Source of the DNA: Thiothrix fructosivorans
Lineage (GTDB): Bacteria; Pseudomonadota; Gammaproteobacteria; Thiotrichales; Thiotrichaceae
Assembly: GCF_017349355.1 (NCBI RefSeq)
Contig: NZ_JAFMPM010000005.1
Coordinates: 186,001 to 250,000, forward strand
Length of the DNA: 64,000 nucleotides
Direction: 5' to 3'
Part shown: positions 1 to 64,000 of the stretch, piece after piece
Layout of the letters: every line of letters starts with the position of its first letter
How positions within the stretch are numbered: position 1 is the first letter of the stretch
The notes under the pieces: generated by a model
The model's database searches: none
What the model was told of the DNA's origin: nothing
What the model saw: only the letters and a program-made list of their open reading frames with translations
Position numbers and translations under genes: made by a program

Positions 1-1769
1 AGGGAGCGAATGTCTGTGTAGCTCAATAAGGCTTTAGCCAGATTGTTGCGCCCCATTGCAACACCCGCGTCGTCTGCCTCAATGTATTCCTTGATCTGCT
101 CTACAGTTGCCTCACCAAGTTCAGGGTCATGATACCCGCGAACCAAGTCATACTTTTTCTTGGCGTGAATCTCTTCAGCGGTAACAGGCTCACCAGAACC
201 CTTGCCTGCCTTACGGCGGGAAATGTCGGCAGCGGTTGCGTCGTCAATGAGCGGGCTGTTTGCAATAAGGTCGGACTTGACCGCCTCGCGAAGCTCTTTG
301 GCAACCTTGGCAGCATCAAGGTCAACAGTACCCTCACGTTCATCACATTCTTCAATGGTCAGACCCTTCTCAATGAGAGCCGCACGGAGCAGACCAAAGT
401 AATCCCTGTAACGCTGCTCTGTGATGATTGACTGCCCTACCTGATAGCCAGCGTAGTTGGTGAAGCTATTCATAATTACTGCGTAGCGCAATTCATCAGT
501 GACGTGTTCCTTGGCGATAACATCCTTCAGGCTAATCAGGTCTTGCAGGCTGTGGCGAAGCTCAGATGCGTAGATAGGGCGACCACGGCTTGATTGATCA
601 ACCTCAACCACAGTGACCGTCTTACTCAACGGATTACGCACCCGGAACAGCATCTGCAATGCAGTGGTGTAGTCGGGGCAGTCTGGGTCATGCACAGCAA
701 ATAGGATGGTTGTATCAAAATGCGGCTGGTCAAGACTGATGCCAGTACCCATCGCTGGGGTGTAGATGAAAATGTCATAACCGTAAACCAAGCTGATGTT
801 GTTGCGGATAGCGGCTGCTTCAGCGGAATCAGCACCATCGTCCTCAGTTGCCACCAGCAAGATACGCAACCCGTCAGTCATGGGGTCAGCAGCAAGGATG
901 TCAGCCAACTTAACAGCCAGTGAGCGTGAAGTAACACTGATAGCTGGCTTTTGACCCTTACGGAGAGCGTCAGCAATAGCCTCAACCCCCTGCTCAAACC
1001 CTTTGACGAAGACAGCCTTGATGCCATCCCAACGCTTGAATGTGTTCACAACACGGGTGAAGGCGCGGGACGGGAAGAATGTCTGCGTCATCAGTGATGT
1101 GCGACTATCCATGTTGGCATCCATCATGATGACTGGCACACCGGAGGCATCCACGAGCTTCACGAAGTCACGGAAGGCATTGAATGAGCCATTCATAATC
1201 GGGCTGGCGATAGTCCCTGCAACGCTCTCGCTTTCATCGAAGACCACAGCAAACAGTGTCTTCCCAGTAGATTCCATCGCAAGCCGTACCGCTTCTACGC
1301 TATGGGCAGTGGAAGAAATAACATCATATCCAGCACGGCTGCGCTTACTGGCGAGCAACACCTTGTAGTCTACGGCGAATGGGGCAGCAATAGCGCTGCC
1401 ATCACGGTCGGTGTTCATAGCTGATGCACTGGAGAGTGCCAACTTGGTCAGGTGGGATACGAGTAGGATGTACTGACCTTCAGGAAGGTTGGCAACAAGA
1501 TCACGAATTGCTTCAGTCTTGCCGGAACCTTCGTGAGACTTCAGCATAATTGCCTTGTGACCGTCAGAAACTAGGTCGCGCAGCAAAACGCCAATATACC
1601 GTTGGTTGATTGTGATTTCGTCAGGAAGATCTACAAGTGAAACACCAGTGGCAAGCATCTGGCTGAAGTCAGCGAAAAGACCCGGTAAATCAGCGTGGTT
1701 TTCGTGGAATTTCACATTTCCAGCTAAGGAAAGGCTTTTAGTATCTTGATTTGAGATAGGAAAGGACAT
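1..1769 (-). CDS. Replication initiator / origin-binding SF2 helicase, partial (runs off left edge)
   Basis: The reading frame is open for 589 codons from an ATG at 1769 to the left edge, so the C-terminus is missing. Visible SF2 helicase motifs are a Walker A (HEGSGKTE, K at about residue 84), a DESE Walker B, a motif V-like TPAMGTGIS and a motif VI-like QMLFRVRNP. This layout resembles the helicase part of plasmid replication proteins of the CyRepA1/herpes origin-binding type. I infer that it opens the origin of the element. A TGAGGT Shine-Dalgarno precedes the ATG. It lies downstream of the 49-codon gene at 1844-1993, with a hairpin between them. No primase domain is seen in the visible part; one could lie in the missing end. 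Confidence 0.75.
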   Translation of the reverse strand, partial: MSFPISNQDTKSLSLAGNVKFHENHADLPGLFADFSQMLATGVSLVDLPDEITINQRYIGVLLRDLVSDGHKAIMLKSHEGSGKTEAIRDLVANLPEGQYILLVSHLTKLALSSASAMNTDRDGSAIAAPFAVDYKVLLASKRSRAGYDVISSTAHSVEAVRLAMESTGKTLFAVVFDESESVAGTIASPIMNGSFNAFRDFVKLVDASGVPVIMMDANMDSRTSLMTQTFFPSRAFTRVVNTFKRWDGIKAVFVKGFEQGVEAIADALRKGQKPAISVTSRSLAVKLADILAADPMTDGLRILLVATEDDGADSAEAAAIRNNISLVYGYDIFIYTPAMGTGISLDQPHFDTTILFAVHDPDCPDYTTALQMLFRVRNPLSKTVTVVEVDQSSRGRPIYASELRHSLQDLISLKDVIAKEHVTDELRYAVIMNSFTNYAGYQVGQSIITEQRYRDYFGLLRAALIEKGLTIEECDEREGTVDLDAAKVAKELREAVKSDLIANSPLIDDATAADISRRKAGKGSGEPVTAEEIHAKKKYDLVRGYHDPELGEATVEQIKEYIEADDAGVAMGRNNLAKALLSYTDIRS

Positions 1770-1800
1770 AAAATGTACCTCACATCGTAAGTTCTCATTC

Positions 1801-1832
1801 AACCCCAAAGTCGTTGGTCCGTCTTTGGGGTT
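1801..1832 (-). promoter_or_regulatory. Inverted repeat between the 49-codon gene and rep
   Basis: A perfect 10-bp stem (AACCCCAAAG / CTTTGGGGTT) encloses a 12-nt loop, 32 bases upstream of the rep start. No T-tract follows on either strand, so a simple intrinsic terminator is unlikely. It could be an attenuator or a protein/RNA target controlling rep expression; that role is inference. Confidence 0.5.
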
Positions 1833-1843
1833 ACTCATTTGGG

Positions 1844-1993
1844 CTACCTGAAAACCTTCCGGCCTTCTATCTCCCGCGTTAACCACTTCACCCACATACT
1901 TGCTACGAATGCCCGTGGGTTGGCTGGCTGTGCCTGCTGCTTTCTCCGCTGGATCTCTGCGGCTACTTGCTGGATTCTCTGTGCATCTGTCAT
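1844..1993 (-). CDS. Small basic protein upstream of rep (49 aa)
   Basis: An ORF of 50 codons starts with ATG at 1993, preceded by GAGGTGCGAC, a good ribosome site five bases from the start. The product is Gln/Arg-rich (MTDAQRIQQVAAEIQRRKQQ...) with a helical first half and a WVKWL segment near the C-terminus. I do not recognise a family. It shares its orientation and probably its transcript with the replication gene 74 bases downstream, so a copy-control or replication-accessory role is possible but unproven. Confidence 0.55.
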   Translation of the reverse strand: MTDAQRIQQVAAEIQRRKQQAQPANPRAFVASMWVKWLTREIEGRKVFR

Positions 1994-2008
1994 GTCGCAC
2001 CTCAGATA

Positions 2009-2092
2009 ATGTCACTATCAGTAGTGTCAGGCATTATGGTGTCATGTATCACTGTTTGGTGTCAATAGAGTGGTTACATTATTTGGTGACAG
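2009..2092. promoter_or_regulatory. Repeated GGTGTCA/TGACACC operator-like motifs upstream of rep
   Basis: Read on the minus strand, TGACA-cored heptamers occur with starts near 2064, 2044, 2029 and 2014 (TTGACACCA, ATGACACCA, CTGACACTA, GTGACATTA), spaced 20, 15 and 15 bases. A further TGGTGACAG lies at 2084-2092, and an isolated GGTGTCA at 2263-2269. The same heptamer is present at the divergent RHH promoters (3425-3502), suggesting a shared repressor. Confidence 0.5.
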
Positions 2093-2627
2093 ATTTAAAG
2101 CAACTAATGAGGCATAAGGAACATAGTATACGAACAAAATACGAACCTTCAAGTTATTGATTTTATTGTGCAGAGTGTGTACAGGGAGTGGTTTGGTGGT
2201 GGATTGTCCAATTTGGACGGATGCGGACTTGTTTGACCAAAAGATGATGGTGGCACTAAGATGGTGTCACCACGATGGTTTGGTTTTGCGGGATGGCGGC
2301 AAGTTGATCACAGGAAGAGGATTGCTTTGATTGAAATGACGGCATTATGGCAGGCCAACAGCACACCATTTTTTGGTACAGAAGCTATGCAGAAAAGCGG
2401 ACTCCGGGAGTTGAAAACCCAACTCCAGCTTTTTGCTGAAACCTAAGCTGGGCGCGGGTTACAGAGCGTCAAAATCCCCTATATATATAATAAAAAAATA
2501 AAGCTCCAAAACCACATACTCTTCAGCCGCTATCGCGGGTTATAGAAAGCAGTAAATTGAAAGACTGAAAAGAGCGCCATGCAGGAAAGGCAAGTTCAAC
2601 TATCTCTCGCCGCTATCGCGGAATGAC

Positions 2628-2641
2628 CTTTATTGAATAAA
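2628..2641. repeat. Dispersed palindrome, copy 1 (CTTTATTGAATAAA)
   Basis: First of five intergenic copies of the CTTTATT-G-AATAAAG palindrome in the element. This copy lacks the final G of the right arm. It lies 57 bases after the start of an AGAGCGCCATGCAGG element, an arrangement repeated near 12.45-12.51 kb. Confidence 0.6.
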
Positions 2642-3035
2642 CCCCAACCATCGCCACAGAGCGAAGCGATACCCACCACACCCTGAACATTCACTTCCTG
2701 CTAAAGCGCGACAGTCTCAACGCTACCGCTGAAGGATCACGGCGCAAGCCGCACGATAAAGCCTGAATCACCTGAACCCTGCATAAGCGCAATACTCTCA
2801 GGCTTACCGCAAGCCTCACGGAGCGAAGCGACACCAACTACCTAACCATAGCTGGCATACCAACAGACAGCCGCACAAGGCGACACAGTGCGAATACACC
2901 CACGCCGAAGGCATCAGCCGTCAGGCTGTCCCATACAAACTAATTACTGGTATTTGATATGCAGATGCTGGATGCCGTTGGCACAGAAGGAAGGTGTTGG
3001 TTCCCGCCAACAGGACGCTGGCGGGTGGTTTGTGG

Positions 3036-3380
3036 TTAGGTTGGTTCGCGTAGCCGTGCGATTCCGTGGTGGAACAGCCGCTTGTCAACCATGTCGTTTA
3101 ACTCTGCCTCTGACAGAACATTCCGTTCCGGGTCTTCGGTCATCGCCGCCGTCAATGCTGCAAGCACGTCAATATCAACACCCGCCCGCTCCAGCGTCAC
3201 TGCAATAACCCTTGTCAAGTCTTCTGCTTGTGGCGGCAGTGGCTCAACTCCTAGCCCCGCGTACAGGCTGTCAACGATCTGTTGGTTAATGCTGTTCTTG
3301 CTCTTGCCTGCTTGGGTGGTGATCGCCGCATGTAGGTCTGGTGGAATCCTGATGGTGATCCGTACTGGCTCAACTGCCAT
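3036..3380 (-). CDS. Ribbon-helix-helix (Arc-type) DNA-binding protein
   Basis: 114 aa from an ATG at 3380, chosen because AGGAGAAAAAAC precedes it; longer upstream starts lack a ribosome site. Residues about 5-43 (VRITIRIPPDLHAAITTQAG, then a KNSINQQIVDSL helix) match the strand-helix-helix of Arc/CopG proteins. The C-terminal half is acidic and helical. It is divergent from the second RHH gene at 3537. Its upstream region holds TGACACC motifs that also occur upstream of rep, so it is a candidate repressor of itself and of replication. The target is inferred. Confidence 0.75.
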   Translation of the reverse strand: MAVEPVRITIRIPPDLHAAITTQAGKSKNSINQQIVDSLYAGLGVEPLPPQAEDLTRVIAVTLERAGVDIDVLAALTAAMTEDPERNVLSEAELNDMVDKRLFHHGIARLREPT

Positions 3381-3424
3381 GTTTTTTCTCCTGTTTGTTT
3401 TGCCTTGCATAACTTTATCACCCA

Positions 3425-3502
3425 TGACACCAAAAAAGTAGTTATACGCAACCAAACGCTTGACACCACCATTTAGCACCACTAGAATAGCACTATGACA
3501 CC
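3425..3502. promoter_or_regulatory. TGACACC operator-like repeats between divergent RHH genes
   Basis: TGACACC occurs at 3425-3431, 3461-3467 and 3496-3502, spaced 36 and 35 bases. The middle copy overlaps the -35 box of the rightward promoter and the last lies at its predicted start site, a placement expected of a repressor site. Confidence 0.55.
3460..3488 (+). promoter_or_regulatory. Sigma-70 promoter of the left-arm operon
   Basis: TTGACA (3460-3465), a 17-base spacer and TAGAAT (3483-3488) form a near-consensus promoter directed at the RHH gene at 3537 and the operon behind it. The -35 box is embedded in a TGACACC repeat, so a repressor bound there would block RNA polymerase. Confidence 0.65.
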
Positions 3503-3536
3503 ACTTATGGTTATTACGACACAAGGAGAACATGAC

Positions 3537-3722
3537 ATGACAGCAACCAACGAACCAGAGGCTATTCGCATCACTTCACGCTTCCCACCAGATGTACATG
3601 TGTGGTTAGCACGGGAGGCAGCAGCAAACGAGCGCAGCATGAACCGTCAGTTGATCTACGCGGTTCGCAAGGTAATTAAGCAGGAGCAAGCCGATGAATC
3701 AGCAAACAGCCAATCGCATTAA
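3537..3722 (+). CDS. Small ribbon-helix-helix protein (Arc-like)
   Basis: 61 aa. The ATG at 3537 is eight bases after AAGGAG; an upstream in-frame TTATG/ATG start would run through the promoter. The motif IRITSRFPPDVHVWLAREAA, then ERSMNRQLIYAVRKVI, is a typical Arc-family RHH with little beyond the DNA-binding fold. It is the first gene of the plus-strand operon and its 3' end overlaps the 46-codon gene at 3694. It probably binds the flanking TGACACC motifs together with, or in competition with, the divergent RHH protein; that is inference. Confidence 0.75.
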   Translation: MTATNEPEAIRITSRFPPDVHVWLAREAAANERSMNRQLIYAVRKVIKQEQADESANSQSH

Positions 3723-3834
3723 GACCAACGGCAAGGCGGCTGACCTGAGAAACCAGCCACTAGCCACCAAGAAGAACTTTTTACATCAATACGAATTAGC
3801 ACTGAAAACTTTAGACAAGGGAACACGCAAATGA
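3694..3834 (+). CDS. Small basic protein of the left-arm operon (46 aa)
   Basis: A 46-aa ORF (MNQQTANRIKTNGKAADLRN...) with AGGAG eight bases before the ATG. It overlaps the end of the RHH gene and ends in ATGA shared with the next start at 3831, so it is translationally coupled on both sides. The product is Lys/Gln-rich with no membrane segment and no family I recognise. The coupling and ribosome site are the evidence that it is real. Confidence 0.55.
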   Translation: MNQQTANRIKTNGKAADLRNQPLATKKNFLHQYELALKTLDKGTRK

Positions 3835-4088
3835 AAATCGCAAACCTGAAAACCAACGCCATCACCGCATTGAAAATCACCGCCATTGGTGTAGGCAGCG
3901 CAATTGCAATCATCGCACTGACAGCAGTTATCTACGCAGCCATTCTGAATCCTGCATTTGAAACGCTGGCGTTTGTAACCACTTCGCTGGCACTCGGTTT
4001 TGTCTGGTTAGGATTGGCGCTCCACTTCAAGCGCCAGATCAAGGCTGTGAAGCTGCCAGAACCTACATGCCATATCACTTGCAAGTAA
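3831..4088 (+). CDS. Small membrane protein, two TM segments (85 aa)
   Basis: Two hydrophobic segments are seen at about residues 17-42 (IGVGSAIAIIALTAVIYAA) and 45-66, followed by a basic tail. There is a short polar N-terminus and no cleavable signal. It starts inside the ATGA overlap with the preceding small gene. I do not recognise a family. It is one of several membrane proteins in this operon upstream of the FtsK-like translocase, so a membrane-complex role is possible. Confidence 0.6.
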   Translation: MKIANLKTNAITALKITAIGVGSAIAIIALTAVIYAAILNPAFETLAFVTTSLALGFVWLGLALHFKRQIKAVKLPEPTCHITCK

Positions 4089-4151
4089 TGATGCAAAAAC
4101 AGGCGGCTTTCCAATCAGAGCCGCCGATTATTGCACCAACAGGGGAATAAC

Positions 4152-4496
4152 ATGAATCAAGTCACTAAATACACAGACACCACCAACATCCCAGCCGGGT
4201 TTAATGAGGTGGAAGTCCGTTCAGTCATTTACCGCAAGACTGAAGCGCCCGTAGTTCACGCTGAATACGATTACTCCGATTACGAACAGCCTACCCAATC
4301 AAACAGTGGTACAGCCGTCCTAGTCGTAGGTCTGGTGTTTGGGTTTATCACACTGGCAGTTCTCATCTTCGAGAAGGTCGCAGAGATCGCCACTGACCTG
4401 ACCCAAGCGGGTACAGCAACGGTGCTGGTCGCTGGTGTTCTGGTGGCTGGAATCGCATATCTGGTTCGCCTGCTTTACGGAGTGATCAAGCCATGA
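4152..4496 (+). CDS. Small membrane protein with acidic/tyrosine-rich N-terminus (114 aa)
   Basis: Start at ATG 4152 after AGGGGAATAAC; an upstream in-frame ATG has no such site. Residues 1-55 are polar, with a YDYSDYEQ stretch. Two hydrophobic segments follow (about 60-80 and 93-112, VLVAGVLVAGIAYLVRLLYG). The stop overlaps the next gene's ATG (4493). Family unknown; the two-helix hairpin resembles its neighbour at 3831 in layout, not in sequence. Confidence 0.6.
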   Translation: MNQVTKYTDTTNIPAGFNEVEVRSVIYRKTEAPVVHAEYDYSDYEQPTQSNSGTAVLVVGLVFGFITLAVLIFEKVAEIATDLTQAGTATVLVAGVLVAGIAYLVRLLYGVIKP

Positions 4497-4729
4497 TCCA
4501 TCAACCCCAAACTACTGCGCAACTAGCAGCTAACGGAGCCATCTGGAAGCGTGATCTCGCACTGTGGCAGATGGGTACGCCTGTTTGTGCAGGGTGCGGT
4601 GACTTACTGCTGGGCTGGGTGGAAAACCAGATTGGCCTATGCACTCACTGCCATCACGCAGAGGACGCATTGATCGAAGAACCTAAGCCGACCTTCAAGC
4701 GGGTCATTTACCGGAGTAGACCACAGTGA
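4493..4729 (+). CDS. Zinc-ribbon-like small protein (78 aa)
   Basis: Two CxxC knuckles (CAGC at about residues 32-35, CTHC at about 51-54 followed by HH) suggest a four-cysteine zinc ribbon. It has no membrane segment and ends with a basic tail. It overlaps both neighbours by four bases, so it is coupled to the membrane protein before it and the thermonuclease after it. It could be a nucleic-acid-binding or assembly accessory; function unknown. Confidence 0.6.
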   Translation: MIHQPQTTAQLAANGAIWKRDLALWQMGTPVCAGCGDLLLGWVENQIGLCTHCHHAEDALIEEPKPTFKRVIYRSRPQ

Positions 4730-5328
4730 ATCCATCAATCAGCGCAGCAGCAGTGGCAGGTGTTTTGGGCTTGTACCACTACCAAGGCTTCATGGATATG
4801 CAGGAGCCAGTCAGCCGCACGGTTGCATTCGGCCTGCCTATCCTAGCCGCGCTGGTGCTGCGTGCAGTACGTGTGGCTACAAGCGGTGTTGATGGTCTTC
4901 CATTGCCTATCGCATTCATCCGCTGCAAGGACGGTGACACGATTGTTGCTGACCACGCAGGTGCAGAGATCGACATCCGGGTATACGCCATTGACGCACC
5001 AGAGACTGACCAGCCATACGGCGCACAGGCAAAACAACGCCTGTATGAAATCTGCACCAGCGGTCAACTGGCCTACATCCCCGGCAAAGGCAACAGCTAT
5101 GGACGTGGTGTCGCCACCGTTCTGGGTGATGGTGTCGATGTCGGCCTGATGATGATTAAGGAAGGCTTGGCTTGGCCTGCTGATCCGCAATACATGCCCC
5201 CTGCAAGTTATCTGGTGGCACACACTGAAGCCCGTGATGCTGGCAGAGGCTTGTTTAATGACAAAAACCCAATCCACCCGTCTGTATGGCGGGCGACTAA
5301 AAAGCAGGCTGTGCCAGTCACGGCCTAA
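4726..5328 (+). CDS. Membrane-anchored staphylococcal-nuclease-like protein
   Basis: 200 aa from a GTG that overlaps the preceding stop. A hydrophobic N-terminal segment (about residues 33-50) precedes an SNase (thermonuclease) domain from about residue 60. It shows CKDGDTIV, IDIRVYAIDAPE with the active-site Arg and Glu region, and YGRGVATV with the second Arg. Family members cleave DNA or RNA in a Ca2+-dependent way. Whether the domain faces periplasm or cytoplasm cannot be told here. In an operon with membrane proteins and next to a DNA translocase, it could process DNA at the envelope or act in superinfection exclusion; both are inference. Confidence 0.8.
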   Translation: MNPSISAAAVAGVLGLYHYQGFMDMQEPVSRTVAFGLPILAALVLRAVRVATSGVDGLPLPIAFIRCKDGDTIVADHAGAEIDIRVYAIDAPETDQPYGAQAKQRLYEICTSGQLAYIPGKGNSYGRGVATVLGDGVDVGLMMIKEGLAWPADPQYMPPASYLVAHTEARDAGRGLFNDKNPIHPSVWRATKKQAVPVTA

Positions 5329-5351
5329 CAACTAAACAGGGAGATTACGAT

Positions 5352-6812
5352 ATGAACAAATTTTGGGTATCTATCTACGCGCTGTTTGCTGCGGCATGGG
5401 TAGCGGTGGGCAACTTCCACGGCGGTTATTCCATCGCTACTGACATCGGCTTTAGTGGGGCTACTCCTGTAGTCCTTGGCCTGATGCTGGTGCTGGTTAC
5501 TGCTGCATTGTTCGCCACATACGTCACGCATAGCGACAAGAAAAAGCGCCTGCTGTTTCACTGGTTCAGTGGCCTCCTAATGGTGATTGCTGCCAGCAAC
5601 TTCATGTACACAGCCGAAGTGACAACTTCTAGCGCAACAGGTAACGCTGCTGCCATTGATGTACAGATTGCTGCACAACAAAGCATCAAAGCTGCGAAAC
5701 AAGCGGAACTGGATGGTCTTGCCAATACTGTGATGGGTGGACGGATTCAGGCATTGCGTGGTCAGCTTTCCTCTGCCAAGGCGGTGACTTCCAAGGGTCG
5801 GTTGGTGTGGGACATTACCGCTGGTTGCACCTTGGGCGGACATCCCAAGAACTGTTCAGTGATTGCACAAGCGCAGGCCGCACTGAATGACGAAGTTGCC
5901 CGTGTCGCGGGAACCAAGGCCAATACCATTCGTACTGACATGGCGGCGGTTGATGTGGCGATTGCCGACCTGACCACAAGCAAGGTTGCATCCACCACCA
6001 CGGCGGCAAAGTCAGGCTTCATCAGCGCAACCTTTGGCGTAGGTGCTGACTTCATGATGATGCTGATTGTTGTGATGTACGCTGCCATTGTTGAAATGGG
6101 TACAAGCCATTCTTTCCGTGTGTTCGCATTAGAGTTCAACCCGGTTGAGGTTGCTACACCTGAGAAGACTGTGCTTGAGGCGCTGCCAGTTGTAGGCCAA
6201 TTGTACGCGGATCACAAGGAACGCGCCCTGAGATCAGCACTGGTGAAGGCAGCAGCCGAAGGCAAGGAGGCCGCCCGTGCCAAGCCTGAGTTCAAGGCGC
6301 TGGTGAAGGCCAAGACTGAACTGGCAAAGGAAGTGGCGGTAGTGAAGCGTGACATCAAGTCTCACATCGCCCACCTGACTGATGTGGAAGTTGGCAAGCT
6401 GATTGATAAGGCCGGGTTCAGCGCAGGTGAGAAGGTTGACAAGTTCGCCTTGCGCGTCACTCTCCATGCTGCGGTGAAGTTGTTTGAGGCTGGTGGAGCG
6501 ATTGTCCAGAACGGCAACACCCCCATGTATGCGCAACTGACCACTACAGTTGATGTGGATGGCAAGCCAGTAGAGTTCACCTGTTCCAAGCACAAGCTGT
6601 CTACCCTGATCCTACCAGCAATGGAAGCTGCCGGGTTCGTGGAGAAGGTCGGCAAATCCTATCAGTGGGTGAGCGAAGCTGGCATGTGGGTTGCGCTTGG
6701 TGTAGAGCAAGAAGCGCCAAGCAAGGTTGATGTGAATCCTGAACCAGCAATTAAATCCGATAAATCAGCGCAACCAAAAGGTCTGCGAGTAATTGAAGGA
6801 GGCAAGCGTTAA
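5352..6812 (+). CDS. Large membrane protein with coiled coil and C-terminal regulatory-like domain (486 aa)
   Basis: Three hydrophobic segments lie near the N-terminus (about residues 4-25, 30-58, 60-82). An Ala/Lys-rich helical region with a Cys pair (GCTLGGHPKNC) follows, then a fourth segment (about 225-250) and a charged coiled-coil stretch. The C-terminal domain (about 370-450) contains LFEAGG and LSTLILPAMEAAGFVEK and is similar to the 123-aa protein at 10422. Start at ATG 5352 after AGGGAG. It is the last gene before an intrinsic terminator. Function unknown; the layout suggests a membrane platform. Confidence 0.65.
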   Translation: MNKFWVSIYALFAAAWVAVGNFHGGYSIATDIGFSGATPVVLGLMLVLVTAALFATYVTHSDKKKRLLFHWFSGLLMVIAASNFMYTAEVTTSSATGNAAAIDVQIAAQQSIKAAKQAELDGLANTVMGGRIQALRGQLSSAKAVTSKGRLVWDITAGCTLGGHPKNCSVIAQAQAALNDEVARVAGTKANTIRTDMAAVDVAIADLTTSKVASTTTAAKSGFISATFGVGADFMMMLIVVMYAAIVEMGTSHSFRVFALEFNPVEVATPEKTVLEALPVVGQLYADHKERALRSALVKAAAEGKEAARAKPEFKALVKAKTELAKEVAVVKRDIKSHIAHLTDVEVGKLIDKAGFSAGEKVDKFALRVTLHAAVKLFEAGGAIVQNGNTPMYAQLTTTVDVDGKPVEFTCSKHKLSTLILPAMEAAGFVEKVGKSYQWVSEAGMWVALGVEQEAPSKVDVNPEPAIKSDKSAQPKGLRVIEGGKR

Positions 6813-6835
6813 GCAGTAGCCAAGTCGGAAACCAC

Positions 6836-6865
6836 AAGCCCTGCCAGTGATGGTGGGGCTTTTTT
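6836..6865 (+). terminator. Intrinsic terminator of the left-arm operon
   Basis: AAGCCCTGCC and GGTGGGGCTT form a 10-bp stem with two G-U pairs, followed by a T-run. The same stem recurs after the FtsK-like gene at 9117-9142. Confidence 0.8.
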
Positions 6866-6866
6866 G

Positions 6867-7195
6867 TGTCTGGATCGTTGGAACAGGGCAGGGCAGACGT
6901 AAATTATTCTGCACAGACATGGCAACCCGGACAACAAGCCAAGTCAGACGTGAACCTCACTTGCCCAGACATTTAGCACGTCTGACCAGACATGGATGCC
7001 ATTTTGCCCGGACAAGAGAGCAAAACGCCAGCAAAAACAGGCTGATTTTTGCCGAGAACAGCCCAAAAACCCCTGATTCTGCCCAGACAAGGCCGGACGC
7101 ACCCCGGACGCAACCCGGACATGAAGTCGGACATGTACTTGGTTTGCCCAGACACAGCACTGATTCTGCCCGGACACGGGTTGCTGGTGTCTGGG
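6867..7195. repeat. Array of helically phased CCCRGACA repeats
   Basis: Non-coding region of about 330 bases with many copies of CC(A/G)GACA. The 9-mer GCCCRGACA occurs at 6963, 7006, 7081, 7146 and 7168. Close variants lie at 6926, 6986, 7103 and 7114, with weaker ones between. Core-to-core distances are mostly 11, 21-22 and 33 bases, which would put the sites on one face of the helix. Single inverted copies (TGTCTGG) lie at each end (6867, 7188). It sits between the operon terminator and the RHH/FtsK-like genes, and could be an operator, a partition-type site or a translocase recognition locus. Confidence 0.7.
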
Positions 7196-7234
7196 ATGAT
7201 CGCATGAATTATCACTGTATCCATCTGTAGATGA

Positions 7235-7263
7235 TTGTATCCACTTTAGCGGTGCAGTATACT
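7235..7263 (+). promoter_or_regulatory. Promoter of the RHH/FtsK-like operon
   Basis: TTGTAT (7235-7240), a 17-base spacer and TATACT (7258-7263) precede the RHH gene at 7296. TGTATCCA is repeated at 7217-7224 and 7237-7244, about two helical turns apart, the second overlapping the -35 box. Confidence 0.6.
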
Positions 7264-7295
7264 ACTCGCATCATATCAAACAGGATTACACAACA

Positions 7296-7478
7296 TTGAA
7301 GACCGAAAAACAGAAAGCGGCATCAGTCACCGTTCATGCCAGATTAAAGCAGGAAAATCATGAATGGCTGGCGGATGAAGCAATTAAATTAGACCGCAGT
7401 ATAAGTTGGTTAATTGACCATCTAGTTGAACGGGCGCGGTTGGAACAGACTAAACAGGAGATCGAAAATGAGCATTGA
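7296..7478 (+). CDS. Ribbon-helix-helix protein next to the repeat array (60 aa)
   Basis: Starts with TTG at 7296, about nine bases after CAGGAT; no ATG lies in frame upstream of the conserved part. ASVTVHARLKQENHEWLADE, then DRSISWLIDHLVERARL, fits the RHH fold of CopG/Arc proteins. It overlaps the start of the FtsK-like gene by 11 bases, so the two are coupled. RHH proteins of the Omega/ParG/CopG type bind arrays of short repeats, which makes the CCCRGACA array just upstream its most obvious candidate target. That link is inference. Confidence 0.65.
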   Translation: MKTEKQKAASVTVHARLKQENHEWLADEAIKLDRSISWLIDHLVERARLEQTKQEIENEH

Positions 7479-9111
7479 GAACGCCACATATAGGGCAAAA
7501 CCAACCGCCAAAAAGCGGGACTTCAGCAAAGACCTATCAGGGATTCTTAAGAACTACTTCAGTGGAACGGCAATCCGCATCCTGTCCTACTACACAATGC
7601 TGGGTATCGTCACCGCCGTCATGACGCTGGCAATAACAGACCTTTTTCCTGAACTCACGAAAATGGTTGGTATCGGTGGACTGTTCCTGAACCTACTGAT
7701 TCTCGCTGTGACCGTGTACCAAGTGTTGGGCAACGAAGTGTACCTTCAAGCCGTCTGGAAGGCAGTGGCGGGGCTTATGATCGCTGTCCCAACGTCTCTG
7801 AGTCTGGTGTATCCGGGGCTTGGCGGTGGTGTAGGCGACTTGATTGGTGGCGTACTTTCCAGTTCTGCCATGCGCGTTCTAGGATTGCAGTGGGGACTGT
7901 TCATCGCAATGAGCATCATGGCATCCGCAGTGGCTGCTTTGGCTGTGCTGGCACAGCTACCAATCGTCAGGGGTCTGGCATGGGTAATTAACGCCGTCCG
8001 TGCCATGAACTACGCGCAGGGATTCGAGCCATCCATCACCAGCCGCCGCCATGTTCCAGTAACTGAAGCACCTGCTGACGCACCACAAGCCGCTACTGGC
8101 CTTGTCGCTGCACTGGAAGCCTTTGGTATCGTTGGCGCTGTTGAGAAGGGTGTTTTACCCGGCCCTGTTATCGCCCGTCATCTGGTTAAGCTGCCAAACG
8201 GTACACGGGTAAACAAAATCCCTGCTGCTGACCTTGCGCGTGACCTGCATGTAGCGTCAATCGCCATCACCAACGTAAGCGGTGGCTTGATTGCACTGGA
8301 TGTGCCACAGAAGACCCGTTTGGCTGTGAGCTTTGATGCCTGCCTGAAGTCCCCTGAATGGAAGAAGGCGCTAAGCAGTGGCATGGAGCTTCCGGTATGT
8401 CCGGGTGTAGGCGTGGATGGCAAGGCATACCCGTTCAGTCTGAAAGAAGCGGTGCATTTGTTCACCGCTGGCACGACTGGCGCTGGTAAATCCGTCTACG
8501 TCAACGCCATGTTGCTGTCATTGATGGCATCTGGTGCTGATTTCCGGTTGGCAATTGCGGATGGTAAGAGCGTTCGTGGTGACTTCGCCCCGTACTATGG
8601 CAACAGCAAACACCTGCTGAATGTAGCTGGTGTGGAGGGAATTGCTACCAAGTACGATGACATGCTGACCCAGTTGAAATGGCTGGTTGATGAAATGGAT
8701 GCCCGTTATGACGGTGTTGAACTCGACCTGACACCTATCATCTGGGTCGTTGACGAAGTTGCTGACATCATTGCTGCATTGGAGTTGAGCGGTGAGAAAG
8801 GTGCAGTGAAAGCCTTCAACGCCATGCTTGCTCGTATCAGCCAACGCGCACGGGCAGTGAGCATCATCATGATTCTCGCTACTCAGTCTCCGAACAGTGA
8901 AATCTTTGGTCAGGCGTTTCGGGCAACCGTACCTAGCGTGATTGGTCTGACAGCCAAAACCGCTGCACAGTCAAAGGTCATCATGGATGAGGAGGGCTGC
9001 GAATTGCTGCTGAGTAAGGGTGATTCATACGTGAAGTTGCTTGGTGGTGAGAAGGTGCGTGTACACGGTGCGCTGATCACTAAATCCATGATGGAAACGA
9101 TGGTTGTTTGA
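7468..9111 (+). CDS. FtsK/SpoIIIE-like membrane DNA translocase
   Basis: 547 aa from the ATG at 7468, which follows AGGAG; a longer upstream frame overlaps the RHH gene. Four N-terminal TM segments (about residues 25-170) are followed by a linker and a RecA-like motor. Walker A is TAGTTGAGKS (about 333-342) and Walker B is IIWVVDEVAD (about 424-433), then an ILATQSP sensor. The protein ends just after the motor and lacks the winged-helix gamma domain by which FtsK reads polar sequences. FtsK-family motors pump double-stranded DNA; on a mobile element this could serve transfer, segregation or resolution. Transcription ends at 9117-9142. Confidence 0.8.
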   Translation: MSIENATYRAKPTAKKRDFSKDLSGILKNYFSGTAIRILSYYTMLGIVTAVMTLAITDLFPELTKMVGIGGLFLNLLILAVTVYQVLGNEVYLQAVWKAVAGLMIAVPTSLSLVYPGLGGGVGDLIGGVLSSSAMRVLGLQWGLFIAMSIMASAVAALAVLAQLPIVRGLAWVINAVRAMNYAQGFEPSITSRRHVPVTEAPADAPQAATGLVAALEAFGIVGAVEKGVLPGPVIARHLVKLPNGTRVNKIPAADLARDLHVASIAITNVSGGLIALDVPQKTRLAVSFDACLKSPEWKKALSSGMELPVCPGVGVDGKAYPFSLKEAVHLFTAGTTGAGKSVYVNAMLLSLMASGADFRLAIADGKSVRGDFAPYYGNSKHLLNVAGVEGIATKYDDMLTQLKWLVDEMDARYDGVELDLTPIIWVVDEVADIIAALELSGEKGAVKAFNAMLARISQRARAVSIIMILATQSPNSEIFGQAFRATVPSVIGLTAKTAAQSKVIMDEEGCELLLSKGDSYVKLLGGEKVRVHGALITKSMMETMVV

Positions 9112-9116
9112 ACTGG

Positions 9117-9142
9117 AAGCCCTGCCTAATGGTGGGGCTTTT
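9117..9142 (+). terminator. Intrinsic terminator after the FtsK-like gene
   Basis: AAGCCCTGCC-taat-GGTGGGGCTTTT, with the same ten-base stem arms as the terminator at 6836-6865. Confidence 0.8.
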
Positions 9143-9203
9143 AGCAGCCTAATAACTTGACAAACTCGTTAATAATTAAATTAACTTAAACAGGGGATTG
9201 CAC

Positions 9204-9529
9204 ATGCCATTACATAAAGCAGCCGCCGCAGTAGAACTGCCGCCCGTGCGGTAGCAGATGCACTCAAGAAGTCTGAAATCGCAGTGGAGTATACCCGGCA
9301 GCTTGAAACGCCAACGGCACTGGACTGGTGGGTATCGAAAGCTGGGAATTGGAAATCAGCACTAAGCGGCGATTTGAAAGACTGTGTGGTGTTTGAGCGA
9401 GACGGAGAATGGAGCTGGGGACTCATGCGGAATTGCTGGCATTGCATGGGCAATATCAGCGGATGTGGGAGCTACAACTACGGGCTGAGGGGCAACTCAA
9501 AAATGGTGAAAATCCTTGATGGGATATAA
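9204..9529 (+). pseudogene. Frameshifted small gene (Trp/Gly-rich product)
   Basis: An ATG at 9204 with AGGGG eight bases upstream opens MPLHKAAAAV... but hits TAG after 16 codons. A different frame, open from 9218, continues as ...TAARAVADALKKSEIAVEYT, then a Trp-rich stretch (LDWWVSKAGNW, GEWSWGLM) and stops at 9527-9529. The Ala-rich start and the downstream frame look like one gene broken by a small indel in the GC-rich run at about 9225-9245. Alternatives are an independent GTG start at 9284, or recoding. Product family not recognised. Confidence 0.45.
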
Positions 9530-9574
9530 CCATGCGGGACGCGACATCTGCTAGGTTTTGCGTATCATACGCAC

Positions 9575-9603
9575 AAAAAAAGCCTGCACTTTGGCAGGCT
9601 TTT
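9575..9603. terminator. Bidirectional terminator
   Basis: AAAGCCTGC and GCAGGCTTT form a nine-base stem with A-rich and T-rich flanks, placed between the frameshifted plus-strand gene and the minus-strand 38-codon gene. Confidence 0.8.
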
Positions 9604-9625
9604 ATATAGCTGCTCACGCTAAGAT

Positions 9626-9742
9626 TCATGCGGCCTTCTTTTCTGTACTCTGCGCAATCAACTTGTCTAGCGACTTATTGTATTGCTTTAGAGCATCTCT
9701 GAGAGCACGCACTTCCCGCAGCGTATCTTGTTTAGTCATCAT
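9626..9742 (-). CDS. Small helical protein (38 aa)
   Basis: Starts at tandem ATGs (9742/9739) with AAGGAG eight bases upstream. The product (MMTKQDTLREVRALRDALKQ...) is a single charged amphipathic helix, with no membrane segment. It is the last gene of a minus-strand group that also includes the 123-aa gene and the lipoprotein, and it ends just before the bidirectional terminator. No family recognised. Confidence 0.5.
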   Translation of the reverse strand: MMTKQDTLREVRALRDALKQYNKSLDKLIAQSTEKKAA

Positions 9743-9807
9743 TGATGTAGCTCCTTGTTTGGTTGATGCAGTATCTAATTAAGATGTTTTCCCTAGATTA
9801 GATGGTA

Positions 9808-10179
9808 CTAAATTAGCATAGCTTCTTGCTTTAGTACAGAGACTACACGATCAAAGGCTGCTTTATCTTGATTGTCTAAAGCTAATGTTAGTTCTCTGAT
9901 GTGTAACACATACTGTTTGATGTTGACCATTTTTAGACCGCTTTCAGGAGAGAAGTTCCCACGTGCTACTAACATATCAATAATCGGCACAACCATCTCG
10001 TCAAGCGTTCTTGACATCTGATGGACATTGGGGTCAGGCATGTGCATGAATTGAAATCCGTATGTGTTTGAATGATATATTATTTTATTACATGTTTGGA
10101 TTACATCTTCATACGCAGCTTTGACTTCTTCATCAATTAGTGCATCTAGTGAAAGACGGAAGTCGAGAACAGGATCCAT
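9808..10179 (-). CDS. Uncharacterised helical protein (123 aa)
   Basis: ATG at 10179, preceded by a G-rich run (GGGGGGG) that can serve as ribosome site. The product is soluble, acidic and mostly helical (MDPVLDFRLSLDALIDEEVK...), with MHMPDP and MVVPIIDMLVARG segments. I do not recognise a family. Its base composition is more AT-rich than most of the element, a hint that it may be a morphon or cargo gene. Confidence 0.55.
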   Translation of the reverse strand: MDPVLDFRLSLDALIDEEVKAAYEDVIQTCNKIIYHSNTYGFQFMHMPDPNVHQMSRTLDEMVVPIIDMLVARGNFSPESGLKMVNIKQYVLHIRELTLALDNQDKAAFDRVVSVLKQEAMLI

Positions 10180-10239
10180 TATGTTAGCCCCCCCTAAGTT
10201 AAGTAAAGCGTGCGAATTTATAGCAATTTATATATTTCG

Positions 10240-10389
10240 TCAAATATGTTGTTCATCGCTTACATGGTGATGGGTATCCTTTGGCAAGTGTAGATTTTTT
10301 GGGGACTGCCCAAGCCACTCTCCGGGTGAATCGTGATACTGAGGGGCAGCACAACCCCCAAGCACCAGCACCACGACCAGCGCCCTCAT
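10240..10389 (-). CDS. Micro-lipoprotein with SPGEWLG motif (49 aa)
   Basis: ATG at 10389 with AAGGAG nine bases upstream. A short hydrophobic leader (residues 1-12) and a lipobox (VLGGC, Cys13) predict a lipoprotein with a 37-residue mature part. YHDSPGEWLG at about residues 18-27 matches YRDAPGEWIG in the tiny lipoprotein at 13240-13377, so the two form a paralogous pair. Size and lipobox recall Rz1-type or lysis lipoproteins, but no inner-membrane partner is seen. It is antisense to the longer version of the ORF at 10422. Confidence 0.55.
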   Translation of the reverse strand: MRALVVVLVLGGCAAPQYHDSPGEWLGQSPKNLHLPKDTHHHVSDEQHI

Positions 10390-10421
10390 TCCACATCGCT
10401 CCTTGCATAGCAGGCACAGCC

Positions 10422-10793
10422 ATGAACCTGCAACGCGCATTGAGCTTGTACGAGGCTGGCGGCAAGGTGTCCGTCCGTGGCTTGCCAGCAAGGATCAATG
10501 CAGCATTCAATCTGCCAACCGCCAGTACACATGGGGCTTGGCAGGAGAGGGAGATTGGTGATGTCAGCCCATACGTCACAGAGGACTTCTGCCGTGATTC
10601 CCTGATCCCGGCATTGATTGCCATTGGCTTGATTGAGGCATCCAGTACCTCACGCAAAATGTGGGTAGATGCGCTGACGGCAAGGAAGGCGGTTGGTGGT
10701 GACGTGGCGAATATTGCTGCTGAATCTGTCCCAGTAGCAACGCCAAGCCCTCCAGTACCGGCAGGTCGTCCGCAGCTTGCAGTTGTGCGATAG
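10422..10793 (+). CDS. Protein paralogous to the C-terminal domain of the 486-aa membrane protein (123 aa)
   Basis: The frame is open from 10281, but the part before 10422 overlaps the lipoprotein and is Pro-rich. I choose ATG 10422, where LQRALSLYEAGGKVSVRGLP begins. LSLYEAGG and FCRDSLIPALIAIGLIEA parallel KLFEAGG and HKLSTLILPAMEAAGFVEK in the C-terminal domain of the protein at 5352, including a following aromatic WV. The tail is Pro/Ala-rich. A helix-turn-helix-like fold is possible; function unknown. A strong terminator follows at 10811. Confidence 0.55.
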   Translation: MNLQRALSLYEAGGKVSVRGLPARINAAFNLPTASTHGAWQEREIGDVSPYVTEDFCRDSLIPALIAIGLIEASSTSRKMWVDALTARKAVGGDVANIAAESVPVATPSPPVPAGRPQLAVVR

Positions 10794-10810
10794 TTAATAG
10801 CTAACCATTG

Positions 10811-10838
10811 AAGCCCCGGCAAGTCCGGGGTTTTCTTT
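10811..10838 (+). terminator. Intrinsic terminator after the 123-aa gene
   Basis: GCCCCGG-caagt-CCGGGG stem followed by TTTTCTTT. Confidence 0.8.
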
Positions 10839-10844
10839 GTAGCC

Positions 10845-10859
10845 CTTCATTGAATAAAG
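10845..10859. repeat. Dispersed palindrome, copy 2 (CTTCATTGAATAAAG)
   Basis: One mismatch from the perfect CTTTATT-G-AATAAAG palindrome, seven bases after the terminator hairpin. Confidence 0.6.
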
Positions 10860-11074
10860 CCCTCGGTAACAAATGAGTGACCAACTCGGATTGATTGTTT
10901 CCATATTGGAAAGTGTTGGATTCAGCGGCGGGTTTCAAATTATTTCCTTCCTGCCTAGCGCGTCTTTTACTCAGTGATTAAAAAGTGCCTTGCAATTGTT
11001 GGGTTTTGATACGCGCCTCAAAATAACCTGAGAAAATCTCCACATAGGGCAAAACAACTTACGGAGATTTTGAA

Positions 11075-11386
11075 ATGAAACTGAATTGTTATTCAACAGA
11101 GTATTTGGCAGAGATTATCTGGAAACGCGCAATTGAATGGGATACCACACGCTCTTGGGATTCCGTTGTTGATAACCTGAATTCCGTCCTTGCTGCCTGC
11201 CAGCCGGGTAAAACACGGGATGACGTTGAGTTCCTGATTGGTCTGGCTGAACACCGCAAACGGGCTGTGATGCTGGATATTGCTCAGATGACACCTGAGC
11301 AGCAATTCCGCTTGATTCTGGATGGTGATTATAAAATCCCAGCATCAGAACTGATTCAGGAATGTTTTGTGGAGGAATTCGCATGA
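11075..11386 (+). CDS. Uncharacterised protein of the AlpA/antirepressor operon (103 aa)
   Basis: ATG at 11075, with CGGAG upstream. Soluble and helical, with a C-terminal half rich in acidic residues (MTPEQQFRLILDGDYK, ELIQECFVEEFA). It overlaps the AlpA-like gene by four bases (ATGA), so it is co-translated with it. No family recognised; position suggests an early regulatory or accessory gene. Confidence 0.6.
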   Translation: MKLNCYSTEYLAEIIWKRAIEWDTTRSWDSVVDNLNSVLAACQPGKTRDDVEFLIGLAEHRKRAVMLDIAQMTPEQQFRLILDGDYKIPASELIQECFVEEFA

Positions 11387-11628
11387 GTAAGTTAATTCAA
11401 ACCCGCCGGAAATTAATTGAGCGCCAGTTATTAGCCAGCACATTCCCAATTGACGGGCGAGTTACGGCAAAACAGGTTGGCGCATTTCTGGGCGTGTCAA
11501 AATCCAAACTGTATTTGATGGTCAGGGATGGTGAATTACCATCACCCACTAAAATCGGATTGAGCAGTTATTGGAGCGCGGATTTTATTCGCGGGTTGGT
11601 ATCTGAGATTGAGGAGTTGACAGTATGA
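11383..11628 (+). CDS. AlpA-like helix-turn-helix regulator
   Basis: 81 aa from the ATG at 11383, in an ATGA overlap and after GGAGG; the longer ORF start upstream lacks these. Residues about 27-65 (VTAKQVGAFLGVSKSKLYLM, then GELPSPTKIGLSSYW) form a MerR/AlpA-type winged helix-turn-helix. Such proteins are small transcription factors of prophages that switch excision or early genes. It overlaps the antirepressor gene downstream by four bases. Confidence 0.7.
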   Translation: MSKLIQTRRKLIERQLLASTFPIDGRVTAKQVGAFLGVSKSKLYLMVRDGELPSPTKIGLSSYWSADFIRGLVSEIEELTV

Positions 11629-12449
11629 ACAATCAATTAGCAATGGTCACTGATAATGCGTGGCAGACAGAAACTGAAATCACTGGTGCATTATCAACGC
11701 ATCGTTGGTTGGATATTGATATTCGCTGCGTGAATACTGACGACGGTGAAATCTGGTTTTTTGCGGCTGACGTGTGTTCTGCATTGGATATTGGCAACAC
11801 AACAAACGCATTAAAGCGGCTGGATTCAGATGAAACCGGAACGTACTTGTCGGGACGTGTTGAGTTCAACGTGATTTCAGAATCAGGTTTGTACAGCCTG
11901 ACGATGACATCGCGGAAAAGTGAGGCAAAAAAGTTCAAAGGCTGGGTGACGCGGGATTTGTTGCCAACTATCCGCAAGCATGGCAGCTATGGCAGTCAGC
12001 CAGCATTGCCCACCAACTTCGCGGAGGCATTGAGGTTGGCAGCAGATCAGGCTGAAACCATCGCCCGATTGGAGCATCAGCGGGTTCAGGACATGCCGAA
12101 GGTCGAGTTCGCTAACCGCGTGGCTCAGTCAGACGATTTGTTGAGCATTGAGGAAGCGGCGAAAATCCTTGGGACTGGTCGTAACAGGTTGTTCAAGTGG
12201 TTGCGTGATAACGATTACCTGATGTACGGCAATAGCCCACGCCAGCGCTGGCTTGACCGTGGCATGTTTGAAGTCGTGTTGTACGAGTTTCAGGATGCCA
12301 ATGGTTACACACGTACAGCATCCAAAACCTGTGTGACGGCAAAGGGACTGGTGATGTTGCAGGGCAGGATGGATGACATCCAATTCGGTCAGGCGACTAC
12401 TGGAAGCGCACGGATGCTGGTGGAGGGAGTTCAGGCAAGTCTGTTTTAA
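11625..12449 (+). CDS. Phage antirepressor (BRO-N plus KilA-C domains)
   Basis: 274 aa. The N-terminal half (about residues 28-122) is a BRO-N domain (WFFAADVCSALDIGNTTNAL, then KKFKGWVTRDLLPTIRKHG). A linker helix follows, and the C-terminal part (about 168-262) is a KilA-C/ANT domain (LLSIEEAAKILGTGRNRLFK, YTRTASKTCVTAKGL). Proteins of this type bind or titrate the prophage repressor on induction. Its presence argues that the element is temperate. It is translated from an ATGA overlap with the AlpA-like gene. Confidence 0.85.
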   Translation: MNNQLAMVTDNAWQTETEITGALSTHRWLDIDIRCVNTDDGEIWFFAADVCSALDIGNTTNALKRLDSDETGTYLSGRVEFNVISESGLYSLTMTSRKSEAKKFKGWVTRDLLPTIRKHGSYGSQPALPTNFAEALRLAADQAETIARLEHQRVQDMPKVEFANRVAQSDDLLSIEEAAKILGTGRNRLFKWLRDNDYLMYGNSPRQRWLDRGMFEVVLYEFQDANGYTRTASKTCVTAKGLVMLQGRMDDIQFGQATTGSARMLVEGVQASLF

Positions 12450-12463
12450 GAGCGCCATGCAGG
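12449..12463. repeat. AGAGCGCCATGCAGG element, copy 2
   Basis: Identical 15-mer to 2571-2585. In both places a CTTTATTGAATAAA palindrome starts 51-57 bases further on, so the pair looks like a duplicated control segment. This copy overlaps the end of the antirepressor gene's stop codon by one base. Confidence 0.5.
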
Positions 12464-12498
12464 GAGTGAACGTCAGGAGTCAGATTTCAAATCGACCC

Positions 12499-12515
12499 CC
12501 TTTATTGAATAAAGG
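12499..12515. repeat. Dispersed palindrome, copy 3 (perfect 17 bp)
   Basis: CCTTTATTGAATAAAGG, a perfect odd palindrome, lies 16 bases upstream of the start at 12532, in the 5' leader. It is the best copy in the element. Confidence 0.65.
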
Positions 12516-12531
12516 TCTTGAGGAAAACACG

Positions 12532-12843
12532 ATGAACCAGAAACACATACTGATTCCCAGTGATCTGCTGGAATCCCTGATTGAAAACACCGACGAACTG
12601 ATTGGTGAATGGGCTTGGAAACGGCGCACTCCCAGTGAGGTCGAACTGACTCGCATGGAACGTGAGGCGGCTCAGGCGCGGGCGCTCATGGTTGATGAAC
12701 TCCCGATCATCGTCTGGAAGGCGTTTCGTGGTGATGAGTCCTGTCACTTCGGGAGTGAGGGGCAAGCGGCGGTATTTGCCGGTAAGCGGGGAACTGTTGA
12801 GCGTATCGAGTTGACACCGCCAGCCTTGGAGGTTGTGAAATGA
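12532..12843 (+). CDS. Uncharacterised phage protein (103 aa)
   Basis: ATG at 12532 after GAGGAAAACACG; the longer frame upstream crosses the palindrome and is not used. The product has an acidic helical first half (LLESLIENTDELIGEWAWKR) and a mixed second half. Its stop overlaps an ATG at 12840. No family recognised. The palindrome in its leader suggests regulation in common with the terminase gene. Confidence 0.55.
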   Translation: MNQKHILIPSDLLESLIENTDELIGEWAWKRRTPSEVELTRMEREAAQARALMVDELPIIVWKAFRGDESCHFGSEGQAAVFAGKRGTVERIELTPPALEVVK

Positions 12844-12923
12844 AATCCAACGCGCTTGTCAGATTCCGGGTCAGTTCTAGAGGCAGAGCGACCATTGATT
12901 ATCAACACACGGGAGAAAACACC

Positions 12924-13160
12924 ATGAAGCCCTTCAACCCATCGCCCACCTATGATGGTCTACTAAGGCAGACGAATGCCCTGTACACGTTAGCAAGCTC
13001 ACAGGAGCGCAGAATCTCGCTGCTGAATGAGAGCATGGAGCGGCTGACGCGGGACTTCAATCTGATTGGTCAGGATGCCATCAATGCCGAGAGCGACATT
13101 AATCAGCAGCTCACCAACTACATCGACCAACTGGAACTAAAGCTGGCATCCCAGCAGTAA
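12924..13160 (+). CDS. Small coiled-coil protein (78 aa)
   Basis: I choose ATG 12924, preceded by GGGAGAAAACACC, which mirrors the leader of the upstream gene. An in-frame ATG at 12840, coupled by ATGA to the preceding stop, would give 106 aa and cannot be excluded. The product is helical throughout (SSQERRISLLNESMERLTRD, INQQLTNYIDQLELKLASQQ) and probably self-associates. Last gene of the rightward transcript before the convergent terminator. Confidence 0.55.
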   Translation: MKPFNPSPTYDGLLRQTNALYTLASSQERRISLLNESMERLTRDFNLIGQDAINAESDINQQLTNYIDQLELKLASQQ

Positions 13161-13175
13161 AGCACTGGTTTACAA

Positions 13176-13214
13176 CTGACCATATCGGTGGATTCCTCGG
13201 TATGGTCAGGTTTT
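13176..13214. terminator. Terminator between convergent left and right arms
   Basis: CTGACCATA and TATGGTCAG form a nine-base stem with a 16-base loop, followed by GTTTT on the plus strand. It separates the rightward early genes from the leftward late operon. Confidence 0.65.
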
Positions 13215-13239
13215 CATCTTGCCAACCCCGGCAAACTGA

Positions 13240-13377
13240 TCAGGGTTTGCAGGAGCCAATCCATTCGCCGGGAGCGTCACGATACTCGCATCCCTGCATG
13301 GCGCATCCCTGAAGCAATGCCATCAAGACGATCACTACCGCGAGGAGTACCCCAAACCACGTCACCGACGCGTTCAC
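13240..13377 (-). CDS. Micro-lipoprotein with APGEWIG motif, last gene of the late operon (45 aa)
   Basis: GTG at 13377 overlaps the TGA of the preceding frame (GTGA), with AGGGGG upstream. A hydrophobic segment (residues 5-22) leads to a lipobox (LLQGC, Cys25). The short tail carries YRDAPGEWIG, matching YHDSPGEWLG of the lipoprotein at 10240. Position at the end of the late operon and small size fit a lysis or Rz1-like lipoprotein; that is inference. Confidence 0.55.
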   Translation of the reverse strand: MNASVTWFGVLLAVVIVLMALLQGCAMQGCEYRDAPGEWIGSCKP

Positions 13378-13604
13378 TCCCGAACCCCCTGAAGGGCAGG
13401 CGCTAAAGCCAAGCCGTTCCTGACTGCATTCCCGCGTTTCGTCGACGACTTGCTGTAGGCTGATAGTAAGTCCCACATCACTTGCGGATCGGTCTCGGCG
13501 GCATCCAGCTTGGATTGCACACGCGCCTTTATCAAATCGTCAATCAAGCGTTTACCTTCGCTAGCGCCGTGGGTAACGGTAGCCAACGCTGCCCGTGGAA
13601 GCCC
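13374..13604 (-). other. In-frame continuation of the ejection-protein gene beyond a TAG stop (76 codons)
   Basis: The frame continues uninterrupted after the TAG at 13605-13607 for 76 sense codons to TGA at 13374-13376. The product contains ALATVTHGASEGKRLIDDLI and LLSAYSKSSTKRG, charged and helical, as expected for the C-terminus of an internal virion protein. A TTG at 13586 could start a separate 70-aa protein, but no good ribosome site was seen. Either the TAG is a recent nonsense mutation or it is read through; see the finding. Confidence 0.55.
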
Positions 13605-14933
13605 CTAAAGACCATTTGGAACTTTAGTAACACCTTGGCTGATGTAACGTCCTGCTTGAGCATCCGGCATCATGGGTGACATTCTGGCAATGCCCGGAAG
13701 CAATCCACCAAGGGTTGCCCCTAGTACCATGTCAGCGGGTTCGCCACCGGATAGCGCAGCAGACTGAGCCATCCCTAATCCTGCGCCAGCACCCATAGCC
13801 TGTGCGGTCTTCCCAGCTTTGACCATATTACCAATGCCTTGCATAGCCTTCACTTGGCCTGTACCGGGGATAAATGCGGTAGCCACGTTACCACCAACCC
13901 GCCCCAGTTGCGCAGTACCTGAGTCACCGAACTTAGCCTGATAATCAGCTTCATCCGCTGCATTCCAATCCTTCACAGACTGGATAATCTCACCCTCCCA
14001 TTGGCGATTCCGATCCTTGATGTCCTTAACGAAGTCAGGCGTGGGGATGAAATCGAACATCCCACGAATACCTCCAGACTCATGCACCTTACCAGCGATC
14101 TCAGCTAATCCACCGGGTAAGTCTTTCAGCCCACGCACAACCCCAGCACCTAAAGCGGTGGCGGCATCCACTTTTGGCGCATCAGCAGGAGTCAAGGTAG
14201 GGCGCTTAGTAGTGGGGTTCATGTTGTAACCCACTGATTCAGATTGTGTAGTGGAAGGATTGCGCCGTTGTGCAGCGAATTCCGCCAGTGATGGCGGTGC
14301 ATCACCCTCTTGTGTTCCCGGTTGCTTACGGCTTGCCGCGAAGTCTGCCATTGAAGGGGTTTGGCTCGTATTGGCTGGCTGCCTACGCTTTGCTGCGAAT
14401 TCTGCCAGTGATGGCGGTGTATCTTGTGGGGGAATATCAGCCTGTGTACCAGCATATTGGTTGCTGGCGTACTGCACACCACTCGATGGGAACGCTGCAC
14501 TGAGTAGCTTGCTTGCCTTGCGCATGTGGTCGCCCATCTGGTTCTGCACTTTGTCACGGACAGTACCGGGAGCACCCCCGTTGCCTGCATCGGAGGCGTT
14601 GAACTTTCCGGGCGCACCTGCATTCACGATGGAATACGCATTCAGCAAATCCATACCGGGCTTCCAACCACTGGCGCGGAAATACTTGGCAACCGCACCA
14701 TTCGCACCCAATTGGCTGTTCACCGGGTCGTTCCAGTTCACACCGAATTGCTTGGCTTGTGGCTTCCCGAACTGGATCAACCCTTCGTGTTGCCCCCACT
14801 GGGTAGTCGGGCCTTTCTTTCGTGGGTCGAATGTTCCGGCTGTTTCGTAGGACACGATTGTTGCCAAGTCCAGTGGACGCATACCCAAAGACTGTGCTGT
14901 GTCCACAATGCCGCGTGCGATACCATTGTTCAT
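13605..14933 (-). CDS. Ejection/internal virion protein with lysozyme-like N-terminal domain
   Basis: 442 aa before a TAG. Residues about 1-150 resemble a soluble lytic transglycosylase or lysozyme-like fold (ATIVSYETAGTFDP with a possible catalytic Glu, HEGLIQFG, LLNAYSIVNAG). A middle region has repeats of the type PSLAEFAAKRRQP (four copies, about residues 173-235). The C-terminal half is Gly/Ala-rich and hydrophobic in places. Podoviral ejection proteins that degrade peptidoglycan and cross the envelope have this layout. It starts at ATG 14933, touching the stop of the 419-aa gene, and continues in frame past the TAG. Confidence 0.65.
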   Translation of the reverse strand: MNNGIARGIVDTAQSLGMRPLDLATIVSYETAGTFDPRKKGPTTQWGQHEGLIQFGKPQAKQFGVNWNDPVNSQLGANGAVAKYFRASGWKPGMDLLNAYSIVNAGAPGKFNASDAGNGGAPGTVRDKVQNQMGDHMRKASKLLSAAFPSSGVQYASNQYAGTQADIPPQDTPPSLAEFAAKRRQPANTSQTPSMADFAASRKQPGTQEGDAPPSLAEFAAQRRNPSTTQSESVGYNMNPTTKRPTLTPADAPKVDAATALGAGVVRGLKDLPGGLAEIAGKVHESGGIRGMFDFIPTPDFVKDIKDRNRQWEGEIIQSVKDWNAADEADYQAKFGDSGTAQLGRVGGNVATAFIPGTGQVKAMQGIGNMVKAGKTAQAMGAGAGLGMAQSAALSGGEPADMVLGATLGGLLPGIARMSPMMPDAQAGRYISQGVTKVPNGL

Positions 14934-16193
14934 TTAGTTCCCCTTGCCCCATTGGGCGTACATCGCGTTGACTTGCTGCTGAACTTCTGGTGTGTAACCG
15001 TACTGCTGCACGTAGTCACCCACGGTGATGTTAAGTTCAGCTAGGTCTTGCATCGCTTTCACGCTACTAGCGAAGGCTTCTGGCGTGTCGGTTAGTTGTG
15101 GAAGCTGTTGCAGCCGCTGCTCTACGTCTTTATTAGACGCAGCCCCCGGTGGGAGTGGGATGTCCTGTGCCAATTGCAGGATTGTTTTTTGTGCCTGTTC
15201 CAGCCCTGAAAGCCCTTCAACCTTGATGCCAAGGTCAGCAGCAATACTACCCACTTGTTGGTACACTGGAGCAAGCCCACCAACTTTCAACCCTTCCTGC
15301 GCCATCCCATCAAGCTGGTTCAGCTTCGCAAGTTGTTTCGCAGCAGTAGCGCCGCCCGTGACAATCGCTTGACGTTGGGTTTCGTTGTACTTGGCTTGCT
15401 CCATAGACATCGCCGAATCTGTTGCAGAGCGTGACGCAATGGCATTTCCCAGACCTGCTTCAGCGCCTGCTTTAACACCTGCCTTGCTGACGTAATCCAT
15501 GTTGCCAGTCTGCGGGTTATAGACCTGCATGTAGTCGCTAGAATCCTTAACACCTTGCTGGTAGGAAAAGTCGCCGCGCCCCAGATCAGATTGCGTTTGC
15601 ATTTTGCCAACATCGTACTGGTTCTGCTGTCCCATCCGACCAAGGTCGTACTGAAATCCAATGCCTTGTTCAGCGCCATACTTCGCAATAGCAGGATCAA
15701 CGCCAGCCCACGCTTTGGCTGATTCTGTTGCGTTGAGTGCATCCGTGTACCCAGCCGCGTTCACCACGCCATTCGCCCCGTACAACATACCTTCACCCAG
15801 CTTCGGTGCAGGCATAGACAGCTTGCCCGTGGTGGGGTCACGTACCATACTCCCCGGTGTGATCTGTTGCGGGGTGTTGTTGAACTTGTTCATGTCGATC
15901 AAGTTGCTTGCGCCTTCACCGCCCATTGTGGCGTACTGTGCCAGTAGTGCAGGGTCTACAGAGCCACGGCTGAACCCACCGATTACCGCTTGCTGCAAGG
16001 CTTGCTGTTGGGCTTTCAGCTTTGCCATCTCATCAGCCTTGGCTTTGTTCTGTGCGGTCGCAACCATTGCTTGCATCCCAGAACCCAACGGATCACTGCC
16101 CTGTCCGGTCATCCCGTAGGTGAGCAGCCCCATCGCTAACGGGTTCGTGCCAATGGTAGAGACTTTCTTGTTCAGTAGGTCTAACAATCCCAT
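14934..16193 (-). CDS. Putative ejection (internal virion) protein (419 aa)
   Basis: Ala/Gln/Gly-rich, largely helical protein. It has a hydrophobic N-terminal part (NPLAMGLLTYGM), a Lys/Gln coiled-coil stretch (KADEMAKLKAQQQALQQAVI) and a C-terminal conserved-looking tail (YVQQYGYTPEVQQQVNAMYA). No enzyme motif. Composition and position between the tail genes and the lysozyme-like ejection protein match podoviral ejection proteins; the assignment rests on context. Confidence 0.55.
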   Translation of the reverse strand: MGLLDLLNKKVSTIGTNPLAMGLLTYGMTGQGSDPLGSGMQAMVATAQNKAKADEMAKLKAQQQALQQAVIGGFSRGSVDPALLAQYATMGGEGASNLIDMNKFNNTPQQITPGSMVRDPTTGKLSMPAPKLGEGMLYGANGVVNAAGYTDALNATESAKAWAGVDPAIAKYGAEQGIGFQYDLGRMGQQNQYDVGKMQTQSDLGRGDFSYQQGVKDSSDYMQVYNPQTGNMDYVSKAGVKAGAEAGLGNAIASRSATDSAMSMEQAKYNETQRQAIVTGGATAAKQLAKLNQLDGMAQEGLKVGGLAPVYQQVGSIAADLGIKVEGLSGLEQAQKTILQLAQDIPLPPGAASNKDVEQRLQQLPQLTDTPEAFASSVKAMQDLAELNITVGDYVQQYGYTPEVQQQVNAMYAQWGKGN

Positions 16194-16205
16194 AATAAAT
16201 TCTCC

Positions 16206-16940
16206 TTACACGAACAGAGCACCAAGGCTCAAAGCAGTCTGCAATGGGCTGCGGTAATTAGGGTTAGCGCCTGTCTGTGACTGCCCAGCAGTCCCCATCC
16301 CTGCTGCCAATGCTTGTTGTAGTAGTCCGATACGGTCAAGCGGAGCGTTGTTCTGTTTGGTGGTTAAGTCTTGCATTGCTGTTCCCATACCCAACAAGCC
16401 CTGCGCACCTTGCAACTGGGTAGTGTCGAGACTTGGGAGCATTCCAGCCGCTTGCATCTGCGCTGCTCGCTCTTGTTGGAAGTTGCCAGAGCGCATCTGG
16501 TTCTCAGTGGAACCCAGTGCCTCTGCTAAGTTGCGCTCGTTACGGTCAACTGCTCCGCGCCATGCAGAGCCGCCGAAAGCATTAGCTCGTGCGAAGTTCG
16601 CGTCTGTCTGAGGAGCTGTGGCTGTTTGATATGCGTCGGTAATACCGCCAAGTGCCCTACTCACCGTCTGGTCGAAGTACGGGTTGGCATTCAGGAAGTC
16701 GCCTGCCACGGTCTTCGTCAACAGTCCACGGGACTGGTTAACGTCCGATGCAAGGTTCTGTTGCCCTGACATGGCACTATCCAGCGCGTAGTTCTGTTGG
16801 GTGTTAATACCTGCTGTCGGGGTGTAGCCGCTGTCATACAGATTCCCGACTTCCCCGAAGTATTTATCCATCATCGCCTGCACTTCAGGCGGTAAATCCA
16901 CTTTAGTTGATGTGGTCTGTGTTTTTGATCCACCGCTCAT
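16206..16940 (-). CDS. Putative virion/ejection protein (244 aa)
   Basis: Gln/Ala/Gly-rich, low in charged residues, with a Ser/Thr-rich N-terminus (SGGSKTQTTSTKVDLPPEVQ) and FARANAFGGSAWRGAVDRNE in the middle. Similar proteins in podoviruses lie just before larger ejection proteins. It overlaps the GNAT-like gene by four bases. Function inferred from position only. Confidence 0.5.
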   Translation of the reverse strand: MSGGSKTQTTSTKVDLPPEVQAMMDKYFGEVGNLYDSGYTPTAGINTQQNYALDSAMSGQQNLASDVNQSRGLLTKTVAGDFLNANPYFDQTVSRALGGITDAYQTATAPQTDANFARANAFGGSAWRGAVDRNERNLAEALGSTENQMRSGNFQQERAAQMQAAGMLPSLDTTQLQGAQGLLGMGTAMQDLTTKQNNAPLDRIGLLQQALAAGMGTAGQSQTGANPNYRSPLQTALSLGALFV

Positions 16941-17353
16941 GGCATTGGCTCCTTATTGATTGGGGTGAATTCCATCATTTGATAGACGGGGCGGAACGCC
17001 ATTCGCTGGTATAGCCGCCCGGTAGCATCGTCAGCGGCTGCGGTGATGGCTGTACAGCCGATGGCTTGGGCGAACTGCCACAGTTCCAGCACAACATCAT
17101 CATTGATGCCAGAACCTGCAACAGCGTAGACATGCAGTACCCGTTTGTTCGGGTGGTCAATAGGGTGTATAGCTGCCCACAAAGCCCCTGATTGCACCAG
17201 AATCATCTCGCCACGCATCAGTAGCAGCTTCAATTGCGACCCTGTGCATTCGCTAGCCGCACGGTGCATAGCATCTTCCAGACGCATAGCCCCCTCAGCC
17301 CATGCTTTATCTACCATCGCAGGGGGAATACGTTGCAGGCGTGTATCAGTCAT
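16937..17353 (-). CDS. GNAT-fold-like phage protein (138 aa)
   Basis: The C-terminal half (AQAIGCTAITAAADDATGRL, then LYQRMAFRPVYQMMEF) looks like the end of a GNAT acetyltransferase, where an aromatic-Arg-Met-Ala-Phe-Arg strand closes the fold. The acetyl-CoA loop is poorly conserved, so activity is doubtful. Proteins of this kind recur in tail regions of podoviruses with unknown role. It is coupled to both neighbours by four-base overlaps. Confidence 0.5.
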   Translation of the reverse strand: MTDTRLQRIPPAMVDKAWAEGAMRLEDAMHRAASECTGSQLKLLLMRGEMILVQSGALWAAIHPIDHPNKRVLHVYAVAGSGINDDVVLELWQFAQAIGCTAITAAADDATGRLYQRMAFRPVYQMMEFTPINKEPMP

Positions 17354-18003
17354 GGTGCAGTTACTCCTACATAGAAACGGATTTCTGCCCCTGATGCTGT
17401 TGCAACGCGGCGAATGTCGATTGTGGTACTGGTGACGGCATGAACGTACAACTGGTTGTACAGCGCATTGGCAGACAGCAGTACCATTGTAATGTTGATC
17501 TCAGCAGGCGACGGGCTATAGCCCAGATTGTGTGTCACCACCAGCGAGGTGTCCGTGTATGGCATGGTCAGCATCGTGGACTTGAACGCGAGAGCGGAGC
17601 GTCTGGTGATCGCCCGTACCGTCAACACAGAGGATTCGCCCATAGTGCAGATCGCTACATCCCCCGCATCTAGGTAAGTGCTAACCCCACCGGGGCATAC
17701 TATTGCGCCACTGTGGGTGAGGGTTTGCCGATTGGCGGTAGTCAGGATAACTAACCGCCCAACGTACCCGCCAATAGCCCCTGTGATAGCTGTACTGCCC
17801 CCAGTGATGTGGTGCAGCAACCCATCGGACGGGATGACTAACGAAGCCCCCGCTGCGATGTCAGCCCCTTGAGTGACACCCTGCTTCAACAGCGCAGCAT
17901 AAGCACGCAGATAATCGTCTGCGGTGGTGCGGTCTTCTGATCCGCCGGGGCTGTTGCTTCCTGCGGTGATGGATACTGAGGATAAGCTGGAAGGTACAGG
18001 CAT
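17350..18003 (-). CDS. Putative tail/fibre-associated protein (217 aa)
   Basis: Ser/Thr/Gly-rich, beta-strand-rich sequence with ITGAIGGYVGRLVILTTANR and TLTHSGAIVCPGG in the middle. The C-terminal part (VVTHNLGYSPSPAEINITMV, IDIRRVATASGAEIRFYVGV) resembles beta-sandwich tail-fibre or appendage domains. It starts in a TAATG junction with the 55-aa gene. Assigned by composition and position. Confidence 0.5.
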   Translation of the reverse strand: MPVPSSLSSVSITAGSNSPGGSEDRTTADDYLRAYAALLKQGVTQGADIAAGASLVIPSDGLLHHITGGSTAITGAIGGYVGRLVILTTANRQTLTHSGAIVCPGGVSTYLDAGDVAICTMGESSVLTVRAITRRSALAFKSTMLTMPYTDTSLVVTHNLGYSPSPAEINITMVLLSANALYNQLYVHAVTSTTIDIRRVATASGAEIRFYVGVTAP

Positions 18004-18170
18004 TATGGTGTCTCCAATGTGCGGATGCGTTGTTCGAGTTGGTTGACCTTGGCAATCAGTACCCGTAGGAGGTCATACAGCCTGCGGTTCAGTTGCTGGT
18101 CATAATTTTGGCTTCCTACCATCGGGAGCAGCGGGTCAGTAGGTAGAGGGATTTGCTTAACGTCTGCCAT
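18003..18170 (-). CDS. Small coiled-coil protein in the tail cluster (55 aa)
   Basis: A short ORF (MADVKQIPLPTDPLLPMVGS..., ending in a leucine-heptad helix LRVLIAKVNQLEQRIRTLE). ATG at 18170 overlaps the end of the 475-aa tail gene, and its TAA overlaps the next ATG, so it is embedded in a coupled array. The proline-rich start and trimeric-looking coiled coil suggest a small tail or connector subunit. Confidence 0.6.
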   Translation of the reverse strand: MADVKQIPLPTDPLLPMVGSQNYDQQLNRRLYDLLRVLIAKVNQLEQRIRTLETP

Positions 18171-19584
18171 TCGGAGCGACCTCCACTGTCAGGTCTGTAA
18201 GCTCAAAATCACCTGTAGTATTGAGCGTAATCCGATGATAACGAGCGGATTGCAGGAAGTCGCACTTGTGGTCATACAGGGTAGCCGTGCGCCCCTCTGT
18301 CCAGTCAATACCACTCCCTGATTTGTGTGCATGGGTCATGGTCGCAGTAGCCGGGGCTTTGTTGAAGCGAGGGCGAACCATCTTCAGTGTGCTGTAGCGG
18401 TCATCTTCACCCATGCTCCATGCAGTCAGCGAGGACGCTTGGCAGATGCCAGTCATGGAATACAGCTTTGTGTCTGTACCAACGACCACAATGTACTCAC
18501 TCGCACCCCGCAGACCGGGGGAGTCGTAAGCTGTTCCGGGATCGCTGTCGAATGTGCCGGTGTCTGCGCTGTAGGGTGTGCCGACTGAGACATACGCCAT
18601 CGTATCGGTTACAGTTTGAAGAACACGACCCCATTGCCCGGTGGTTAGGTTGAAAACGATGGCACTATCCAACGCGCCATTACTGCGGCGAGACGGGTAG
18701 AAGAACCAGACATGGCTGTTCTTGCGGTCGTAGCGTCCTTGGGTCTTGTAGAGGTTTGCTGCGTCTGCATCAGCGAAGAACCATTGCTTGATGCTGCTGC
18801 CAATACTCTGCGGGCGAGTACCATCAAACATCCAGATGTCATCACTGCCGATCAGCACATGCACCCCGGCTGCATCAACCACAGCATCTTGCCCGACGCA
18901 CCCTGCTGTACTGGATACCTGCGACCACGACCAGATGATCTCACCGCCTACGTACTGCCCGTAGTACACACCACGACGCTTGTAAGCGATGATGCCGTCA
19001 CCAATACGTTTGGCAGCGGTAACACCGCCCGGAGTATCAAGGAAGCGTCCGTTGGCGGACTGTGTGGTGATAGAAGGTGTCCAGTCTGTGTGGTCGCCTA
19101 ACGCAGAACTCCACCACTGATCGGGAAGGGAATCTGTGCCATCATTGCAGTTGAACGCCATCACGAACAGACCAACCGATTCAATAATCTTCGCAGCCGG
19201 GGCTGAGGCGATACTGGTGAAATTGTCTCCCGTTGACTGCACAATCCTGTTAACCCCGTTGCTCGCCAGAACTGCATTACCGAAACTGGTGAACATGAAA
19301 CGCGCCCCTACGTCCGTAGTGAAGCCAGTACCTATCAAGTCAAACCCTTCAGAGGTCAGTTCCAGCAGGTAGGAGTACCCGCCTACGAACGTGCGTGCGC
19401 TGCCATCCAACAGGGCTACCGTCGCACAGCCTTTGCTGGTGTAGTCAATCGGGGGCTGCCCCATGTCAACAGCAGATGGGCTGCCTACCACGCCACGAAG
19501 AGTAGGCAGGATGTTTGTCGCTGCGGTGATAGCCCCCGGTGTGGCGGCATCAAGGTCTGGGGCGAATCCAAGTAGTTTTGGCAT
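18157..19584 (-). CDS. Tail protein, beta-propeller-like (475 aa)
   Basis: The N-terminus (KLLGFAPDLDAATPGAITAA) and repeated beta blades with Trp/Asp (DDIWMFDGTRPQSIGSS, KNSHVWFFYPSRRSNGAL, FNLTTGQWGRVLQT) resemble tail nozzle or stabilisation proteins of podoviruses and related tail proteins. No enzymatic motif. It follows the fibre gene and precedes the 55-aa gene. Structural role inferred. Confidence 0.6.
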   Translation of the reverse strand: MPKLLGFAPDLDAATPGAITAATNILPTLRGVVGSPSAVDMGQPPIDYTSKGCATVALLDGSARTFVGGYSYLLELTSEGFDLIGTGFTTDVGARFMFTSFGNAVLASNGVNRIVQSTGDNFTSIASAPAAKIIESVGLFVMAFNCNDGTDSLPDQWWSSALGDHTDWTPSITTQSANGRFLDTPGGVTAAKRIGDGIIAYKRRGVYYGQYVGGEIIWSWSQVSSTAGCVGQDAVVDAAGVHVLIGSDDIWMFDGTRPQSIGSSIKQWFFADADAANLYKTQGRYDRKNSHVWFFYPSRRSNGALDSAIVFNLTTGQWGRVLQTVTDTMAYVSVGTPYSADTGTFDSDPGTAYDSPGLRGASEYIVVVGTDTKLYSMTGICQASSLTAWSMGEDDRYSTLKMVRPRFNKAPATATMTHAHKSGSGIDWTEGRTATLYDHKCDFLQSARYHRITLNTTGDFELTDLTVEVAPNGRR

Positions 19585-19590
19585 GATCTA

Positions 19591-20577
19591 TTACCGCATT
19601 CTGTAGCCGCTGAAGTAGCAGCTTTCGTTACCGTGGACACCACCTGCTGTGACCACCACTTTCACTTGGTCGCCAGCGTTGAACTGTGCCTGTAGCATCA
19701 TCGCCACTGGGACATACTCGGTACTGTTAGTTGAATTCGCGTAGCAACGCGAAGATGTGGCTGACCCGTTCAGGTAGAACCGAACCTCAGTAGCTGTGTT
19801 GTTGTTGTGCTTGATGCCGCTGAAGTCGAACCTGTATAACCCTGCGACTGGCACGGTGTAGATGCCCGTCGTGACATTAAGCTGCCCATCGTTCATATAC
19901 GTACTGTTGTAATTGGCAACAGTGCCTGTCACTGGGTTGACAGCATCCCCTGTTCTTAGAACTGAGAAGGCGTATAAGGTGGGCATTGACCCAGTTGCAC
20001 CAGTTGCACCAGTTGCTCCTGTAGCTCCTGTAGCTCCTGTAGCTCCTGTAGCACCCTTCAGATCAGTGTACGTTCCCCAGCTCCCATCCGGGTTTTGAAA
20101 ACGTAACTGTGTGGTATTCCACCCGTGGGCAGGCATATCGCCCTTAGCACCAGTCGCTCCTGTAGCTCCTGTAGCTCCTGTAGCACCAGTTGCCCCAACC
20201 CCACCAGTTGCGCCAGTTGCGCCAGTTGCGCCAGTTGCCCCAACCCCACCAGTAGCCCCAGTTGCGCCAGTAGCGCCGGTTGCTCCGGTAGCCCCAGTTG
20301 CGCCGGTTGCACCTTTCAGATCAGTGTATTCGCCCCAAGTACCATCTGGATTTTGAAAGCGTAGCTGTGTGGAATCCCAGTCATGTTCAGGTTTATCGCC
20401 TTTCGCGCCGGTAGCACCAGTAGCTCCGGTTGCACCTTGCTCACCTTTCTCCCCTTTGTGCGGGTTCTCACCCCACACCGTATCGCTGGCATCAGCCGGG
20501 GCTGTGCTGCCAGACTCCCATAAGGTATCCCCGGTGTCCGCAGGGGCGGATGCGCCGGAAGACCACAAACCACTCAT
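19591..20577 (-). CDS. Collagen-like fibre with C1q-like C-terminal domain
   Basis: 328 aa. Short duplicated N-terminal motifs ([16 protein letters not shown] / [16 protein letters not shown]) precede three Gly-X-Y stretches made of GAT triplets. Between them lie two copies of a 35-residue segment ([20 protein letters not shown] and its repeat). The last 130 residues ([11 protein letters not shown]-like start, [27 protein letters not shown] end) match the jelly-roll signature of C1q/TNF-like heads. It is probably a trimeric fibre for host attachment. It overlaps the adaptor gene by four bases. Confidence 0.75.
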
Positions 20578-21218
20578 ACCAATACTCCTGTGTCGGGGAA
20601 CATACCGATGTACAGCGGGTCTGGACTGTCTACCAGATCGCCTTCACGCTTGGAGTTAATCAGGGAATTCAATGCTTTTGTGTACAAGCTCACCCATGTC
20701 TGGATACGGGCATCATCTTGAAGATAGCCTTCAGCCGCGATCAGTGAACCGAACAGGTACAGCCCCGGAGACAGTTGCAGCAACCAGTTGTCTGCATCAT
20801 CATCAGGCTCACCACCAGCAAGCGATGGGCTGATAACCGGGACGTACTGCACATCCAACGCATACGTGGCGTCCGGGGTAGGGTAGAGGCGCAGTGAGCC
20901 ATAGCCTTCCAGCGCCACGAATTTTGGGCAACCAGAAGTGCCGTTATTCGGGCGAATTGAACCGGATTGTACAATTCGTAATGGTGTACCTTGGTAAGAC
21001 ACACTCACCAGCTTGTACATACCCGTTACAGCAATGGTTTGGGAGCCTACTGCACAAGTAGCGTCACCCCACTGATATAGGGATGGGCTGTTGCACAGTG
21101 TCGCCTGAATGTCCGCTTCTGCCAGCGCGATAAACGTAGGGATAGTAGAGGTAAGGTCATCCCGGTGGAGCCAATCAGCAATTGCCGCTTTGAGTTGTGC
21201 GCTGGTAGATAGTGCCAT
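20574..21218 (-). CDS. Head-tail adaptor protein (SU10/P22 gp4-like)
   Basis: 214 aa, beginning with a helical segment ([30 protein letters not shown]) characteristic of podoviral adaptor proteins. A beta-rich middle ([18 protein letters not shown]) and a C-terminal helix bundle ([19 protein letters not shown]) follow. This family forms the ring under the portal. It starts in a TGATG overlap with the 93-aa gene. Confidence 0.7.
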
Positions 21219-21499
21219 CAGATTTGCCCCGGTTTGGTACGGAAGTAGCGGTTATCTGGGTCATTCAGGAACTGGCGCATTGCTGCTTGGTCAGTCAGCA
21301 GGTCAATACCTTGCTCTACTTTGAACTTCTCAATAACCACCAGTGGAATGCGGGCTACATGGTGCATCCCATCGCCCTTCCAGCCACGGTTGTCGTGGTC
21401 GAATGCCGCTTTGTTTGCGTCAAGGATCGGCTGTACATCCTGTACCGCACGGATGCCCCACTTCTCTGACCCCTCGTCATACAGGAATTGCCGTTGCAT
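21218..21499 (-). CDS. Small phage structural-region protein (93 aa)
   Basis: A soluble protein (MQRQFLYDEGSEKWGIRAVQ, then GWKGDGMHHVARIPLVVIEK, and DNRYFRTKPGQI at the end). This pattern occurs in phage proteins next to capsid genes, though the function is not known to me. ATG at 21499 after CGAGGATTAATT. Confidence 0.55.
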   Translation of the reverse strand: MQRQFLYDEGSEKWGIRAVQDVQPILDANKAAFDHDNRGWKGDGMHHVARIPLVVIEKFKVEQGIDLLTDQAAMRQFLNDPDNRYFRTKPGQI

Positions 21500-21501
21500 A
21501 A

Positions 21502-21717
21502 TTAATCCTCGATATGGACTTTGACAGCTCCCGCGTCCTGCAAGCGTTTCGCCATTGCGATGGGCAGGGATACCGGAACAGGTGGATTACTGGGGAAGAT
21601 CATGTTGCCATCTTCACCGCCAATGCCGCGCAGGACGATCACATCAATGCGTTTCGCCTTAGCAGGTTTCGGTGGGTTGGTTTCATCGGCAGGGTTGGTT
21701 TCAGTCATGTCGGTCAT
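21502..21717 (-). CDS. Small phage protein with Pro/Lys-rich N-terminus (71 aa)
   Basis: A short polar N-terminus (ETNPADETNPPKPAKAKR) leads to a compact basic/acidic domain (IDVIVLRGIGGEDGNMIFPS, IAMAKRLQDAGAVKVHIED). It lies between capsid and adaptor, where podoviruses often encode small head accessory proteins. No family recognised. The intergenic region before it carries two hairpins (21733-21778). Confidence 0.5.
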   Translation of the reverse strand: MTDMTETNPADETNPPKPAKAKRIDVIVLRGIGGEDGNMIFPSNPPVPVSLPIAMAKRLQDAGAVKVHIED

Positions 21718-21732
21718 CTTGGTATCTCAGTT

Positions 21733-21751
21733 GCCCCTCGCTGGGAGGGGC
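21733..21751 (-). promoter_or_regulatory. Hairpin downstream of the capsid gene
   Basis: GCCCCTC and GAGGGGC form a seven-base stem between the capsid gene and the next cistron, right after palindrome copy 4. No T-run follows on the minus strand, so it may protect the 3' end of capsid mRNA or cause partial termination. Confidence 0.45.
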
Positions 21752-21759
21752 GTGGTGAA

Positions 21760-21778
21760 CCCTTTACTGAATAAAGGG
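21760..21778. repeat. Dispersed palindrome, copy 4 (CCCTTTACTGAATAAAGGG)
   Basis: One mismatch from perfect symmetry, with arms extended to nine bases. It lies ten bases after the capsid stop codon on the minus strand. Confidence 0.6.
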
Positions 21779-21788
21779 CATGGAGGGT

Positions 21789-22745
21789 TTACCCATTTGT
21801 ATCGGCAATCAGCCCATGCGCCTTTTCGTTGGAGACTTGCAGTGTGGCTTCCCAGATCAACTGCTTCTTGAAGCTGTCACCTGTTTTACCCAGGTCTTCG
21901 GCAAACAGTGGGCGCAGCTCAGCGAGGCCAACGTATTCCGGGTCAATCAACAGCACGTTGTCCCCCACGATGTTGCGGGACATTGTTACTGCCAGAGTCC
22001 CGAAGTCGTGCTTGTACACGTCAACAGACTCATCCAACTTGCCCTTGTCCACGGTGGTGAAGCGCGTTCCAGCGCCAGCGAACCCAGAGACAGCAATCTT
22101 GTTGGTAGAGGACACGAACATCAGGGATGGGTCGCCGCCGTTGTCATAGCAGGACTGAGCAACAGTCTTAACGAGGGCTTCTGTCAGGTCACGGTCTGTA
22201 CCCGCAGTCATCAGGCCAGCACCATTACCAGCCGCCACAGCACCGCCTGCACCGACTGACACGTTGCTGGTCAGGTAGGTGTAGATGCTGCCGAAGCGCC
22301 GTGCAGTGGAATCATCACCACCCACTTTCGCGATACCCACCGCTGCACCACCAATGCAGGATTCCTCAAGGTCACGCTTGATCTCAGCCATTTTCTTGGC
22401 TACTTGGCGTGCCAGTTCCTTCTTGCCGCTGACAGTCTGCACACCGTTTTCCTGTGTACCAGTGACAACCGCGTGTTTGGTCAGGATTTGGGTGTAGTTG
22501 CCCATACGGGTCAAGCCACTGCCCGCTACGGGAGAGGCATCTGCACCCTCGATAGCGGCGTTGTCTGCGACGGCTGCTGCCAGCGCATCAACCGTCCATT
22601 CGTGATTTACCGCCTTCGCCTTGATGTCCTTGCGGATAGCATTCAGGAAAAGGGTTTCGGTGGGTGAAACGTCAAAGATCAGGTCAGAGAGGTCTTCGCG
22701 ATTCACGGTGTCGTATGTGCTCAATGCACCAACTGCTTGTGCCAT
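21789..22745 (-). CDS. Major capsid protein (SU10-like HK97 fold)
   Basis: 318 aa. The N-terminus (STYDTVNREDLSDLIFDVSP, TETLFLNAIRKDIKA) and WTVDALA, then the MAEIKRDLEESCIGG segment, match the SU10-type major capsid family (DUF5309 type). A good ribosome site (AAGGAACC) precedes ATG 22745. It sits directly after the scaffold gene. Hairpins follow the stop, consistent with extra stability of an abundant message. Confidence 0.8.
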   Translation of the reverse strand: MAQAVGALSTYDTVNREDLSDLIFDVSPTETLFLNAIRKDIKAKAVNHEWTVDALAAAVADNAAIEGADASPVAGSGLTRMGNYTQILTKHAVVTGTQENGVQTVSGKKELARQVAKKMAEIKRDLEESCIGGAAVGIAKVGGDDSTARRFGSIYTYLTSNVSVGAGGAVAAGNGAGLMTAGTDRDLTEALVKTVAQSCYDNGGDPSLMFVSSTNKIAVSGFAGAGTRFTTVDKGKLDESVDVYKHDFGTLAVTMSRNIVGDNVLLIDPEYVGLAELRPLFAEDLGKTGDSFKKQLIWEATLQVSNEKAHGLIADTNG

Positions 22746-22757
22746 TGTCTTGGTTCC

Positions 22758-23822
22758 TTACATTCGGTCAAATAACAGGGATGCGGCGGCATCCACACTT
22801 CCGCCTGAAGCACGCAATGCTTTCTTAGCTGCGAGGGTCGTTAGGCGTTGTTTGTCAGCGTTCGTCTGGCGGCTGCCGGGTTTCAATACGGGGGTTGTCA
22901 GCTTTTTCTTGATCTTGTCCGTAACAGTGGAAGCCGCCGCAGAAGATTTGCGGTAGGCCATCGCGTCACGGACTAGCAGGATATGCCGGTGGTCGATGAG
23001 GTCATTCACCTCTGCATCGTTGAACCCGGATTCCTTCAGGAAACCCATAAGTTCCGAGGATTCAGCTTGGGCAACTTTTGGGTCTTTCCATGTAGGAATC
23101 TTGTCAACAAGCGCCTGAAACTCACCAACCAATCGCTTACCGTAGTTCGCATCAGACTCAGCCTTTGCTTGGGCTTGCTGTTGCTGAACCATTACTTGCA
23201 GGTTGGCAGTAATTCCATCAATCGCTTGTCCGCGTTGTTGAAAATCGTACTGGAGAGCTGCGTACTCAGCCGGGTTGCCCTGCCGTAGCGCGTTCCAGTT
23301 GATGCTTTGGTATTCGTCATTGAGTTGCTTACTCAGTAGACCTACCACAGCCTCAGCTTGTTGGGTGCGTTCCGTCAGTAACTGTTTGGCTGCTGCTGCC
23401 TCTTGTTCAAAGGCTTTGCGCTGCTCTGCCAGTTCCATTGACCGTTTGTTGACGTGGCCTTCTAGCTGGTAGCTTTTAAGCAGGTCTGCGAGGCTTGTTT
23501 GGCCTTCCTGCCCGTCGATCTTGGTCTTGAATGCCAGCTTGCCGTCATCGCTGATCAGCACACTGGAAGAATCAAGGCCAAACATAGAGGCTAGGGTTTC
23601 GGCATCAAGCTCGACCTGTTCAGCATCGGCATCGGTGGATTCGTCTGGTTGGTCGGGTTCAGGTGGGTCTTGTGTGTCCAGTGGGCTTGCTTGGTCAGCT
23701 TCTGGCGGCGTGGCCTCTGCTGGCGGCGTGGAACTGGTTGATTGGGCATCACCTGAAAGTCGGGATTCGATACGGGATTCGATACTTTCAGCGCCCGCTG
23801 ATGGGGTAGCGTCGATAGTCAT
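22758..23822 (-). CDS. Capsid scaffolding protein
   Basis: 354 aa. The N-terminal 100 residues are acidic and Pro/Ser-rich (PPEPDQPDESTDADAEQVEL). A long helical Gln/Ala-rich coiled coil (AEQRKAFEQEAAAAKQLLTE, QVMVQQQQAQAKAES) and a basic C-terminus follow. This composition and the position between portal and capsid are typical of podoviral scaffolds, which guide assembly and leave the head. Confidence 0.75.
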   Translation of the reverse strand: MTIDATPSAGAESIESRIESRLSGDAQSTSSTPPAEATPPEADQASPLDTQDPPEPDQPDESTDADAEQVELDAETLASMFGLDSSSVLISDDGKLAFKTKIDGQEGQTSLADLLKSYQLEGHVNKRSMELAEQRKAFEQEAAAAKQLLTERTQQAEAVVGLLSKQLNDEYQSINWNALRQGNPAEYAALQYDFQQRGQAIDGITANLQVMVQQQQAQAKAESDANYGKRLVGEFQALVDKIPTWKDPKVAQAESSELMGFLKESGFNDAEVNDLIDHRHILLVRDAMAYRKSSAAASTVTDKIKKKLTTPVLKPGSRQTNADKQRLTTLAAKKALRASGGSVDAAASLLFDRM

Positions 23823-23825
23823 AAC

Positions 23826-24095
23826 TTATACATTTCCAGATAGTTGGTCAAGTTGAATGGTCGCCATTTGCCCGGTCTGGGCAACGGTTTCAAGGTATTG
23901 GCGGAACTTGTCACCAGCCAGCAGTAGGAATGCAATTTGCTGGCAGGCAGTGGGGTCTGAGGCCAGTGTCCGTAACTGGCGGGTGAGGTCATCTTCCCAT
24001 TGCGCACAGGCAGCTTTCCACGCTGGGTTGGTCAGGATGCTTTGCGCGTAGCTGCCTTGCGCTGCCTCTTCGTACAACGCGGATGTGTCACTCAT
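23826..24095 (-). CDS. Small protein between portal and scaffold (89 aa)
   Basis: Helical protein (SALYEEAAQGSYAQSILTNP, ACQQIAFLLLAGDKFRQYLE). It starts in ATGA overlap with the portal stop and ends three bases before the scaffold. Small genes in this place occur in SU10-like phages; function unknown. Confidence 0.55.
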   Translation of the reverse strand: MSDTSALYEEAAQGSYAQSILTNPAWKAACAQWEDDLTRQLRTLASDPTACQQIAFLLLAGDKFRQYLETVAQTGQMATIQLDQLSGNV

Positions 24096-26188
24096 TGATA
24101 GAACTCCTGCATATTGTTATTCAACTCACTACCCATACCCGGTTGTCCGAGGTCGATAACGAATCCTTTGGTGAGTGCATCGACTTCCATTTTGGCAATC
24201 TCAATAGCCTCACGGCTGCTGATCTGACGGTCATCAATGGCCTGCTCTCGTAGCTTCAGTTGCAGCTCCTGCGCCCGTAGCTTCAATTCAGCCTGTTTAA
24301 GCTGGTTGTCTGCTGCGTTCTTCTGCATCTGTAGCTGGGTACGCATCTGCTCAATTTGCCGTTGCGCCTTGATCGCTTCCATCTGTGGATCGGGCTGCGG
24401 CGGTTGCTCTGCCAGCTTCTGCTGGTATGCAACGACCTGTGGTGATTCAGGGTTCAGGAAGTATTTGTCGGCTGACACGTCGCTGTACCGGGCAAAGTCT
24501 TCGATGGTTTTGTACAGGGTTTTGTCATCCACCAAGATGTTTGCTTTGCCACCAGCCAACAGCTTCTCTTGCAACGCCATGACTTGTTGGATGCTGACTT
24601 GCTTGCGCATCCGGTCGCCTGCACCCAACCCGACTTTAACGGTGGTGTTAATGCGGGTCTTCCAGTCTGACGGGTTTACAGGAACCCACTTACCCCGGAG
24701 TTTCACGACCTTCTGCTTGTCCTGATGCTTCATCAGCAGCTCACGCACCAGCAGGATCATCTCTTTCACCCCGGTTTCAGCAATCGTGCGGATGACCATG
24801 CCAACCAGCAGTTCCTTGGCGGACATTACCCGCTCCATCGCATGAGCCGTATCATTAGCGACGTTCATCATCTGCGAGGCTGTACCGGGGCCAACACCAG
24901 ACCGCTCTTCACGCTCTTGGTCAAGGTACGACAGCATCTGGAAGGACTGTGGTGGAAGGGCTGAGGTAGGGATGGGTGACATCGCCTCCCCGTAGGTAGT
25001 TTGCCCGCGTACAATACCGCCCGGTCTATTCGTCATCAGGTCACGGAGGTTGACACCGGCTGCTGTGTTAACGTAGGTACGCTGGTTGTTCAGCAGGTAG
25101 AGGTTATCCAGCAACTGACGTTTCAGGGCAGTCTTTTCGTCCTGAATCTGTCTGATACGGTCGAAGAATGACAGCCCGTTGTGGACGTGAGGTTGGAAGA
25201 TAGCCGTGGCTGCTGCGAACGGGATACTGTCTACTGCATCGTTGGACAGGATAGCGTCACCTGCGTAGATGATCTGACGAAGTTCAGCAATGCCGTCACC
25301 ATCGCAATCCATCAAGATGTAGCACTCATGTACCCGGATAAGGCGCATGGACGCATCGCCCATATCAGCCGAATCCAGCCAAGGGTCAAGAGGTTCCCGT
25401 GAATTCTGTTCAGTGGTGGCGACTACTTCGGTTGTCGGTAGCCCATCAACAATGGCCTTGTCGTAGCCTTGCGCGATCAGGTCGCTGGCAGGCACATCAC
25501 GGACATGGGCAACGAACCGGCAGTCTGCCAAGCTGACAGATTTATGCCCACGGGCAATACGCAATTCTTCAGGTGGTACAGGGTCGATCTGGACTTTACC
25601 GGGTACAGCTTCCCGCATGACCACGACATCCGCCACCGTGATGCCGAGGTTCACATCAAGGCGTTCAGTCAGTTCGGTGATTTCAACGGCAGGGTCATCC
25701 AGCAGCTTCACCAAGTCATCTGTGGTTAGCCCTTCATACTCTTCCCGCTCTGGCTTTGCATCCTGCCAGTACACCTTCACGTAGCCGTTCTTCTGTAGGA
25801 GGCAGTCAGAGATCAGGCTGGTGAAGACAACAAACGAATCATTGTCCTTCATGACAGCGTGATTGCAGTAATCAGACTCTTGCTCAGCTTGAGCTACGTC
25901 CTCCTCCCCTACAGGGTCGAAGCGCACGATCTTGTCTGATGTCAGGAAGGTCTGAATAACCTGTGGTTTCAGCCACTCAATAACATCCGCCACGTCAGCA
26001 GAAATGACCTGCGACCGACCCTTGAGTTCGTCACCACGGGGTTCGCACAGGTAGTATTTCATCGCCTCAGCGCGGTTGGTGGTTAGCTCACTGCCATCCA
26101 CCCCGATAGCATGTTCCAGCTCCCGGTCGATGATGGCCTTGATCTGGGCATCTGTCTTCATGGTCTTAGGCATACGCGGAATTCTCAT
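24092..26188 (-). CDS. Portal protein (SU10/P22-like)
   Basis: 698 aa. It shows EAMKYYLCEPRGDELKGRSQ, then DVIEWLKPQVIQTFLTSDKI near the N-terminus, a central wing/stem (QDEKTALKRQLLDNLYLLNN, YLDQEREERSGVGPGTASQM) and a long C-terminal Gln-rich helix (IEQMRTQLQMQKNAADNQLK), the barrel of large portals. It overlaps the terminase end by 23 bases. Starts further in (26173, 26161) are possible. Forms the dodecameric DNA gate. Confidence 0.8.
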   Translation of the reverse strand: MRIPRMPKTMKTDAQIKAIIDRELEHAIGVDGSELTTNRAEAMKYYLCEPRGDELKGRSQVISADVADVIEWLKPQVIQTFLTSDKIVRFDPVGEEDVAQAEQESDYCNHAVMKDNDSFVVFTSLISDCLLQKNGYVKVYWQDAKPEREEYEGLTTDDLVKLLDDPAVEITELTERLDVNLGITVADVVVMREAVPGKVQIDPVPPEELRIARGHKSVSLADCRFVAHVRDVPASDLIAQGYDKAIVDGLPTTEVVATTEQNSREPLDPWLDSADMGDASMRLIRVHECYILMDCDGDGIAELRQIIYAGDAILSNDAVDSIPFAAATAIFQPHVHNGLSFFDRIRQIQDEKTALKRQLLDNLYLLNNQRTYVNTAAGVNLRDLMTNRPGGIVRGQTTYGEAMSPIPTSALPPQSFQMLSYLDQEREERSGVGPGTASQMMNVANDTAHAMERVMSAKELLVGMVIRTIAETGVKEMILLVRELLMKHQDKQKVVKLRGKWVPVNPSDWKTRINTTVKVGLGAGDRMRKQVSIQQVMALQEKLLAGGKANILVDDKTLYKTIEDFARYSDVSADKYFLNPESPQVVAYQQKLAEQPPQPDPQMEAIKAQRQIEQMRTQLQMQKNAADNQLKQAELKLRAQELQLKLREQAIDDRQISSREAIEIAKMEVDALTKGFVIDLGQPGMGSELNNNMQEFYQ

Positions 26189-27518
26189 ATTTGAGTGGCA
26201 TGTTCATCTCCTCAGCATTGTTTTCGATACGGGGCCACAACCTAGAAACCTGATAACCAATGGCTGTGGTGATGTGCTGGTACTTGTTGCTCTGGTCTTC
26301 CTGAAATGTGGAACCTTCCTTCACCTGCACTGTTGAAAGCCCCTTGTCACACCAAGGCGCTGTAGCAGGATTCACAAACAGGCTAACCGCCCCGTCAGCG
26401 GCAAGAATCTTGGCACGTACAGCGTTCTGCCTGTTCTTGATGCTGGGGTGCGCCAGTGCTACACGACGCTCCACCTTCCAATGGTTCGCCCGCAGCACTT
26501 GTTCAATTTGGTCATAGTCGGAGGCGTGACCATGCTTTTCACCCGCCCGTCCTGCTGGGTCGCCGTATAGGAATACATGCTTGTTCTGGTGGGTTTTGAA
26601 TTTCTCCACGAACTCCTGTGCCGACTGTTTGGATACAGCACTGGTCAGCACGATCTCATCAACGATGTACATCTTCTCGTCACGGACAATGGATACGCAG
26701 GATGACAACGGTGTAAAGTTTTGGTCGTGTGACCAATGCAGTTGCTCATGGGGCAGGAAGTATTCCCCGGTGTGGTTGGCAGAACCGTAGTCCTCGTAGA
26801 TGCGACCCGATGTGGTTTCAAAGCTGGCCTCGTATTCCTGCCGGAACTCCTTGGATGACATGGTGCGCTTGGCGGCGGCAATCACGTCATCTGGCAGAAT
26901 CTCGGCTGATTTCCAGTGGTACAAGCCATAATCAGGGTCTTGCCCGGACTTGGCGTACTGGGCAATGTCGTAGTAATGGTTTAGCCCTTCCGGTACACCC
27001 AGCAGCCAACACCATGCCCGGTAATCAGGATCACGCGGGTCTACTGTGTTGAGCGCAGGAAGGATATTCAGCTTCCACGCATCTGCCTTGATGTCAGCAA
27101 ACTCATCAATGCCGCCACCCTTCCACGGGATACCTTCAATACGTTCTGGCTTGTCCAAACCCAGCACATGAATCTCTGACCCATTGGGTAGGTAGATTTG
27201 CAGTTCCGACTCGGACGGCTTGCGGGCATGGGTACTGGAAAACGACATCAACTTGAGGTCTGACCAGAATATTTTCTTGGCTTGCTGATAGGTAGGAGCG
27301 CCAGCGAAGTACATTCCCGGCACACGCATTGATTCTTTCACCAGAAACCGTTTGAACCGTTCGGTTTTACCAGAGCGACGACCAGCAGGAACAACGGGAA
27401 ACCGGATACCACTATGAACAGCACGGATAAGACGCAATTGCACGGGAAGTGGGATTAGGTCATACCAGCGTTCCCGCTCACGGCGCAACTTCATCGGGAT
27501 GTTTGCTGGCAGGCTCAA
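26166..27518 (-). CDS. Terminase large subunit
   Basis: 450 aa. The ATPase domain has Walker A AGRRSGKT (about residues 45-52), a coupling region and Walker B GIDEFAD (about 136-142). The C-terminal nuclease domain shows YGDPAGR and later acidic positions. It packages DNA into the prohead with the small subunit upstream, with which it overlaps by four bases. Confidence 0.88.
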   Translation of the reverse strand: MSLPANIPMKLRRERERWYDLIPLPVQLRLIRAVHSGIRFPVVPAGRRSGKTERFKRFLVKESMRVPGMYFAGAPTYQQAKKIFWSDLKLMSFSSTHARKPSESELQIYLPNGSEIHVLGLDKPERIEGIPWKGGGIDEFADIKADAWKLNILPALNTVDPRDPDYRAWCWLLGVPEGLNHYYDIAQYAKSGQDPDYGLYHWKSAEILPDDVIAAAKRTMSSKEFRQEYEASFETTSGRIYEDYGSANHTGEYFLPHEQLHWSHDQNFTPLSSCVSIVRDEKMYIVDEIVLTSAVSKQSAQEFVEKFKTHQNKHVFLYGDPAGRAGEKHGHASDYDQIEQVLRANHWKVERRVALAHPSIKNRQNAVRAKILAADGAVSLFVNPATAPWCDKGLSTVQVKEGSTFQEDQSNKYQHITTAIGYQVSRLWPRIENNAEEMNMPLKYENSAYA

Positions 27519-28027
27519 TCAGGCATCCCCCCGATCAGTTGCCCAAGCACATCAGCCAGATCACTGGTGGAGCCTTTCGGTTCACCATAAGCCTGTACAT
27601 CAACATGTCGCCCAAGCAGTTCAAGGTTTCTAAGTTTGTCAGGCCACTTAACCTTCTTCAGGATGGCAATGTTGTCACCACTGCCGACTGTTGTGATCTC
27701 AATGCCAGAGATAGTCTTCCGCCAGACTTTGGGCCATGACTTGATAGGCAGCAGATCACCAGAGTCATTAAGGATGTCAGCAACGTCCATTTCATCAATT
27801 TCAGCGTGACGTTGCAGCACACGTTGGGCTGTATATCCAACCTGCTCAGCGCGTTTCTGCTTGGCTGCTGAAACAGCGGCCTGAATATCTACATTTACCA
27901 GTAAACGCGAAGCTGTCTTATTTGCAGTCCTTGCGCTGTACCCGGCACGGATTGCGGCCTGTGTTGCGTTAAGGTCTACCAGATATTCACGGACGAATGC
28001 GGCCTGTTTGTCTGTGAATCCAGACAT
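27515..28027 (-). CDS. Terminase small subunit (Terminase_2 family)
   Basis: 170 aa. The N-terminus (FTDKQAAFVREYLVDLNATQ, AAIRAGYSARTANKTASRLL) is the DNA-binding helical domain of Terminase_2 proteins. A coiled-coil oligomerisation part follows, then a C-terminal segment (DKLRNLELLGRHVDV). GGGGAGGTG precedes ATG 28027 and is fused to the right arm of palindrome copy 5, so protein or RNA structure there could control its translation. Confidence 0.85.
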   Translation of the reverse strand: MSGFTDKQAAFVREYLVDLNATQAAIRAGYSARTANKTASRLLVNVDIQAAVSAAKQKRAEQVGYTAQRVLQRHAEIDEMDVADILNDSGDLLPIKSWPKVWRKTISGIEITTVGSGDNIAILKKVKWPDKLRNLELLGRHVDVQAYGEPKGSTSDLADVLGQLIGGMPD

Positions 28028-28036
28028 GAAACACCT

Positions 28037-28057
28037 CCCCTTTATTCAATGAAGGGG
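28037..28057. repeat. Dispersed palindrome, copy 5 (CCCCTTTATTCAATGAAGGGG)
   Basis: A 21-base palindrome with one mismatched pair. On the minus strand it abuts and partly contains the ribosome site of the small terminase gene. Confidence 0.65.
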
Positions 28058-28366
28058 TCAATGAAAATAGTAACGGCATCCCACTCCGGCCATCACGGAG
28101 TTAAGCCCAATATCATGGCCGTAACGAGCAAGGCTCAAGTGCGAGACACCAGCGTAGGCATAGCAAGGCTTCCAATCGTACCCGGCAGATACAGTCACCT
28201 GACCCACATCTTGGTACGTCTTGCTACCAGCACGGAAAACCCAATCAGATGCCTCCGCAATGCCATGCTGCAAATTCCCATCTGCTTGAATGAATGGCTT
28301 GCCTTGGGTTGTGCATCCTACTGACAGCAAGGCAACTGTCAGCAAGCTCATCACAGCTCTTAACAT
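28058..28366 (-). CDS. Small phage lipoprotein (102 aa)
   Basis: ATG at 28366 lies in a TAATG junction with the holin stop; a GTG 15 bases upstream is the alternative. Signal peptide with lipobox LLSVGC (Cys18). The mature part is strand-rich and ends GVSHLSLARYGHDIGLNSVM, then GVGCRYYF, a pattern seen at the end of small outer-membrane barrels. Its place in the lysis cassette suggests a spanin-like or host-surface-modifying role; neither is shown. Confidence 0.6.
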   Translation of the reverse strand: MLRAVMSLLTVALLSVGCTTQGKPFIQADGNLQHGIAEASDWVFRAGSKTYQDVGQVTVSAGYDWKPCYAYAGVSHLSLARYGHDIGLNSVMAGVGCRYYFH

Positions 28367-28674
28367 TACCGATCCATCCACTTGCTAACGAGGTGGATAA
28401 TAGCGCCACGACCGATACTGGACAGCAGGGCTGATATACCGACTGCGATCTCTAAGGTTATATCCGGCACAAACCAGCGCAATGCAGAGAACGCACCAAC
28501 GGTGAATGCACCATTCAACAGCGCAGCGGCTGCGATCTGTCTCAGGCTGCGGGTTGATTCCTTAGCTGATAGCTCCAGTAGAAAACCAATAACCGTCCCC
28601 ATGAAGGCAATACCAATAAGGGTGTAAAGACTTCTTTCATCGTTATCCATCGTGTTTATCTTCTTTGTATTCAC
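28366..28674 (-). CDS. Putative holin
   Basis: 102 aa with a charged N-terminus and three hydrophobic segments (LYTLIGIAFMGTVIGFLLEL, IAAAALLNGAFTVGAFSALR, ITLEIAVGISALLSSIGRGA). Size, topology and position after the endolysin match phage holins, which form the membrane lesion at lysis. Confidence 0.7.
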   Translation of the reverse strand: MNTKKINTMDNDERSLYTLIGIAFMGTVIGFLLELSAKESTRSLRQIAAAALLNGAFTVGAFSALRWFVPDITLEIAVGISALLSSIGRGAIIHLVSKWMDR

Positions 28675-28686
28675 AACGATGCCTCC

Positions 28687-28899
28687 TTACCCGGTGTCCC
28701 CTGAGACACCAAAAGCATCATCAATAACCGCCTTCAGCGCATCGCGTTCAGCAGCGTAAGCATCCATCCTCTGCTGGTGCAGGTCTTGGATTTGGGTGAA
28801 CTGGTCTTCAGCTTCCTTCATGAGTCCAGCAAAGCGGGTATCAATTTCTGACTTCAACAGTCCTGCCTGCTGACCCGCGAATTCTTGTAAAAGTGTCAT
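28687..28899 (-). CDS. Coiled-coil protein in the lysis cassette (70 aa)
   Basis: A single long charged helix (LKSEIDTRFAGLMKEAEDQF, TQIQDLHQQRMDAYAAERDA) without a membrane segment. It resembles the periplasmic helix of Rz-type spanins but lacks the anchor, so it is more likely a cytoplasmic accessory. It lies between endolysin and holin. No family recognised. Confidence 0.5.
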   Translation of the reverse strand: MTLLQEFAGQQAGLLKSEIDTRFAGLMKEAEDQFTQIQDLHQQRMDAYAAERDALKAVIDDAFGVSGDTG

Positions 28900-28908
28900 T
28901 GAGTGTCC

Positions 28909-29892
28909 CTACCTGATGAAGCCATTGATGAATGTTGTTGCCTTGGCGCGTCCCCACAATGCACCCCCGCCCATCACCGCGATGATGCCGCCGTATAGCC
29001 AGTCCTTTGCCTCTGAGGGGATTTCAATGCCGAAGTGCTGTGATACTGAGGTGGCGATCACAGACACGAACCCAGCGGCGACAAAGCCCGTTACGGACGA
29101 TTTCACCAGCGGCTTCTGGTTAAGCTCCTTGTAGGCTTCTGCTTGGCGCTCTTTACGCTTCTCTGCTACCCACGCATAGTATTCAGCCGGGAGTTCTGGC
29201 AGGTCGTCATTGACGCTGTACTTGGGGTGATTTGAGAAGTCAGGCTCAGTGATAACCACGGGTTCATCAGAAGCGCCTTGCAGGGGAGGATGGTTTGGCA
29301 TGATTGGCTCACTCACATAGGCGTTGGTCAGTGCATCAAAGAAGGTGGCGTAGTACCCGGCCACCAGTTCACCGCGATTGGCAACGCCAGCCGCCGTGGT
29401 TTTCTTGTCACTGTAGGTCTTGTCACCATTGATGATGTTGCGGGCATCGAATACACCCTTGGCGCTGGTGAAATCGAAGTCAGACAGTTTGTGCTTGCGA
29501 AACAGGCCATCGCGCATACCGATCAGGAGTATCTTGGCGGCGTACACGGGGTTCAGCGCAAGGCTGTAATTGGTGGCGAGCGGGATGTTTAGGATGCGCC
29601 CGAACTTCGCGTAGTTGGTATGCCACGTAATCTGTACGAACGCACGACCGTAGGCGTTACCATAAGGCTTTCCCGCGCCCCTGCCATACTCCTCAATGGG
29701 TTCCATCCTGCCGTCAGTCTCGTGGTACGTGACGGCAAGAGCATAGGAAAGGTGTTGTAGGTCATCCCCGTATTCGCCAGTCTCCCACTCATTCAGAATG
29801 GCATTCACCCCATCAACAGCCGCTTGAGGAATTCCACGCAGGAACAGGCGCTTATACCGTAAGGCATTGTAAAAGGCTTTGCGGTCAATCAT
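28909..29892 (-). CDS. Endolysin (GH19-like) with C-terminal membrane segments
   Basis: 327 aa from ATG 29892. Residues about 1-190 are a GH19 chitinase/lysozyme-like domain with YALAVTYHETDGRMEPIEEY (catalytic Glu in HET) and GRAFVQITWHTNYAKFGRIL. A charged linker (about 200-260) leads to two hydrophobic segments (SVTGFVAAGFVSVIATSVSQ and WLYGGIIAVMGGGALWG). A membrane-tethered murein hydrolase at the C-terminus is unusual alongside a separate holin. First gene after the late terminator. Confidence 0.75.
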   Translation of the reverse strand: MIDRKAFYNALRYKRLFLRGIPQAAVDGVNAILNEWETGEYGDDLQHLSYALAVTYHETDGRMEPIEEYGRGAGKPYGNAYGRAFVQITWHTNYAKFGRILNIPLATNYSLALNPVYAAKILLIGMRDGLFRKHKLSDFDFTSAKGVFDARNIINGDKTYSDKKTTAAGVANRGELVAGYYATFFDALTNAYVSEPIMPNHPPLQGASDEPVVITEPDFSNHPKYSVNDDLPELPAEYYAWVAEKRKERQAEAYKELNQKPLVKSSVTGFVAAGFVSVIATSVSQHFGIEIPSEAKDWLYGGIIAVMGGGALWGRAKATTFINGFIR

Positions 29893-29908
29893 TGGTTCCA
29901 CCAGAAAC

Positions 29909-29940
29909 GCAAAAGGCCAGCTTGTTACGGCTGGCCTTTG
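29909..29940 (-). terminator. Terminator at the head of the late operon (tR'-like)
   Basis: AAAGGCCAGC and GCTGGCCTTT make a perfect ten-base stem with an eight-base loop. On the minus strand it ends in TTTTGCG. It lies 60-80 bases downstream of the late promoter and before the endolysin, where a Q-type antiterminator would act. Confidence 0.7.
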
Positions 29941-29999
29941 AAGTGTCTTATCAATTTGCAGGAAAACTAAGTTCAGGGATTATTTTGAGATTAGCGATA

Positions 30000-30028
30000 A
30001 GTGTACTGATTAGGGGTACATCAGTCAA
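30000..30028 (-). promoter_or_regulatory. Late promoter (pR'-like)
   Basis: On the minus strand, TTGACT (30028-30023), a 17-base spacer and TACACT (30005-30000). It faces the lysis and head genes and is followed at once by an intrinsic terminator. Confidence 0.7.
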
Positions 30029-30050
30029 TCTATCGCAAAAAATTTATCTA

Positions 30051-30473
30051 TTAAAAACAACACTGTATAGACTCTGTACTAGATTTCACTTGAACTTTGA
30101 TGCCCACCAATGCCTGCCTTGCGCGTTTCCTAGCCTTCTTCTCAGTGTTGGTGATGGAATGGCTGCGGTAGGCGTAATACGCTTTCAACGCTTCCTGCTG
30201 TCTGTAGGTACAGCGTTCCATGATTTCCCCGTGCATTGCCTCTGCATCATCCTCATCAACAGGGTCGTCATGTTCTGTGTATCCACCCTTGGCAGGCTTC
30301 GGCGCGAACTGCATGAGTGATGCGGATGGTGAACGGGTGATTTGCCCGGTGGCTCTCCCGATCTCCACGGTGTTGTACTTAAACCACCAGCGTCCCCAGT
30401 TCCACAGGCGGGGTTCAATGCCTGACTGCATGTGTTGCTCAAGATGGCTGGCGATTATTGACAGGTAATTCAT
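30051..30473 (-). CDS. Q-like late antitermination/regulatory protein
   Basis: 140 aa from ATG 30473, which has TTGGAG five bases upstream; a longer start lacks this. The N-terminus is WNWGRWWFKYNTVEIG. The C-terminal half (MERCTYRQQEALKAYYAYRS, then NTEKKARKRARQALVG) resembles the sigma region-4-like helix-turn-helix of phage antitermination (Q/ArpU-like) proteins. It is followed by a strong promoter and then a terminator before the late genes, the layout of lambdoid Q. Family identity is moderately sure. Confidence 0.65.
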   Translation of the reverse strand: MNYLSIIASHLEQHMQSGIEPRLWNWGRWWFKYNTVEIGRATGQITRSPSASLMQFAPKPAKGGYTEHDDPVDEDDAEAMHGEIMERCTYRQQEALKAYYAYRSHSITNTEKKARKRARQALVGIKVQVKSSTESIQCCF

Positions 30474-30497
30474 TGTGTCTCCAATTCGGTGTGGCAA

Positions 30498-30688
30498 TTC
30501 TGAAGTGTTCCGCCGTATATCCGAAAAACGCTGTGATGGCTATCACATTAGACCTAACATCAACATTGGCCGAGTGCGTTGAAAATACGCAACTAACGGT
30601 GGTTTTTGGGGTGTTTTCGGTACTTGTTACGGTATCAGTAATTATACCGCCAAGGCTTATTTAATATAAACAAATACTTGGAGTTAAA
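30498..30688. other. Junction region between phage element and chromosome
   Basis: 190 bases without a gene between the minus-strand phage gene and the plus-strand glycosyltransferase. It is AT-rich towards 30650. No tRNA gene and no obvious integrase site; the other end of the element is outside the window, so an attachment core could not be identified. Confidence 0.4.
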
Positions 30689-31834
30689 ATGGGCAACATT
30701 CTCTATATCATTACCTCGCTAAGTGTTGGCGGCGCACAAAAAGCCCTGTTAAATCTAGCCACGTCTGCATTCAGTGATGATTACAAACCTTATGTCATCT
30801 CATTAGTAGAGGTGAATGGCGTGCAGCAGCAGTTTGCCGAAACTGGCATTCCTGTGCATGTCCTCGGTTTGAATCGGGTGAAAGCATTACCGTGGTTATT
30901 GCCGCGTTTATGGCGTTTGGTACGCGAGATTCAGCCGACCGTGATTCACGGCTGGATGCACCACGGCAATTTGTTTGCAACACTGGCATGGTTGTTTGCC
31001 AGTCGTCGCCCACTATTGTTGTGGGGAATGCATCACACGCCGGAAAAAGCGACGTTGGAACGTGCGCAACATGCCTTTGTATTGAAAGCAGGGCGGTGGT
31101 TGTCACGGTTTCCGCAGCGCATTGTGTATGTGTCGCGGCGCAGTATGCAGCGTCATGCTGAATTGGGTTACGCCACCCAACACGCGCAAGTGGTGGCAAA
31201 CGGTATTCCGCTGGGTAAAACCAGTCGTCGTGCGGAATATTACGTCAGTGTGCGCGAAGAATTGGGTATACCAGCGCACGCGCTGCTGATCGGCAGCCTT
31301 ACCCGTTACGTGCCAGAAAAAGATATTCCCAACCTGCTAACGGCGATTCGCTTGATGCAGGAGGGCGGGCAAGCGGTACATTTCTTGCTGGCAGGCGAGG
31401 GGATGGAGGCTAGCAATCCTGCGTTGCAACCTTTGCTCTCGACACTTCTTGATCAGTCCAATGTACATTTGTTGGGTGTGCGTACCGATGCGGCGCGACT
31501 GATTGCGGCGTTGGATATAGCCACGCTGTCGTCGCAACGCGAGGCGTTCCCGTTATTTTTGGCGGAAGCGATGGCGGAAGGTGTGCCGTGTGTGGCAACG
31601 GATGTGGGCGATATTGCGGAATTCGTGGCAGAAACGGGTTTGATTGTGCCAGCAGGTGATGCGCCCGCTCTAGCGCAAGCGTGGTCGAATCTGCTGCAAC
31701 AAAGCGTTGCCCAACGGCAGGCATTGGGCGAACAGGCTAAACAACGGGTGGCAGCGCGTTACAGTTTGGATGCTGTGGTCAACACCTATCGCCACTTATT
31801 GCAGGATGAACTTTACTCCGCTTCCAGCACGTAA
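30689..31834 (+). CDS. Glycosyltransferase family 4 protein
   Basis: 381 aa. The N-terminal Rossmann domain begins IITSLSVGGAQKALLNLA, with the Gly-Gly loop of GT4 enzymes. The C-terminal domain contains SSQREAFPLFLAEAMAEGVP, the E-x7-E donor-binding motif. It likely transfers a sugar from a nucleotide donor to a cell-envelope glycan or lipid; the substrate cannot be told. TTGGAG precedes ATG 30689. It converges on and overlaps ygfZ by 22 bases. First gene of the chromosomal part. Confidence 0.82.
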   Translation: MGNILYIITSLSVGGAQKALLNLATSAFSDDYKPYVISLVEVNGVQQQFAETGIPVHVLGLNRVKALPWLLPRLWRLVREIQPTVIHGWMHHGNLFATLAWLFASRRPLLLWGMHHTPEKATLERAQHAFVLKAGRWLSRFPQRIVYVSRRSMQRHAELGYATQHAQVVANGIPLGKTSRRAEYYVSVREELGIPAHALLIGSLTRYVPEKDIPNLLTAIRLMQEGGQAVHFLLAGEGMEASNPALQPLLSTLLDQSNVHLLGVRTDAARLIAALDIATLSSQREAFPLFLAEAMAEGVPCVATDVGDIAEFVAETGLIVPAGDAPALAQAWSNLLQQSVAQRQALGEQAKQRVAARYSLDAVVNTYRHLLQDELYSASST

Positions 31835-32841
31835 GGCAGCTCCAATACCTTCACGGCATATTCACCGAAGCGCAGCGGTTGAGTGACTTCGGCAATTTTC
31901 ATGACCGCCAGCGCTTCCACGTAGCCATCGGGGTTCAAGGTGGCGTTGAGAATCGTACCTGCTTCAGCGTCATTTGTGCTGGCGATGTTCGTGCCGACCG
32001 CAGGCACAGCCACACAATGGGGAATGCCAACGCGGTACATCTGGCGTTTGCTCTTGCCCAAATATTTCAAGCGAGCCACGATTTCCTGACCAGGGAAGCA
32101 GCCTTTGGTGAAACTCACACCGTTGATCAGGTGCATGTTCAGCATTTGTGGTACCCATGCTTCCGAGCTGGCTTGCGTGACCATCGGTACGCCGGACAGG
32201 ACGTTGAAATATTCCCAACTGCTGCGCCCGACACACGCGGCATTGACGTTAAGGCGTTCCCACAGTTTGCGGGCTTCATCGAGTTCACCCAGAATCTTGA
32301 AACGCGGAATTGGCGCAGGCTGACGCATAATCGTCAAACCACCGCTTTGCAGGGTGTCGTAGGCATTCGCGGGTGCTTTGCCGAGAATGGCTTGCAGACG
32401 TACATCGCCATCCGGTGCGGCATAACCGAAATGCACGAGGCTGGCACTGGCATCTTCTAGCGCAACTTTGGAGCGCATGACGTACATGCGTAAGCGTTTC
32501 AATATAGGCTCAAGTAAATCGCGAGCCACGCTCAGGTAGTAAACGCCTTGGCGCTTGGTGATGAAGAAGGTGGCGAGCGTGCGACCTTTGGGGGTGCAAT
32601 ACGCGCTGAGTTGCGATTGCGTGTCGGAAACTTGGTTAATATCGTTGGTTAGCTGACCTTGCAAGAAAGTCGTGGCATCTGCACCACTGACGCTGATCAG
32701 ACCAAAATGGGCTAAGTCGCAGAGGATCGCACCTTGTGGGGGAATGCGGCGTTCGCGTTCGGGGTTGCCAAAAGAAACGAGTGAGTCACCGCTGAATTCT
32801 GCGCCGTGATCAATGAGGAAGGTTTTCCATTCTGTTTTCAT
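31813..32841 (-). CDS. ygfZ: tRNA-modifying/Fe-S maintenance protein YgfZ (folate-binding)
   Basis: 342 aa from the second of two tandem ATGs (32841), best spaced from GGAAG. A GcvT-like folate-binding fold, with QLTNDINQVSDTQSQLSAYC near the N-terminus and the family signature KGCFPGQE at about residue 235. YgfZ uses tetrahydrofolate and its conserved Cys to help maintain Fe-S enzymes such as MiaB. It stands between a periplasmic isomerase and a converging glycosyltransferase. Confidence 0.85.
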   Translation of the reverse strand: MKTEWKTFLIDHGAEFSGDSLVSFGNPERERRIPPQGAILCDLAHFGLISVSGADATTFLQGQLTNDINQVSDTQSQLSAYCTPKGRTLATFFITKRQGVYYLSVARDLLEPILKRLRMYVMRSKVALEDASASLVHFGYAAPDGDVRLQAILGKAPANAYDTLQSGGLTIMRQPAPIPRFKILGELDEARKLWERLNVNAACVGRSSWEYFNVLSGVPMVTQASSEAWVPQMLNMHLINGVSFTKGCFPGQEIVARLKYLGKSKRQMYRVGIPHCVAVPAVGTNIASTNDAEAGTILNATLNPDGYVEALAVMKIAEVTQPLRFGEYAVKVLELPYVLEAE

Positions 32842-32898
32842 CATGACTTCCTGAGTGGGTGGAAAGGGGGCGAAACAGTGTTCGCCCCTGAAAAGCAC

Positions 32899-33792
32899 TT
32901 ATTTCTTTTCTTCCGTCGCGGCTGGCGCAGGTACTGCTGCTGGAGCAGGCGCTGCCGCCGCTGGTGCTGCTTCGGCGGCGGGTTTGGCTGCTTCTGCTGG
33001 CAAGGTGACTTTAATGTCTGCTTTGGTTTTCAGCTCATCCATGTACGCCAGCATTTTTTTCTGCTGGTATTCACGTTCCAGTTGTGGCTTGAGCGTTTCC
33101 ATTTCCGGTGGTTTGACGTCACGGCGTTCTTCCAGCTTGATGACGTGGAAACCGAATTCGGTTTGAACGGGTTCTTTGGTATACGTGCCAGCTTCCATTT
33201 TAGCGACGGCTTCCGCGAAAGGCTTAACCATTGTGCTGGGTTTGAACCAACCCAAATCGCCACCTTGACCAGCGGATGGGCCATCGGAAGATTTCTTAGC
33301 CAAGTCAGCGAAATCTACCTTATTGTCCAGTTCTTTGATGATACCTTCGGCTTCGGCTTTGGTTTTCATCAGGATATGACGCGCTTTGTATTCAACTTTT
33401 TCGCCGCTGGTGCGTTCTTCGTAGGCTTTTTTCAGCTCTTCGTCAGTCGGTTTGAAGGCAGCGGCTTTTTCTTGCGTCCATGTATTCAATACCAGACGGT
33501 CAGTCGCATCTTTAATCTTGTCTTTGATTTCTTGACGTTCGGTCAAGCCCGCTTTGTTGGCTTCTTGGCGTGCCAACTCAGTAATGATCAGGTCGTCGAG
33601 AACAGATTTTTTATCCACTTGCGCACCCGGCATTCCGCCGACCATGCCCATGACATTGTTCAGGGTTTCCTGAGTGATTTCTGTGCCATTGACGGTGGCG
33701 ACAACGACTTTATCTTCAGCGTACAGGCTAGTTGCCATCAGCGTTAACCCAACCAGCCCGGTTGCGATAATATTGTTAGTGTTGAAACGCAT
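32899..33792 (-). CDS. PpiC-type (parvulin) peptidyl-prolyl isomerase, exported
   Basis: 297 aa with a signal peptide (about residues 1-25, ending SLYA-E). A SurA/PrsA-like helical N-region is followed by a parvulin domain (about 130-235: ARHILMKTKAEAEGIIKELD, GGDLGWF, EFGFHVIKLEE). The C-terminal tail is Ala/Pro-rich (about 265-297). It would act as a periplasmic chaperone for outer-membrane or secreted proteins. Confidence 0.85.
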   Translation of the reverse strand: MRFNTNNIIATGLVGLTLMATSLYAEDKVVVATVNGTEITQETLNNVMGMVGGMPGAQVDKKSVLDDLIITELARQEANKAGLTERQEIKDKIKDATDRLVLNTWTQEKAAAFKPTDEELKKAYEERTSGEKVEYKARHILMKTKAEAEGIIKELDNKVDFADLAKKSSDGPSAGQGGDLGWFKPSTMVKPFAEAVAKMEAGTYTKEPVQTEFGFHVIKLEERRDVKPPEMETLKPQLEREYQQKKMLAYMDELKTKADIKVTLPAEAAKPAAEAAPAAAAPAPAAVPAPAATEEKK

Positions 33793-33816
33793 GGTTAGCT
33801 TTTTCCTCTGTAATGA

Positions 33817-34116
33817 TTATGGTAAAACTTTTTTGAACGGTTTGACGGTCACACGCTGGTAAACACCGGCTGCTTTGTAGGGGTCAGCTTCTGCCCAGCG
33901 TTGCGCCGCTTCCAAGGAGTCGAATTCAGCAATGATGACACTGCCGCTGAAGCCTGCTTCACCCGGATCTTCGCTATCAATCAATGGGTTAGGGCCTGCA
34001 ACAAACAAACGACCTGCATCGCGTAATGCCAGCAGACGCTCTACGTGAGCGGGGCGGGTAGCAAGCCGTTGTGCCAGACTGTTTTCAACATCTTCGCCAA
34101 TAATGACATATAACAT
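33817..34116 (-). CDS. yciI: YciI family protein
   Basis: 99 aa, the usual size. It has [20 protein letters not shown], then [20 protein letters not shown] with the conserved His, and [18 protein letters not shown] at the end, the dimeric alpha-beta (ferredoxin-like) fold of YciI. Function is not settled for the family. It is next to yciB, as in many gammaproteobacteria. Confidence 0.85.
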
Positions 34117-34143
34117 AGAGATAGTGTCCTTAACGTTTTGTAA

Positions 34144-34773
34144 CTATTTAGTGGGGGTGTCGGGGGTGTCGAGCGCATGTTTTTGCAGGTAGAACACTTG
34201 CGCAATGATAAAGGCAAAGGTCAAGCCCAATACACCGAACAGTTTAAAGTCTACCCACACTTCTTCACTGAAGTTGTACGCAATCACCAGATTCAGCACG
34301 CCGATGAAGACGAAAAAGCCTGCCCACAGCCAATTGACTTGCAACCAGATAGCCGCTGGCACTTGAACCGCGTTCGACATCATGCGTTCTGTTAGGGTCT
34401 TACGCGCTCCAACGTATTGGCTGATAATGAAGGCGAGCGCAAATCCCCAGTTGATGATGCTGACTTTCCATTTGATGAAAATCGGGTCTTTCAAGAACAG
34501 GGTGAGTGTGCCGAACACGATCAAAATGGCGAGTGTGATTAAGTGCATCTTCTCAAACCGGCGGTGTAGCGCGAAATACAGCGCATTTTGCACGATAGTC
34601 GCTAAAATGATGACCAATGTCGCCATCAGGATGGCATCTTTCGGTTCATTCTGGTTAAGTGCCATTAATGGAAACTGGTTGGCGGCTGCAATCCATTCAG
34701 GTGGCAGCGCCCCGAAAAATTTGTACACCATAAAGAACAGTGCAACCGGGAAAAAGTCAAACAGGAACTTCAT
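34144..34773 (-). CDS. yciB: Inner-membrane-spanning protein YciB (septation protein A family)
   Basis: 209 aa with five or six TM segments (for example LFDFFPVALFFMVYKFFGAL, AILMATLVIILATIVQNALY, SEEVWVDFKLFGVLGLTFAF). The N-terminal KFLFDFFPVALFF is diagnostic of the YciB/IspZ family, linked to envelope integrity and septation. Divergent from yciO. Confidence 0.88.
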   Translation of the reverse strand: MKFLFDFFPVALFFMVYKFFGALPPEWIAAANQFPLMALNQNEPKDAILMATLVIILATIVQNALYFALHRRFEKMHLITLAILIVFGTLTLFLKDPIFIKWKVSIINWGFALAFIISQYVGARKTLTERMMSNAVQVPAAIWLQVNWLWAGFFVFIGVLNLVIAYNFSEEVWVDFKLFGVLGLTFAFIIAQVFYLQKHALDTPDTPTK

Positions 34774-34824
34774 ACGTATGGGTATAATTGGTTAAAGTTA
34801 AACATTCTAAACGATAATTGTGCA

Positions 34825-35451
34825 ATGAGTCAGTATTTTCAAATTCACCCAGAAAACCCCCAGATTCGCTTGATTCGTCAGGCGGTCACGATTATTCGTG
34901 AGGGCGGTGTGGTCGTTTTTCCGACCGATTCCAGTTATGCGATTGGTTGCCATGTGGGCGACAAGGCGGCGATGGAGCGTATCCAGCGTATCCGTAAAGT
35001 CGATACTAAGCATAATTTCACGCTTGTGTGCCGTGATTTGTCGGAGATTTCTCTCTACGGGCAAGTGGATAATATGAATTACCGCTTGATCAAATCTTTG
35101 ACACCGGGGCCATACACCTTCATTCTACAGGCGACCCGTGAAGTGCCGCGCCGCTTGCAAAACCCTAAGCGCAAAACCATTGGGGTGCGTTTGCCGGATC
35201 ATGTGGTCACGCAAGCCTTGCTACAAGAGTTGGGTGAGCCGTTGATGTCCAGCACGCTGATTTTACCGGGGGAAGATCTGCCGATGGTTGACCCTTACCA
35301 AATTCGTTTGTCGTTGGAACATCAGGTCGATCTGATTATTGATGGCGGTTTTTGCGGGCATGAACCCACCACAGTGGTGGATTTAATGGAAGCACGTCCG
35401 GTCATTTTGCGCGAAGGCAAAGGCAATACTGACTGGCTAGTGGAGCATTGA
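34825..35451 (+). CDS. yciO: Sua5/YciO/YrdC family protein YciO
   Basis: 208 aa with the YrdC nucleotide-binding fold: GGVVVFPTDSSYAIGCHVGD, then KHNFTLVCRDLSEIS and LTPGPYTFILQATREVP. The length and motifs fit YciO rather than the longer Sua5. YrdC makes threonylcarbamoyl-AMP for t6A tRNA; YciO's own role is less clear. The stop is close to the start of the site-2 protease gene. Confidence 0.82.
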   Translation: MSQYFQIHPENPQIRLIRQAVTIIREGGVVVFPTDSSYAIGCHVGDKAAMERIQRIRKVDTKHNFTLVCRDLSEISLYGQVDNMNYRLIKSLTPGPYTFILQATREVPRRLQNPKRKTIGVRLPDHVVTQALLQELGEPLMSSTLILPGEDLPMVDPYQIRLSLEHQVDLIIDGGFCGHEPTTVVDLMEARPVILREGKGNTDWLVEH

Positions 35452-35456
35452 TCTCG

Positions 35457-36113
35457 ATGGATTTTGACCTTAATACCTTTTTGTACGGGCTGGCAACGTG
35501 GGCAATTCCGGTGTTGTTTGCGATTACCCTGCATGAAGTAGCACACGGTTGGGTAGCCAACAAACTGGGCGATAGCACCGCGAAAATGCTGGGGCGTTTG
35601 TCGTTGAATCCGATCAAGCACGTTGATCCGATGGGCACAATCGCTGTGCCTGCCGTGTTATTGCTGATTGGTTCACCTTTTTTGTTTGGGTGGGCGAAAC
35701 CTGTTCCGGTGAATTTCCGCAACCTGAAAAATTACCGCAGCGATATGGTGATGGTCGCCGCTGCGGGGCCTGCTGCAAACCTGTTCATGGCGGTGCTGTG
35801 GATTATCTTATTGGTGTTGTTTGCCCAGACGATTCCCGATGAAAATATCGCCCGTGGGTTTATGGATATGAGCCAAAATGGGATTATGATTAATCTGGTG
35901 CTGTTGGTTTTCAACCTGTTACCGATTCCACCCTTGGACGGCGGGCGGGTGCTCTCTGGCTTATTGCCCGTCTCGCTCTCGCGTTATCTTGACGTGATCG
36001 AGCCGTATGGGATGTTTATTGTGTTCGGTTTACTGTATTTTGGTGTGCTAAATCAGATTGTTGCCCCCATCGTGAACATCTTGGCGGATATGTTAGCCAG
36101 CCTGTTCCTCTAG
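35457..36113 (+). CDS. Site-2 protease family (M50) membrane metalloprotease
   Basis: 218 aa from ATG 35457. It has an HEVAH zinc motif in ITLHEVAHGW (about residues 24-28) and NLLPIPPLDGGRV with the third ligand Asp (about 160-172) in a later TM segment. Several hydrophobic segments fit an intramembrane protease of the compact rhomboid-like S2P group without PDZ. Target unknown. Confidence 0.82.
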   Translation: MDFDLNTFLYGLATWAIPVLFAITLHEVAHGWVANKLGDSTAKMLGRLSLNPIKHVDPMGTIAVPAVLLLIGSPFLFGWAKPVPVNFRNLKNYRSDMVMVAAAGPAANLFMAVLWIILLVLFAQTIPDENIARGFMDMSQNGIMINLVLLVFNLLPIPPLDGGRVLSGLLPVSLSRYLDVIEPYGMFIVFGLLYFGVLNQIVAPIVNILADMLASLFL

Positions 36114-36120
36114 CTTTTGC

Positions 36121-37377
36121 ATGACATTCATAACGAATAAAGGTATTTGCCGCGTGAGTACTACGCCTTCGCATAATCAGCGTGTCGTTTCAGGGATGCG
36201 CCCAACCGGATTGTTACACCTCGGTCATTATCACGGTGTGTTGAAAAACTGGGTAGAAATGCAGCTCAATTACGAGTGCTTTTTCTTTGTTGCCGACTGG
36301 CACGCCTTGACGACGCATTACGAAACGCCGGGTGGCATTTCCCAGCACGTCGAAGACATGGCAATTGACTGGCTGGCTGCGGGGATTAGCCCCAGTTCCG
36401 CGACGATTTTTACGCAGTCGCATGTACCGGAACACGCTGAATTGCACCTATTGCTGTCAATGATTACGCCGCTGGGGTGGTTGGAGCGCGTGCCGACCTA
36501 TAAAGATCAGCAGGAAAAACTCAAAGAGCGTGACCTTGCGACTTACGGTTTTCTCGGCTACCCGTTGCTGCAATCGGCAGATATTTTGATCTACAAAGCG
36601 GATCGTGTGCCTGTCGGTGAAGATCAAGTGGCGCATATTGAGTTAACCCGTGAAGTGGCGCGACGTTTCAACCATTTGTACGGGCGTGAGCCAGATTTCG
36701 AGCAAAAAGCCGAACAAGCCGCGACTAAGATGGGCAAGAAACAGGCGAAAATGTACCGTGATTTGCGCCGTCAATACCAAGAGCAAGGTGATGCCGAAGC
36801 CTTGAGCGTGGGGCGTGCCTTGCTGGAATCACAGCAAAACCTGTCGATTGGCGATCGTGAACGCTTGTTTGGTTATTTGGAAGGGTCGGGTAAGATTATT
36901 CTGCCAGAGCCGCAAGCGGCACTGACCAAAGCCTCGAAAATGCCGGGGTTGGATGGGCAAAAGATGTCCAAGTCCTACAACAATACCATCGCCTTACGGG
37001 AAGCACCGGAGAGTGTGGACAAGAAAATCCGCACCATGCCGACGGATCCAGCGCGTGGACGGCGCACTGATCCCGGTGATCCGGCAAAGTGTCCGGTATG
37101 GCAATTCCACGAAATCTATTCTAACGACACCACTAAGCAGTGGGTGCAGGAAGGTTGTCGCAGCGCGGGAATTGGTTGCCTCGAATGCAAGCAGCCAGTG
37201 ATTGCGGCGGTACAGGCTGAACTTGCGCCGATCCAACACCGTGCGGCGGAGTTTGAGGAAGACCGTGGGCGGGTACGGGCTATTTTGCGTGAAGGTGCGG
37301 AAGCCGCACGGCAAGTGGCACGCGAAACGCTGGCGGATGTGATGGAAGCGATGCGCTTTACTCATCATCAGCGATGA
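36121..37377 (+). CDS. trpS: Tryptophan-tRNA ligase, long form
   Basis: 418 aa. Class I signatures are PTGLLHLGHYHG (HIGH) and GQKMSKSYNN (KMSKS), with DWHALTTHY for Trp and ATP binding. It is about 80 residues longer than the common 335-aa form, with an insertion before KMSKS and a longer C-terminus, as in some other proteobacteria. A GTG at about 36154 is an alternative start. It overlaps scpA by four bases. Confidence 0.9.
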   Translation: MTFITNKGICRVSTTPSHNQRVVSGMRPTGLLHLGHYHGVLKNWVEMQLNYECFFFVADWHALTTHYETPGGISQHVEDMAIDWLAAGISPSSATIFTQSHVPEHAELHLLLSMITPLGWLERVPTYKDQQEKLKERDLATYGFLGYPLLQSADILIYKADRVPVGEDQVAHIELTREVARRFNHLYGREPDFEQKAEQAATKMGKKQAKMYRDLRRQYQEQGDAEALSVGRALLESQQNLSIGDRERLFGYLEGSGKIILPEPQAALTKASKMPGLDGQKMSKSYNNTIALREAPESVDKKIRTMPTDPARGRRTDPGDPAKCPVWQFHEIYSNDTTKQWVQEGCRSAGIGCLECKQPVIAAVQAELAPIQHRAAEFEEDRGRVRAILREGAEAARQVARETLADVMEAMRFTHHQR

Positions 37378-38195
37378 GTGTTTCCCTGAAGGGGATGCCG
37401 TGGGCAGTGGTGCGGGGTGAGCAAGTCATCGCCATGCCGGAGGATTTGTACATCCCGCCCGATGCGCTGGAAGTCTTTTTGGAAGCCTTTGAAGGGCCGC
37501 TGGATTTGTTGTTATACCTGATCCGGCGGCAAAATTTCGATATTTGCGACATTCCGATTGCACAGATTACCGAGCAATACGTGGCTTATGTCGAGCTGAT
37601 GAAAGATTTCAAGCTGGATTTGGCAGCGGAATACTTGTTGATGGCGGCGATGCTGGCGGAAATCAAATCGCGAATGTTGTTGCCGCGTTATATTGAAGTG
37701 GTCGAAGAAGACGATCCGCGTGCGCAATTAATGCGTCAGTTGCAGGAATACGAGCAGTGCAGGCAAGCGGCTGCTGATTTGGATACCTTGCCGCGTTTGG
37801 AGCGCGAGCATTGGGCGGTGCAAACGACTGCGGATTTCCCCAAAGCACCGCGTCCACAACCGGAAGTCGGGCTGCGCGAATTGCTGCTAGCGTTTCAGGA
37901 TGTGTTGAAACGTGCCGATATGTTCACTTCTCATCAGATTCGGCGCGAACATTTGTCGATTCGCGAGCGCATGACGCATGTATTAGCCCTGTTGCAAGCA
38001 CACCCGTTTGTACCGTTTGAAAACCTGTTTCGGGTGGAAGAAGGGCGGCGCGGCGTGGTGGTGTCGTTGATGGCGGTGTTGGAATTGCTCAAAGCGCATT
38101 TGATTGATGTCGTGCAAGGCGATGAGGCGTATGCGCCGTTGTATATTCGCGCTGCCTCTTCAGGTTTCCTGCATGAATGTCCAGTCGATGTGTAA
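37374..38195 (+). CDS. scpA: Segregation and condensation protein A
   Basis: 273 aa with the kleisin N-terminus FLEAFEGPLDLLLYLIRRQN, DICDIPIAQITEQYV, and EYLLMAAMLAEIKSRMLLPR; the C-terminal winged helix is RRGVVVSLMAVLELLKAHLI. It links Smc heads together with ScpB. Here scpB is 5 kb away, beyond a set of accessory genes, whereas they are usually adjacent. Confidence 0.9.
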   Translation: MSVSLKGMPWAVVRGEQVIAMPEDLYIPPDALEVFLEAFEGPLDLLLYLIRRQNFDICDIPIAQITEQYVAYVELMKDFKLDLAAEYLLMAAMLAEIKSRMLLPRYIEVVEEDDPRAQLMRQLQEYEQCRQAAADLDTLPRLEREHWAVQTTADFPKAPRPQPEVGLRELLLAFQDVLKRADMFTSHQIRREHLSIRERMTHVLALLQAHPFVPFENLFRVEEGRRGVVVSLMAVLELLKAHLIDVVQGDEAYAPLYIRAASSGFLHECPVDV

Positions 38196-38735
38196 GTCAC
38201 TGAACAAATTGCCAGCGGTCGGCTCATCCATGCCAAACATTTGTGGCAAGCCGTATTGCCCGTCGTCTTTGAGCGTATACACCATTACCCAGCGATCGGT
38301 TGGGTGAATAATCCAATATTCTTTCACGCCGTGGCGTTCGTATAACCAGCGTTTTTTGTCCATGTCCTTGAGGGCAGTAGACGGCGAAAGCACTTCGATA
38401 GCCCAGTCAGGCGCACCCCGACAGCCTTTGTCGTCCAACTTGTTTTTATCGCAGATGACGGCAAGATCGGGTTGGACGGTGGTGTCTATATCATCGTCGG
38501 CTTCGTCGTGGTTGGGCAGACGTATATCGAACGGTGCGGAATAGATGCTGCAACGCTTGTCCGTTAAATGCGAGCGTATCTGGAAACCTACCTCGAAACT
38601 GACCCGTTGATGTTGCCGTGATGGAGCAGCCATTGCATACGCGATACCCTCAATCAGTTCCCAACGCTCATCTTCCGGCCACTTGGCGTAGTCGGCGTAG
38701 GTGAAATATTGCTGTAACTGTTCTGCTGCACCCAT
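38160..38735 (-). CDS. Uma2 family (DUF820) PD-(D/E)XK-like protein
   Basis: 191 aa. The layout is typical: YFTYADYAKWPEDERWELIE near the N-terminus, TTVQPDLAVICDKNKLDDKG as the Asp-rich core, and WAIEVLSPSTALKDMDKK with Glu and Lys, the restriction-like nuclease residues. Uma2 proteins are abundant in cyanobacteria and filamentous bacteria; their role is unclear. It is convergent with scpA and overlaps it by 36 bases. Confidence 0.85.
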   Translation of the reverse strand: MGAAEQLQQYFTYADYAKWPEDERWELIEGIAYAMAAPSRQHQRVSFEVGFQIRSHLTDKRCSIYSAPFDIRLPNHDEADDDIDTTVQPDLAVICDKNKLDDKGCRGAPDWAIEVLSPSTALKDMDKKRWLYERHGVKEYWIIHPTDRWVMVYTLKDDGQYGLPQMFGMDEPTAGNLFSDLHIDWTFMQET

Positions 38736-38860
38736 TGTTCATGCTCCTGATTTTTCATTGCACTAGTCGTAAACATAGCATATCCCTTCTCATGGTCACG
38801 GATAAATTGTATGGTGTAATCTTGTTGTGAGTTAGGTTGGTAAATGCCAGAAGGTGAAAT

Positions 38861-39283
38861 ATGACGCACGCTATTACTATCAATGTATCGGATGCACTCT
38901 ACCAGCAGTTGTATCAAGCGGCTTCCTTGTTCCAGCAGCCGACGGAAGCCATTATCCTTGATAGCCTGCGGCATACCCTCCCGCCTATTTTTGAGGATAT
39001 TCCCGTTGGGTATCAAAATGATGTTTTTCCTTTATTGGCAATGAATGATCAAGAATTGCTTCAGGAATCTCGCCGGGTTTTTCCGTCAGAGCATTGGCAG
39101 AGCTACGAATCCCTACTGGAACAGAAAAAACTAGGGCAACTTCTTTCTGATGACGAGCAGGCATTACAAGCGTTGAGACGCGAGGCAGATGTGTTGACGT
39201 TCCGGCGTAGTTATGCCGCCGTGCTTTTGAAGCGGCGTGGCTATCGACTCACCCCGCCTCGTGGGGAGCTGCAAAGCGCATGA
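38861..39283 (+). CDS. Uncharacterised protein paired with an HNH endonuclease (140 aa)
   Basis: Soluble helical protein. The N-terminus (THAITINVSDALYQQLYQAA) resembles a ribbon-helix-helix or antitoxin-like start. The rest is charged (QALRREADVLTFRRSYAAVL). It ends in ATGA overlap with the HNH gene, so the two are made together. The pairing could be an antitoxin-effector or a DNA-modification pair; unproven. Confidence 0.65.
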   Translation: MTHAITINVSDALYQQLYQAASLFQQPTEAIILDSLRHTLPPIFEDIPVGYQNDVFPLLAMNDQELLQESRRVFPSEHWQSYESLLEQKKLGQLLSDDEQALQALRREADVLTFRRSYAAVLLKRRGYRLTPPRGELQSA

Positions 39284-39699
39284 GTGCTATTTCTCAGGCA
39301 ACGCGCAAACGCCTTGCGCAACAGGCGCTATTCCGTTGCGGGTATTGCTTGACGCAGGAACTGGTCAGCGGTGTACCGCTTACCATCGAACACTTGTTAC
39401 CACGCGCTAAGGGTGGTGGTAATGAAGAGGAAAATCTTTGGTTATCCTGCCGCCTTTGCAATGAAGCCAAAGGGATTTTGACTGATGCCGTTGATCCTGA
39501 AACTGGCGAGCCTGCCCCGCTGTTTAATCCCCGTCGGCAACATTGGGGAGAACATTTTATCTGGTCTGATGATGGCACGAATGTTACTGGATTGACTCCG
39601 ACGGGCAGGGCAACCGTTTCGGCTTTGTCCCTGAACACTGAATTTCGTGTCTGTACCCGTGCTTTATGGGTTGAAGTGGGTTGGCATCCACCTGAGTAG
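39280..39699 (+). CDS. HNH endonuclease
   Basis: 139 aa. It has a CGYC knuckle at about residues 19-22, the core IEHLLPRAKGGGNEEENLWL (His, Asn) and a second CRLC followed by NEAKG. This is the complete HNH fold of the McrA/YcjL-like type, often carried on mobile or accessory loci. Coupled to the 140-aa gene. Confidence 0.85.
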   Translation: MSAISQATRKRLAQQALFRCGYCLTQELVSGVPLTIEHLLPRAKGGGNEEENLWLSCRLCNEAKGILTDAVDPETGEPAPLFNPRRQHWGEHFIWSDDGTNVTGLTPTGRATVSALSLNTEFRVCTRALWVEVGWHPPE

Positions 39700-39791
39700 G
39701 AATTTGTCTAGCAGGTGTTACTGATAAGGCAGAAATCCCACAAAATATCGGTTACTATCCGTTTATCGGGGCTTCACTATCAGTTATCAGT

Positions 39792-41048
39792 ATGCACGAC
39801 ATTTTTCTCAGTTATTCGACAAAAGACCGCGAGCGTTTGCAGCCGCTGTTTCAAGCATTGGAACGGCAAGGCTGGTCAGTGTTTTGGGATCACCGCACTA
39901 TTAATATTGGGGATCATTGGAGCAAAAAGATTAACCATGCCATCCGTACCAGCAAGTGTGTGGTGGTAGTGTGGTCAACGGCATCTGTTGATTCTGAGTG
40001 GGTGTTGGAAGAGGCAAATGTCGCTAAACAGCGCAATGTGTTGCTGCCTATTCAAATTGACTCAGTGGATATTCCGGTAGGTTTTACCATGCGTCAGACG
40101 GGGGATTTCGTTAGTTGGAAGGCTGATGTCAACGATCCGCAGTTTATCCGGCTGGCTGAAAAAATCGGGGAATTGGTGGAGCAGCATGATGCTGAACAAG
40201 CCAAGCGTGAAGCAGCAGAAACCGCTGAGCAAGAGCGGCTTGCGCAGGAAAAAGCAGCCGTAGAGCAACAAGCACGCGATCAAGCGGAACAACAACGTCG
40301 TTTAGCAGAAGAAGCCGCAGAGCAAGAGCGGCTTGTACGGGAAAAAGCAGCCGCTGAGCAACAGGCTCGCGAGGATGCGGAACAACAGCAGCGTTTAGCA
40401 GAAGAAGCGGCTGAACAGAAAAGATTGGCAAAAGAAAAAGCATTGGCTGAACATGAAGCAGCATCACATCAGCGGTGGCTAGATGAGGCTCAAGCTCGTC
40501 TTGTGGCAGAGGAGGCAGCCAAGCAAAAAAAGCGGGAGCAAGAACGTGCTGAAGAACAAAAAGTTCGTGAAGAGCATGAAGAGATTGAGCGTCAGAAAAA
40601 AGCCCAACAAGAACAGCTAAGAAAAGAGAAAGCAGCCGCTGAGGAACACGCTCGCAAAGAAGCAGAACGGCAAGCCGAAGCTGATAAAATGAGTTCTCAG
40701 AACCAAAAGCCTCCTGTTAAGAAATTTCCCTTGATTCCAGCCCTCTTAATGTCTGCCGCAGCCTTTGGTGGTGGTGGTTATTATTGGCAACAAACTGGAG
40801 ATCTGGCACAAGCCAAAGCTGCGTTAGAATCAGACGATAAAACCGCATGGTCTGATGCTGTTGCCCGTTTGACCACCTTAATAGCATCCGGTGATACTGC
40901 TGCCATGCAAGTATTGGGGGCTAGCTATTACGTGGGTCAGGGGGTTGATAAAGATCAACAAAAGGGGTGCCAGTTGTATAAACAAGCCGCTGATGCCGGT
41001 GACACTAAAGCCAAGGAAACGTATGAAAACTTACCAAAATGTCATTAA
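39792..41048 (+). CDS. TIR-domain protein with coiled coil, TM segment and Sel1-like end
   Basis: 418 aa. Residues 1-135 are a TIR domain: HDIFLSYSTKDRERLQPLFQ, box-2-like WDHRTINIG, and SEWVLEE, whose Glu (about residue 74) matches the catalytic Glu of bacterial TIR NADases. A 170-residue Ala/Glu/Gln/Arg coiled coil follows (about 136-305), then one TM segment (about 311-328, PLIPALLMSAAAFGGGGYY) and a single Sel1-like repeat (QVLGASYYVGQGVDKDQQKG). It overlaps the Sel1-repeat gene. Probably a membrane-bound sensor or effector; defence or signalling is inference. Confidence 0.8.
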   Translation: MHDIFLSYSTKDRERLQPLFQALERQGWSVFWDHRTINIGDHWSKKINHAIRTSKCVVVVWSTASVDSEWVLEEANVAKQRNVLLPIQIDSVDIPVGFTMRQTGDFVSWKADVNDPQFIRLAEKIGELVEQHDAEQAKREAAETAEQERLAQEKAAVEQQARDQAEQQRRLAEEAAEQERLVREKAAAEQQAREDAEQQQRLAEEAAEQKRLAKEKALAEHEAASHQRWLDEAQARLVAEEAAKQKKREQERAEEQKVREEHEEIERQKKAQQEQLRKEKAAAEEHARKEAERQAEADKMSSQNQKPPVKKFPLIPALLMSAAAFGGGGYYWQQTGDLAQAKAALESDDKTAWSDAVARLTTLIASGDTAAMQVLGASYYVGQGVDKDQQKGCQLYKQAADAGDTKAKETYENLPKCH

Positions 41049-43170
41049 ACGCCAAGGTTTCTCTGCCGGATTTGTGGGCTGGCTGCTTACTGGAGGGCTA
41101 CTGCTGAGTCTCTCGGCTTATAGTGAAACCATAGAAGAAAAGCTGCAAGCGCAAATACAACAAGAAGCCCAAGAGAACGATTCCTTGATGGCTGGTATTT
41201 CCGCTGCCTATAAAAATGATTTCGCGCTTGCTGTACAGCAAATTCGCCCGTTGGCAGAACAAAATAATGGTACGGCACAGTTTTATCTTGCCCGCATGTA
41301 TTTAATCGGTAAAGGCGTAGAGAAAAACGAAACCACCGCGATGGATTGGTTCAACAAAGCCGCTCCGTTACTCCAAGCAGATGCAGAACGCGGAATATCA
41401 GAAGCCCAATACGATCTTGGCTGGATGTACGAGATAGGCAAAGGGGTGAAGCAGGACAGTGCCGAAGCGGTGATATGGTTTCAGAAAGCTGCCGATCAAG
41501 GTAATGCGCTGGGGCAATTCAGTCTGGGGGCGATGTATAAGGGTGGCAAAGGAGTCAAGCAGGACAGTGCCGAAGCGGTTAAGTGGTATCAGAAAGCTGC
41601 CGACCAAGGCAATGCGAAGGGGCAAGTCAGTCTGGGTTATATGTATGAGACTGGCAACGGGGTGAAGCAGGACAGTGCCGAAGCGGTTAAGTGGTATCAG
41701 AAAGCTGCCGACCAAGGCAATGCGAAGGGGCAAGTCAGTCTGGGTTATATGTATGAGACTGGCAACGGGGTGAAGCAGGACAATGCCGAAGCGGTGAAGT
41801 GGTATCAGAAAGCTGCCGACCAAAGCAATGCACTGGGGCAATTTAATCTGGGTGTGATGTATCGGGATGGGAAAGGGGTGAAACAGGACAGTGCCGAAGC
41901 GGTGAAATGGTTTCAGAAAGCCGCCGATCAAGGTGATGCGGACGGGCAAGCCAATCTGGGCTGGATGTACGAGGCAGGCAAAGGGGTGACGCAAGATAGT
42001 ACCGAAGCGGTGAAGTGGTATCAGAAAGCTGCCGACCAAAGCAATGCACTGGGGCAATTTAATCTGGGTGTGATGTATCGGGATGGGAAAGGAGTGAAAC
42101 AGGACAGTGCCGAAGCGGTGAAGTGGTATCAGAAAGCCGCTGATCAAGGCAATGCGGATGGGCAAGTCGAGCTGGGCTGGATGTACGAGGCAGGCAAAGG
42201 GGTGAAGCAAGACAGTACCGAAGCGGTGAAGTGGTATCAGAAAGCTGCCGACCAAGGCGATGCACTGGGGCAAACCAATCTGGGTACGATGTATGAGAAT
42301 GGCAAAGGGGTGAAGCAGGACAACGCCGAAGCGGTGAAGTGGTATCAGAAAGCTGCCGACCAAGGCGATGCGCAGGGGCAAAAAAATCTGGGTGTGATGT
42401 ACGAGAATGGCAAAGGGGTCAAGCAGGACAACGCCGAAGCGGTGAAGTGGTATCAGAAAGCTGCTGACCAAGGCAATGCACAGGGTCAAGTCAATCTGGG
42501 CTATATGTTGTATAAGAGCGGTAAAGGGATGAAGCAGGACAACGTCGAAGCGGTGAAGTGGTTCCAGAAATCTGCCGACCAAGGCAATGCTAATGGTCAA
42601 GTTAAGCTGGGCTATATGTATGAGACTGGCAACGGGGTGAAGCAGGACAGTGCCGAAGCGGTGAAGTGGTATCAGAAAGCCGCCGACCAAGGCAATGCGC
42701 AGGGGCAATTTAATCTGGGTGTGATGTATGAGAATGGCAAAGGGGTCAAGCAGGACAACGCCGAAGCGGTGAAGTGGTATCAGAAAGCTGCTGACCAAGG
42801 CAATGCACAGGGTCAAGTCAATCTGGGCTATATGTTGTATAAGAGCGGTAAAGGGATGAAGCAGGACAACGTCGAAGCGGTGAAGTGGTTCCAGAAATCT
42901 GCCGACCAAGGCAATGCTAATGGTCAAGTTAAGCTGGGCTATATGTATGAGACTGGCAACGGGGTGAAGCAGGACAGTGCCGAAGCGGTGAAGTGGTATC
43001 AGAAAGCCGCCGACCAAGGCAATGCGCAGGGGCAATTTAATCTGGGTGTGATGTATGAGACAGGCAAAGGGGTTAAGAAATCCGCTACATCTGCCCTAAA
43101 GTGGTACAAGAAGGCTGCGGCACAGGGTAATGATTATGCAAAAGATGCATTGAAGCGGTTAGGTAAGTGA
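41023..43170 (+). CDS. Exported Sel1-repeat protein, 17 repeats
   Basis: 715 aa from ATG 41023, preceded by AAGGAAACGT; the longer upstream frame lies in the TIR gene. A signal-like hydrophobic segment (about residues 13-33, GFVGWLLTGGLLLSLSAYS) precedes about 17 Sel1 repeats of 36 residues (EAVKWYQKAADQGNA pattern). Sel1 solenoids are scaffolds for protein contacts. The gene contains recent tandem duplications, including an almost exact 327-base block. It overlaps the TIR gene by 26 bases, so a functional pair is likely. Confidence 0.85.
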   Translation: MKTYQNVIKRQGFSAGFVGWLLTGGLLLSLSAYSETIEEKLQAQIQQEAQENDSLMAGISAAYKNDFALAVQQIRPLAEQNNGTAQFYLARMYLIGKGVEKNETTAMDWFNKAAPLLQADAERGISEAQYDLGWMYEIGKGVKQDSAEAVIWFQKAADQGNALGQFSLGAMYKGGKGVKQDSAEAVKWYQKAADQGNAKGQVSLGYMYETGNGVKQDSAEAVKWYQKAADQGNAKGQVSLGYMYETGNGVKQDNAEAVKWYQKAADQSNALGQFNLGVMYRDGKGVKQDSAEAVKWFQKAADQGDADGQANLGWMYEAGKGVTQDSTEAVKWYQKAADQSNALGQFNLGVMYRDGKGVKQDSAEAVKWYQKAADQGNADGQVELGWMYEAGKGVKQDSTEAVKWYQKAADQGDALGQTNLGTMYENGKGVKQDNAEAVKWYQKAADQGDAQGQKNLGVMYENGKGVKQDNAEAVKWYQKAADQGNAQGQVNLGYMLYKSGKGMKQDNVEAVKWFQKSADQGNANGQVKLGYMYETGNGVKQDSAEAVKWYQKAADQGNAQGQFNLGVMYENGKGVKQDNAEAVKWYQKAADQGNAQGQVNLGYMLYKSGKGMKQDNVEAVKWFQKSADQGNANGQVKLGYMYETGNGVKQDSAEAVKWYQKAADQGNAQGQFNLGVMYETGKGVKKSATSALKWYKKAAAQGNDYAKDALKRLGK

Positions 43171-43237
43171 CAGACTTACCTATCGTGCGAGATGATCACG
43201 AATTTGCTCGGATTCGGAGTGTTTATAAGGAAAAATA

Positions 43238-43792
43238 ATGCAGCTTGAAACTATCCTACAAGCCATCCTGCTGACAGCAGACAAACCCTTGTCCCTCGAC
43301 CAACTCGAAGGCTATTTTCCCCCCGAAGAAGGCATCCCCCGTTCCGCCATCCGCAGTGCATTACAGTCATTGTCGGTTGCTTGCGAATCCCAAAGTTTCG
43401 AGTTGAAAGAAACTGCGAGTGGTTTCCGCTTGCAAACCCGTGCCGAGTTCCAAGCGTGGGTGCAGCGTCACGAAGACATTCGTCCGCAAAAATATTCCCG
43501 GGCGTTTTTGGAAACGCTGGCGCTGATTGCGTGGCGGCAACCCATCACGCGAGCGGAAATCGAAGAAGTGCGTGGTGTCGCGGTCAATGCCAACGTCATT
43601 AAAACCTTGCTGGAGCGCGATTGGGTGCGCGTGCTTGGGCATAAAGAATTGCCCGGTCGCCCCGAAATGCTCGGCACTACGCGGCACTTTTTGGATTATT
43701 TCAACCTGAAATCTTTAGATGATTTGCCCAGTTTGGTGGATATTCAGAGCATGGATGTGGAGAAATTGCAGTTGACGTTGTTGGACAGTTAG
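43238..43792 (+). CDS. scpB: Segregation and condensation protein B
   Basis: 184 aa, tandem winged helices: LETILQAILLTADKPLSLDQ at the start, YSRAFLETLALIAWRQPITR, EIEEVRGVAVNANVIKTLLE and GRPEMLGTTRHFLDYFNLKS as in all ScpB proteins. It dimerises and binds ScpA and Smc. Confidence 0.9.
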   Translation: MQLETILQAILLTADKPLSLDQLEGYFPPEEGIPRSAIRSALQSLSVACESQSFELKETASGFRLQTRAEFQAWVQRHEDIRPQKYSRAFLETLALIAWRQPITRAEIEEVRGVAVNANVIKTLLERDWVRVLGHKELPGRPEMLGTTRHFLDYFNLKSLDDLPSLVDIQSMDVEKLQLTLLDS

Positions 43793-43825
43793 AATCTGCC
43801 CTCAATCAAAAATGAGGAGTTTCAC

Positions 43826-44590
43826 ATGCCACAGCTTACCACACTGCTTTTCGACGTAGACGGCACACTGGCTGACACCGAACGCGACGGACACCGCCCC
43901 GCCTTCAACAAAGCCTTCCAAGAAGCGGGCTTGGATTGGGATTGGACGGTTGAACTTTACGCCGATTTGCTCACGGTCACGGGGGGTAAGGAGCGTATTC
44001 GTTACTTTGTCGAAAAATACCTGCCTGATTTTGCTCCGACTGAAGGTTTAGCTGAATTTGCGGCTCGGATGCACAAGCGCAAAACGCATTTTTATCTGGA
44101 GATGCTACAAGCGGGTGAAATTCCGTTGCGGGTGGGGGCGGAGCGTTTGATTCGCGAGGCGCGTGCTGCTGGATTGCGTTTGGGGATTGCGACCACGACC
44201 ACGCCCGAAAACGTGACGTATTTGTTGAGATCCACATTGGGTGAAGAATCCATTGCTTGGTTCGAGTGCATTGCGGCGGGGGATATTGTGCCGAAGAAAA
44301 AGCCTGCACCGGATATTTACCTGTATGCGATGGAAATGATGGGGGTGCAGCCAGACGAATGTTTGGCGTTTGAAGATTCCGATAACGGTATTCGTTCGTC
44401 CACCGCCGCCAATCTGAAAACAATCGTTACAGTAAACGATTACACGCGTGACCACGATTTCAGCAAAGCCGTGTTAGTTGTTGATCAGTTTGGCGAGGCG
44501 GATGCGCCATTCAAGGTGTTGAGCGGTGACGCAGGCACTCATACCTACGTCACGCTCGACTTGTTACGCGTCTTATCAGTAGCCGCTTAA
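43826..44590 (+). CDS. HAD-IA hydrolase, CbbY/Gph-like
   Basis: 254 aa. DVDGT (motif I) in LLFDVDGTLADTERDGHRPA, motif II in GIATTTT, motif III Lys in PKKKPAPD, and motif IV in FEDSDNG. Closest in layout to CbbY-type phosphatases (TVTGGKERIRYF), which remove xylulose-1,5-bisphosphate-like inhibitors in Calvin-cycle organisms. That would fit a sulfur autotroph; the exact substrate is inferred. Confidence 0.82.
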   Translation: MPQLTTLLFDVDGTLADTERDGHRPAFNKAFQEAGLDWDWTVELYADLLTVTGGKERIRYFVEKYLPDFAPTEGLAEFAARMHKRKTHFYLEMLQAGEIPLRVGAERLIREARAAGLRLGIATTTTPENVTYLLRSTLGEESIAWFECIAAGDIVPKKKPAPDIYLYAMEMMGVQPDECLAFEDSDNGIRSSTAANLKTIVTVNDYTRDHDFSKAVLVVDQFGEADAPFKVLSGDAGTHTYVTLDLLRVLSVAA

Positions 44591-45418
44591 CAGGGATTGG
44601 GCGCGATACGTATTCAAACGATTGCGCCAGCCGGGCAGCCATTTGGCTTCGCCACGTTCCGGTGCGGAATTGGCTATACGGCGTGTCAACACTTCTTCGG
44701 CGGCACGGGCAAATTCATCCAATGCTTGCGGGCCTGCGCTGACGGAGCGCATGGTCAGCAAGACTTGCATCAGACCCCAGCCTTGCCCGTTGTAACGTTC
44801 GGTGGGGCTGGTGCCTTCGCCTTTGAAGTTGACGTAATCCAGCAATGGATACAGCCCACGCTGGGTTTTTTCGATGGCTTGGTAGTTGTTTAATACGCGG
44901 TCACGGTCTTGCGGCGCAACTTGTGCCAGCATGGTGGGCAGAGCGCGGGTCAGGCGTTCCGACATGTAGTTCGCTTGAATATTCATGGTTTGTTGCAGGA
45001 AAGTGCGCAATTGCTGCATTTCGGGGTCATTGCGAGCGCGTTCAAACGCGGCTTTGTTTGCCCACGGCGCGGTTGTCACGGGGCGATTGGTTAACCATTG
45101 CGGGATGGGTACGCCTTGCGCTTTGGTGTAGTCGATCAAACCGGGAAAGGCTTCGGTGTAAGGGCCACGTTGCCCTGCCGGATACCAGATGAAATGCCCG
45201 ATACCGAGGGAGGCGAATTCTTCGCGGTCATTCCAGACCACCAGTAATTCAGGATTGCCGCTGGTTTCGTTGCGGTAAACTTTATCCGCAATCCAGTTCA
45301 AATCTTTGGCGGGTACGACCGTCGCGGGTGGTTGCGTCATTTGTTGATTCATCGGTGCGCAAGCAGATAACCCCAAACCAGCCAGCACAGCCAGCGACAA
45401 GACTATTTTTTTCATCAT
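44576..45418 (-). CDS. Uncharacterised lipoprotein with lysozyme-like features (280 aa)
   Basis: Lipobox GLSAC (Cys20). The mature part begins with a short disordered stretch, then KVYRNETSGNPELLVVWNDR and ASLGIGHFIWYPAG. An E..SG and GIGH-F arrangement like this is seen in lysozyme-type folds, where the Glu would be catalytic. I do not recognise an annotated family with certainty. It converges on the CbbY-like gene with a 15-base overlap. Confidence 0.6.
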   Translation of the reverse strand: MMKKIVLSLAVLAGLGLSACAPMNQQMTQPPATVVPAKDLNWIADKVYRNETSGNPELLVVWNDREEFASLGIGHFIWYPAGQRGPYTEAFPGLIDYTKAQGVPIPQWLTNRPVTTAPWANKAAFERARNDPEMQQLRTFLQQTMNIQANYMSERLTRALPTMLAQVAPQDRDRVLNNYQAIEKTQRGLYPLLDYVNFKGEGTSPTERYNGQGWGLMQVLLTMRSVSAGPQALDEFARAAEEVLTRRIANSAPERGEAKWLPGWRNRLNTYRAQSLLSGY

Positions 45419-45589
45419 CAGCCCTTGTTTCCTTGTAGAATAAAAAAGGTATTCGCCCGAATACCTGCATGGATTTAGGTTGATAGAGCGTTGTTATGAG
45501 TGAAAAGTTCCATTCCTTGACTAATGCCCGTGCCTAATGCCGACGATCGCGTTATAGTAAAATTAACTCATCATAGGAGGCTTGATGTT

Positions 45590-45922
45590 ATGAAAGAAAA
45601 ATTACAGCAGTTACTTGAAACATTAACCAGTGAACGCGGTGAATTGCGGGTGCGTTTGCACTTGTTGGGAATGGAAGCGCGTGAGGAGCTGGAACACGCC
45701 GAAACCAAATGGCAAAACATGCAGTTACGCTTGCGCGACGCGGGTTGGGAGTTGAACCTGAAAGCCAAGGAGGAAATTCACGATCTGGGTGAAAACGTGG
45801 ATGAATTGCAGCATAAAATCGGTGACAAGGTAGCGGATATTCGCATCGAAGTAGTGGAAGAATTGCACGAATTGGGTGAGGAACTCAGCGAATTGTACCA
45901 GAAAATCCGCCGTCATTTCTGA
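45590..45922 (+). CDS. Amphipathic coiled-coil protein (110 aa)
   Basis: ATG at 45590 follows TAGGAGG; a longer start at 45524 lacks one, and a nearer ATG at 45584 is followed at once by a stop. Charged heptad helix over nearly the whole length (ELRVRLHLLGMEAREELEHA, IEVVEELHELGEELSELYQK). No membrane segment or signal. It is five bases before the ion-channel gene, so probably co-transcribed and perhaps a channel-associated protein. Confidence 0.6.
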   Translation: MKEKLQQLLETLTSERGELRVRLHLLGMEAREELEHAETKWQNMQLRLRDAGWELNLKAKEEIHDLGENVDELQHKIGDKVADIRIEVVEELHELGEELSELYQKIRRHF

Positions 45923-45927
45923 GCGGT

Positions 45928-46824
45928 ATGGGGCTAAATCCAGTACGGCAGTGGTTATATCTAGCGCTGGAAGAACAAAAAGGGAATGCGTGGGCACGCC
46001 TCATTAACCGCTTTCTGATGTTGTTAGTGGTGGTGAATGTCGTGGTGGTAGCGGTGGAATCCGAACACAGTATCTATGTGGCGCATGAACCGTTTTTCTG
46101 GTGGTTCGAGGTGTTTTCGGTGGCGGTTTTCACGCTGGAGTACGTGGTACGGGCGTGGATATGCGTCGAATCCAGTCAGGCTGATTTTCAGCGTCCACTG
46201 GAGGGGCGCGGGCGTTATTTGCTGTCGCCGAAAGCACTGGTTGATTTAGTCGCGATTTTGCCGTTTTACCTCAGCTTCTTTTTTGGCGTGGAAGATTTGC
46301 GCGTCTTGCGTAGCTTGCGTTTGTTACGTTTGCTGAAACTGACCCGTTATTCACACTCCTTGGGCTTGTTATTGGCGGTGTTGCGCCAAGAGGCTGACAA
46401 TCTGGTATCGGCGTTGTTTATCCTGTGCATGTTGATTCTGTTGTCAGCAACGGGTATCTATTTGGCGGAAGGGCATGTGCAGCCGGATGAATTCGGCAGC
46501 ATTCCCCGCGCTTTGTGGTGGTCGGCGGTGACAGTCGCCACGGTCGGGTACGGTGATATTGTGCCGATTACGCTTGTGGGCAAAGTTTTCAGCGGGATTA
46601 TTATTGTGACGGGGATTGCGGTTGCGGCGTTGCCTGCTGCGATTTTAGCGTCGGGTATGATCAACGAATTGAAACGGCGGCGGGAAAATTTCCGCTTTGA
46701 GCTAGTAAGAGCGATGGAATCCGGTCAGTTGGATTTTGGTGGCTTGCGTTACCTCGAAAAAATGCGTGTGAGTATCGGCATCAGTCGCGCCGATGCTCGC
46801 CTTGTGTTTGAAGAGGTCAAGTAG
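45928..46824 (+). CDS. Voltage-gated-type potassium channel
   Basis: 298 aa with six TM segments. S4 is arginine-rich (LRVLRSLRLLRLLKLTRYSH, about residues 127-146) and the pore loop has the K+ selectivity filter TVATVGYGDI (about residues 202-211), followed by the S6 helix. A short C-terminal cytoplasmic helix lacks a nucleotide-binding domain. It belongs to the bacterial Kv-like family. Confidence 0.88.
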   Translation: MGLNPVRQWLYLALEEQKGNAWARLINRFLMLLVVVNVVVVAVESEHSIYVAHEPFFWWFEVFSVAVFTLEYVVRAWICVESSQADFQRPLEGRGRYLLSPKALVDLVAILPFYLSFFFGVEDLRVLRSLRLLRLLKLTRYSHSLGLLLAVLRQEADNLVSALFILCMLILLSATGIYLAEGHVQPDEFGSIPRALWWSAVTVATVGYGDIVPITLVGKVFSGIIIVTGIAVAALPAAILASGMINELKRRRENFRFELVRAMESGQLDFGGLRYLEKMRVSIGISRADARLVFEEVK

Positions 46825-46833
46825 GAAACACGC

Positions 46834-46932
46834 TTGCAAACCTACACCAATTGCCCGCATTGCTCGCAGCCGATGGTGATTAAGCATCCACCGGGACATA
46901 TTCATGTGCGCCCTGCGAAGCGGCAGCGCTAG
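46834..46932 (+). CDS. Possible micro zinc-knuckle protein (32 aa)
   Basis: TTG at 46834 with AGGAAACACGC upstream encodes a 32-residue basic peptide with one CPHC knuckle (YTNCPHCSQPMVIKHPPGHI, ending RPAKRQR). It lies nine bases after the channel gene. It could be a real microprotein or a chance ORF. Confidence 0.35.
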   Translation: MQTYTNCPHCSQPMVIKHPPGHIHVRPAKRQR

Positions 46933-47009
46933 CCTGACATGATATAGGTCAGATAAGTGGATGCTTTGCGGAGTAGAATGGGGGGAAACTCACACCAATA
47001 GGAGTCAGC

Positions 47010-49043
47010 GTGCATATCACTCAAGACATCAGAAATATTGTCTTCACCGGACATACAGGCGCAGGCAAAACCAGCCTGATCGAAGCTTTGCTGTTTCAAG
47101 CAGGCGAAACCACTCAAGCGGGCGAGATTGAAAAAGGCAATACTGTCACCGATTGTGACCCGCTCGAACAACTCCATCAGCATTCCCTCTACGTTTCTGT
47201 CGCCACCGTCCACCATGCGGGGTGTCACATCAACCTGATTGATACACCGGGATACGCCGATTTTCAGGGGCAGGTATTAACCGCTTTATCCGCCGCTGAT
47301 ACCGTCGTGGTGGTTATCAATGCAGCGGCGGGTATTGAGCCAATGAGCCGCAAAATCATGGAGTGGGTTAGCCATCAACACCTACCCTGCATGGTGGTGA
47401 TTAATCGCATTGACGCAGCTCCTGACAAACTCGAACAGCGTCTTCAGGAAATTACCGATGTCTTTGGGCGGGAATGTTTGCCGCTGGAGTTGCCCATCAA
47501 CCACGCCGCGCAAGTGGTGGAAGTGTATGACCATGAATCCGGCACAGCAGACTTTTCTTCAGTGACGGTAGCCCATACCGCATTGATTGAGCAGGTGGTG
47601 GAAGCGCATGAAGCTGCGATGGAACATTATCTGGAAGAAGGTACTGTGCCTGCGGCAGAATTGCATGAAGCCTTTGAACAAGCGTTGCGTGAAAACCATT
47701 TAGTGCCGGTGTGCTTTGCCTCCGCCAAAACGGGCGTGGGTATTGCTGAACTGCTGGATATTTTTGCCAAACTTGCTCCCAATCCGTTAGAAGCCCCGCC
47801 GCATCCCTTTATTCGGCATAAAGGTGAGAAGACGGTGGCAGCGTGGGCTATTCCTGACCCAGATAAGCCCTTGCTGGCGCATGTTTTCCACGTGGAATTT
47901 GACCCGTTTGTCGGCAAGTTGGCGTTGCTGCGGGTGCATCAGGGTAGCTTGAAACTGGGCAGTCAGGTATTAGTGGGTGCTGAAGGCAAGCCCGTCAAAA
48001 TTGGTCATCTGTATCGCTTGCAGGGTAAAGAGCGTATTCCTGTTCAGCAGGCAGTAGCGGGTGATATTTGTGCCATCGCGAAGATCAGCGAGATTGAGCC
48101 AGACACCATTTTGCATGAACGGCATGAAGATGATGGCATCGAAATGTCCGGCATGACGTTACCTACACCACTGGTGGGTTTTGCCTTGCGTGCCAAAAAA
48201 CGCGGTGATGAGCAGAAACTGTCAGATGTTTTGCACAAACTGGTCGCGGAAGACCCTTGTTTGCGGATTGAATACGATACGACCGCCAATGAAACCGTGC
48301 TGCGTGGCTTAGGTGATTTACATCTACGCATTGCTTTGGAACGCATGGATAAGCAATATCATGTGGAAGTCGATGCCGCACCGCCTCGAATTCCGTATCG
48401 CGAAACCATTACCAAATCAGTGCAGGCACAATATCGCCATAAAAAACAAAGCGGCGGTGCAGGACAGTTTGGCGAAGTACAGCTTGACGTCGAGCCGCTG
48501 GAACGGGGTGCGGGTTTTGAATTCGTGAACCGTATTGTGGGGGGGGCGATTTCTGGTTCATTAATACCGGCTGTGGAAAAAGGGGTACGTCAGGTGCTGG
48601 CATCCGGTGCGATTAGCGGACATCCGCTGATGGACATTCGTGTCACGTTGGTGGATGGTAAAATGCACTCGGTCGATTCCAAGGAGATTGCCTTCGTGGT
48701 GGCAGGGCGCAAAGCGTTTATGCAAGCTGTTGCTGAGGCAAGCCCCATTATTCTAGAACCGCTGGTTGATCTGGAAGTAACCGTTCCGGCTGCTGCGATG
48801 GGGGATATTTCCGGCGATTTGGCGACCCGCCGTGCGCAGATTCATGATGCGCAAGCCGATGAAACGGGTAATATGATTATTCAGGCGAAAGTCCCACTGG
48901 CAGAACTTGAGGATTATGCCTCACGCCTGAATTCGCTAACGGCAGGAGAAGGGAGTTGGGCGATTCAGTTCAGCCATTATGAGCCGACCACGGAAAAGAC
49001 CCAGCAAGCGTTGATGGCGCAGTACAAGGCTACTGAGGATTGA
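47010..49043 (+). CDS. Elongation factor G-like GTPase (EF-G paralogue)
   Basis: 677 aa from GTG 47010 with AGGAGTCAGC upstream. G1 GHTGAGKT, G3 DTPGYADF and G4 NRID are present. Domains II-V follow, with EF-G-like domain IV (YRHKKQSGGAGQFGEVQLDV) and domain V. The switch I RGITI motif of canonical EF-G is absent: the region reads GNTVTDCDPLEQLHQHSLYV. This marks the divergent EF-G-like group whose role in translation is not settled. It stands alone, not in a str operon. Confidence 0.85.
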   Translation: MHITQDIRNIVFTGHTGAGKTSLIEALLFQAGETTQAGEIEKGNTVTDCDPLEQLHQHSLYVSVATVHHAGCHINLIDTPGYADFQGQVLTALSAADTVVVVINAAAGIEPMSRKIMEWVSHQHLPCMVVINRIDAAPDKLEQRLQEITDVFGRECLPLELPINHAAQVVEVYDHESGTADFSSVTVAHTALIEQVVEAHEAAMEHYLEEGTVPAAELHEAFEQALRENHLVPVCFASAKTGVGIAELLDIFAKLAPNPLEAPPHPFIRHKGEKTVAAWAIPDPDKPLLAHVFHVEFDPFVGKLALLRVHQGSLKLGSQVLVGAEGKPVKIGHLYRLQGKERIPVQQAVAGDICAIAKISEIEPDTILHERHEDDGIEMSGMTLPTPLVGFALRAKKRGDEQKLSDVLHKLVAEDPCLRIEYDTTANETVLRGLGDLHLRIALERMDKQYHVEVDAAPPRIPYRETITKSVQAQYRHKKQSGGAGQFGEVQLDVEPLERGAGFEFVNRIVGGAISGSLIPAVEKGVRQVLASGAISGHPLMDIRVTLVDGKMHSVDSKEIAFVVAGRKAFMQAVAEASPIILEPLVDLEVTVPAAAMGDISGDLATRRAQIHDAQADETGNMIIQAKVPLAELEDYASRLNSLTAGEGSWAIQFSHYEPTTEKTQQALMAQYKATED

Positions 49044-49073
49044 ATAATTTCTTATAGTTAAGATATTGATATT

Positions 49074-49553
49074 ATGGAAAAAGTTAAGGTTATTTTCATT
49101 TGCATGGGCAACATTTGTCGCTCTCCCACTGCACAGGGCGTGTTTGAGCGTTTGGTGCATTCGCAAGGGTTGACGGAGCGTATCTTGATCGATTCGGCGG
49201 GGACACACGCTTACCATATCGGTAAAGCGCCCGATTTACGTTCACAGGTAGCCGCAAAAGGGCGTGGTTTGGATTTGTCAAAGCAACGCGCTCGTAAGGT
49301 GACTATCGCTGATATTGAAGAATTCGACTACGTGTTGGCAATGGATCGCACGAATTTAGATGATTTGCAGGATATGGTGACGGCAGCGCAACGTGAGCGT
49401 GTGCGGCTGTTCATGGAATTTGCCGAACGTTGGAATGTCGATGAAGTACCCGACCCCTATTACGGTGGAAATAGCGGCTTTGAACGCGTACTCGACATGG
49501 TAGAGGATGCGGCGGCAGGCTTATTAGCCCATATCCGCCGCACCCATCTTTAA
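49074..49553 (+). CDS. Low-molecular-weight protein-tyrosine phosphatase
   Basis: 159 aa. N-terminal P-loop FICMGNICRSPTAQGVF with the C-x5-R active site (Cys10, Arg16) and the general-acid loop DPYYGG near the C-terminus. Usual length. Soluble phosphatase, often tied to polysaccharide export regulation, though no such cluster is near. Confidence 0.9.
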   Translation: MEKVKVIFICMGNICRSPTAQGVFERLVHSQGLTERILIDSAGTHAYHIGKAPDLRSQVAAKGRGLDLSKQRARKVTIADIEEFDYVLAMDRTNLDDLQDMVTAAQRERVRLFMEFAERWNVDEVPDPYYGGNSGFERVLDMVEDAAAGLLAHIRRTHL

Positions 49554-49570
49554 GTCAGCGACTTTTTAAG

Positions 49571-52500
49571 TCACTCAGGTTCGGTGTGCATCCAGGATGG
49601 ACGCCGTTTTATTGGCGCAACAGGTGCAGGTGCTGCTTCGGGTATTGCAGCGATGGCTTCGGCTACTTCTGCTATCTCCGCTTGCACGTTTACCGCAGGG
49701 GTTGCAGGTACAGGTGTAGGCTCTGGTGATGCAACAGATGCTGGTGCAGGTTCTACGACCACGGGTGCGGGTTGCGCTTTCACCTCAACAATGACTTCAG
49801 CAACTGGTGCTGGTGCAACTTCAGTGGCAGCGACTTCAACAACCGGTGCTGTAACCACTTCAACGACTGGCGCTGCTGGGGCAACAACTGGCGCTGCAAC
49901 CGCCATTTCAACAACTGGAGCAACGGCAACGATTGGTGCAGGTTCTGCGGGCTGCTGTACCCGTGCTCGTGGCGGTCTGCGTTCTTGTGGCTCTTCCGTT
50001 TCGGGTGGGGAAACTAGAATGACCACTGGAGTCGGTCTGGTTTCTGCTCGTGACGGTTGGCGCTCGTAACGGGGTTGTGCCGGTTGCGCTGCGGTCAGGT
50101 CGATAATGAACGGTTCTAAGTTTTCAGGCGGTGGCGGTTCTAGCTCCATCGCTGCTGGGCGCGGTGGGCGCTGTTGGCGGTTTTGGCTACCGCGTGGGCG
50201 ACGTGTGCGACCACGGCGTTCACGCGGGCCGCGTGGTTGGGTGTCGTTGCTGCCAGTTACGTTGTCGTCAGTTTCCATATCATCATCGCCTGCCTCTACT
50301 GCGTCCAGCATATCGTCATCGTTGTGCTGCTCTGCTGTGTCGGCGTAGCTCGGCTGCTGCACAGGGTTGCGCGGTGGACGCTGTGTAGTTTCCAATACTG
50401 GGTCGCTGTCGTCGGGAGGGGCTGCATTGCCGTTAGCTTCATCCGTAGCGGGGCGATTATTGCGTTGATCACGACGCGAGCGGTCACGGCGATTTTGGGA
50501 TTGTTGCCCATTCTCGCGGTTGTTGTCGCGTGGTTCACGCGGCTCACGTTGTTCGCGCGGTGCGGCTAACACGATTTCCACAGGTGTTTGATCATCGTTT
50601 TGTACCAAAACGGCTGGTTCTTGTTCCTGCTGTCTTGGTGGACGTTGTTCGCGGGGTGGACGACGGTTTTGGTTAGGTTCGCCAACTGCCGTATTATCGC
50701 GTTCATTGCGGTTACGGTTGTTACGGCGTTCGTTGTCGTTACGCTCATTGCCGTTACGGTCGTTATCGTTACCGCGTGGCTCGTTGTTGGCGTTACGTTC
50801 GTTACCCCGTTGCTGCTCAGTGCGTTCTCCGCCGTTACGGTTTTGGTTCTGGCGGTTTTGACGGTTGTCTGGCGTGTTGCGGTTACGGGATTCGTCTGTT
50901 GCAGGGCGTTCGGTATCAGGTGCAACGTCGCTTTTGCCGTTATTACGGTTGCGGTTGTTGCGCTGGTCGTTACGTTGTTCGCCGCCACGGTCGTTGCGAT
51001 CATTGCGCCGTTCATTGCGCCGTTCATTGCGTTGCTGCTGTTCGCCGCGTTTTTGTTGCGCGGGGGCAGCGGCTTCCACTTTGCTTTCGGCTTCTTCCGC
51101 TGCTTTATCCACACTGGGGTTATTGCCGAATAAACTGCCGAAAATACGCCGCATTAGCCCAGGCCCTTTAATCGGCTCAGGGGCTGGTGTGGCAGATACA
51201 ACGGCTTGCTCAGGTGCTTGATTGCGTGCGTTTTGCGGCGCAGGCGTGCTGGGCATCACATTGGTGACGGCTGCTTCAACGGGTGCTTGTGCATGGCTAG
51301 CATCTTGTTGGATGGTTTCTTCCAACACAGGTGGTGCAGGAATGTACAGGTAGCTGCTTTGGCCTTCTTCGTCTTCGAGGTTGTCGTTGCGGATACGGCT
51401 AATGTCGTAATGCGGTGTTTCCATGTACGGGTTGGGAATGATGGTTAGCTCAACATTGCGCCGCGCTTGGATGTCGGTGATGGCTTGACGCTTTTCATTT
51501 AACAAAAACGTAGCAACGGCAACTGGCAGACGGGCAATGACTTTACCGGTCATTTCCTTCATCGCTTCTTCTTCAACCAGACGCAGGATGGAGAGTGCCA
51601 TCGAATCGGTGCTGCGAATGTGACCGTGACCGGTACAACGCGGGCAAACGATTTGGCTGGATTCACCCAGCGATGGGCGCAGGCGTTGGCGCGACATTTC
51701 TAGCAAACCAAAGCGGGAAATACGCCCGACTTGTACGCGTGCACGGTCAAGTTTCATGGCATCGCGCAAGCGTTTTTCAACTTCGCGCTGGTGTTTGCTG
51801 GGCAACATGTCGATAAAGTCGATTACGACCAAGCCGCCCAAATCACGCAAGCGCAATTGACGGGCGATTTCATCCGCCGCTTCCAAATTGGTGTTGAGTG
51901 CGGTTTCCTCGATGTCATGCCCTTTGGTGGCACGCGCGGAGTTGATGTCGATGGAAATCAGCGCTTCAGTATGGTCAATGACAATTGCACCGCCGGAAGG
52001 CAATGAAACGGTACGCTGGTAAGCGGTTTCGATCTGATTTTCGACCTGAAAACGGCTGAACAGTGGCGTGCCATCGGTGTATTGCTTGAGCTTGCGGATA
52101 TTGTGCGGCATGACTGCCTGCATGAAATCCCGCGCTTGCTTGAAGACTTTTTCGTTGTCGATGACGATCTCACCAATGTCACGGCGGAAATAGTCACGCA
52201 GGGCGCGGATAATGACATTGCTTTCCTGATACAGCAGCGTTGGACCTTTGTGCTGGCTGTAGGCTTGCTGGATGGCATTCCACAAGGTTTTCAGGTAGTC
52301 CAAATCCCACGACAATTCTTCGGCATCGCGTTCGATACCCGCAGTGCGCACGATTACGCCCATGTTGTCGGGAATGTCTAATTCGTTGAGGGTTTGCTTG
52401 ATTTGCTGGCGGTCATCGCCTTCGATGCGGCGCGACACGCCACCCGCTTTGGGGTTGTTGGGCATCAGCACCAAGTAACGTCCGGCAAGGCTCAGGTAGG

Positions 52501-52852
52501 TGGTCAGGGCAGCACCCTTGTTGCCACGCTCTTCCTTATCGACTTGCACCAGAATTTCCATACCTTCACGCATCACGTCCTTAACAGTAGGACGACCTGT
52601 GTACTTGGCATTGGGGTTGTAAAATTCAGGCGCAACTTCGCGAAATGACAGGAAGCCGTGGCGTTGTGCGCCATAGTTAACGAAAACCGCCTCTAAGCTA
52701 GGCTCGACGCGGGTAATGACACCTTTGTAAATGTTGGCTTTTTTCTGAGCACGGAGGGAATGTTCAATATCGAGGTCATACAAGCGCTGCCCGTCAACCA
52801 TCGCAACGCGGATTTCTTCCGGTTGGGTCGCATTAATTAGAATACGTTTCAT
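49571..52852 (-). CDS. rne: Ribonuclease E
   Basis: 1093 aa. The catalytic N-terminal half has an S1 domain ([20 protein letters not shown]), the DNase I-like site with [20 protein letters not shown] and VIDFIDM (catalytic Asp), and the zinc-link CPRCTGHGH. The C-terminal half, about 560 residues, is disordered, Arg/Asn-rich and then Pro/Ala/Val-rich, suited to RNA and degradosome partners. A long leader with a strong promoter lies upstream. Confidence 0.92.
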
Positions 52853-53200
52853 GTACTACATAAACCTTGGTTATGCAGTCATTGTTACCTGTTTGTTTCA
52901 GGCGGGGTCGATTATTTTATTTCGAGTAATATCAAAGCATTAGAAGTATTCTCTTCGCTAAGCTTATGGATTAACCTTAAATCGGGCCTACCTTCAGAAA
53001 GAATCGTTCGGTCATTACGGGTCATGGGAGTGCCTCATAAGGGCGGGCGCATGAATGTTGTAAACCGCTGGCGCATTCTTGCAACAGACATCAAGCAACA
53101 AGTACTGCTGTTAATGTCACACCTGCTTGCTTGCTTTTTAATCTGCATAACAGGCGTTGGGTGGTGGGGGTACGGACTCTTGTTATCCTGTTTGCCCCAG

Positions 53201-53240
53201 CACAAATTCTGCGGGAATGTTCTGACCGCTAGAATTTGTG
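53201..53240 (-). promoter_or_regulatory. Hairpin in the rne leader
   Basis: CACAAATTCT-GCGG pairs with CCGC-(bulged T)-AGAATTTGTG, giving a 14-bp stem with an 11-base loop. In the minus orientation it would be about 85-125 nt into the rne transcript, a candidate site for RNase E feedback cleavage. Confidence 0.6.
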
Positions 53241-53331
53241 ATTGAATCCATCAGGCATGGGTCATATCATCGTGTTCTGATTTGATCGAACCCATTGTGT
53301 CAGGTTTGCACCTTAACGTTTGCCTGTTGCG

Positions 53332-53360
53332 AATATATCAATTCGGTTAATTATATTCAA
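53332..53360 (-). promoter_or_regulatory. rne promoter
   Basis: On the minus strand, TTGAAT (53360-53355), a 17-base spacer and TATATT (53337-53332), directed towards rne. Confidence 0.6.
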
Positions 53361-53395
53361 TTTGCATTTAAATTTAGTTGGTATGTTTTTTCACT

Positions 53396-54352
53396 ATGGC
53401 AGTCGAATACTACACAGTTACTGAAAATGAAGATGGTCAGCGCATTGATAATTTCCTGATCCGTCATCTCAAGCAGCTTCCCAAGAGTGCTTTGTATCGA
53501 ATTTTACGCAAAGGCGAAGTGCGCGTGGATAAAAAACGCGTCAAGCCAGAAAAAAAATTGGTGCTCGGTGAAATTATCCGTATTCCACCGATCAAAATGG
53601 AGGCTGAAATTAATCCGCCCGATAAACCCGCTATTGCTTCAGAGTCCCTGTTAGCCGTATTGGAAGCGGCGGTGTTGAAAGAAGATGAGCAATTGATCTT
53701 TATCAACAAGCCTTCCGGTCTGCCTGTACACGGCGGCAGCGGTTATAAATTGGGTTTGATCGAGGCCTTCCGCCAGTTGCGCCCGAATTTGCCTTATATC
53801 GAATTGGCGCATCGCATCGACCGCGACACCAGTGGTGTGGTGATTCTCGCCAAATCGCGCCAAGCCTTGACCGAATTGCACACACTTTTCCGCGATGGCA
53901 AGATCGACAAGCGTTACAAAGCCTTGGTGGCAGGGCGTTGGAAGCACGGTCGCCAACACATCACGATGGATTTGAGCCAAGAAGAAGGTTCGCGCCAGAA
54001 GGTGCAAGTAGTGGAGGAGGGTGAAGGCAAAGTCTCCGAAACCATTTTTTCATCGCTGAAGAATTTGCACGGTGCCTCTTTGCTCGAAGCGCAAATTCTC
54101 ACCGGGCGGATGCACCAAATCCGTGTGCAATTGCAGAACTTAGGGCATCCGATTTTAGGCGACGATCGCTATGGTGATTTTGCCCTCAATCGTAAGTTTC
54201 GTGAAATGGGGTTGAAGCGCCTATTTTTGCATTCAGCTCGTGTCGATTTTACTTTGCGTGCGACGGGGCGACGCTACGAGATAGAAGCACCGTTGCCTGA
54301 TGATCTGAAAGAAGTGCTAATCAATATTAAAATCAATGCAGTAGAACGTTAA
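53396..54352 (+). CDS. rluC: 23S rRNA pseudouridine synthase RluC
   Basis: 318 aa from ATG 53396. An N-terminal S4 RNA-binding domain (QRIDNFLIRHLKQLPKSALY) and an RluA-type catalytic domain with HRIDRDTSGVVILAK (catalytic Asp in motif II) and RMHQIRVQLQNLGHPILGDD. It is placed divergently from rne, as in E. coli. Modifies U955, U2504 and U2580 in that species. Confidence 0.9.
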   Translation: MAVEYYTVTENEDGQRIDNFLIRHLKQLPKSALYRILRKGEVRVDKKRVKPEKKLVLGEIIRIPPIKMEAEINPPDKPAIASESLLAVLEAAVLKEDEQLIFINKPSGLPVHGGSGYKLGLIEAFRQLRPNLPYIELAHRIDRDTSGVVILAKSRQALTELHTLFRDGKIDKRYKALVAGRWKHGRQHITMDLSQEEGSRQKVQVVEEGEGKVSETIFSSLKNLHGASLLEAQILTGRMHQIRVQLQNLGHPILGDDRYGDFALNRKFREMGLKRLFLHSARVDFTLRATGRRYEIEAPLPDDLKEVLINIKINAVER

Positions 54353-55021
54353 ATGAAACCTTATTCCCTGCTGATTTTTGATTGGGATGGCACGCTGATG
54401 GATTCAGCGGCGCATATTACGCAGTGTATGCGCAATGCTATCGCGGTGGTCGGAGCAGAGCGCCGTTCTGATACCGAAATCCGCCATATTATCGGGTTGG
54501 GGTTGGATGAAGCGATTCAACACCTTTACCCAGAGCAGCCGTTAAGCCAGATTCGTGACATTGCCGATGAATACCGCCAAGAATTTTTGGTGCGCACTAA
54601 GCATGGTAGCGAATTGTTCAGCGGTGCCCGCGAAACACTGCATACCTTGGCGGCGCAAGGCTACACGCTAGCCGTCGCCACAGGCAAATCGCGGCGCGGT
54701 TTGGATAAGGTGTTGGATGAAACAGGACTGCGTGAATTGTTTCCGATTACACGCTGTGCGGATGAAACCCGTTCCAAACCCCATCCACAAATGTTGGAAG
54801 AAATTTTGACAGATTGTGATACTGCCAAGCATGATGCGTTAATGATCGGCGATAGTATATATGATTTGCAGATGGCGCAGGCTATCGGGATGGCTTCACT
54901 GGCTGTCAGTTACGGCGTGCATGACCTCAATCAATTGCGGCAACATCACCCGCTGGGTCATGTGGATGACGTGACACACATTCCTGGCTGGTTAGCCACA
55001 CAAACCACCAAACAAGGTTAA
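54353..55021 (+). CDS. HAD-IA hydrolase (Gph-like phosphatase)
   Basis: 222 aa starting immediately after rluC. FDWDGTLMDS (motif I), AVATGKSRRGLD (motif II), the Lys of ETRSKPHPQM (motif III) and MIGDSIYDLQMA (motif IV). Gph-type enzymes act on phosphoglycolate or other small phosphates; substrate not certain. Confidence 0.82.
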   Translation: MKPYSLLIFDWDGTLMDSAAHITQCMRNAIAVVGAERRSDTEIRHIIGLGLDEAIQHLYPEQPLSQIRDIADEYRQEFLVRTKHGSELFSGARETLHTLAAQGYTLAVATGKSRRGLDKVLDETGLRELFPITRCADETRSKPHPQMLEEILTDCDTAKHDALMIGDSIYDLQMAQAIGMASLAVSYGVHDLNQLRQHHPLGHVDDVTHIPGWLATQTTKQG

Positions 55022-55027
55022 ACGTTC

Positions 55028-55972
55028 ATGATTCCAGAAGAAACACAAGCCATTCAAGCCCTGAAAGACGTGGCGATGGAAGGCATCAAAGAGCAACGCA
55101 GGGCGCGGCGTTGGGGTATATTTTTTAAGCTATTTTTTGTCGCGTACCTGCTGATTGGCTTGTTTGCTTTGCTCGGTTCAGGGGCATCCAATAGCAAATT
55201 GGCATTAGACGGGGATATTACCGCCGTTGTGGATATTAATGGCGTGATTATGGATGGCGCAGAAGCCAGCGGCGATCTGATCATCCCCGCGCTCAAAGAA
55301 GCGTTTGAACACGAAAAAACCAAAGGGGTGATTTTACGCATCAATAGCCCCGGTGGTAGCCCTGTGCAATCTGGCATTATTAATGATGAAATCAGACGCT
55401 TGAAGGCGGCTCATAAAGAGATTCCTGTGTATGCTGTGGTGTCTGATTTATGTGCTTCTGGCGGTTATTATATCGCGGTAGCGGCGGATAAGATTTACGC
55501 GGACAAAGCCAGTATTGTCGGGTCGATTGGGGTGCGTATGGATAATTTCGGCGCCGTTGGCTTAATGGAAAAACTGGGTGTTGAACGGCGTTTGTATACG
55601 GCTGGGGCAAACAAGGGGATGCTTGATCCGTTCTTGCCCGAAAACGCAACGCAGGTAGCGCACGTCAACAATATGCTGAACACCACGCATCAGCAATTCA
55701 TCAATGTGGTCAAGGAAGGGCGCGGAGAGCGTTTGCAGAATAACCCCGATATTTTCTCCGGCTTATTTTGGACAGGTGAAGATGCCATCAAACTGGGTTT
55801 GATTGATGGCTTGGGGAGCGATGCTTACGTGGCACGCGAGCTGATCAAAGCCGAAGAGATGGTGAATTTCACCACTGAGAAAGACTTGCTGCAACGCTTG
55901 AGCGAAAGAGTCGAAACATCCGCTAAAGCGTTGATGTCAATGGACGCTACGCCCCGTACTGTGCTGCGCTAA
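55028..55972 (+). CDS. Signal peptide peptidase SppA-like (S49) protease
   Basis: 314 aa with one N-terminal TM segment (FFKLFFVAYLLIGLFALLGS, about residues 35-55). The S49 core has INSPGGSPVQSGIINDEIRR, catalytic Ser in DLCASGGYYIAVAADKIYAD, and the Lys downstream in ADKASIVGSIGVRM. Single-domain form, membrane-anchored. It overlaps pncC by one base. Confidence 0.87.
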   Translation: MIPEETQAIQALKDVAMEGIKEQRRARRWGIFFKLFFVAYLLIGLFALLGSGASNSKLALDGDITAVVDINGVIMDGAEASGDLIIPALKEAFEHEKTKGVILRINSPGGSPVQSGIINDEIRRLKAAHKEIPVYAVVSDLCASGGYYIAVAADKIYADKASIVGSIGVRMDNFGAVGLMEKLGVERRLYTAGANKGMLDPFLPENATQVAHVNNMLNTTHQQFINVVKEGRGERLQNNPDIFSGLFWTGEDAIKLGLIDGLGSDAYVARELIKAEEMVNFTTEKDLLQRLSERVETSAKALMSMDATPRTVLR

Positions 55973-56445
55973 TGGACGCGTTGCTACACGCAGTCGCCAA
56001 GGCAGTGCGAGCCAAAGGCTGGATGTTAGCAACCGCAGAATCGTGTACCGGTGGTTGGATTGCCAAGCTGTGTACCGATTTAGCGGGCAGTTCTGTGTGG
56101 TTTGAGCGCGGTTTTGTCACCTACAGCAACGCAGCCAAGCAGGATATGTTGGGCGTGCAAGCAACAACGTTGGCGCAATACGGCGCGGTGAGTGAATCGG
56201 TGACGGCGGAAATGGCGGCGGGGGCATTACAGCATTCCCGTGCGCAAGTGGCGGTATCGGTTAGCGGCATTGCAGGGCCTGGCGGTGGCACAGCGACTAA
56301 ACCCGTTGGTACAGTGTGTTTCGGCTGGGCGGTGCAGGGTGGGGAAGTACGTACCGCCACCCGCACGTTTGAGGGTGATCGGGAGGCGGTACGTTATCAA
56401 GCCGTGCAATACGCGCTCAGTGGCGTATTGCAGGCACTGACTTAG
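55972..56445 (+). CDS. pncC: Nicotinamide-nucleotide amidase (CinA C-terminal type)
   Basis: 157 aa, a stand-alone CinA C-domain: ATAESCTGGWIAKLCTDLAG, then FVTYSNAAKQDMLGVQATTL and SGIAGPGGGTATKPVGTVCF. Hydrolyses NMN to nicotinic acid mononucleotide in pyridine recycling. Last of the rluC operon; it converges on phaC with a four-base overlap. Confidence 0.88.
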   Translation: MDALLHAVAKAVRAKGWMLATAESCTGGWIAKLCTDLAGSSVWFERGFVTYSNAAKQDMLGVQATTLAQYGAVSESVTAEMAAGALQHSRAQVAVSVSGIAGPGGGTATKPVGTVCFGWAVQGGEVRTATRTFEGDREAVRYQAVQYALSGVLQALT

Positions 56446-58268
56446 ACTTTCTCGCGCACGTAAGTACCCGGTGCGTCACCGAGAACGGCTAACTTGCCAG
56501 CACCGGGGATACGCGCATCCACTTCGGTGTCGGAGAAGGTCGCTACCCAGCTATTCCAATCATGCCACCAAGACAGGTCGACCTTGTTGGCAGCAAACAA
56601 CCAATCATCGGCATCATCACACAGCGTTTCATTGATCCAGTGACCGTATTTGTTAGCGGCGGCGGGGTTGACGATGCCTGCAATGTGACCAGATTGTCCT
56701 AATACAAAGCGCACTGGTCCAGAGAATAGTTTCGCGCCTTGATAGGTGCTGCGCCACGGGGCAATGTGGTCATCATGGGTGGAAACGAAATACGCAGGGG
56801 TATCAATCTTGCCCAAATCAATTGGTGTGCCAGACAGCGTAATGCAGTTGGGTTGGCTCAAGCAGTTATTCAAATACATATTGCGCAGGTAGAAACTGTG
56901 CATTGCCGCAGGCATCCGCGTGCTGTCAGAGTTCCAATATAACAGGTCAAACGGCATGGGGTCATTGCCTAGCAAGTACAGGTTCACAAAGAATGACCAG
57001 ATGAGGTCGTTGGAACGCAGCATATTGAACGCCGCCCCCATGTCTTTGCCATCCAGATAACCTTGCTTGTCCATGCGTTTTTCCAGCGAGCTAATTTGTT
57101 CATCGCTCAGGAATACGCCGATTTCACCGGGGTCGGCAAAGTCCAGCAAGGTGGTGAAGAACGTAGCACTTTTGACACGCTCATCGCCGTTGGCTTTCAT
57201 GTAAGCGAGCGTGGCAGCGGTCAGCGTGCCACCGAGGCAGTAGCCGATCACGTTCAGGTCGCGTTCGCCAGTGGCTGCTTCGACCGCATCCATCGCCGCG
57301 ATAGCCGCCTGCATGTAGTCTTCAAAGTTCAGGTCACGGTGCTGCGTGTCGGGGTTGACCCACGAAATCATGAAAACGGTGTTGCCTTGCGCCACTGACC
57401 ACTTCACGAAGGAATTCTTTTCGCGCAAATCGAGGATGTAATACTTGTTGATCCACGGTGGTACGATCAACACAGGGCGTTGGCGCACTTTAGCGGTAGT
57501 CGGGGTGTATTGGATCAGTTCCAGCAATTCGTTCTTGAACACGACTTTGCCGGGAGTGGTGGCAATGTCACGACCCAGTTCAAATGCCTTCATGTCGGTC
57601 ATGCGGATGCGCAGTTGCCCGTCTTGGAAGTCATCCAGCAGGTTTTCCATACCCTTGACGAGGTTTTCGCCATTGGTTTCCACAATGGTTTGCCACACTT
57701 GTGGGTTGGTGTGCGAATAGTTGTTGGGCGCAAGTGCGTCAATCATGCTATTGATGAAAAACTCAGCTTTTTTCGCATCCTGTTCGGATAAGCCACCCGC
57801 AGTTTGCGCTAGGGTGCGCCAGTAGGTCGACATATTCAGGTAAGACTGGAGCAGCACTTCAGTGAACTGGTGTTCTTGCCATGCAGGGTGTTTGAAACGT
57901 TTGTCGGTAATCGCAGGCACGCCCGGTGATAAATTTCCGAAGCCTAGTACGCGAGCGGTACTGTGTTGCCATAATTTGGTCTGGCTGGTAAGCAGTGCCA
58001 GATTGGCTTCCATGAGCGCTGTCGGGTGCAATAATAAGTTAACGCCCCATTTAGCAACAGCCGTGGCGAAACTGTTATCGCCTTGTTCAGCATCTTTGCC
58101 CTGTTTGCTGGCAGCATCGCTCATCATGCGGGTAACAAAGCGTTGCCAGAGGAGCATGGCGCGGGTGATGTTCGTTTGTAATTGCACGGGGTCAACCGTG
58201 TGCTTCGGTGTTGGTACTGGCTGTTGCATAAATAAGGGCTTCCACTTGTCTGGACTGGTGATATTCAT
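56442..58268 (-). CDS. phaC: Class I poly(3-hydroxyalkanoate) synthase
   Basis: 608 aa. Lipase-like box VIGYCLGGTLTAATLAY with the nucleophilic Cys, a downstream Asp and the catalytic His in LGQSGHIAGIVNP; the N-terminal PhaC domain has VVFKNELLELIQY and LIVPPWINKYYILD. Polymerises hydroxyacyl-CoA into storage granules. No phaA, phaB or phasin gene is adjacent here. Confidence 0.9.
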   Translation of the reverse strand: MNITSPDKWKPLFMQQPVPTPKHTVDPVQLQTNITRAMLLWQRFVTRMMSDAASKQGKDAEQGDNSFATAVAKWGVNLLLHPTALMEANLALLTSQTKLWQHSTARVLGFGNLSPGVPAITDKRFKHPAWQEHQFTEVLLQSYLNMSTYWRTLAQTAGGLSEQDAKKAEFFINSMIDALAPNNYSHTNPQVWQTIVETNGENLVKGMENLLDDFQDGQLRIRMTDMKAFELGRDIATTPGKVVFKNELLELIQYTPTTAKVRQRPVLIVPPWINKYYILDLREKNSFVKWSVAQGNTVFMISWVNPDTQHRDLNFEDYMQAAIAAMDAVEAATGERDLNVIGYCLGGTLTAATLAYMKANGDERVKSATFFTTLLDFADPGEIGVFLSDEQISSLEKRMDKQGYLDGKDMGAAFNMLRSNDLIWSFFVNLYLLGNDPMPFDLLYWNSDSTRMPAAMHSFYLRNMYLNNCLSQPNCITLSGTPIDLGKIDTPAYFVSTHDDHIAPWRSTYQGAKLFSGPVRFVLGQSGHIAGIVNPAAANKYGHWINETLCDDADDWLFAANKVDLSWWHDWNSWVATFSDTEVDARIPGAGKLAVLGDAPGTYVREKV

Positions 58269-58453
58269 AGGTATGTCACAATAGCTAGTTTATGGGGCGA
58301 TTGTCGATAGTTTTCTTGCTGCAACGCAACATTTCGTTATTTCCTGAAAATAACCGCTTTCATCTTCCATGATTGGCTTGCTGCTCCCCATTATGGAATA
58401 ATCCCCGCTTTCACCACCTGAACCCAAGAATTTACCATTAAAGGAGTGTCCGC

Positions 58454-59506
58454 ATGGACGAGAACAAAAAGAAAGCCCTCGCCGCCGCCTTAGGTCAGAT
58501 CGAACGCCAATACGGCAAAGGTGCTGTGATGCGCATGGGCGACTCTAGTGCGTCGCGCGATATTGAAGCCATTTCCACCGGCTCATTGGGGCTGGATATT
58601 GCCCTCGGTATTGGCGGCTTGCCGAAGGGACGAGTCGTTGAAATTTACGGCCCAGAATCTTCCGGCAAAACCACGCTGACCCTACAAGTTATCGCTGAAT
58701 GCCAGAAATTGGGCGGCACGGCTGCGTTTGTAGATGCTGAGCACGCACTTGATCCGATTTACGCGCAAAAACTCGGCGTTAATGTCGATGACTTGCTGGT
58801 TTCGCAGCCGGATAACGGTGAGCAAGCCTTGGAAATCACCGATATGCTGGTACGTTCCGGCGCAGTTGACATCGTGGTGGTTGACTCGGTAGCCGCATTG
58901 ACCCCCAAAGCGGAAATCGAAGGCGATATGGGTGATTCCCACGTTGGTTTGCAAGCGCGTTTGATGTCACAAGCGTTGCGTAAGTTGACGGGGAATATCA
59001 AGCGTTCCAACACGATGGTGATTTTCATCAACCAAATTCGCATGAAAATCGGTGTGATGTTCGGCAACCCTGAAACCACCACGGGTGGTAATGCACTGAA
59101 ATTCTACGCTTCCGTGCGTCTCGATATTCGCCGTATTGGCGCGATTAAGAAGGGCGATGAAATCACCGGCTCTGAAACCCGTGTCAAAGTCGTTAAAAAC
59201 AAGGTCGCGCCGCCGTTCAAACAAGCTGAATTTGAAATCCTCTATGGCGAAGGTATTTCCCGTGAAGGCGAGTTGGTTGATCTGGGCGCAAAGCAAGGGC
59301 TGATCGGCAAAGCAGGCGCGTGGTACAGTTACAAAGGTGACAAAATTGGTCAAGGCAAGGACAATGCCCGCAATTACCTGAAGGAACACCCCGCTGCGGC
59401 AGCCGAAATCGAAAAGGCTATCCGCGAAGCTGCTTTCAGCACACCGGGTTTTGCGGCTGCGATTGCTGATGATGCCGCGAGCGATGATGTTGACGACATC
59501 GTTTGA
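58454..59506 (+). CDS. recA: Recombinase A
   Basis: 350 aa. Walker [14 protein letters not shown]-binding loop 1 ([20 protein letters not shown]) and loop 2 ([20 protein letters not shown]) and an acidic C-terminus ([12 protein letters not shown]). AAAGGAGTGTCCGC precedes ATG 58454. No clear LexA box of the CTGT-N8-ACAG type was seen upstream. Its TGA overlaps the recX start. Confidence 0.97.
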
Positions 59507-59946
59507 TGGCTAGTGTGCGGGAATGCGAAGCGGTGGCGGTGCGTTTGTTGGCACAACGTGAGCATTCCCGCTTTGAATTGGCGCAAAAAGTCCGCCAACG
59601 TTTGGAATGTGATAACGTCACGCTTGATCAAGTGCTGGACAAGTTGCAAGAAATGGGGTATCTCGATGATGCCCGTTATGCGGCTGCTTTTATCCGTTCG
59701 TCTGTCTCGCGGGGGCGCGGGCCACAGCGGATTAGCTATGAATTACGTGAGCATGGCGTGGATACAGCCATTGCGTCACACGCATTGGCGGAAGCCGATG
59801 TGGATTGGCATGAATTAGCCGTTGAACAACGGCACAAAAAATTTGGCGGGGAAATCCCGGCGGATTACAAGGAACGCGCCCGGCAGTCTCGATTTCTCGC
59901 TGGGCGCGGTTTTTATACCGATGCGATTAAAGCTGCTTTCCAATGA
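59506..59946 (+). CDS. recX: RecA regulator RecX
   Basis: 146 aa from ATG 59506 in a TGATG overlap with recA. RecX three-helix repeats: [40 protein letters not shown] and [17 protein letters not shown]. Inhibits or tunes RecA filaments. Its stop overlaps alaS by four bases. Confidence 0.92.
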
Positions 59947-62555
59947 ATACTGCTGAACTCAGACAACATTTTCTCGATTTTTTTGCCAGCAAAGGGCATG
60001 AAATCATCGCTTCCAGCTCTTTAGTGCCGGGTAATGACCCGACCTTGCTGTTTACTAACGCTGGCATGGTGCAGTTCAAGGATGTGTTCCTTGGCATGGA
60101 CAAACGCGCCTACAACCGTGCCACAACCTCGCAACGTTGCGTGCGGGCAGGCGGTAAACACAATGACTTGGAAAACGTCGGCTACACGGCGCGTCACCAC
60201 ACGTTTTTTGAAATGCTCGGCAACTTCAGCTTTGGCGATTATTTCAAGGAAGATGCGATCAAGTATGCGTGGGAATTCCTCACTGAAACCTTGAAGCTGC
60301 CGAAGGGCAAGCTGTGGGTCACGGTGTATGCGGAAGATGACGAAGCCTACAACATTTGGTCGCAAAAAATGGGTGTACCGACGGATCGGATTACCCGCAT
60401 TGGTGACAATAAGGGGGCGCGTTACGCTTCCGACAACTTCTGGCAAATGGGTGACACTGGACCCTGTGGCCCTTGCACCGAAATTTTCTACGACCACGGC
60501 GAGCACATCTGGGGTGGCCCACCAGGTACGCCCGAAGAAGATGGCGACCGTTACATCGAAATTTGGAATTTGGTGTTCATGCAGTATGAACGCACCAAAG
60601 ATGGCACGATGAATTTGCTACCCAAGCCGTCAGTCGATACCGGCATGGGGATAGAGCGTCTGGCGGCGGTGATGCAGGGCGTACACAGCAACTACGAAAT
60701 CGACTTGTTCCAAACTTTGTTGAGCAAGGGCGCAGCACTGGCGAAAGACGCAGATTTGAATAATCCGTCGCTGAAAGTGATTGCTGACCATATCCGTTCA
60801 TGCGCCTTCTTGATTGTGGATGGGGTGTTGCCGTCGAATGAAGGGCGTGGCTATGTATTGCGCCGGATTATTCGCCGCGCTATCCGTCACGGTTACAAGT
60901 TGGGTATGGAAGCACCATTTTTCCACAAGCTGGTTCAGCCGCTGGTGGATGAAATGGGTAAAGCCTACCCCGAACTGGCAAAAGCCCAACCGCAAGTCGA
61001 ACTGGCACTGGAAAAAGAAGAACGCCGCTTCGCCGAAACGCTGGAACATGGCATGAAAGTGCTGGAAGAGGCGATTGCAGGCATGTCCGGCGACACCATT
61101 GATGGCGACACCGTGTTCAAGCTCTACGACACTTACGGTTTCCCCGTGGATTTGACGGGTGACATTGCGCGTGAACGTAATCTCAAGCTGGATGAAACAG
61201 GTTTTGAGACAGCCATGAATGCTCAGCGTGAACGCGCGCGTGCTGCGGGTAAATTTGGTGCGGATTACGGCGATAAGCTGGACGTTACGGACGAAACCGG
61301 TTTCCACGGTTATGGTACGTTGGCGGAAACTGCTCGTGTTACTGCATTGTTCCGCCAAGGTATGGCGGTTGAGCGTTTGCAAGCGGGTGATGACGCGCAA
61401 ATCGTCCTAGATCACACCCCGTTCTATGCCGAATCCGGTGGTCAGGTGGGTGATACCGGCGTATTGCGCACGGATACTGCCGTGTTCCGCGTGACCGATA
61501 CTCGCAAGCAAGGCAAAACGTTCATTCACGTCGGTACGCTAGAATCGGGTGAATTGGCAGTGCAGAGCAATGTGACAGCGGAAGTGGATGCGGCACGTCG
61601 TCAAGCCATTATCCTCAACCATTCCGCCACGCATTTGATGCACGCCGCCTTGCGCCAAGTATTGGGCGAGCACGTTGAGCAGAAAGGTTCGCAAGTGACC
61701 CCAGAGCGGTTGCGTTTCGACTTTTCCCAACCAGATGCCGTTACGCCAGAACAGCTTGCCGAAGTAGAAGCCATCGTTAACCGTGAAATTCGTGACAATG
61801 CCGCGACGTTGGCGCAAGTCATGAGCATGGATGATGCCAAGAAATCCGGCGCAATGGCATTGTTCGGCGAGAAATACGGCGACGAAGTGCGCGTTTTGAA
61901 AATTGGTTTTTCCACGGAATTATGCGGTGGTTGCCATGTCAATCGCACGGGCGATATTGGTCTGTTCAAGATCGTCAGCGAAGGCGGGGTTGCGGCGGGT
62001 ATTCGGCGTATCGAGGCGGTGACAGGCGCAAACGCGCTGGCATGGCTGAGTGATGTCACCAGTCGTTTGGATAATGTGGCGCGTTTACTCAAGTCCAATC
62101 CCGTGGAAGTGGCGGACAAGCTCGACACCATGCTGCAAAAGAACCGTGCGTTGGAAAAGGAACTGGAACAGCTCAAAGGCAAAATGGCATCGCAAGCGGG
62201 TTCTAGCCTTGCTGATCAAGCGGTAGAAATCGGTGGAATACGCGTGTTGGCGGCGAATCTGGAAGGTGCCGATCCCAAATCATTGCGTGACACCGTTGAC
62301 CAGTTGAAAAACAAGTTGGGGAAAGCGGTAGTGATTCTCGCGGCGGTGGCTGATGGTAAAGTGAGCTTGGTCGCGGGTGTTACTAAAGACGAAACGGCTA
62401 AAGTTAAAGCTGGTGATTTGCTGGGCTTTGTGGCGGGTAAAATCGGCGGTAAAGGCGGTGGTCGCCCTGACATGGCACAAGGCGGCGGCACAGACGTGGC
62501 GGCATTGCCCGCAGCACTGGCAGCGGTAGCTGCTTGGGTTGCCGAGCGGGTTTAA
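59943..62555 (+). CDS. alaS: Alanine-tRNA ligase
   Basis: 870 aa, normal length. Class II catalytic core ([35 protein letters not shown]), editing domain with [20 protein letters not shown] and [13 protein letters not shown] zinc ligands, and the C-Ala domain ([20 protein letters not shown]). Confidence 0.97.
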
Positions 62556-62588
62556 TTTTTAAAGTGTTTTGAAGGTAAACAGTAAACA

Positions 62589-63818
62589 ATGGCACTGATC
62601 GTACAGAAATACGGCGGTACATCGGTTGGCACACCTGAGCGTATCGAAGCGGTGGCTGATCGGGTAATCCGATGGAAACAACAGGGCAATGATGTCATCG
62701 TGGTGGTTTCCGCGATGTCGGGTGAAACCAATAAGCTGGTGGCGCTCATCAATGCGATTAACCCCCAAGGTTCAGAGCGTGAAAAAGACGCGATTCTGTC
62801 CACGGGCGAACAGGTCACGATTGGTCTGTTGGCGATGGCGTTGGAGAAGAAAGGTCAACCCGCACGTTCTTATACGGGGGCGCAAGTCCGCATTCTGACC
62901 GATGACGCGCACACTAAAGCGCGTATCCGTGACATTGATGCTGAACCGATTCGCAAAGATTTGGCAGAAGGTCGTGTGGTTGTGGTGGCGGGTTTCCAAG
63001 GCGTGACCGCAGACGGCAGCATTACCACCTTAGGGCGTGGTGGTTCGGATACCACTGGCGTAGCACTTGCCGTTGCGCTGAAGGCGGACGAATGCCAGAT
63101 TTACACTGACGTGGACGGGGTGTATACCACCGACCCGCGTGTTGAACCCAAAGCCCGCCACATTCCGCGCCTGACGCTGGAAGAAATGCTGGAAATGGCT
63201 AGCCAAGGCTCGAAGGTGCTACAAATTCGTTCGGTTGAATTTGCTTATAAATATGATATGCCTATCCGCGTGTTGTCCAGTTTCGATGAATTTGGTCAAG
63301 GTAAAAGCACGCTGGTCACTCGTGAGGAAGAAGTAATGGAAGAAGTATCCGTCCGTGGTATTGCGTTCAACCGCGACGAAGCCCAATTAACAGTCACTGG
63401 CGTACCGGATCGCCCGGGCGTGGCGTACCAGATTCTGGGGCCGATTTCCGATGCCAATATCGAAGTCGACATGATCGTGCAGAACATTGGTTCGGATAGC
63501 ACCACTGATTTCACGTTCACCGTTCACAAGAACGATTACACCAAGGCCAAAGCGATTCTGTGTAAAACAGGCGAGGCTTTGGGTGCAAAGCAATGCACGG
63601 GCGATGAAAACATTGCCAAGGTCGCTATTGTGGGCGCGGGAATGCGTTCTCATGCAGGTGTTGCGAGCAAAATGTTTAAGACGCTAGCAGATGAAGGCAT
63701 CAATATCCGCATGATTTCCACCTCAGAAATCAAAGTGGCGGTAGTGGTCGATGAAAAATATCTGGAATTGGCGGTGCGCGTATTGCATCAATCCTTCGGA
63801 TTAGCACAAATAGCTTAA
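62589..63818 (+). CDS. lysC: Aspartate kinase (lysine-sensitive type)
   Basis: 409 aa. KYGGTSVGTPERI at the N-terminus, GFQGVTADGSITTLGRGGSD in the kinase domain, and two C-terminal ACT domains (ITGVPDRPG-like VTGVPDRPGVAYQILGPISD; VGAGMRSHAGVASKMFKTLA). First step of the aspartate family pathway. Followed by a strong terminator; in related bacteria csrA is often next. Confidence 0.93.
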   Translation: MALIVQKYGGTSVGTPERIEAVADRVIRWKQQGNDVIVVVSAMSGETNKLVALINAINPQGSEREKDAILSTGEQVTIGLLAMALEKKGQPARSYTGAQVRILTDDAHTKARIRDIDAEPIRKDLAEGRVVVVAGFQGVTADGSITTLGRGGSDTTGVALAVALKADECQIYTDVDGVYTTDPRVEPKARHIPRLTLEEMLEMASQGSKVLQIRSVEFAYKYDMPIRVLSSFDEFGQGKSTLVTREEEVMEEVSVRGIAFNRDEAQLTVTGVPDRPGVAYQILGPISDANIEVDMIVQNIGSDSTTDFTFTVHKNDYTKAKAILCKTGEALGAKQCTGDENIAKVAIVGAGMRSHAGVASKMFKTLADEGINIRMISTSEIKVAVVVDEKYLELAVRVLHQSFGLAQIA

Positions 63819-63839
63819 TCATTCCACACCTTTTTGGTG

Positions 63840-63880
63840 AAAAAACCCACTGCGCAGAGTCTGTTGCAGTGGGTTTTTTT
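63840..63880 (+). terminator. Terminator after lysC
   Basis: AAAAAACCCACTGC pairs with GCAGTGGGTTTTTT, with an extended T-run. Confidence 0.9.
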
Positions 63881-64000
63881 TATCCAAATATGAACATGTT
63901 AGGTTGGTTTGTTAATCCTTGTTGTGTAAATCATACATTGGTAAAAATACAACGAAGGTCAAAAATAGGTTAAGTTTCAGTTAAGTGCCAATATGGGATT
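63881..64000. other. Sequence after lysC to window end
   Basis: 120 AT-rich bases; no gene is seen before the edge. Confidence 0.5.

Follow-up and report, generated by a model that had tools for sequence, protein, structure and literature searches.

The window analysed here, a stretch of 64,000 nucleotides (C5:186001-250000 of the 4.36-Mb host genome, G000), contains a real array of short, helically phased direct repeats, and this locus sits within a prophage, between the gene of a membrane protein and the genes of an RHH protein and an FtsK-like translocase. Judging from sequence, we tentatively suggest, with chances slightly below even, that the array is an element-specific docking site, which would be read by the membrane protein and would present the DNA to an FtsK pump devoid of a gamma domain. 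The best explanation at hand is a docking array that follows the logic of clt without being a member of the TraB/clt family.

The features of the prophage are collected in Table 1. The module occupies 3.0-9.1 kb of the window in the order: RHH pair, small membrane proteins, SNase-family nuclease, 486-aa membrane protein, array, 60-aa RHH protein and FtsK-like translocase, and an antirepressor gene lies between it and the SU10-like structural genes (minus strand, to ~30 kb). For the translocase, the ATG at 7468, which overlaps the stop codon of the RHH gene, is the likelier start. No peptidoglycan hydrolase was found among the ORFs scanned beside the FtsK gene of the window, and a search for the att sites of the prophage had no useful outcome.

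Table 1. Features of the prophage and of its phased-repeat module (window positions, unless contig C5 is named)
Feature	Position	Strand	Remarks
Integrase	C5:183319-184587		First of the listed prophage genes
CyRepA1-like / ori-binding-like replication protein, 921 aa	C5:185250-188015; window 1..2015 (N-terminal two thirds)	-	124.7 bits, below the NCBIfam cut-off of 200
Divergent RHH regulators, two genes	3036-3533; 3495-3722	-; +	
Small membrane proteins, two	3831-4088; 4131-4496	+	Holin-like matches weak, below cut-off only
SNase-family nuclease with hydrophobic N-terminal part	4726..5328	+	PF00565, E 2.6e-13; same direction as, and upstream of, the 486-aa membrane protein gene
486-aa multi-TM protein with cytoplasmic C-terminal region	5352..6812	+	Candidate array reader; topology by eye; weak alignments
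Inverted copy CCAGACA, left edge	6867..6873	-	
Repeat array, GACR sites with core CCRGACA	6893..7176	+	
Inverted copy CCAGACA, right edge	7188..7194	-	
RHH (Arc-like) protein, 60 aa, TTG start	7296..7478	+	Rival reader candidate; phrog_3180, E 4e-4; weak RHH_5
FtsK-like translocase: N-terminal membrane part (by eye), alpha domain, motor	7426..9111	+	
170-aa ORF resembling wHTH2, a protein encoded ahead of FtsK in relatives	10281..10793	+	hhalign probability 75%, E 2.5e-5 (single comparison)
Structural and lysis genes: SU10-like portal, major head protein, terminase, endolysin	13605..29901	-	

The original prediction described at least nine same-strand copies of CC(A/G)GACA, five of them as GCCCRGACA, with one inverted copy at each end. 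Eight exact copies of CCRGACA are present on the plus strand (6927-7176), or ten if two CCGGACG are counted, and both the five longer copies and the two inverted ones were confirmed. The shorter motif GACR defines 14 plus-strand sites (6896, 6916, 6930, 6947, 6968, 6989, 7011, 7086, 7096, 7107, 7118, 7130, 7151 and 7173), which form two blocks of seven, 75 bp apart. Their successive spacings are 20, 14, 17, 21, 21, 22, 75, 10, 11, 11, 12, 21 and 22 bp, 10 of the 13 falling at 10-12, 20-23 or 31-35 bp.

When the intergenic region was resampled 5000 times under a Markov-1 model, CCRGACA occurred at most three times per resample, compared with the eight copies observed. The number of GACR sites alone is unexceptional (14 versus a null mean of 6.1 and a maximum of 19), because the intergenic region is itself GAC-rich. 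The best period of the 14 sites is 10.8 bp (pairs no more than 70 bp apart), and their phasing was equalled by 15 of 5000 random placements at this limit, by 46 of 5000 with pairs limited to 40 bp and by 36 of 5000 with a 280-bp limit. Taken alone, the eight strict copies are not significantly phased (347 of 5000 placements). A motif-free score gave eight in-phase pairs for the array, which is the top-scoring place in the window; 3960 background windows, taken from 20 host-genome stretches 20 kb in length, had at most six.

As regards enrichment, a check that had been proposed along with the array, GCCCRGACA has 44 copies genome-wide, compared with 15 of the reversed control, and forms a cluster nowhere but at the array. 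In the window as a whole, CCRGACA shows no clear enrichment (25 copies versus 16.5 expected; 5 of 100 shuffles reach 25). The array had also been called non-coding, which holds as a judgement, since a 127-aa ORF overlaps it (6847-7230) and was judged spurious.

Arrays of ~11-bp period with other motifs were found in the FtsK neighbourhoods of related elements in G004, G002 and G030. The underlying FtsK search of 144 genomes, with housekeeping matches set aside by frame length, yielded non-housekeeping genes in G002, G004, G011, G020 and G030, as well as a defence-like group in G003, G012 and G006 (L043-L045), in which a 495-aa FtsK-like protein lies beside SMC/ABC-like ATPases, as in a defence-like operon (best in-phase score 3). 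In the profile and protein searches of the class, the FtsK matches listed were housekeeping-like by frame length, save that of the window itself. Pfam analysis of the pumps of five relatives identified FtsK_SpoIIIE in four and a HerA/TrwB-like protein in the fifth (L142), and their neighbours include M23, CHAP or M15 peptidoglycan hydrolases.

A search with the membrane protein of G004, which matched 6 of 71 genomes, added elements in G005, in the host itself (contig C6, hereafter G000-C6) and a second one in G030, and there was a partial match in G037, to the TM part only. Six full-length orthologues of this protein were obtained, five of them 30-65% identical to that of G004. In all six, the repeats are found at the same position, between the last TM helix and the C-terminal ~58 residues. 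By eye, the C-terminal domain of the protein looks like a winged helix (wHTH). The motifs differ from element to element: GGACACG in G004, GGMCACG in G005, GGGCAACC in G011 (an element spanning contigs C43 and C1, treated as one by inference), GTTAACA in G000-C6, GTTGAC, with orientation switching midway, in G030-C25, and a weak AACAAC in G030-C39. G002, whose TM protein is not one of the six orthologues, has a CGGGGAA array at a corresponding place. An AATGAA array in G020, being partly codon-periodic (12 bp), was not counted in support. The sites lie within the membrane-protein gene in the six orthologues and follow that gene in the window. Related elements displayed repeat-(membrane protein)-FtsK synteny instead of the proposed repeat-RHH-FtsK order.

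The second element of the host, G000-C6 (L121:1524-14521), is small and apparently complete and comprises an integrase, the TM-wHTH protein with its GTTAACA array, M23 and lysozyme-like proteins, wHTH2, FtsK and a DUF927 helicase. On the G050 contig (L144:13452-18909), ORFs resembling by eye a coupling ATPase and a MobA-type relaxase were seen, and this element may combine two transfer modules. Tandem minisatellites of 11 bp also occur in G009 (L123:8583-8803), in G013 (L124:8507-8617 and L126:7179-7289) and on contig C5 of the host (L125:7640-7760). Their units are GGACATCCGTG, or GGACAGAAGCG/GGACAGCCACG; L125 is a short relic with TTGCATTGCAC, and the flank is common. Those of L123 and L125 have in their vicinity an RHH gene as well as a gene resembling the predecessor of the TM-wHTH gene in G011 and G000-C6. 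The four are possibly relics or relatives of the arrays.

A profile of the six orthologues matched 10 of 63 family genomes, and nine loci were scored for phased repeats. Five family genes remain once L140, L138 and L135, whose matches are confined to the wHTH part, are set aside and L131 and L139, which represent a single gene, are counted once. All five family loci (3.3-3.5 kb) contain an in-phase chain of at least four copies of one 6-mer, as do 4 of the 120 pieces of background DNA, each 3.3 kb long; in four of the five the chain is within the gene or no more than 400 bp after it. Out-of-phase chains of more than two copies were present in none of the nine loci versus 15 of the 120 background pieces. 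Among the three loci outside the family, L135 likewise reaches four copies in a chain.

An array in the linker had been predicted beforehand, and it was found in the linker itself in G003b and G037 only. G003b has a CTGCAAT chain of eight there and, in an arrangement like that of the window, another array immediately downstream of the gene. In G037 the chain is of four and the locus is not clearly repeated by other measures; as L097 it had already appeared, with its repeat, in a ranking of loci by exact 6-mers, and thus it is not an unseen locus. The chain lies just 3' of the gene in G003a and G010, which are close homologues and therefore not independent, and in the next gene in G050.

The possibility that the arrays of the relatives are mere DNA of protein repeats is opposed by synonymous resampling (12 genes, 300 resamples each, with chain and copy number as measures). 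In eight of the 12 genes, no more than two resamples reached the observed value on at least one measure. Both measures were passed by G004, G000-C6, G002 and G003b, for which the protein sequence consequently does not account for the repeats, and neither by G030b, G003a, G010 and G050. Some codon phase is also present, as the distance between adjacent sites is divisible by three in 28 of 61 cases. In a pooled spacing test, with motif definitions made after seeing the arrays, the best period was 10.95 bp (0 of 5000).

No chosen motif is needed for the motif-free score, the 6-mer chain scoring or a ranking of loci by exact 6-mers. The first placed G005, G000-C6, G020 and G003b above the background maximum, and the other nine of the 13 relatives scored 2-5. 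The same range (best in-phase scores 2-5) was obtained for the control loci, i.e. five plasmid or phage FtsK loci, L043-L045 and two of nine Brevibacterium loci; on plasmids and phages, FtsK genes had Dnd or other contexts as neighbours. The exact-6-mer ranking, made on a non-random set of loci, put the minisatellites L123, L124 and L126 above the arrays of the elements and missed the degenerate array of the window.

The membrane proteins of G004 and G005, the only pair sharing a motif, are 58% identical in the N-terminal part and 74% in the C-domain, the latter being the highest value of 15 pairs (the next is 54%). Three pairs with different motifs are alike in the N-terminal part, with N- and C-terminal identities of 85 and 42% (G004-G011), 82 and 40% (G004-G000-C6) and 93 and 54% (G011-G000-C6). 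The pair G000-C6 and G030b runs against such co-variation, as its motifs are different and yet the C-domain (49%) is more conserved than the N-terminal part (37%).

Other proteins of the elements were compared in the same way. The integrase, M23 and lysozyme-like proteins are 93% identical between G011 and G000-C6 even though the motifs differ, and wHTH2 does not track the motif (74% for G004-G011, 27% for G004-G005). Replication proteins, on the other hand, also differ between the motif groups (58% for G004-G005; 45% for the helicase of G011-G000-C6), which by this comparison leaves them as conceivable readers, and the array and the C-domain, being physically linked, could be swapped together without any recognition. 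Between G011 and G000-C6 (L040:11034-13031, L121:9123-11156), identity in the membrane parts reaches 90% for wHTH2 and 96% for FtsK, compared with ~30% in the cytoplasmic parts, as if the wHTH2 head and the motor had been exchanged as a matched pair in a mosaic.

The notion that FtsK itself reads the array was rejected. The window translocase matches FtsK_alpha and the motor and ends after the latter, with no FtsK_gamma match at E up to 0.1, which agrees with the original prediction that the gamma domain is lacking. Moreover, FtsK identity does not track the motif: it is 91% for G004-G011, whose motifs differ, and 31% for G004-G005, whose motif is the same (the FtsK gene of G004 is interrupted, and only the 330-aa first part was compared). 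FtsK is thus an unlikely reader. The suggestion that the array is a recognition locus for the translocase, clt-like in concept, is indirectly supported by the arrays at the corresponding position in several pump-bearing relatives, though not as a site that the pump itself reads.

The reader role is extended to the window by architecture, since its TM protein has no detectable homology to those of the relatives; the same is true of the G002 TM protein when compared with the other relatives. The C-domain of the window protein aligns weakly with the wHTH of the relatives (E 0.18 and 0.019), and a helix-wing-like stretch was noted by eye at residues ~408-440. The fold predicted for this domain was uninformative (pLDDT 59) and matched no PDB entry at E 0.001 or better, tblastn of the TM proteins against plasmids and phages gave no match and scans of viral contigs yielded nothing useful.

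We hypothesize that the cytoplasmic C-terminal domain of the 486-aa protein would bind along a single face of the helix, with one site every ~11 bp, and that the bound domains might build a filament or a patch at the inner membrane, whose ends and polarity would be set by the two seven-site blocks and the flanking inverted copies. The gamma-less FtsK-like motor would take its DNA specificity from this membrane tether and pump the double-stranded DNA of the element from there. In the small relatives, which have a peptidoglycan hydrolase in the module, the outcome might be transfer across the envelope; the prophage could use the module to transfer phage DNA, or else to segregate or position its replicating form. 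Motif divergence would keep co-resident elements apart, in the manner of incompatibility types.

The strongest competitor of membrane docking is a parC-like role, in which the RHH protein binds the 11-bp repeats as operator and/or centromere and autoregulates the RHH-FtsK operon, with FtsK as the motor. The original prediction, too, had offered a centromere or operator bound by this protein. In its favour, the RHH gene adjoins the array directly, and the two blocks of repeats resemble R1 parC, where ten repeats are reported to flank a promoter. ParR, the RHH protein of ParMRC, is described as binding direct repeats upstream of the motor gene, of 11 bp in R1 and 10 bp in pB171 (PMC9426499). Against it, ~120 bp separate the end of the array from the start of the RHH gene, an RHH gene directly after the array was seen only in the window, no relative of the 60-aa RHH protein was noticed at a comparable position among the loci inspected, and the arrays of the relatives are inside or just after the TM-protein gene. 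We regard this role as less likely than membrane docking, albeit one to be taken seriously.

Improbable, in our opinion, is the use of the sites as iterons of a replication origin by the CyRepA1/ori-binding-like protein. The prophage does encode this protein, same-strand repeats are typical of iterons, the DNA after the array is AT-rich by eye and the iterons of lambda are inside an initiator gene (PMC3349717). However, G011 and G000-C6 have separate repeat clusters directly after their helicase genes, with motifs AAGACAAA and GTTACCCC, in mixed orientation and surroundings AT-rich by eye, and it is these that look like the real origin. In addition, ~5 kb lie between the array and the Rep gene, and an AT-rich tract and separate repeats (TGGTGTCA) are present upstream of that gene. 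The origin reading is less likely owing to these separate clusters and to this distance. Three forward and three inverted copies of TGGTGTCA are located upstream of Rep (2037-2269) and beside the divergent pair of RHH genes (3425-3503); their count over the window is not significant (7 of 100 shuffles reach it), and they are possibly operators or an origin.

Least probable is ordinary multi-site transcriptional control by a long operator with no role in DNA movement: the array does lie upstream of an operon and an RHH gene, and G004 has a three-copy GGACA cluster just upstream of its wHTH2-FtsK genes, but this reading leaves unexplained the main arrays inside coding sequence in several relatives, and usual operators have fewer than the 8-14 phased sites present here.

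Should membrane docking be correct, the separate membrane-bound reader, with the array in or beside its own gene, would represent another route of self-recognition for a non-specific DNA pump. If the module moves DNA between cells, it would do so by an FtsK-like pump and not by the classical type IV route, outside the actinomycetes, and the arrays may serve as a sequence signature for finding such modules. In the open-licence literature, no paper was evidently devoted to FtsK modules of this kind with direct repeats, outside the TraB/AICE literature. A broader proposal, which we put forward as doubtful, is that a new class of FtsK/HerA-type dsDNA transfer modules exists in the prophages and small integrative elements of the family, in which a gamma-less pump would be guided by a separate membrane-anchored winged-helix protein reading a phased array in or just after its own gene, reader and site forming one exchangeable specificity cassette.

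Several known systems share single traits with the locus. ParMRC has an RHH gene beside an array of ~11-bp direct repeats upstream of a motor gene, as the window does, and the sequence of its repeats varies between types and sets compatibility (PMC9426499). Unlike in ParMRC, the motor of the window is FtsK-like and the relatives tie the array to the TM protein; no ParM-like actin ATPase was found among the scanned products, which did not take in all small ORFs at 9.3 and 12.4-13.2 kb. The ~11-bp period also recalls the stbDRs of R388, two sets of five 9-bp direct repeats with 2-bp gaps, engaged in stability and conjugation (PMC3098194). R388, however, has a StbB-type ATPase rather than an FtsK-like pump, its repeats are placed around a promoter and not in a gene, and a membrane reader is not described in the portion of that paper available to us. 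The names StbA and StbB did not occur among the matches of the general domain scans. The lambda O gene contains the ori iterons, the binding sites of its own product (PMC3349717), just as the candidate sites of the relatives are inside the gene of the proposed binding protein, but those iterons are of 18 bp and function in replication initiation, in contrast to the 11-bp phase and the membrane protein seen here.

The closest parallel is provided by actinomycetes. TraB of Streptomyces reads the 8-bp clt repeats via its own C-terminal HTH, motor and reader being one protein (PMC4170104, PMC5365140), and AICEs are small integrative elements with an integrase, replication genes and FtsK, known from a survey limited to actinobacterial genomes (PMC3218068). 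With both, our locus shares an FtsK-family dsDNA pump, short repeats, which act in cis in the known systems, and membrane proteins. The module of the relatives resembles such FtsK-type transfer elements, as a pump, a wall hydrolase, membrane proteins, an integrase and replication genes occur together. Unlike TraB, the pump of the window shows no C-terminal DNA-reading domain, and reading is assigned, as a proposal, to a distinct membrane protein; unlike clt, the array is inside or just after the gene of that reader; and unlike the AICEs, the copy in the window resides in the prophage of a tailed phage.
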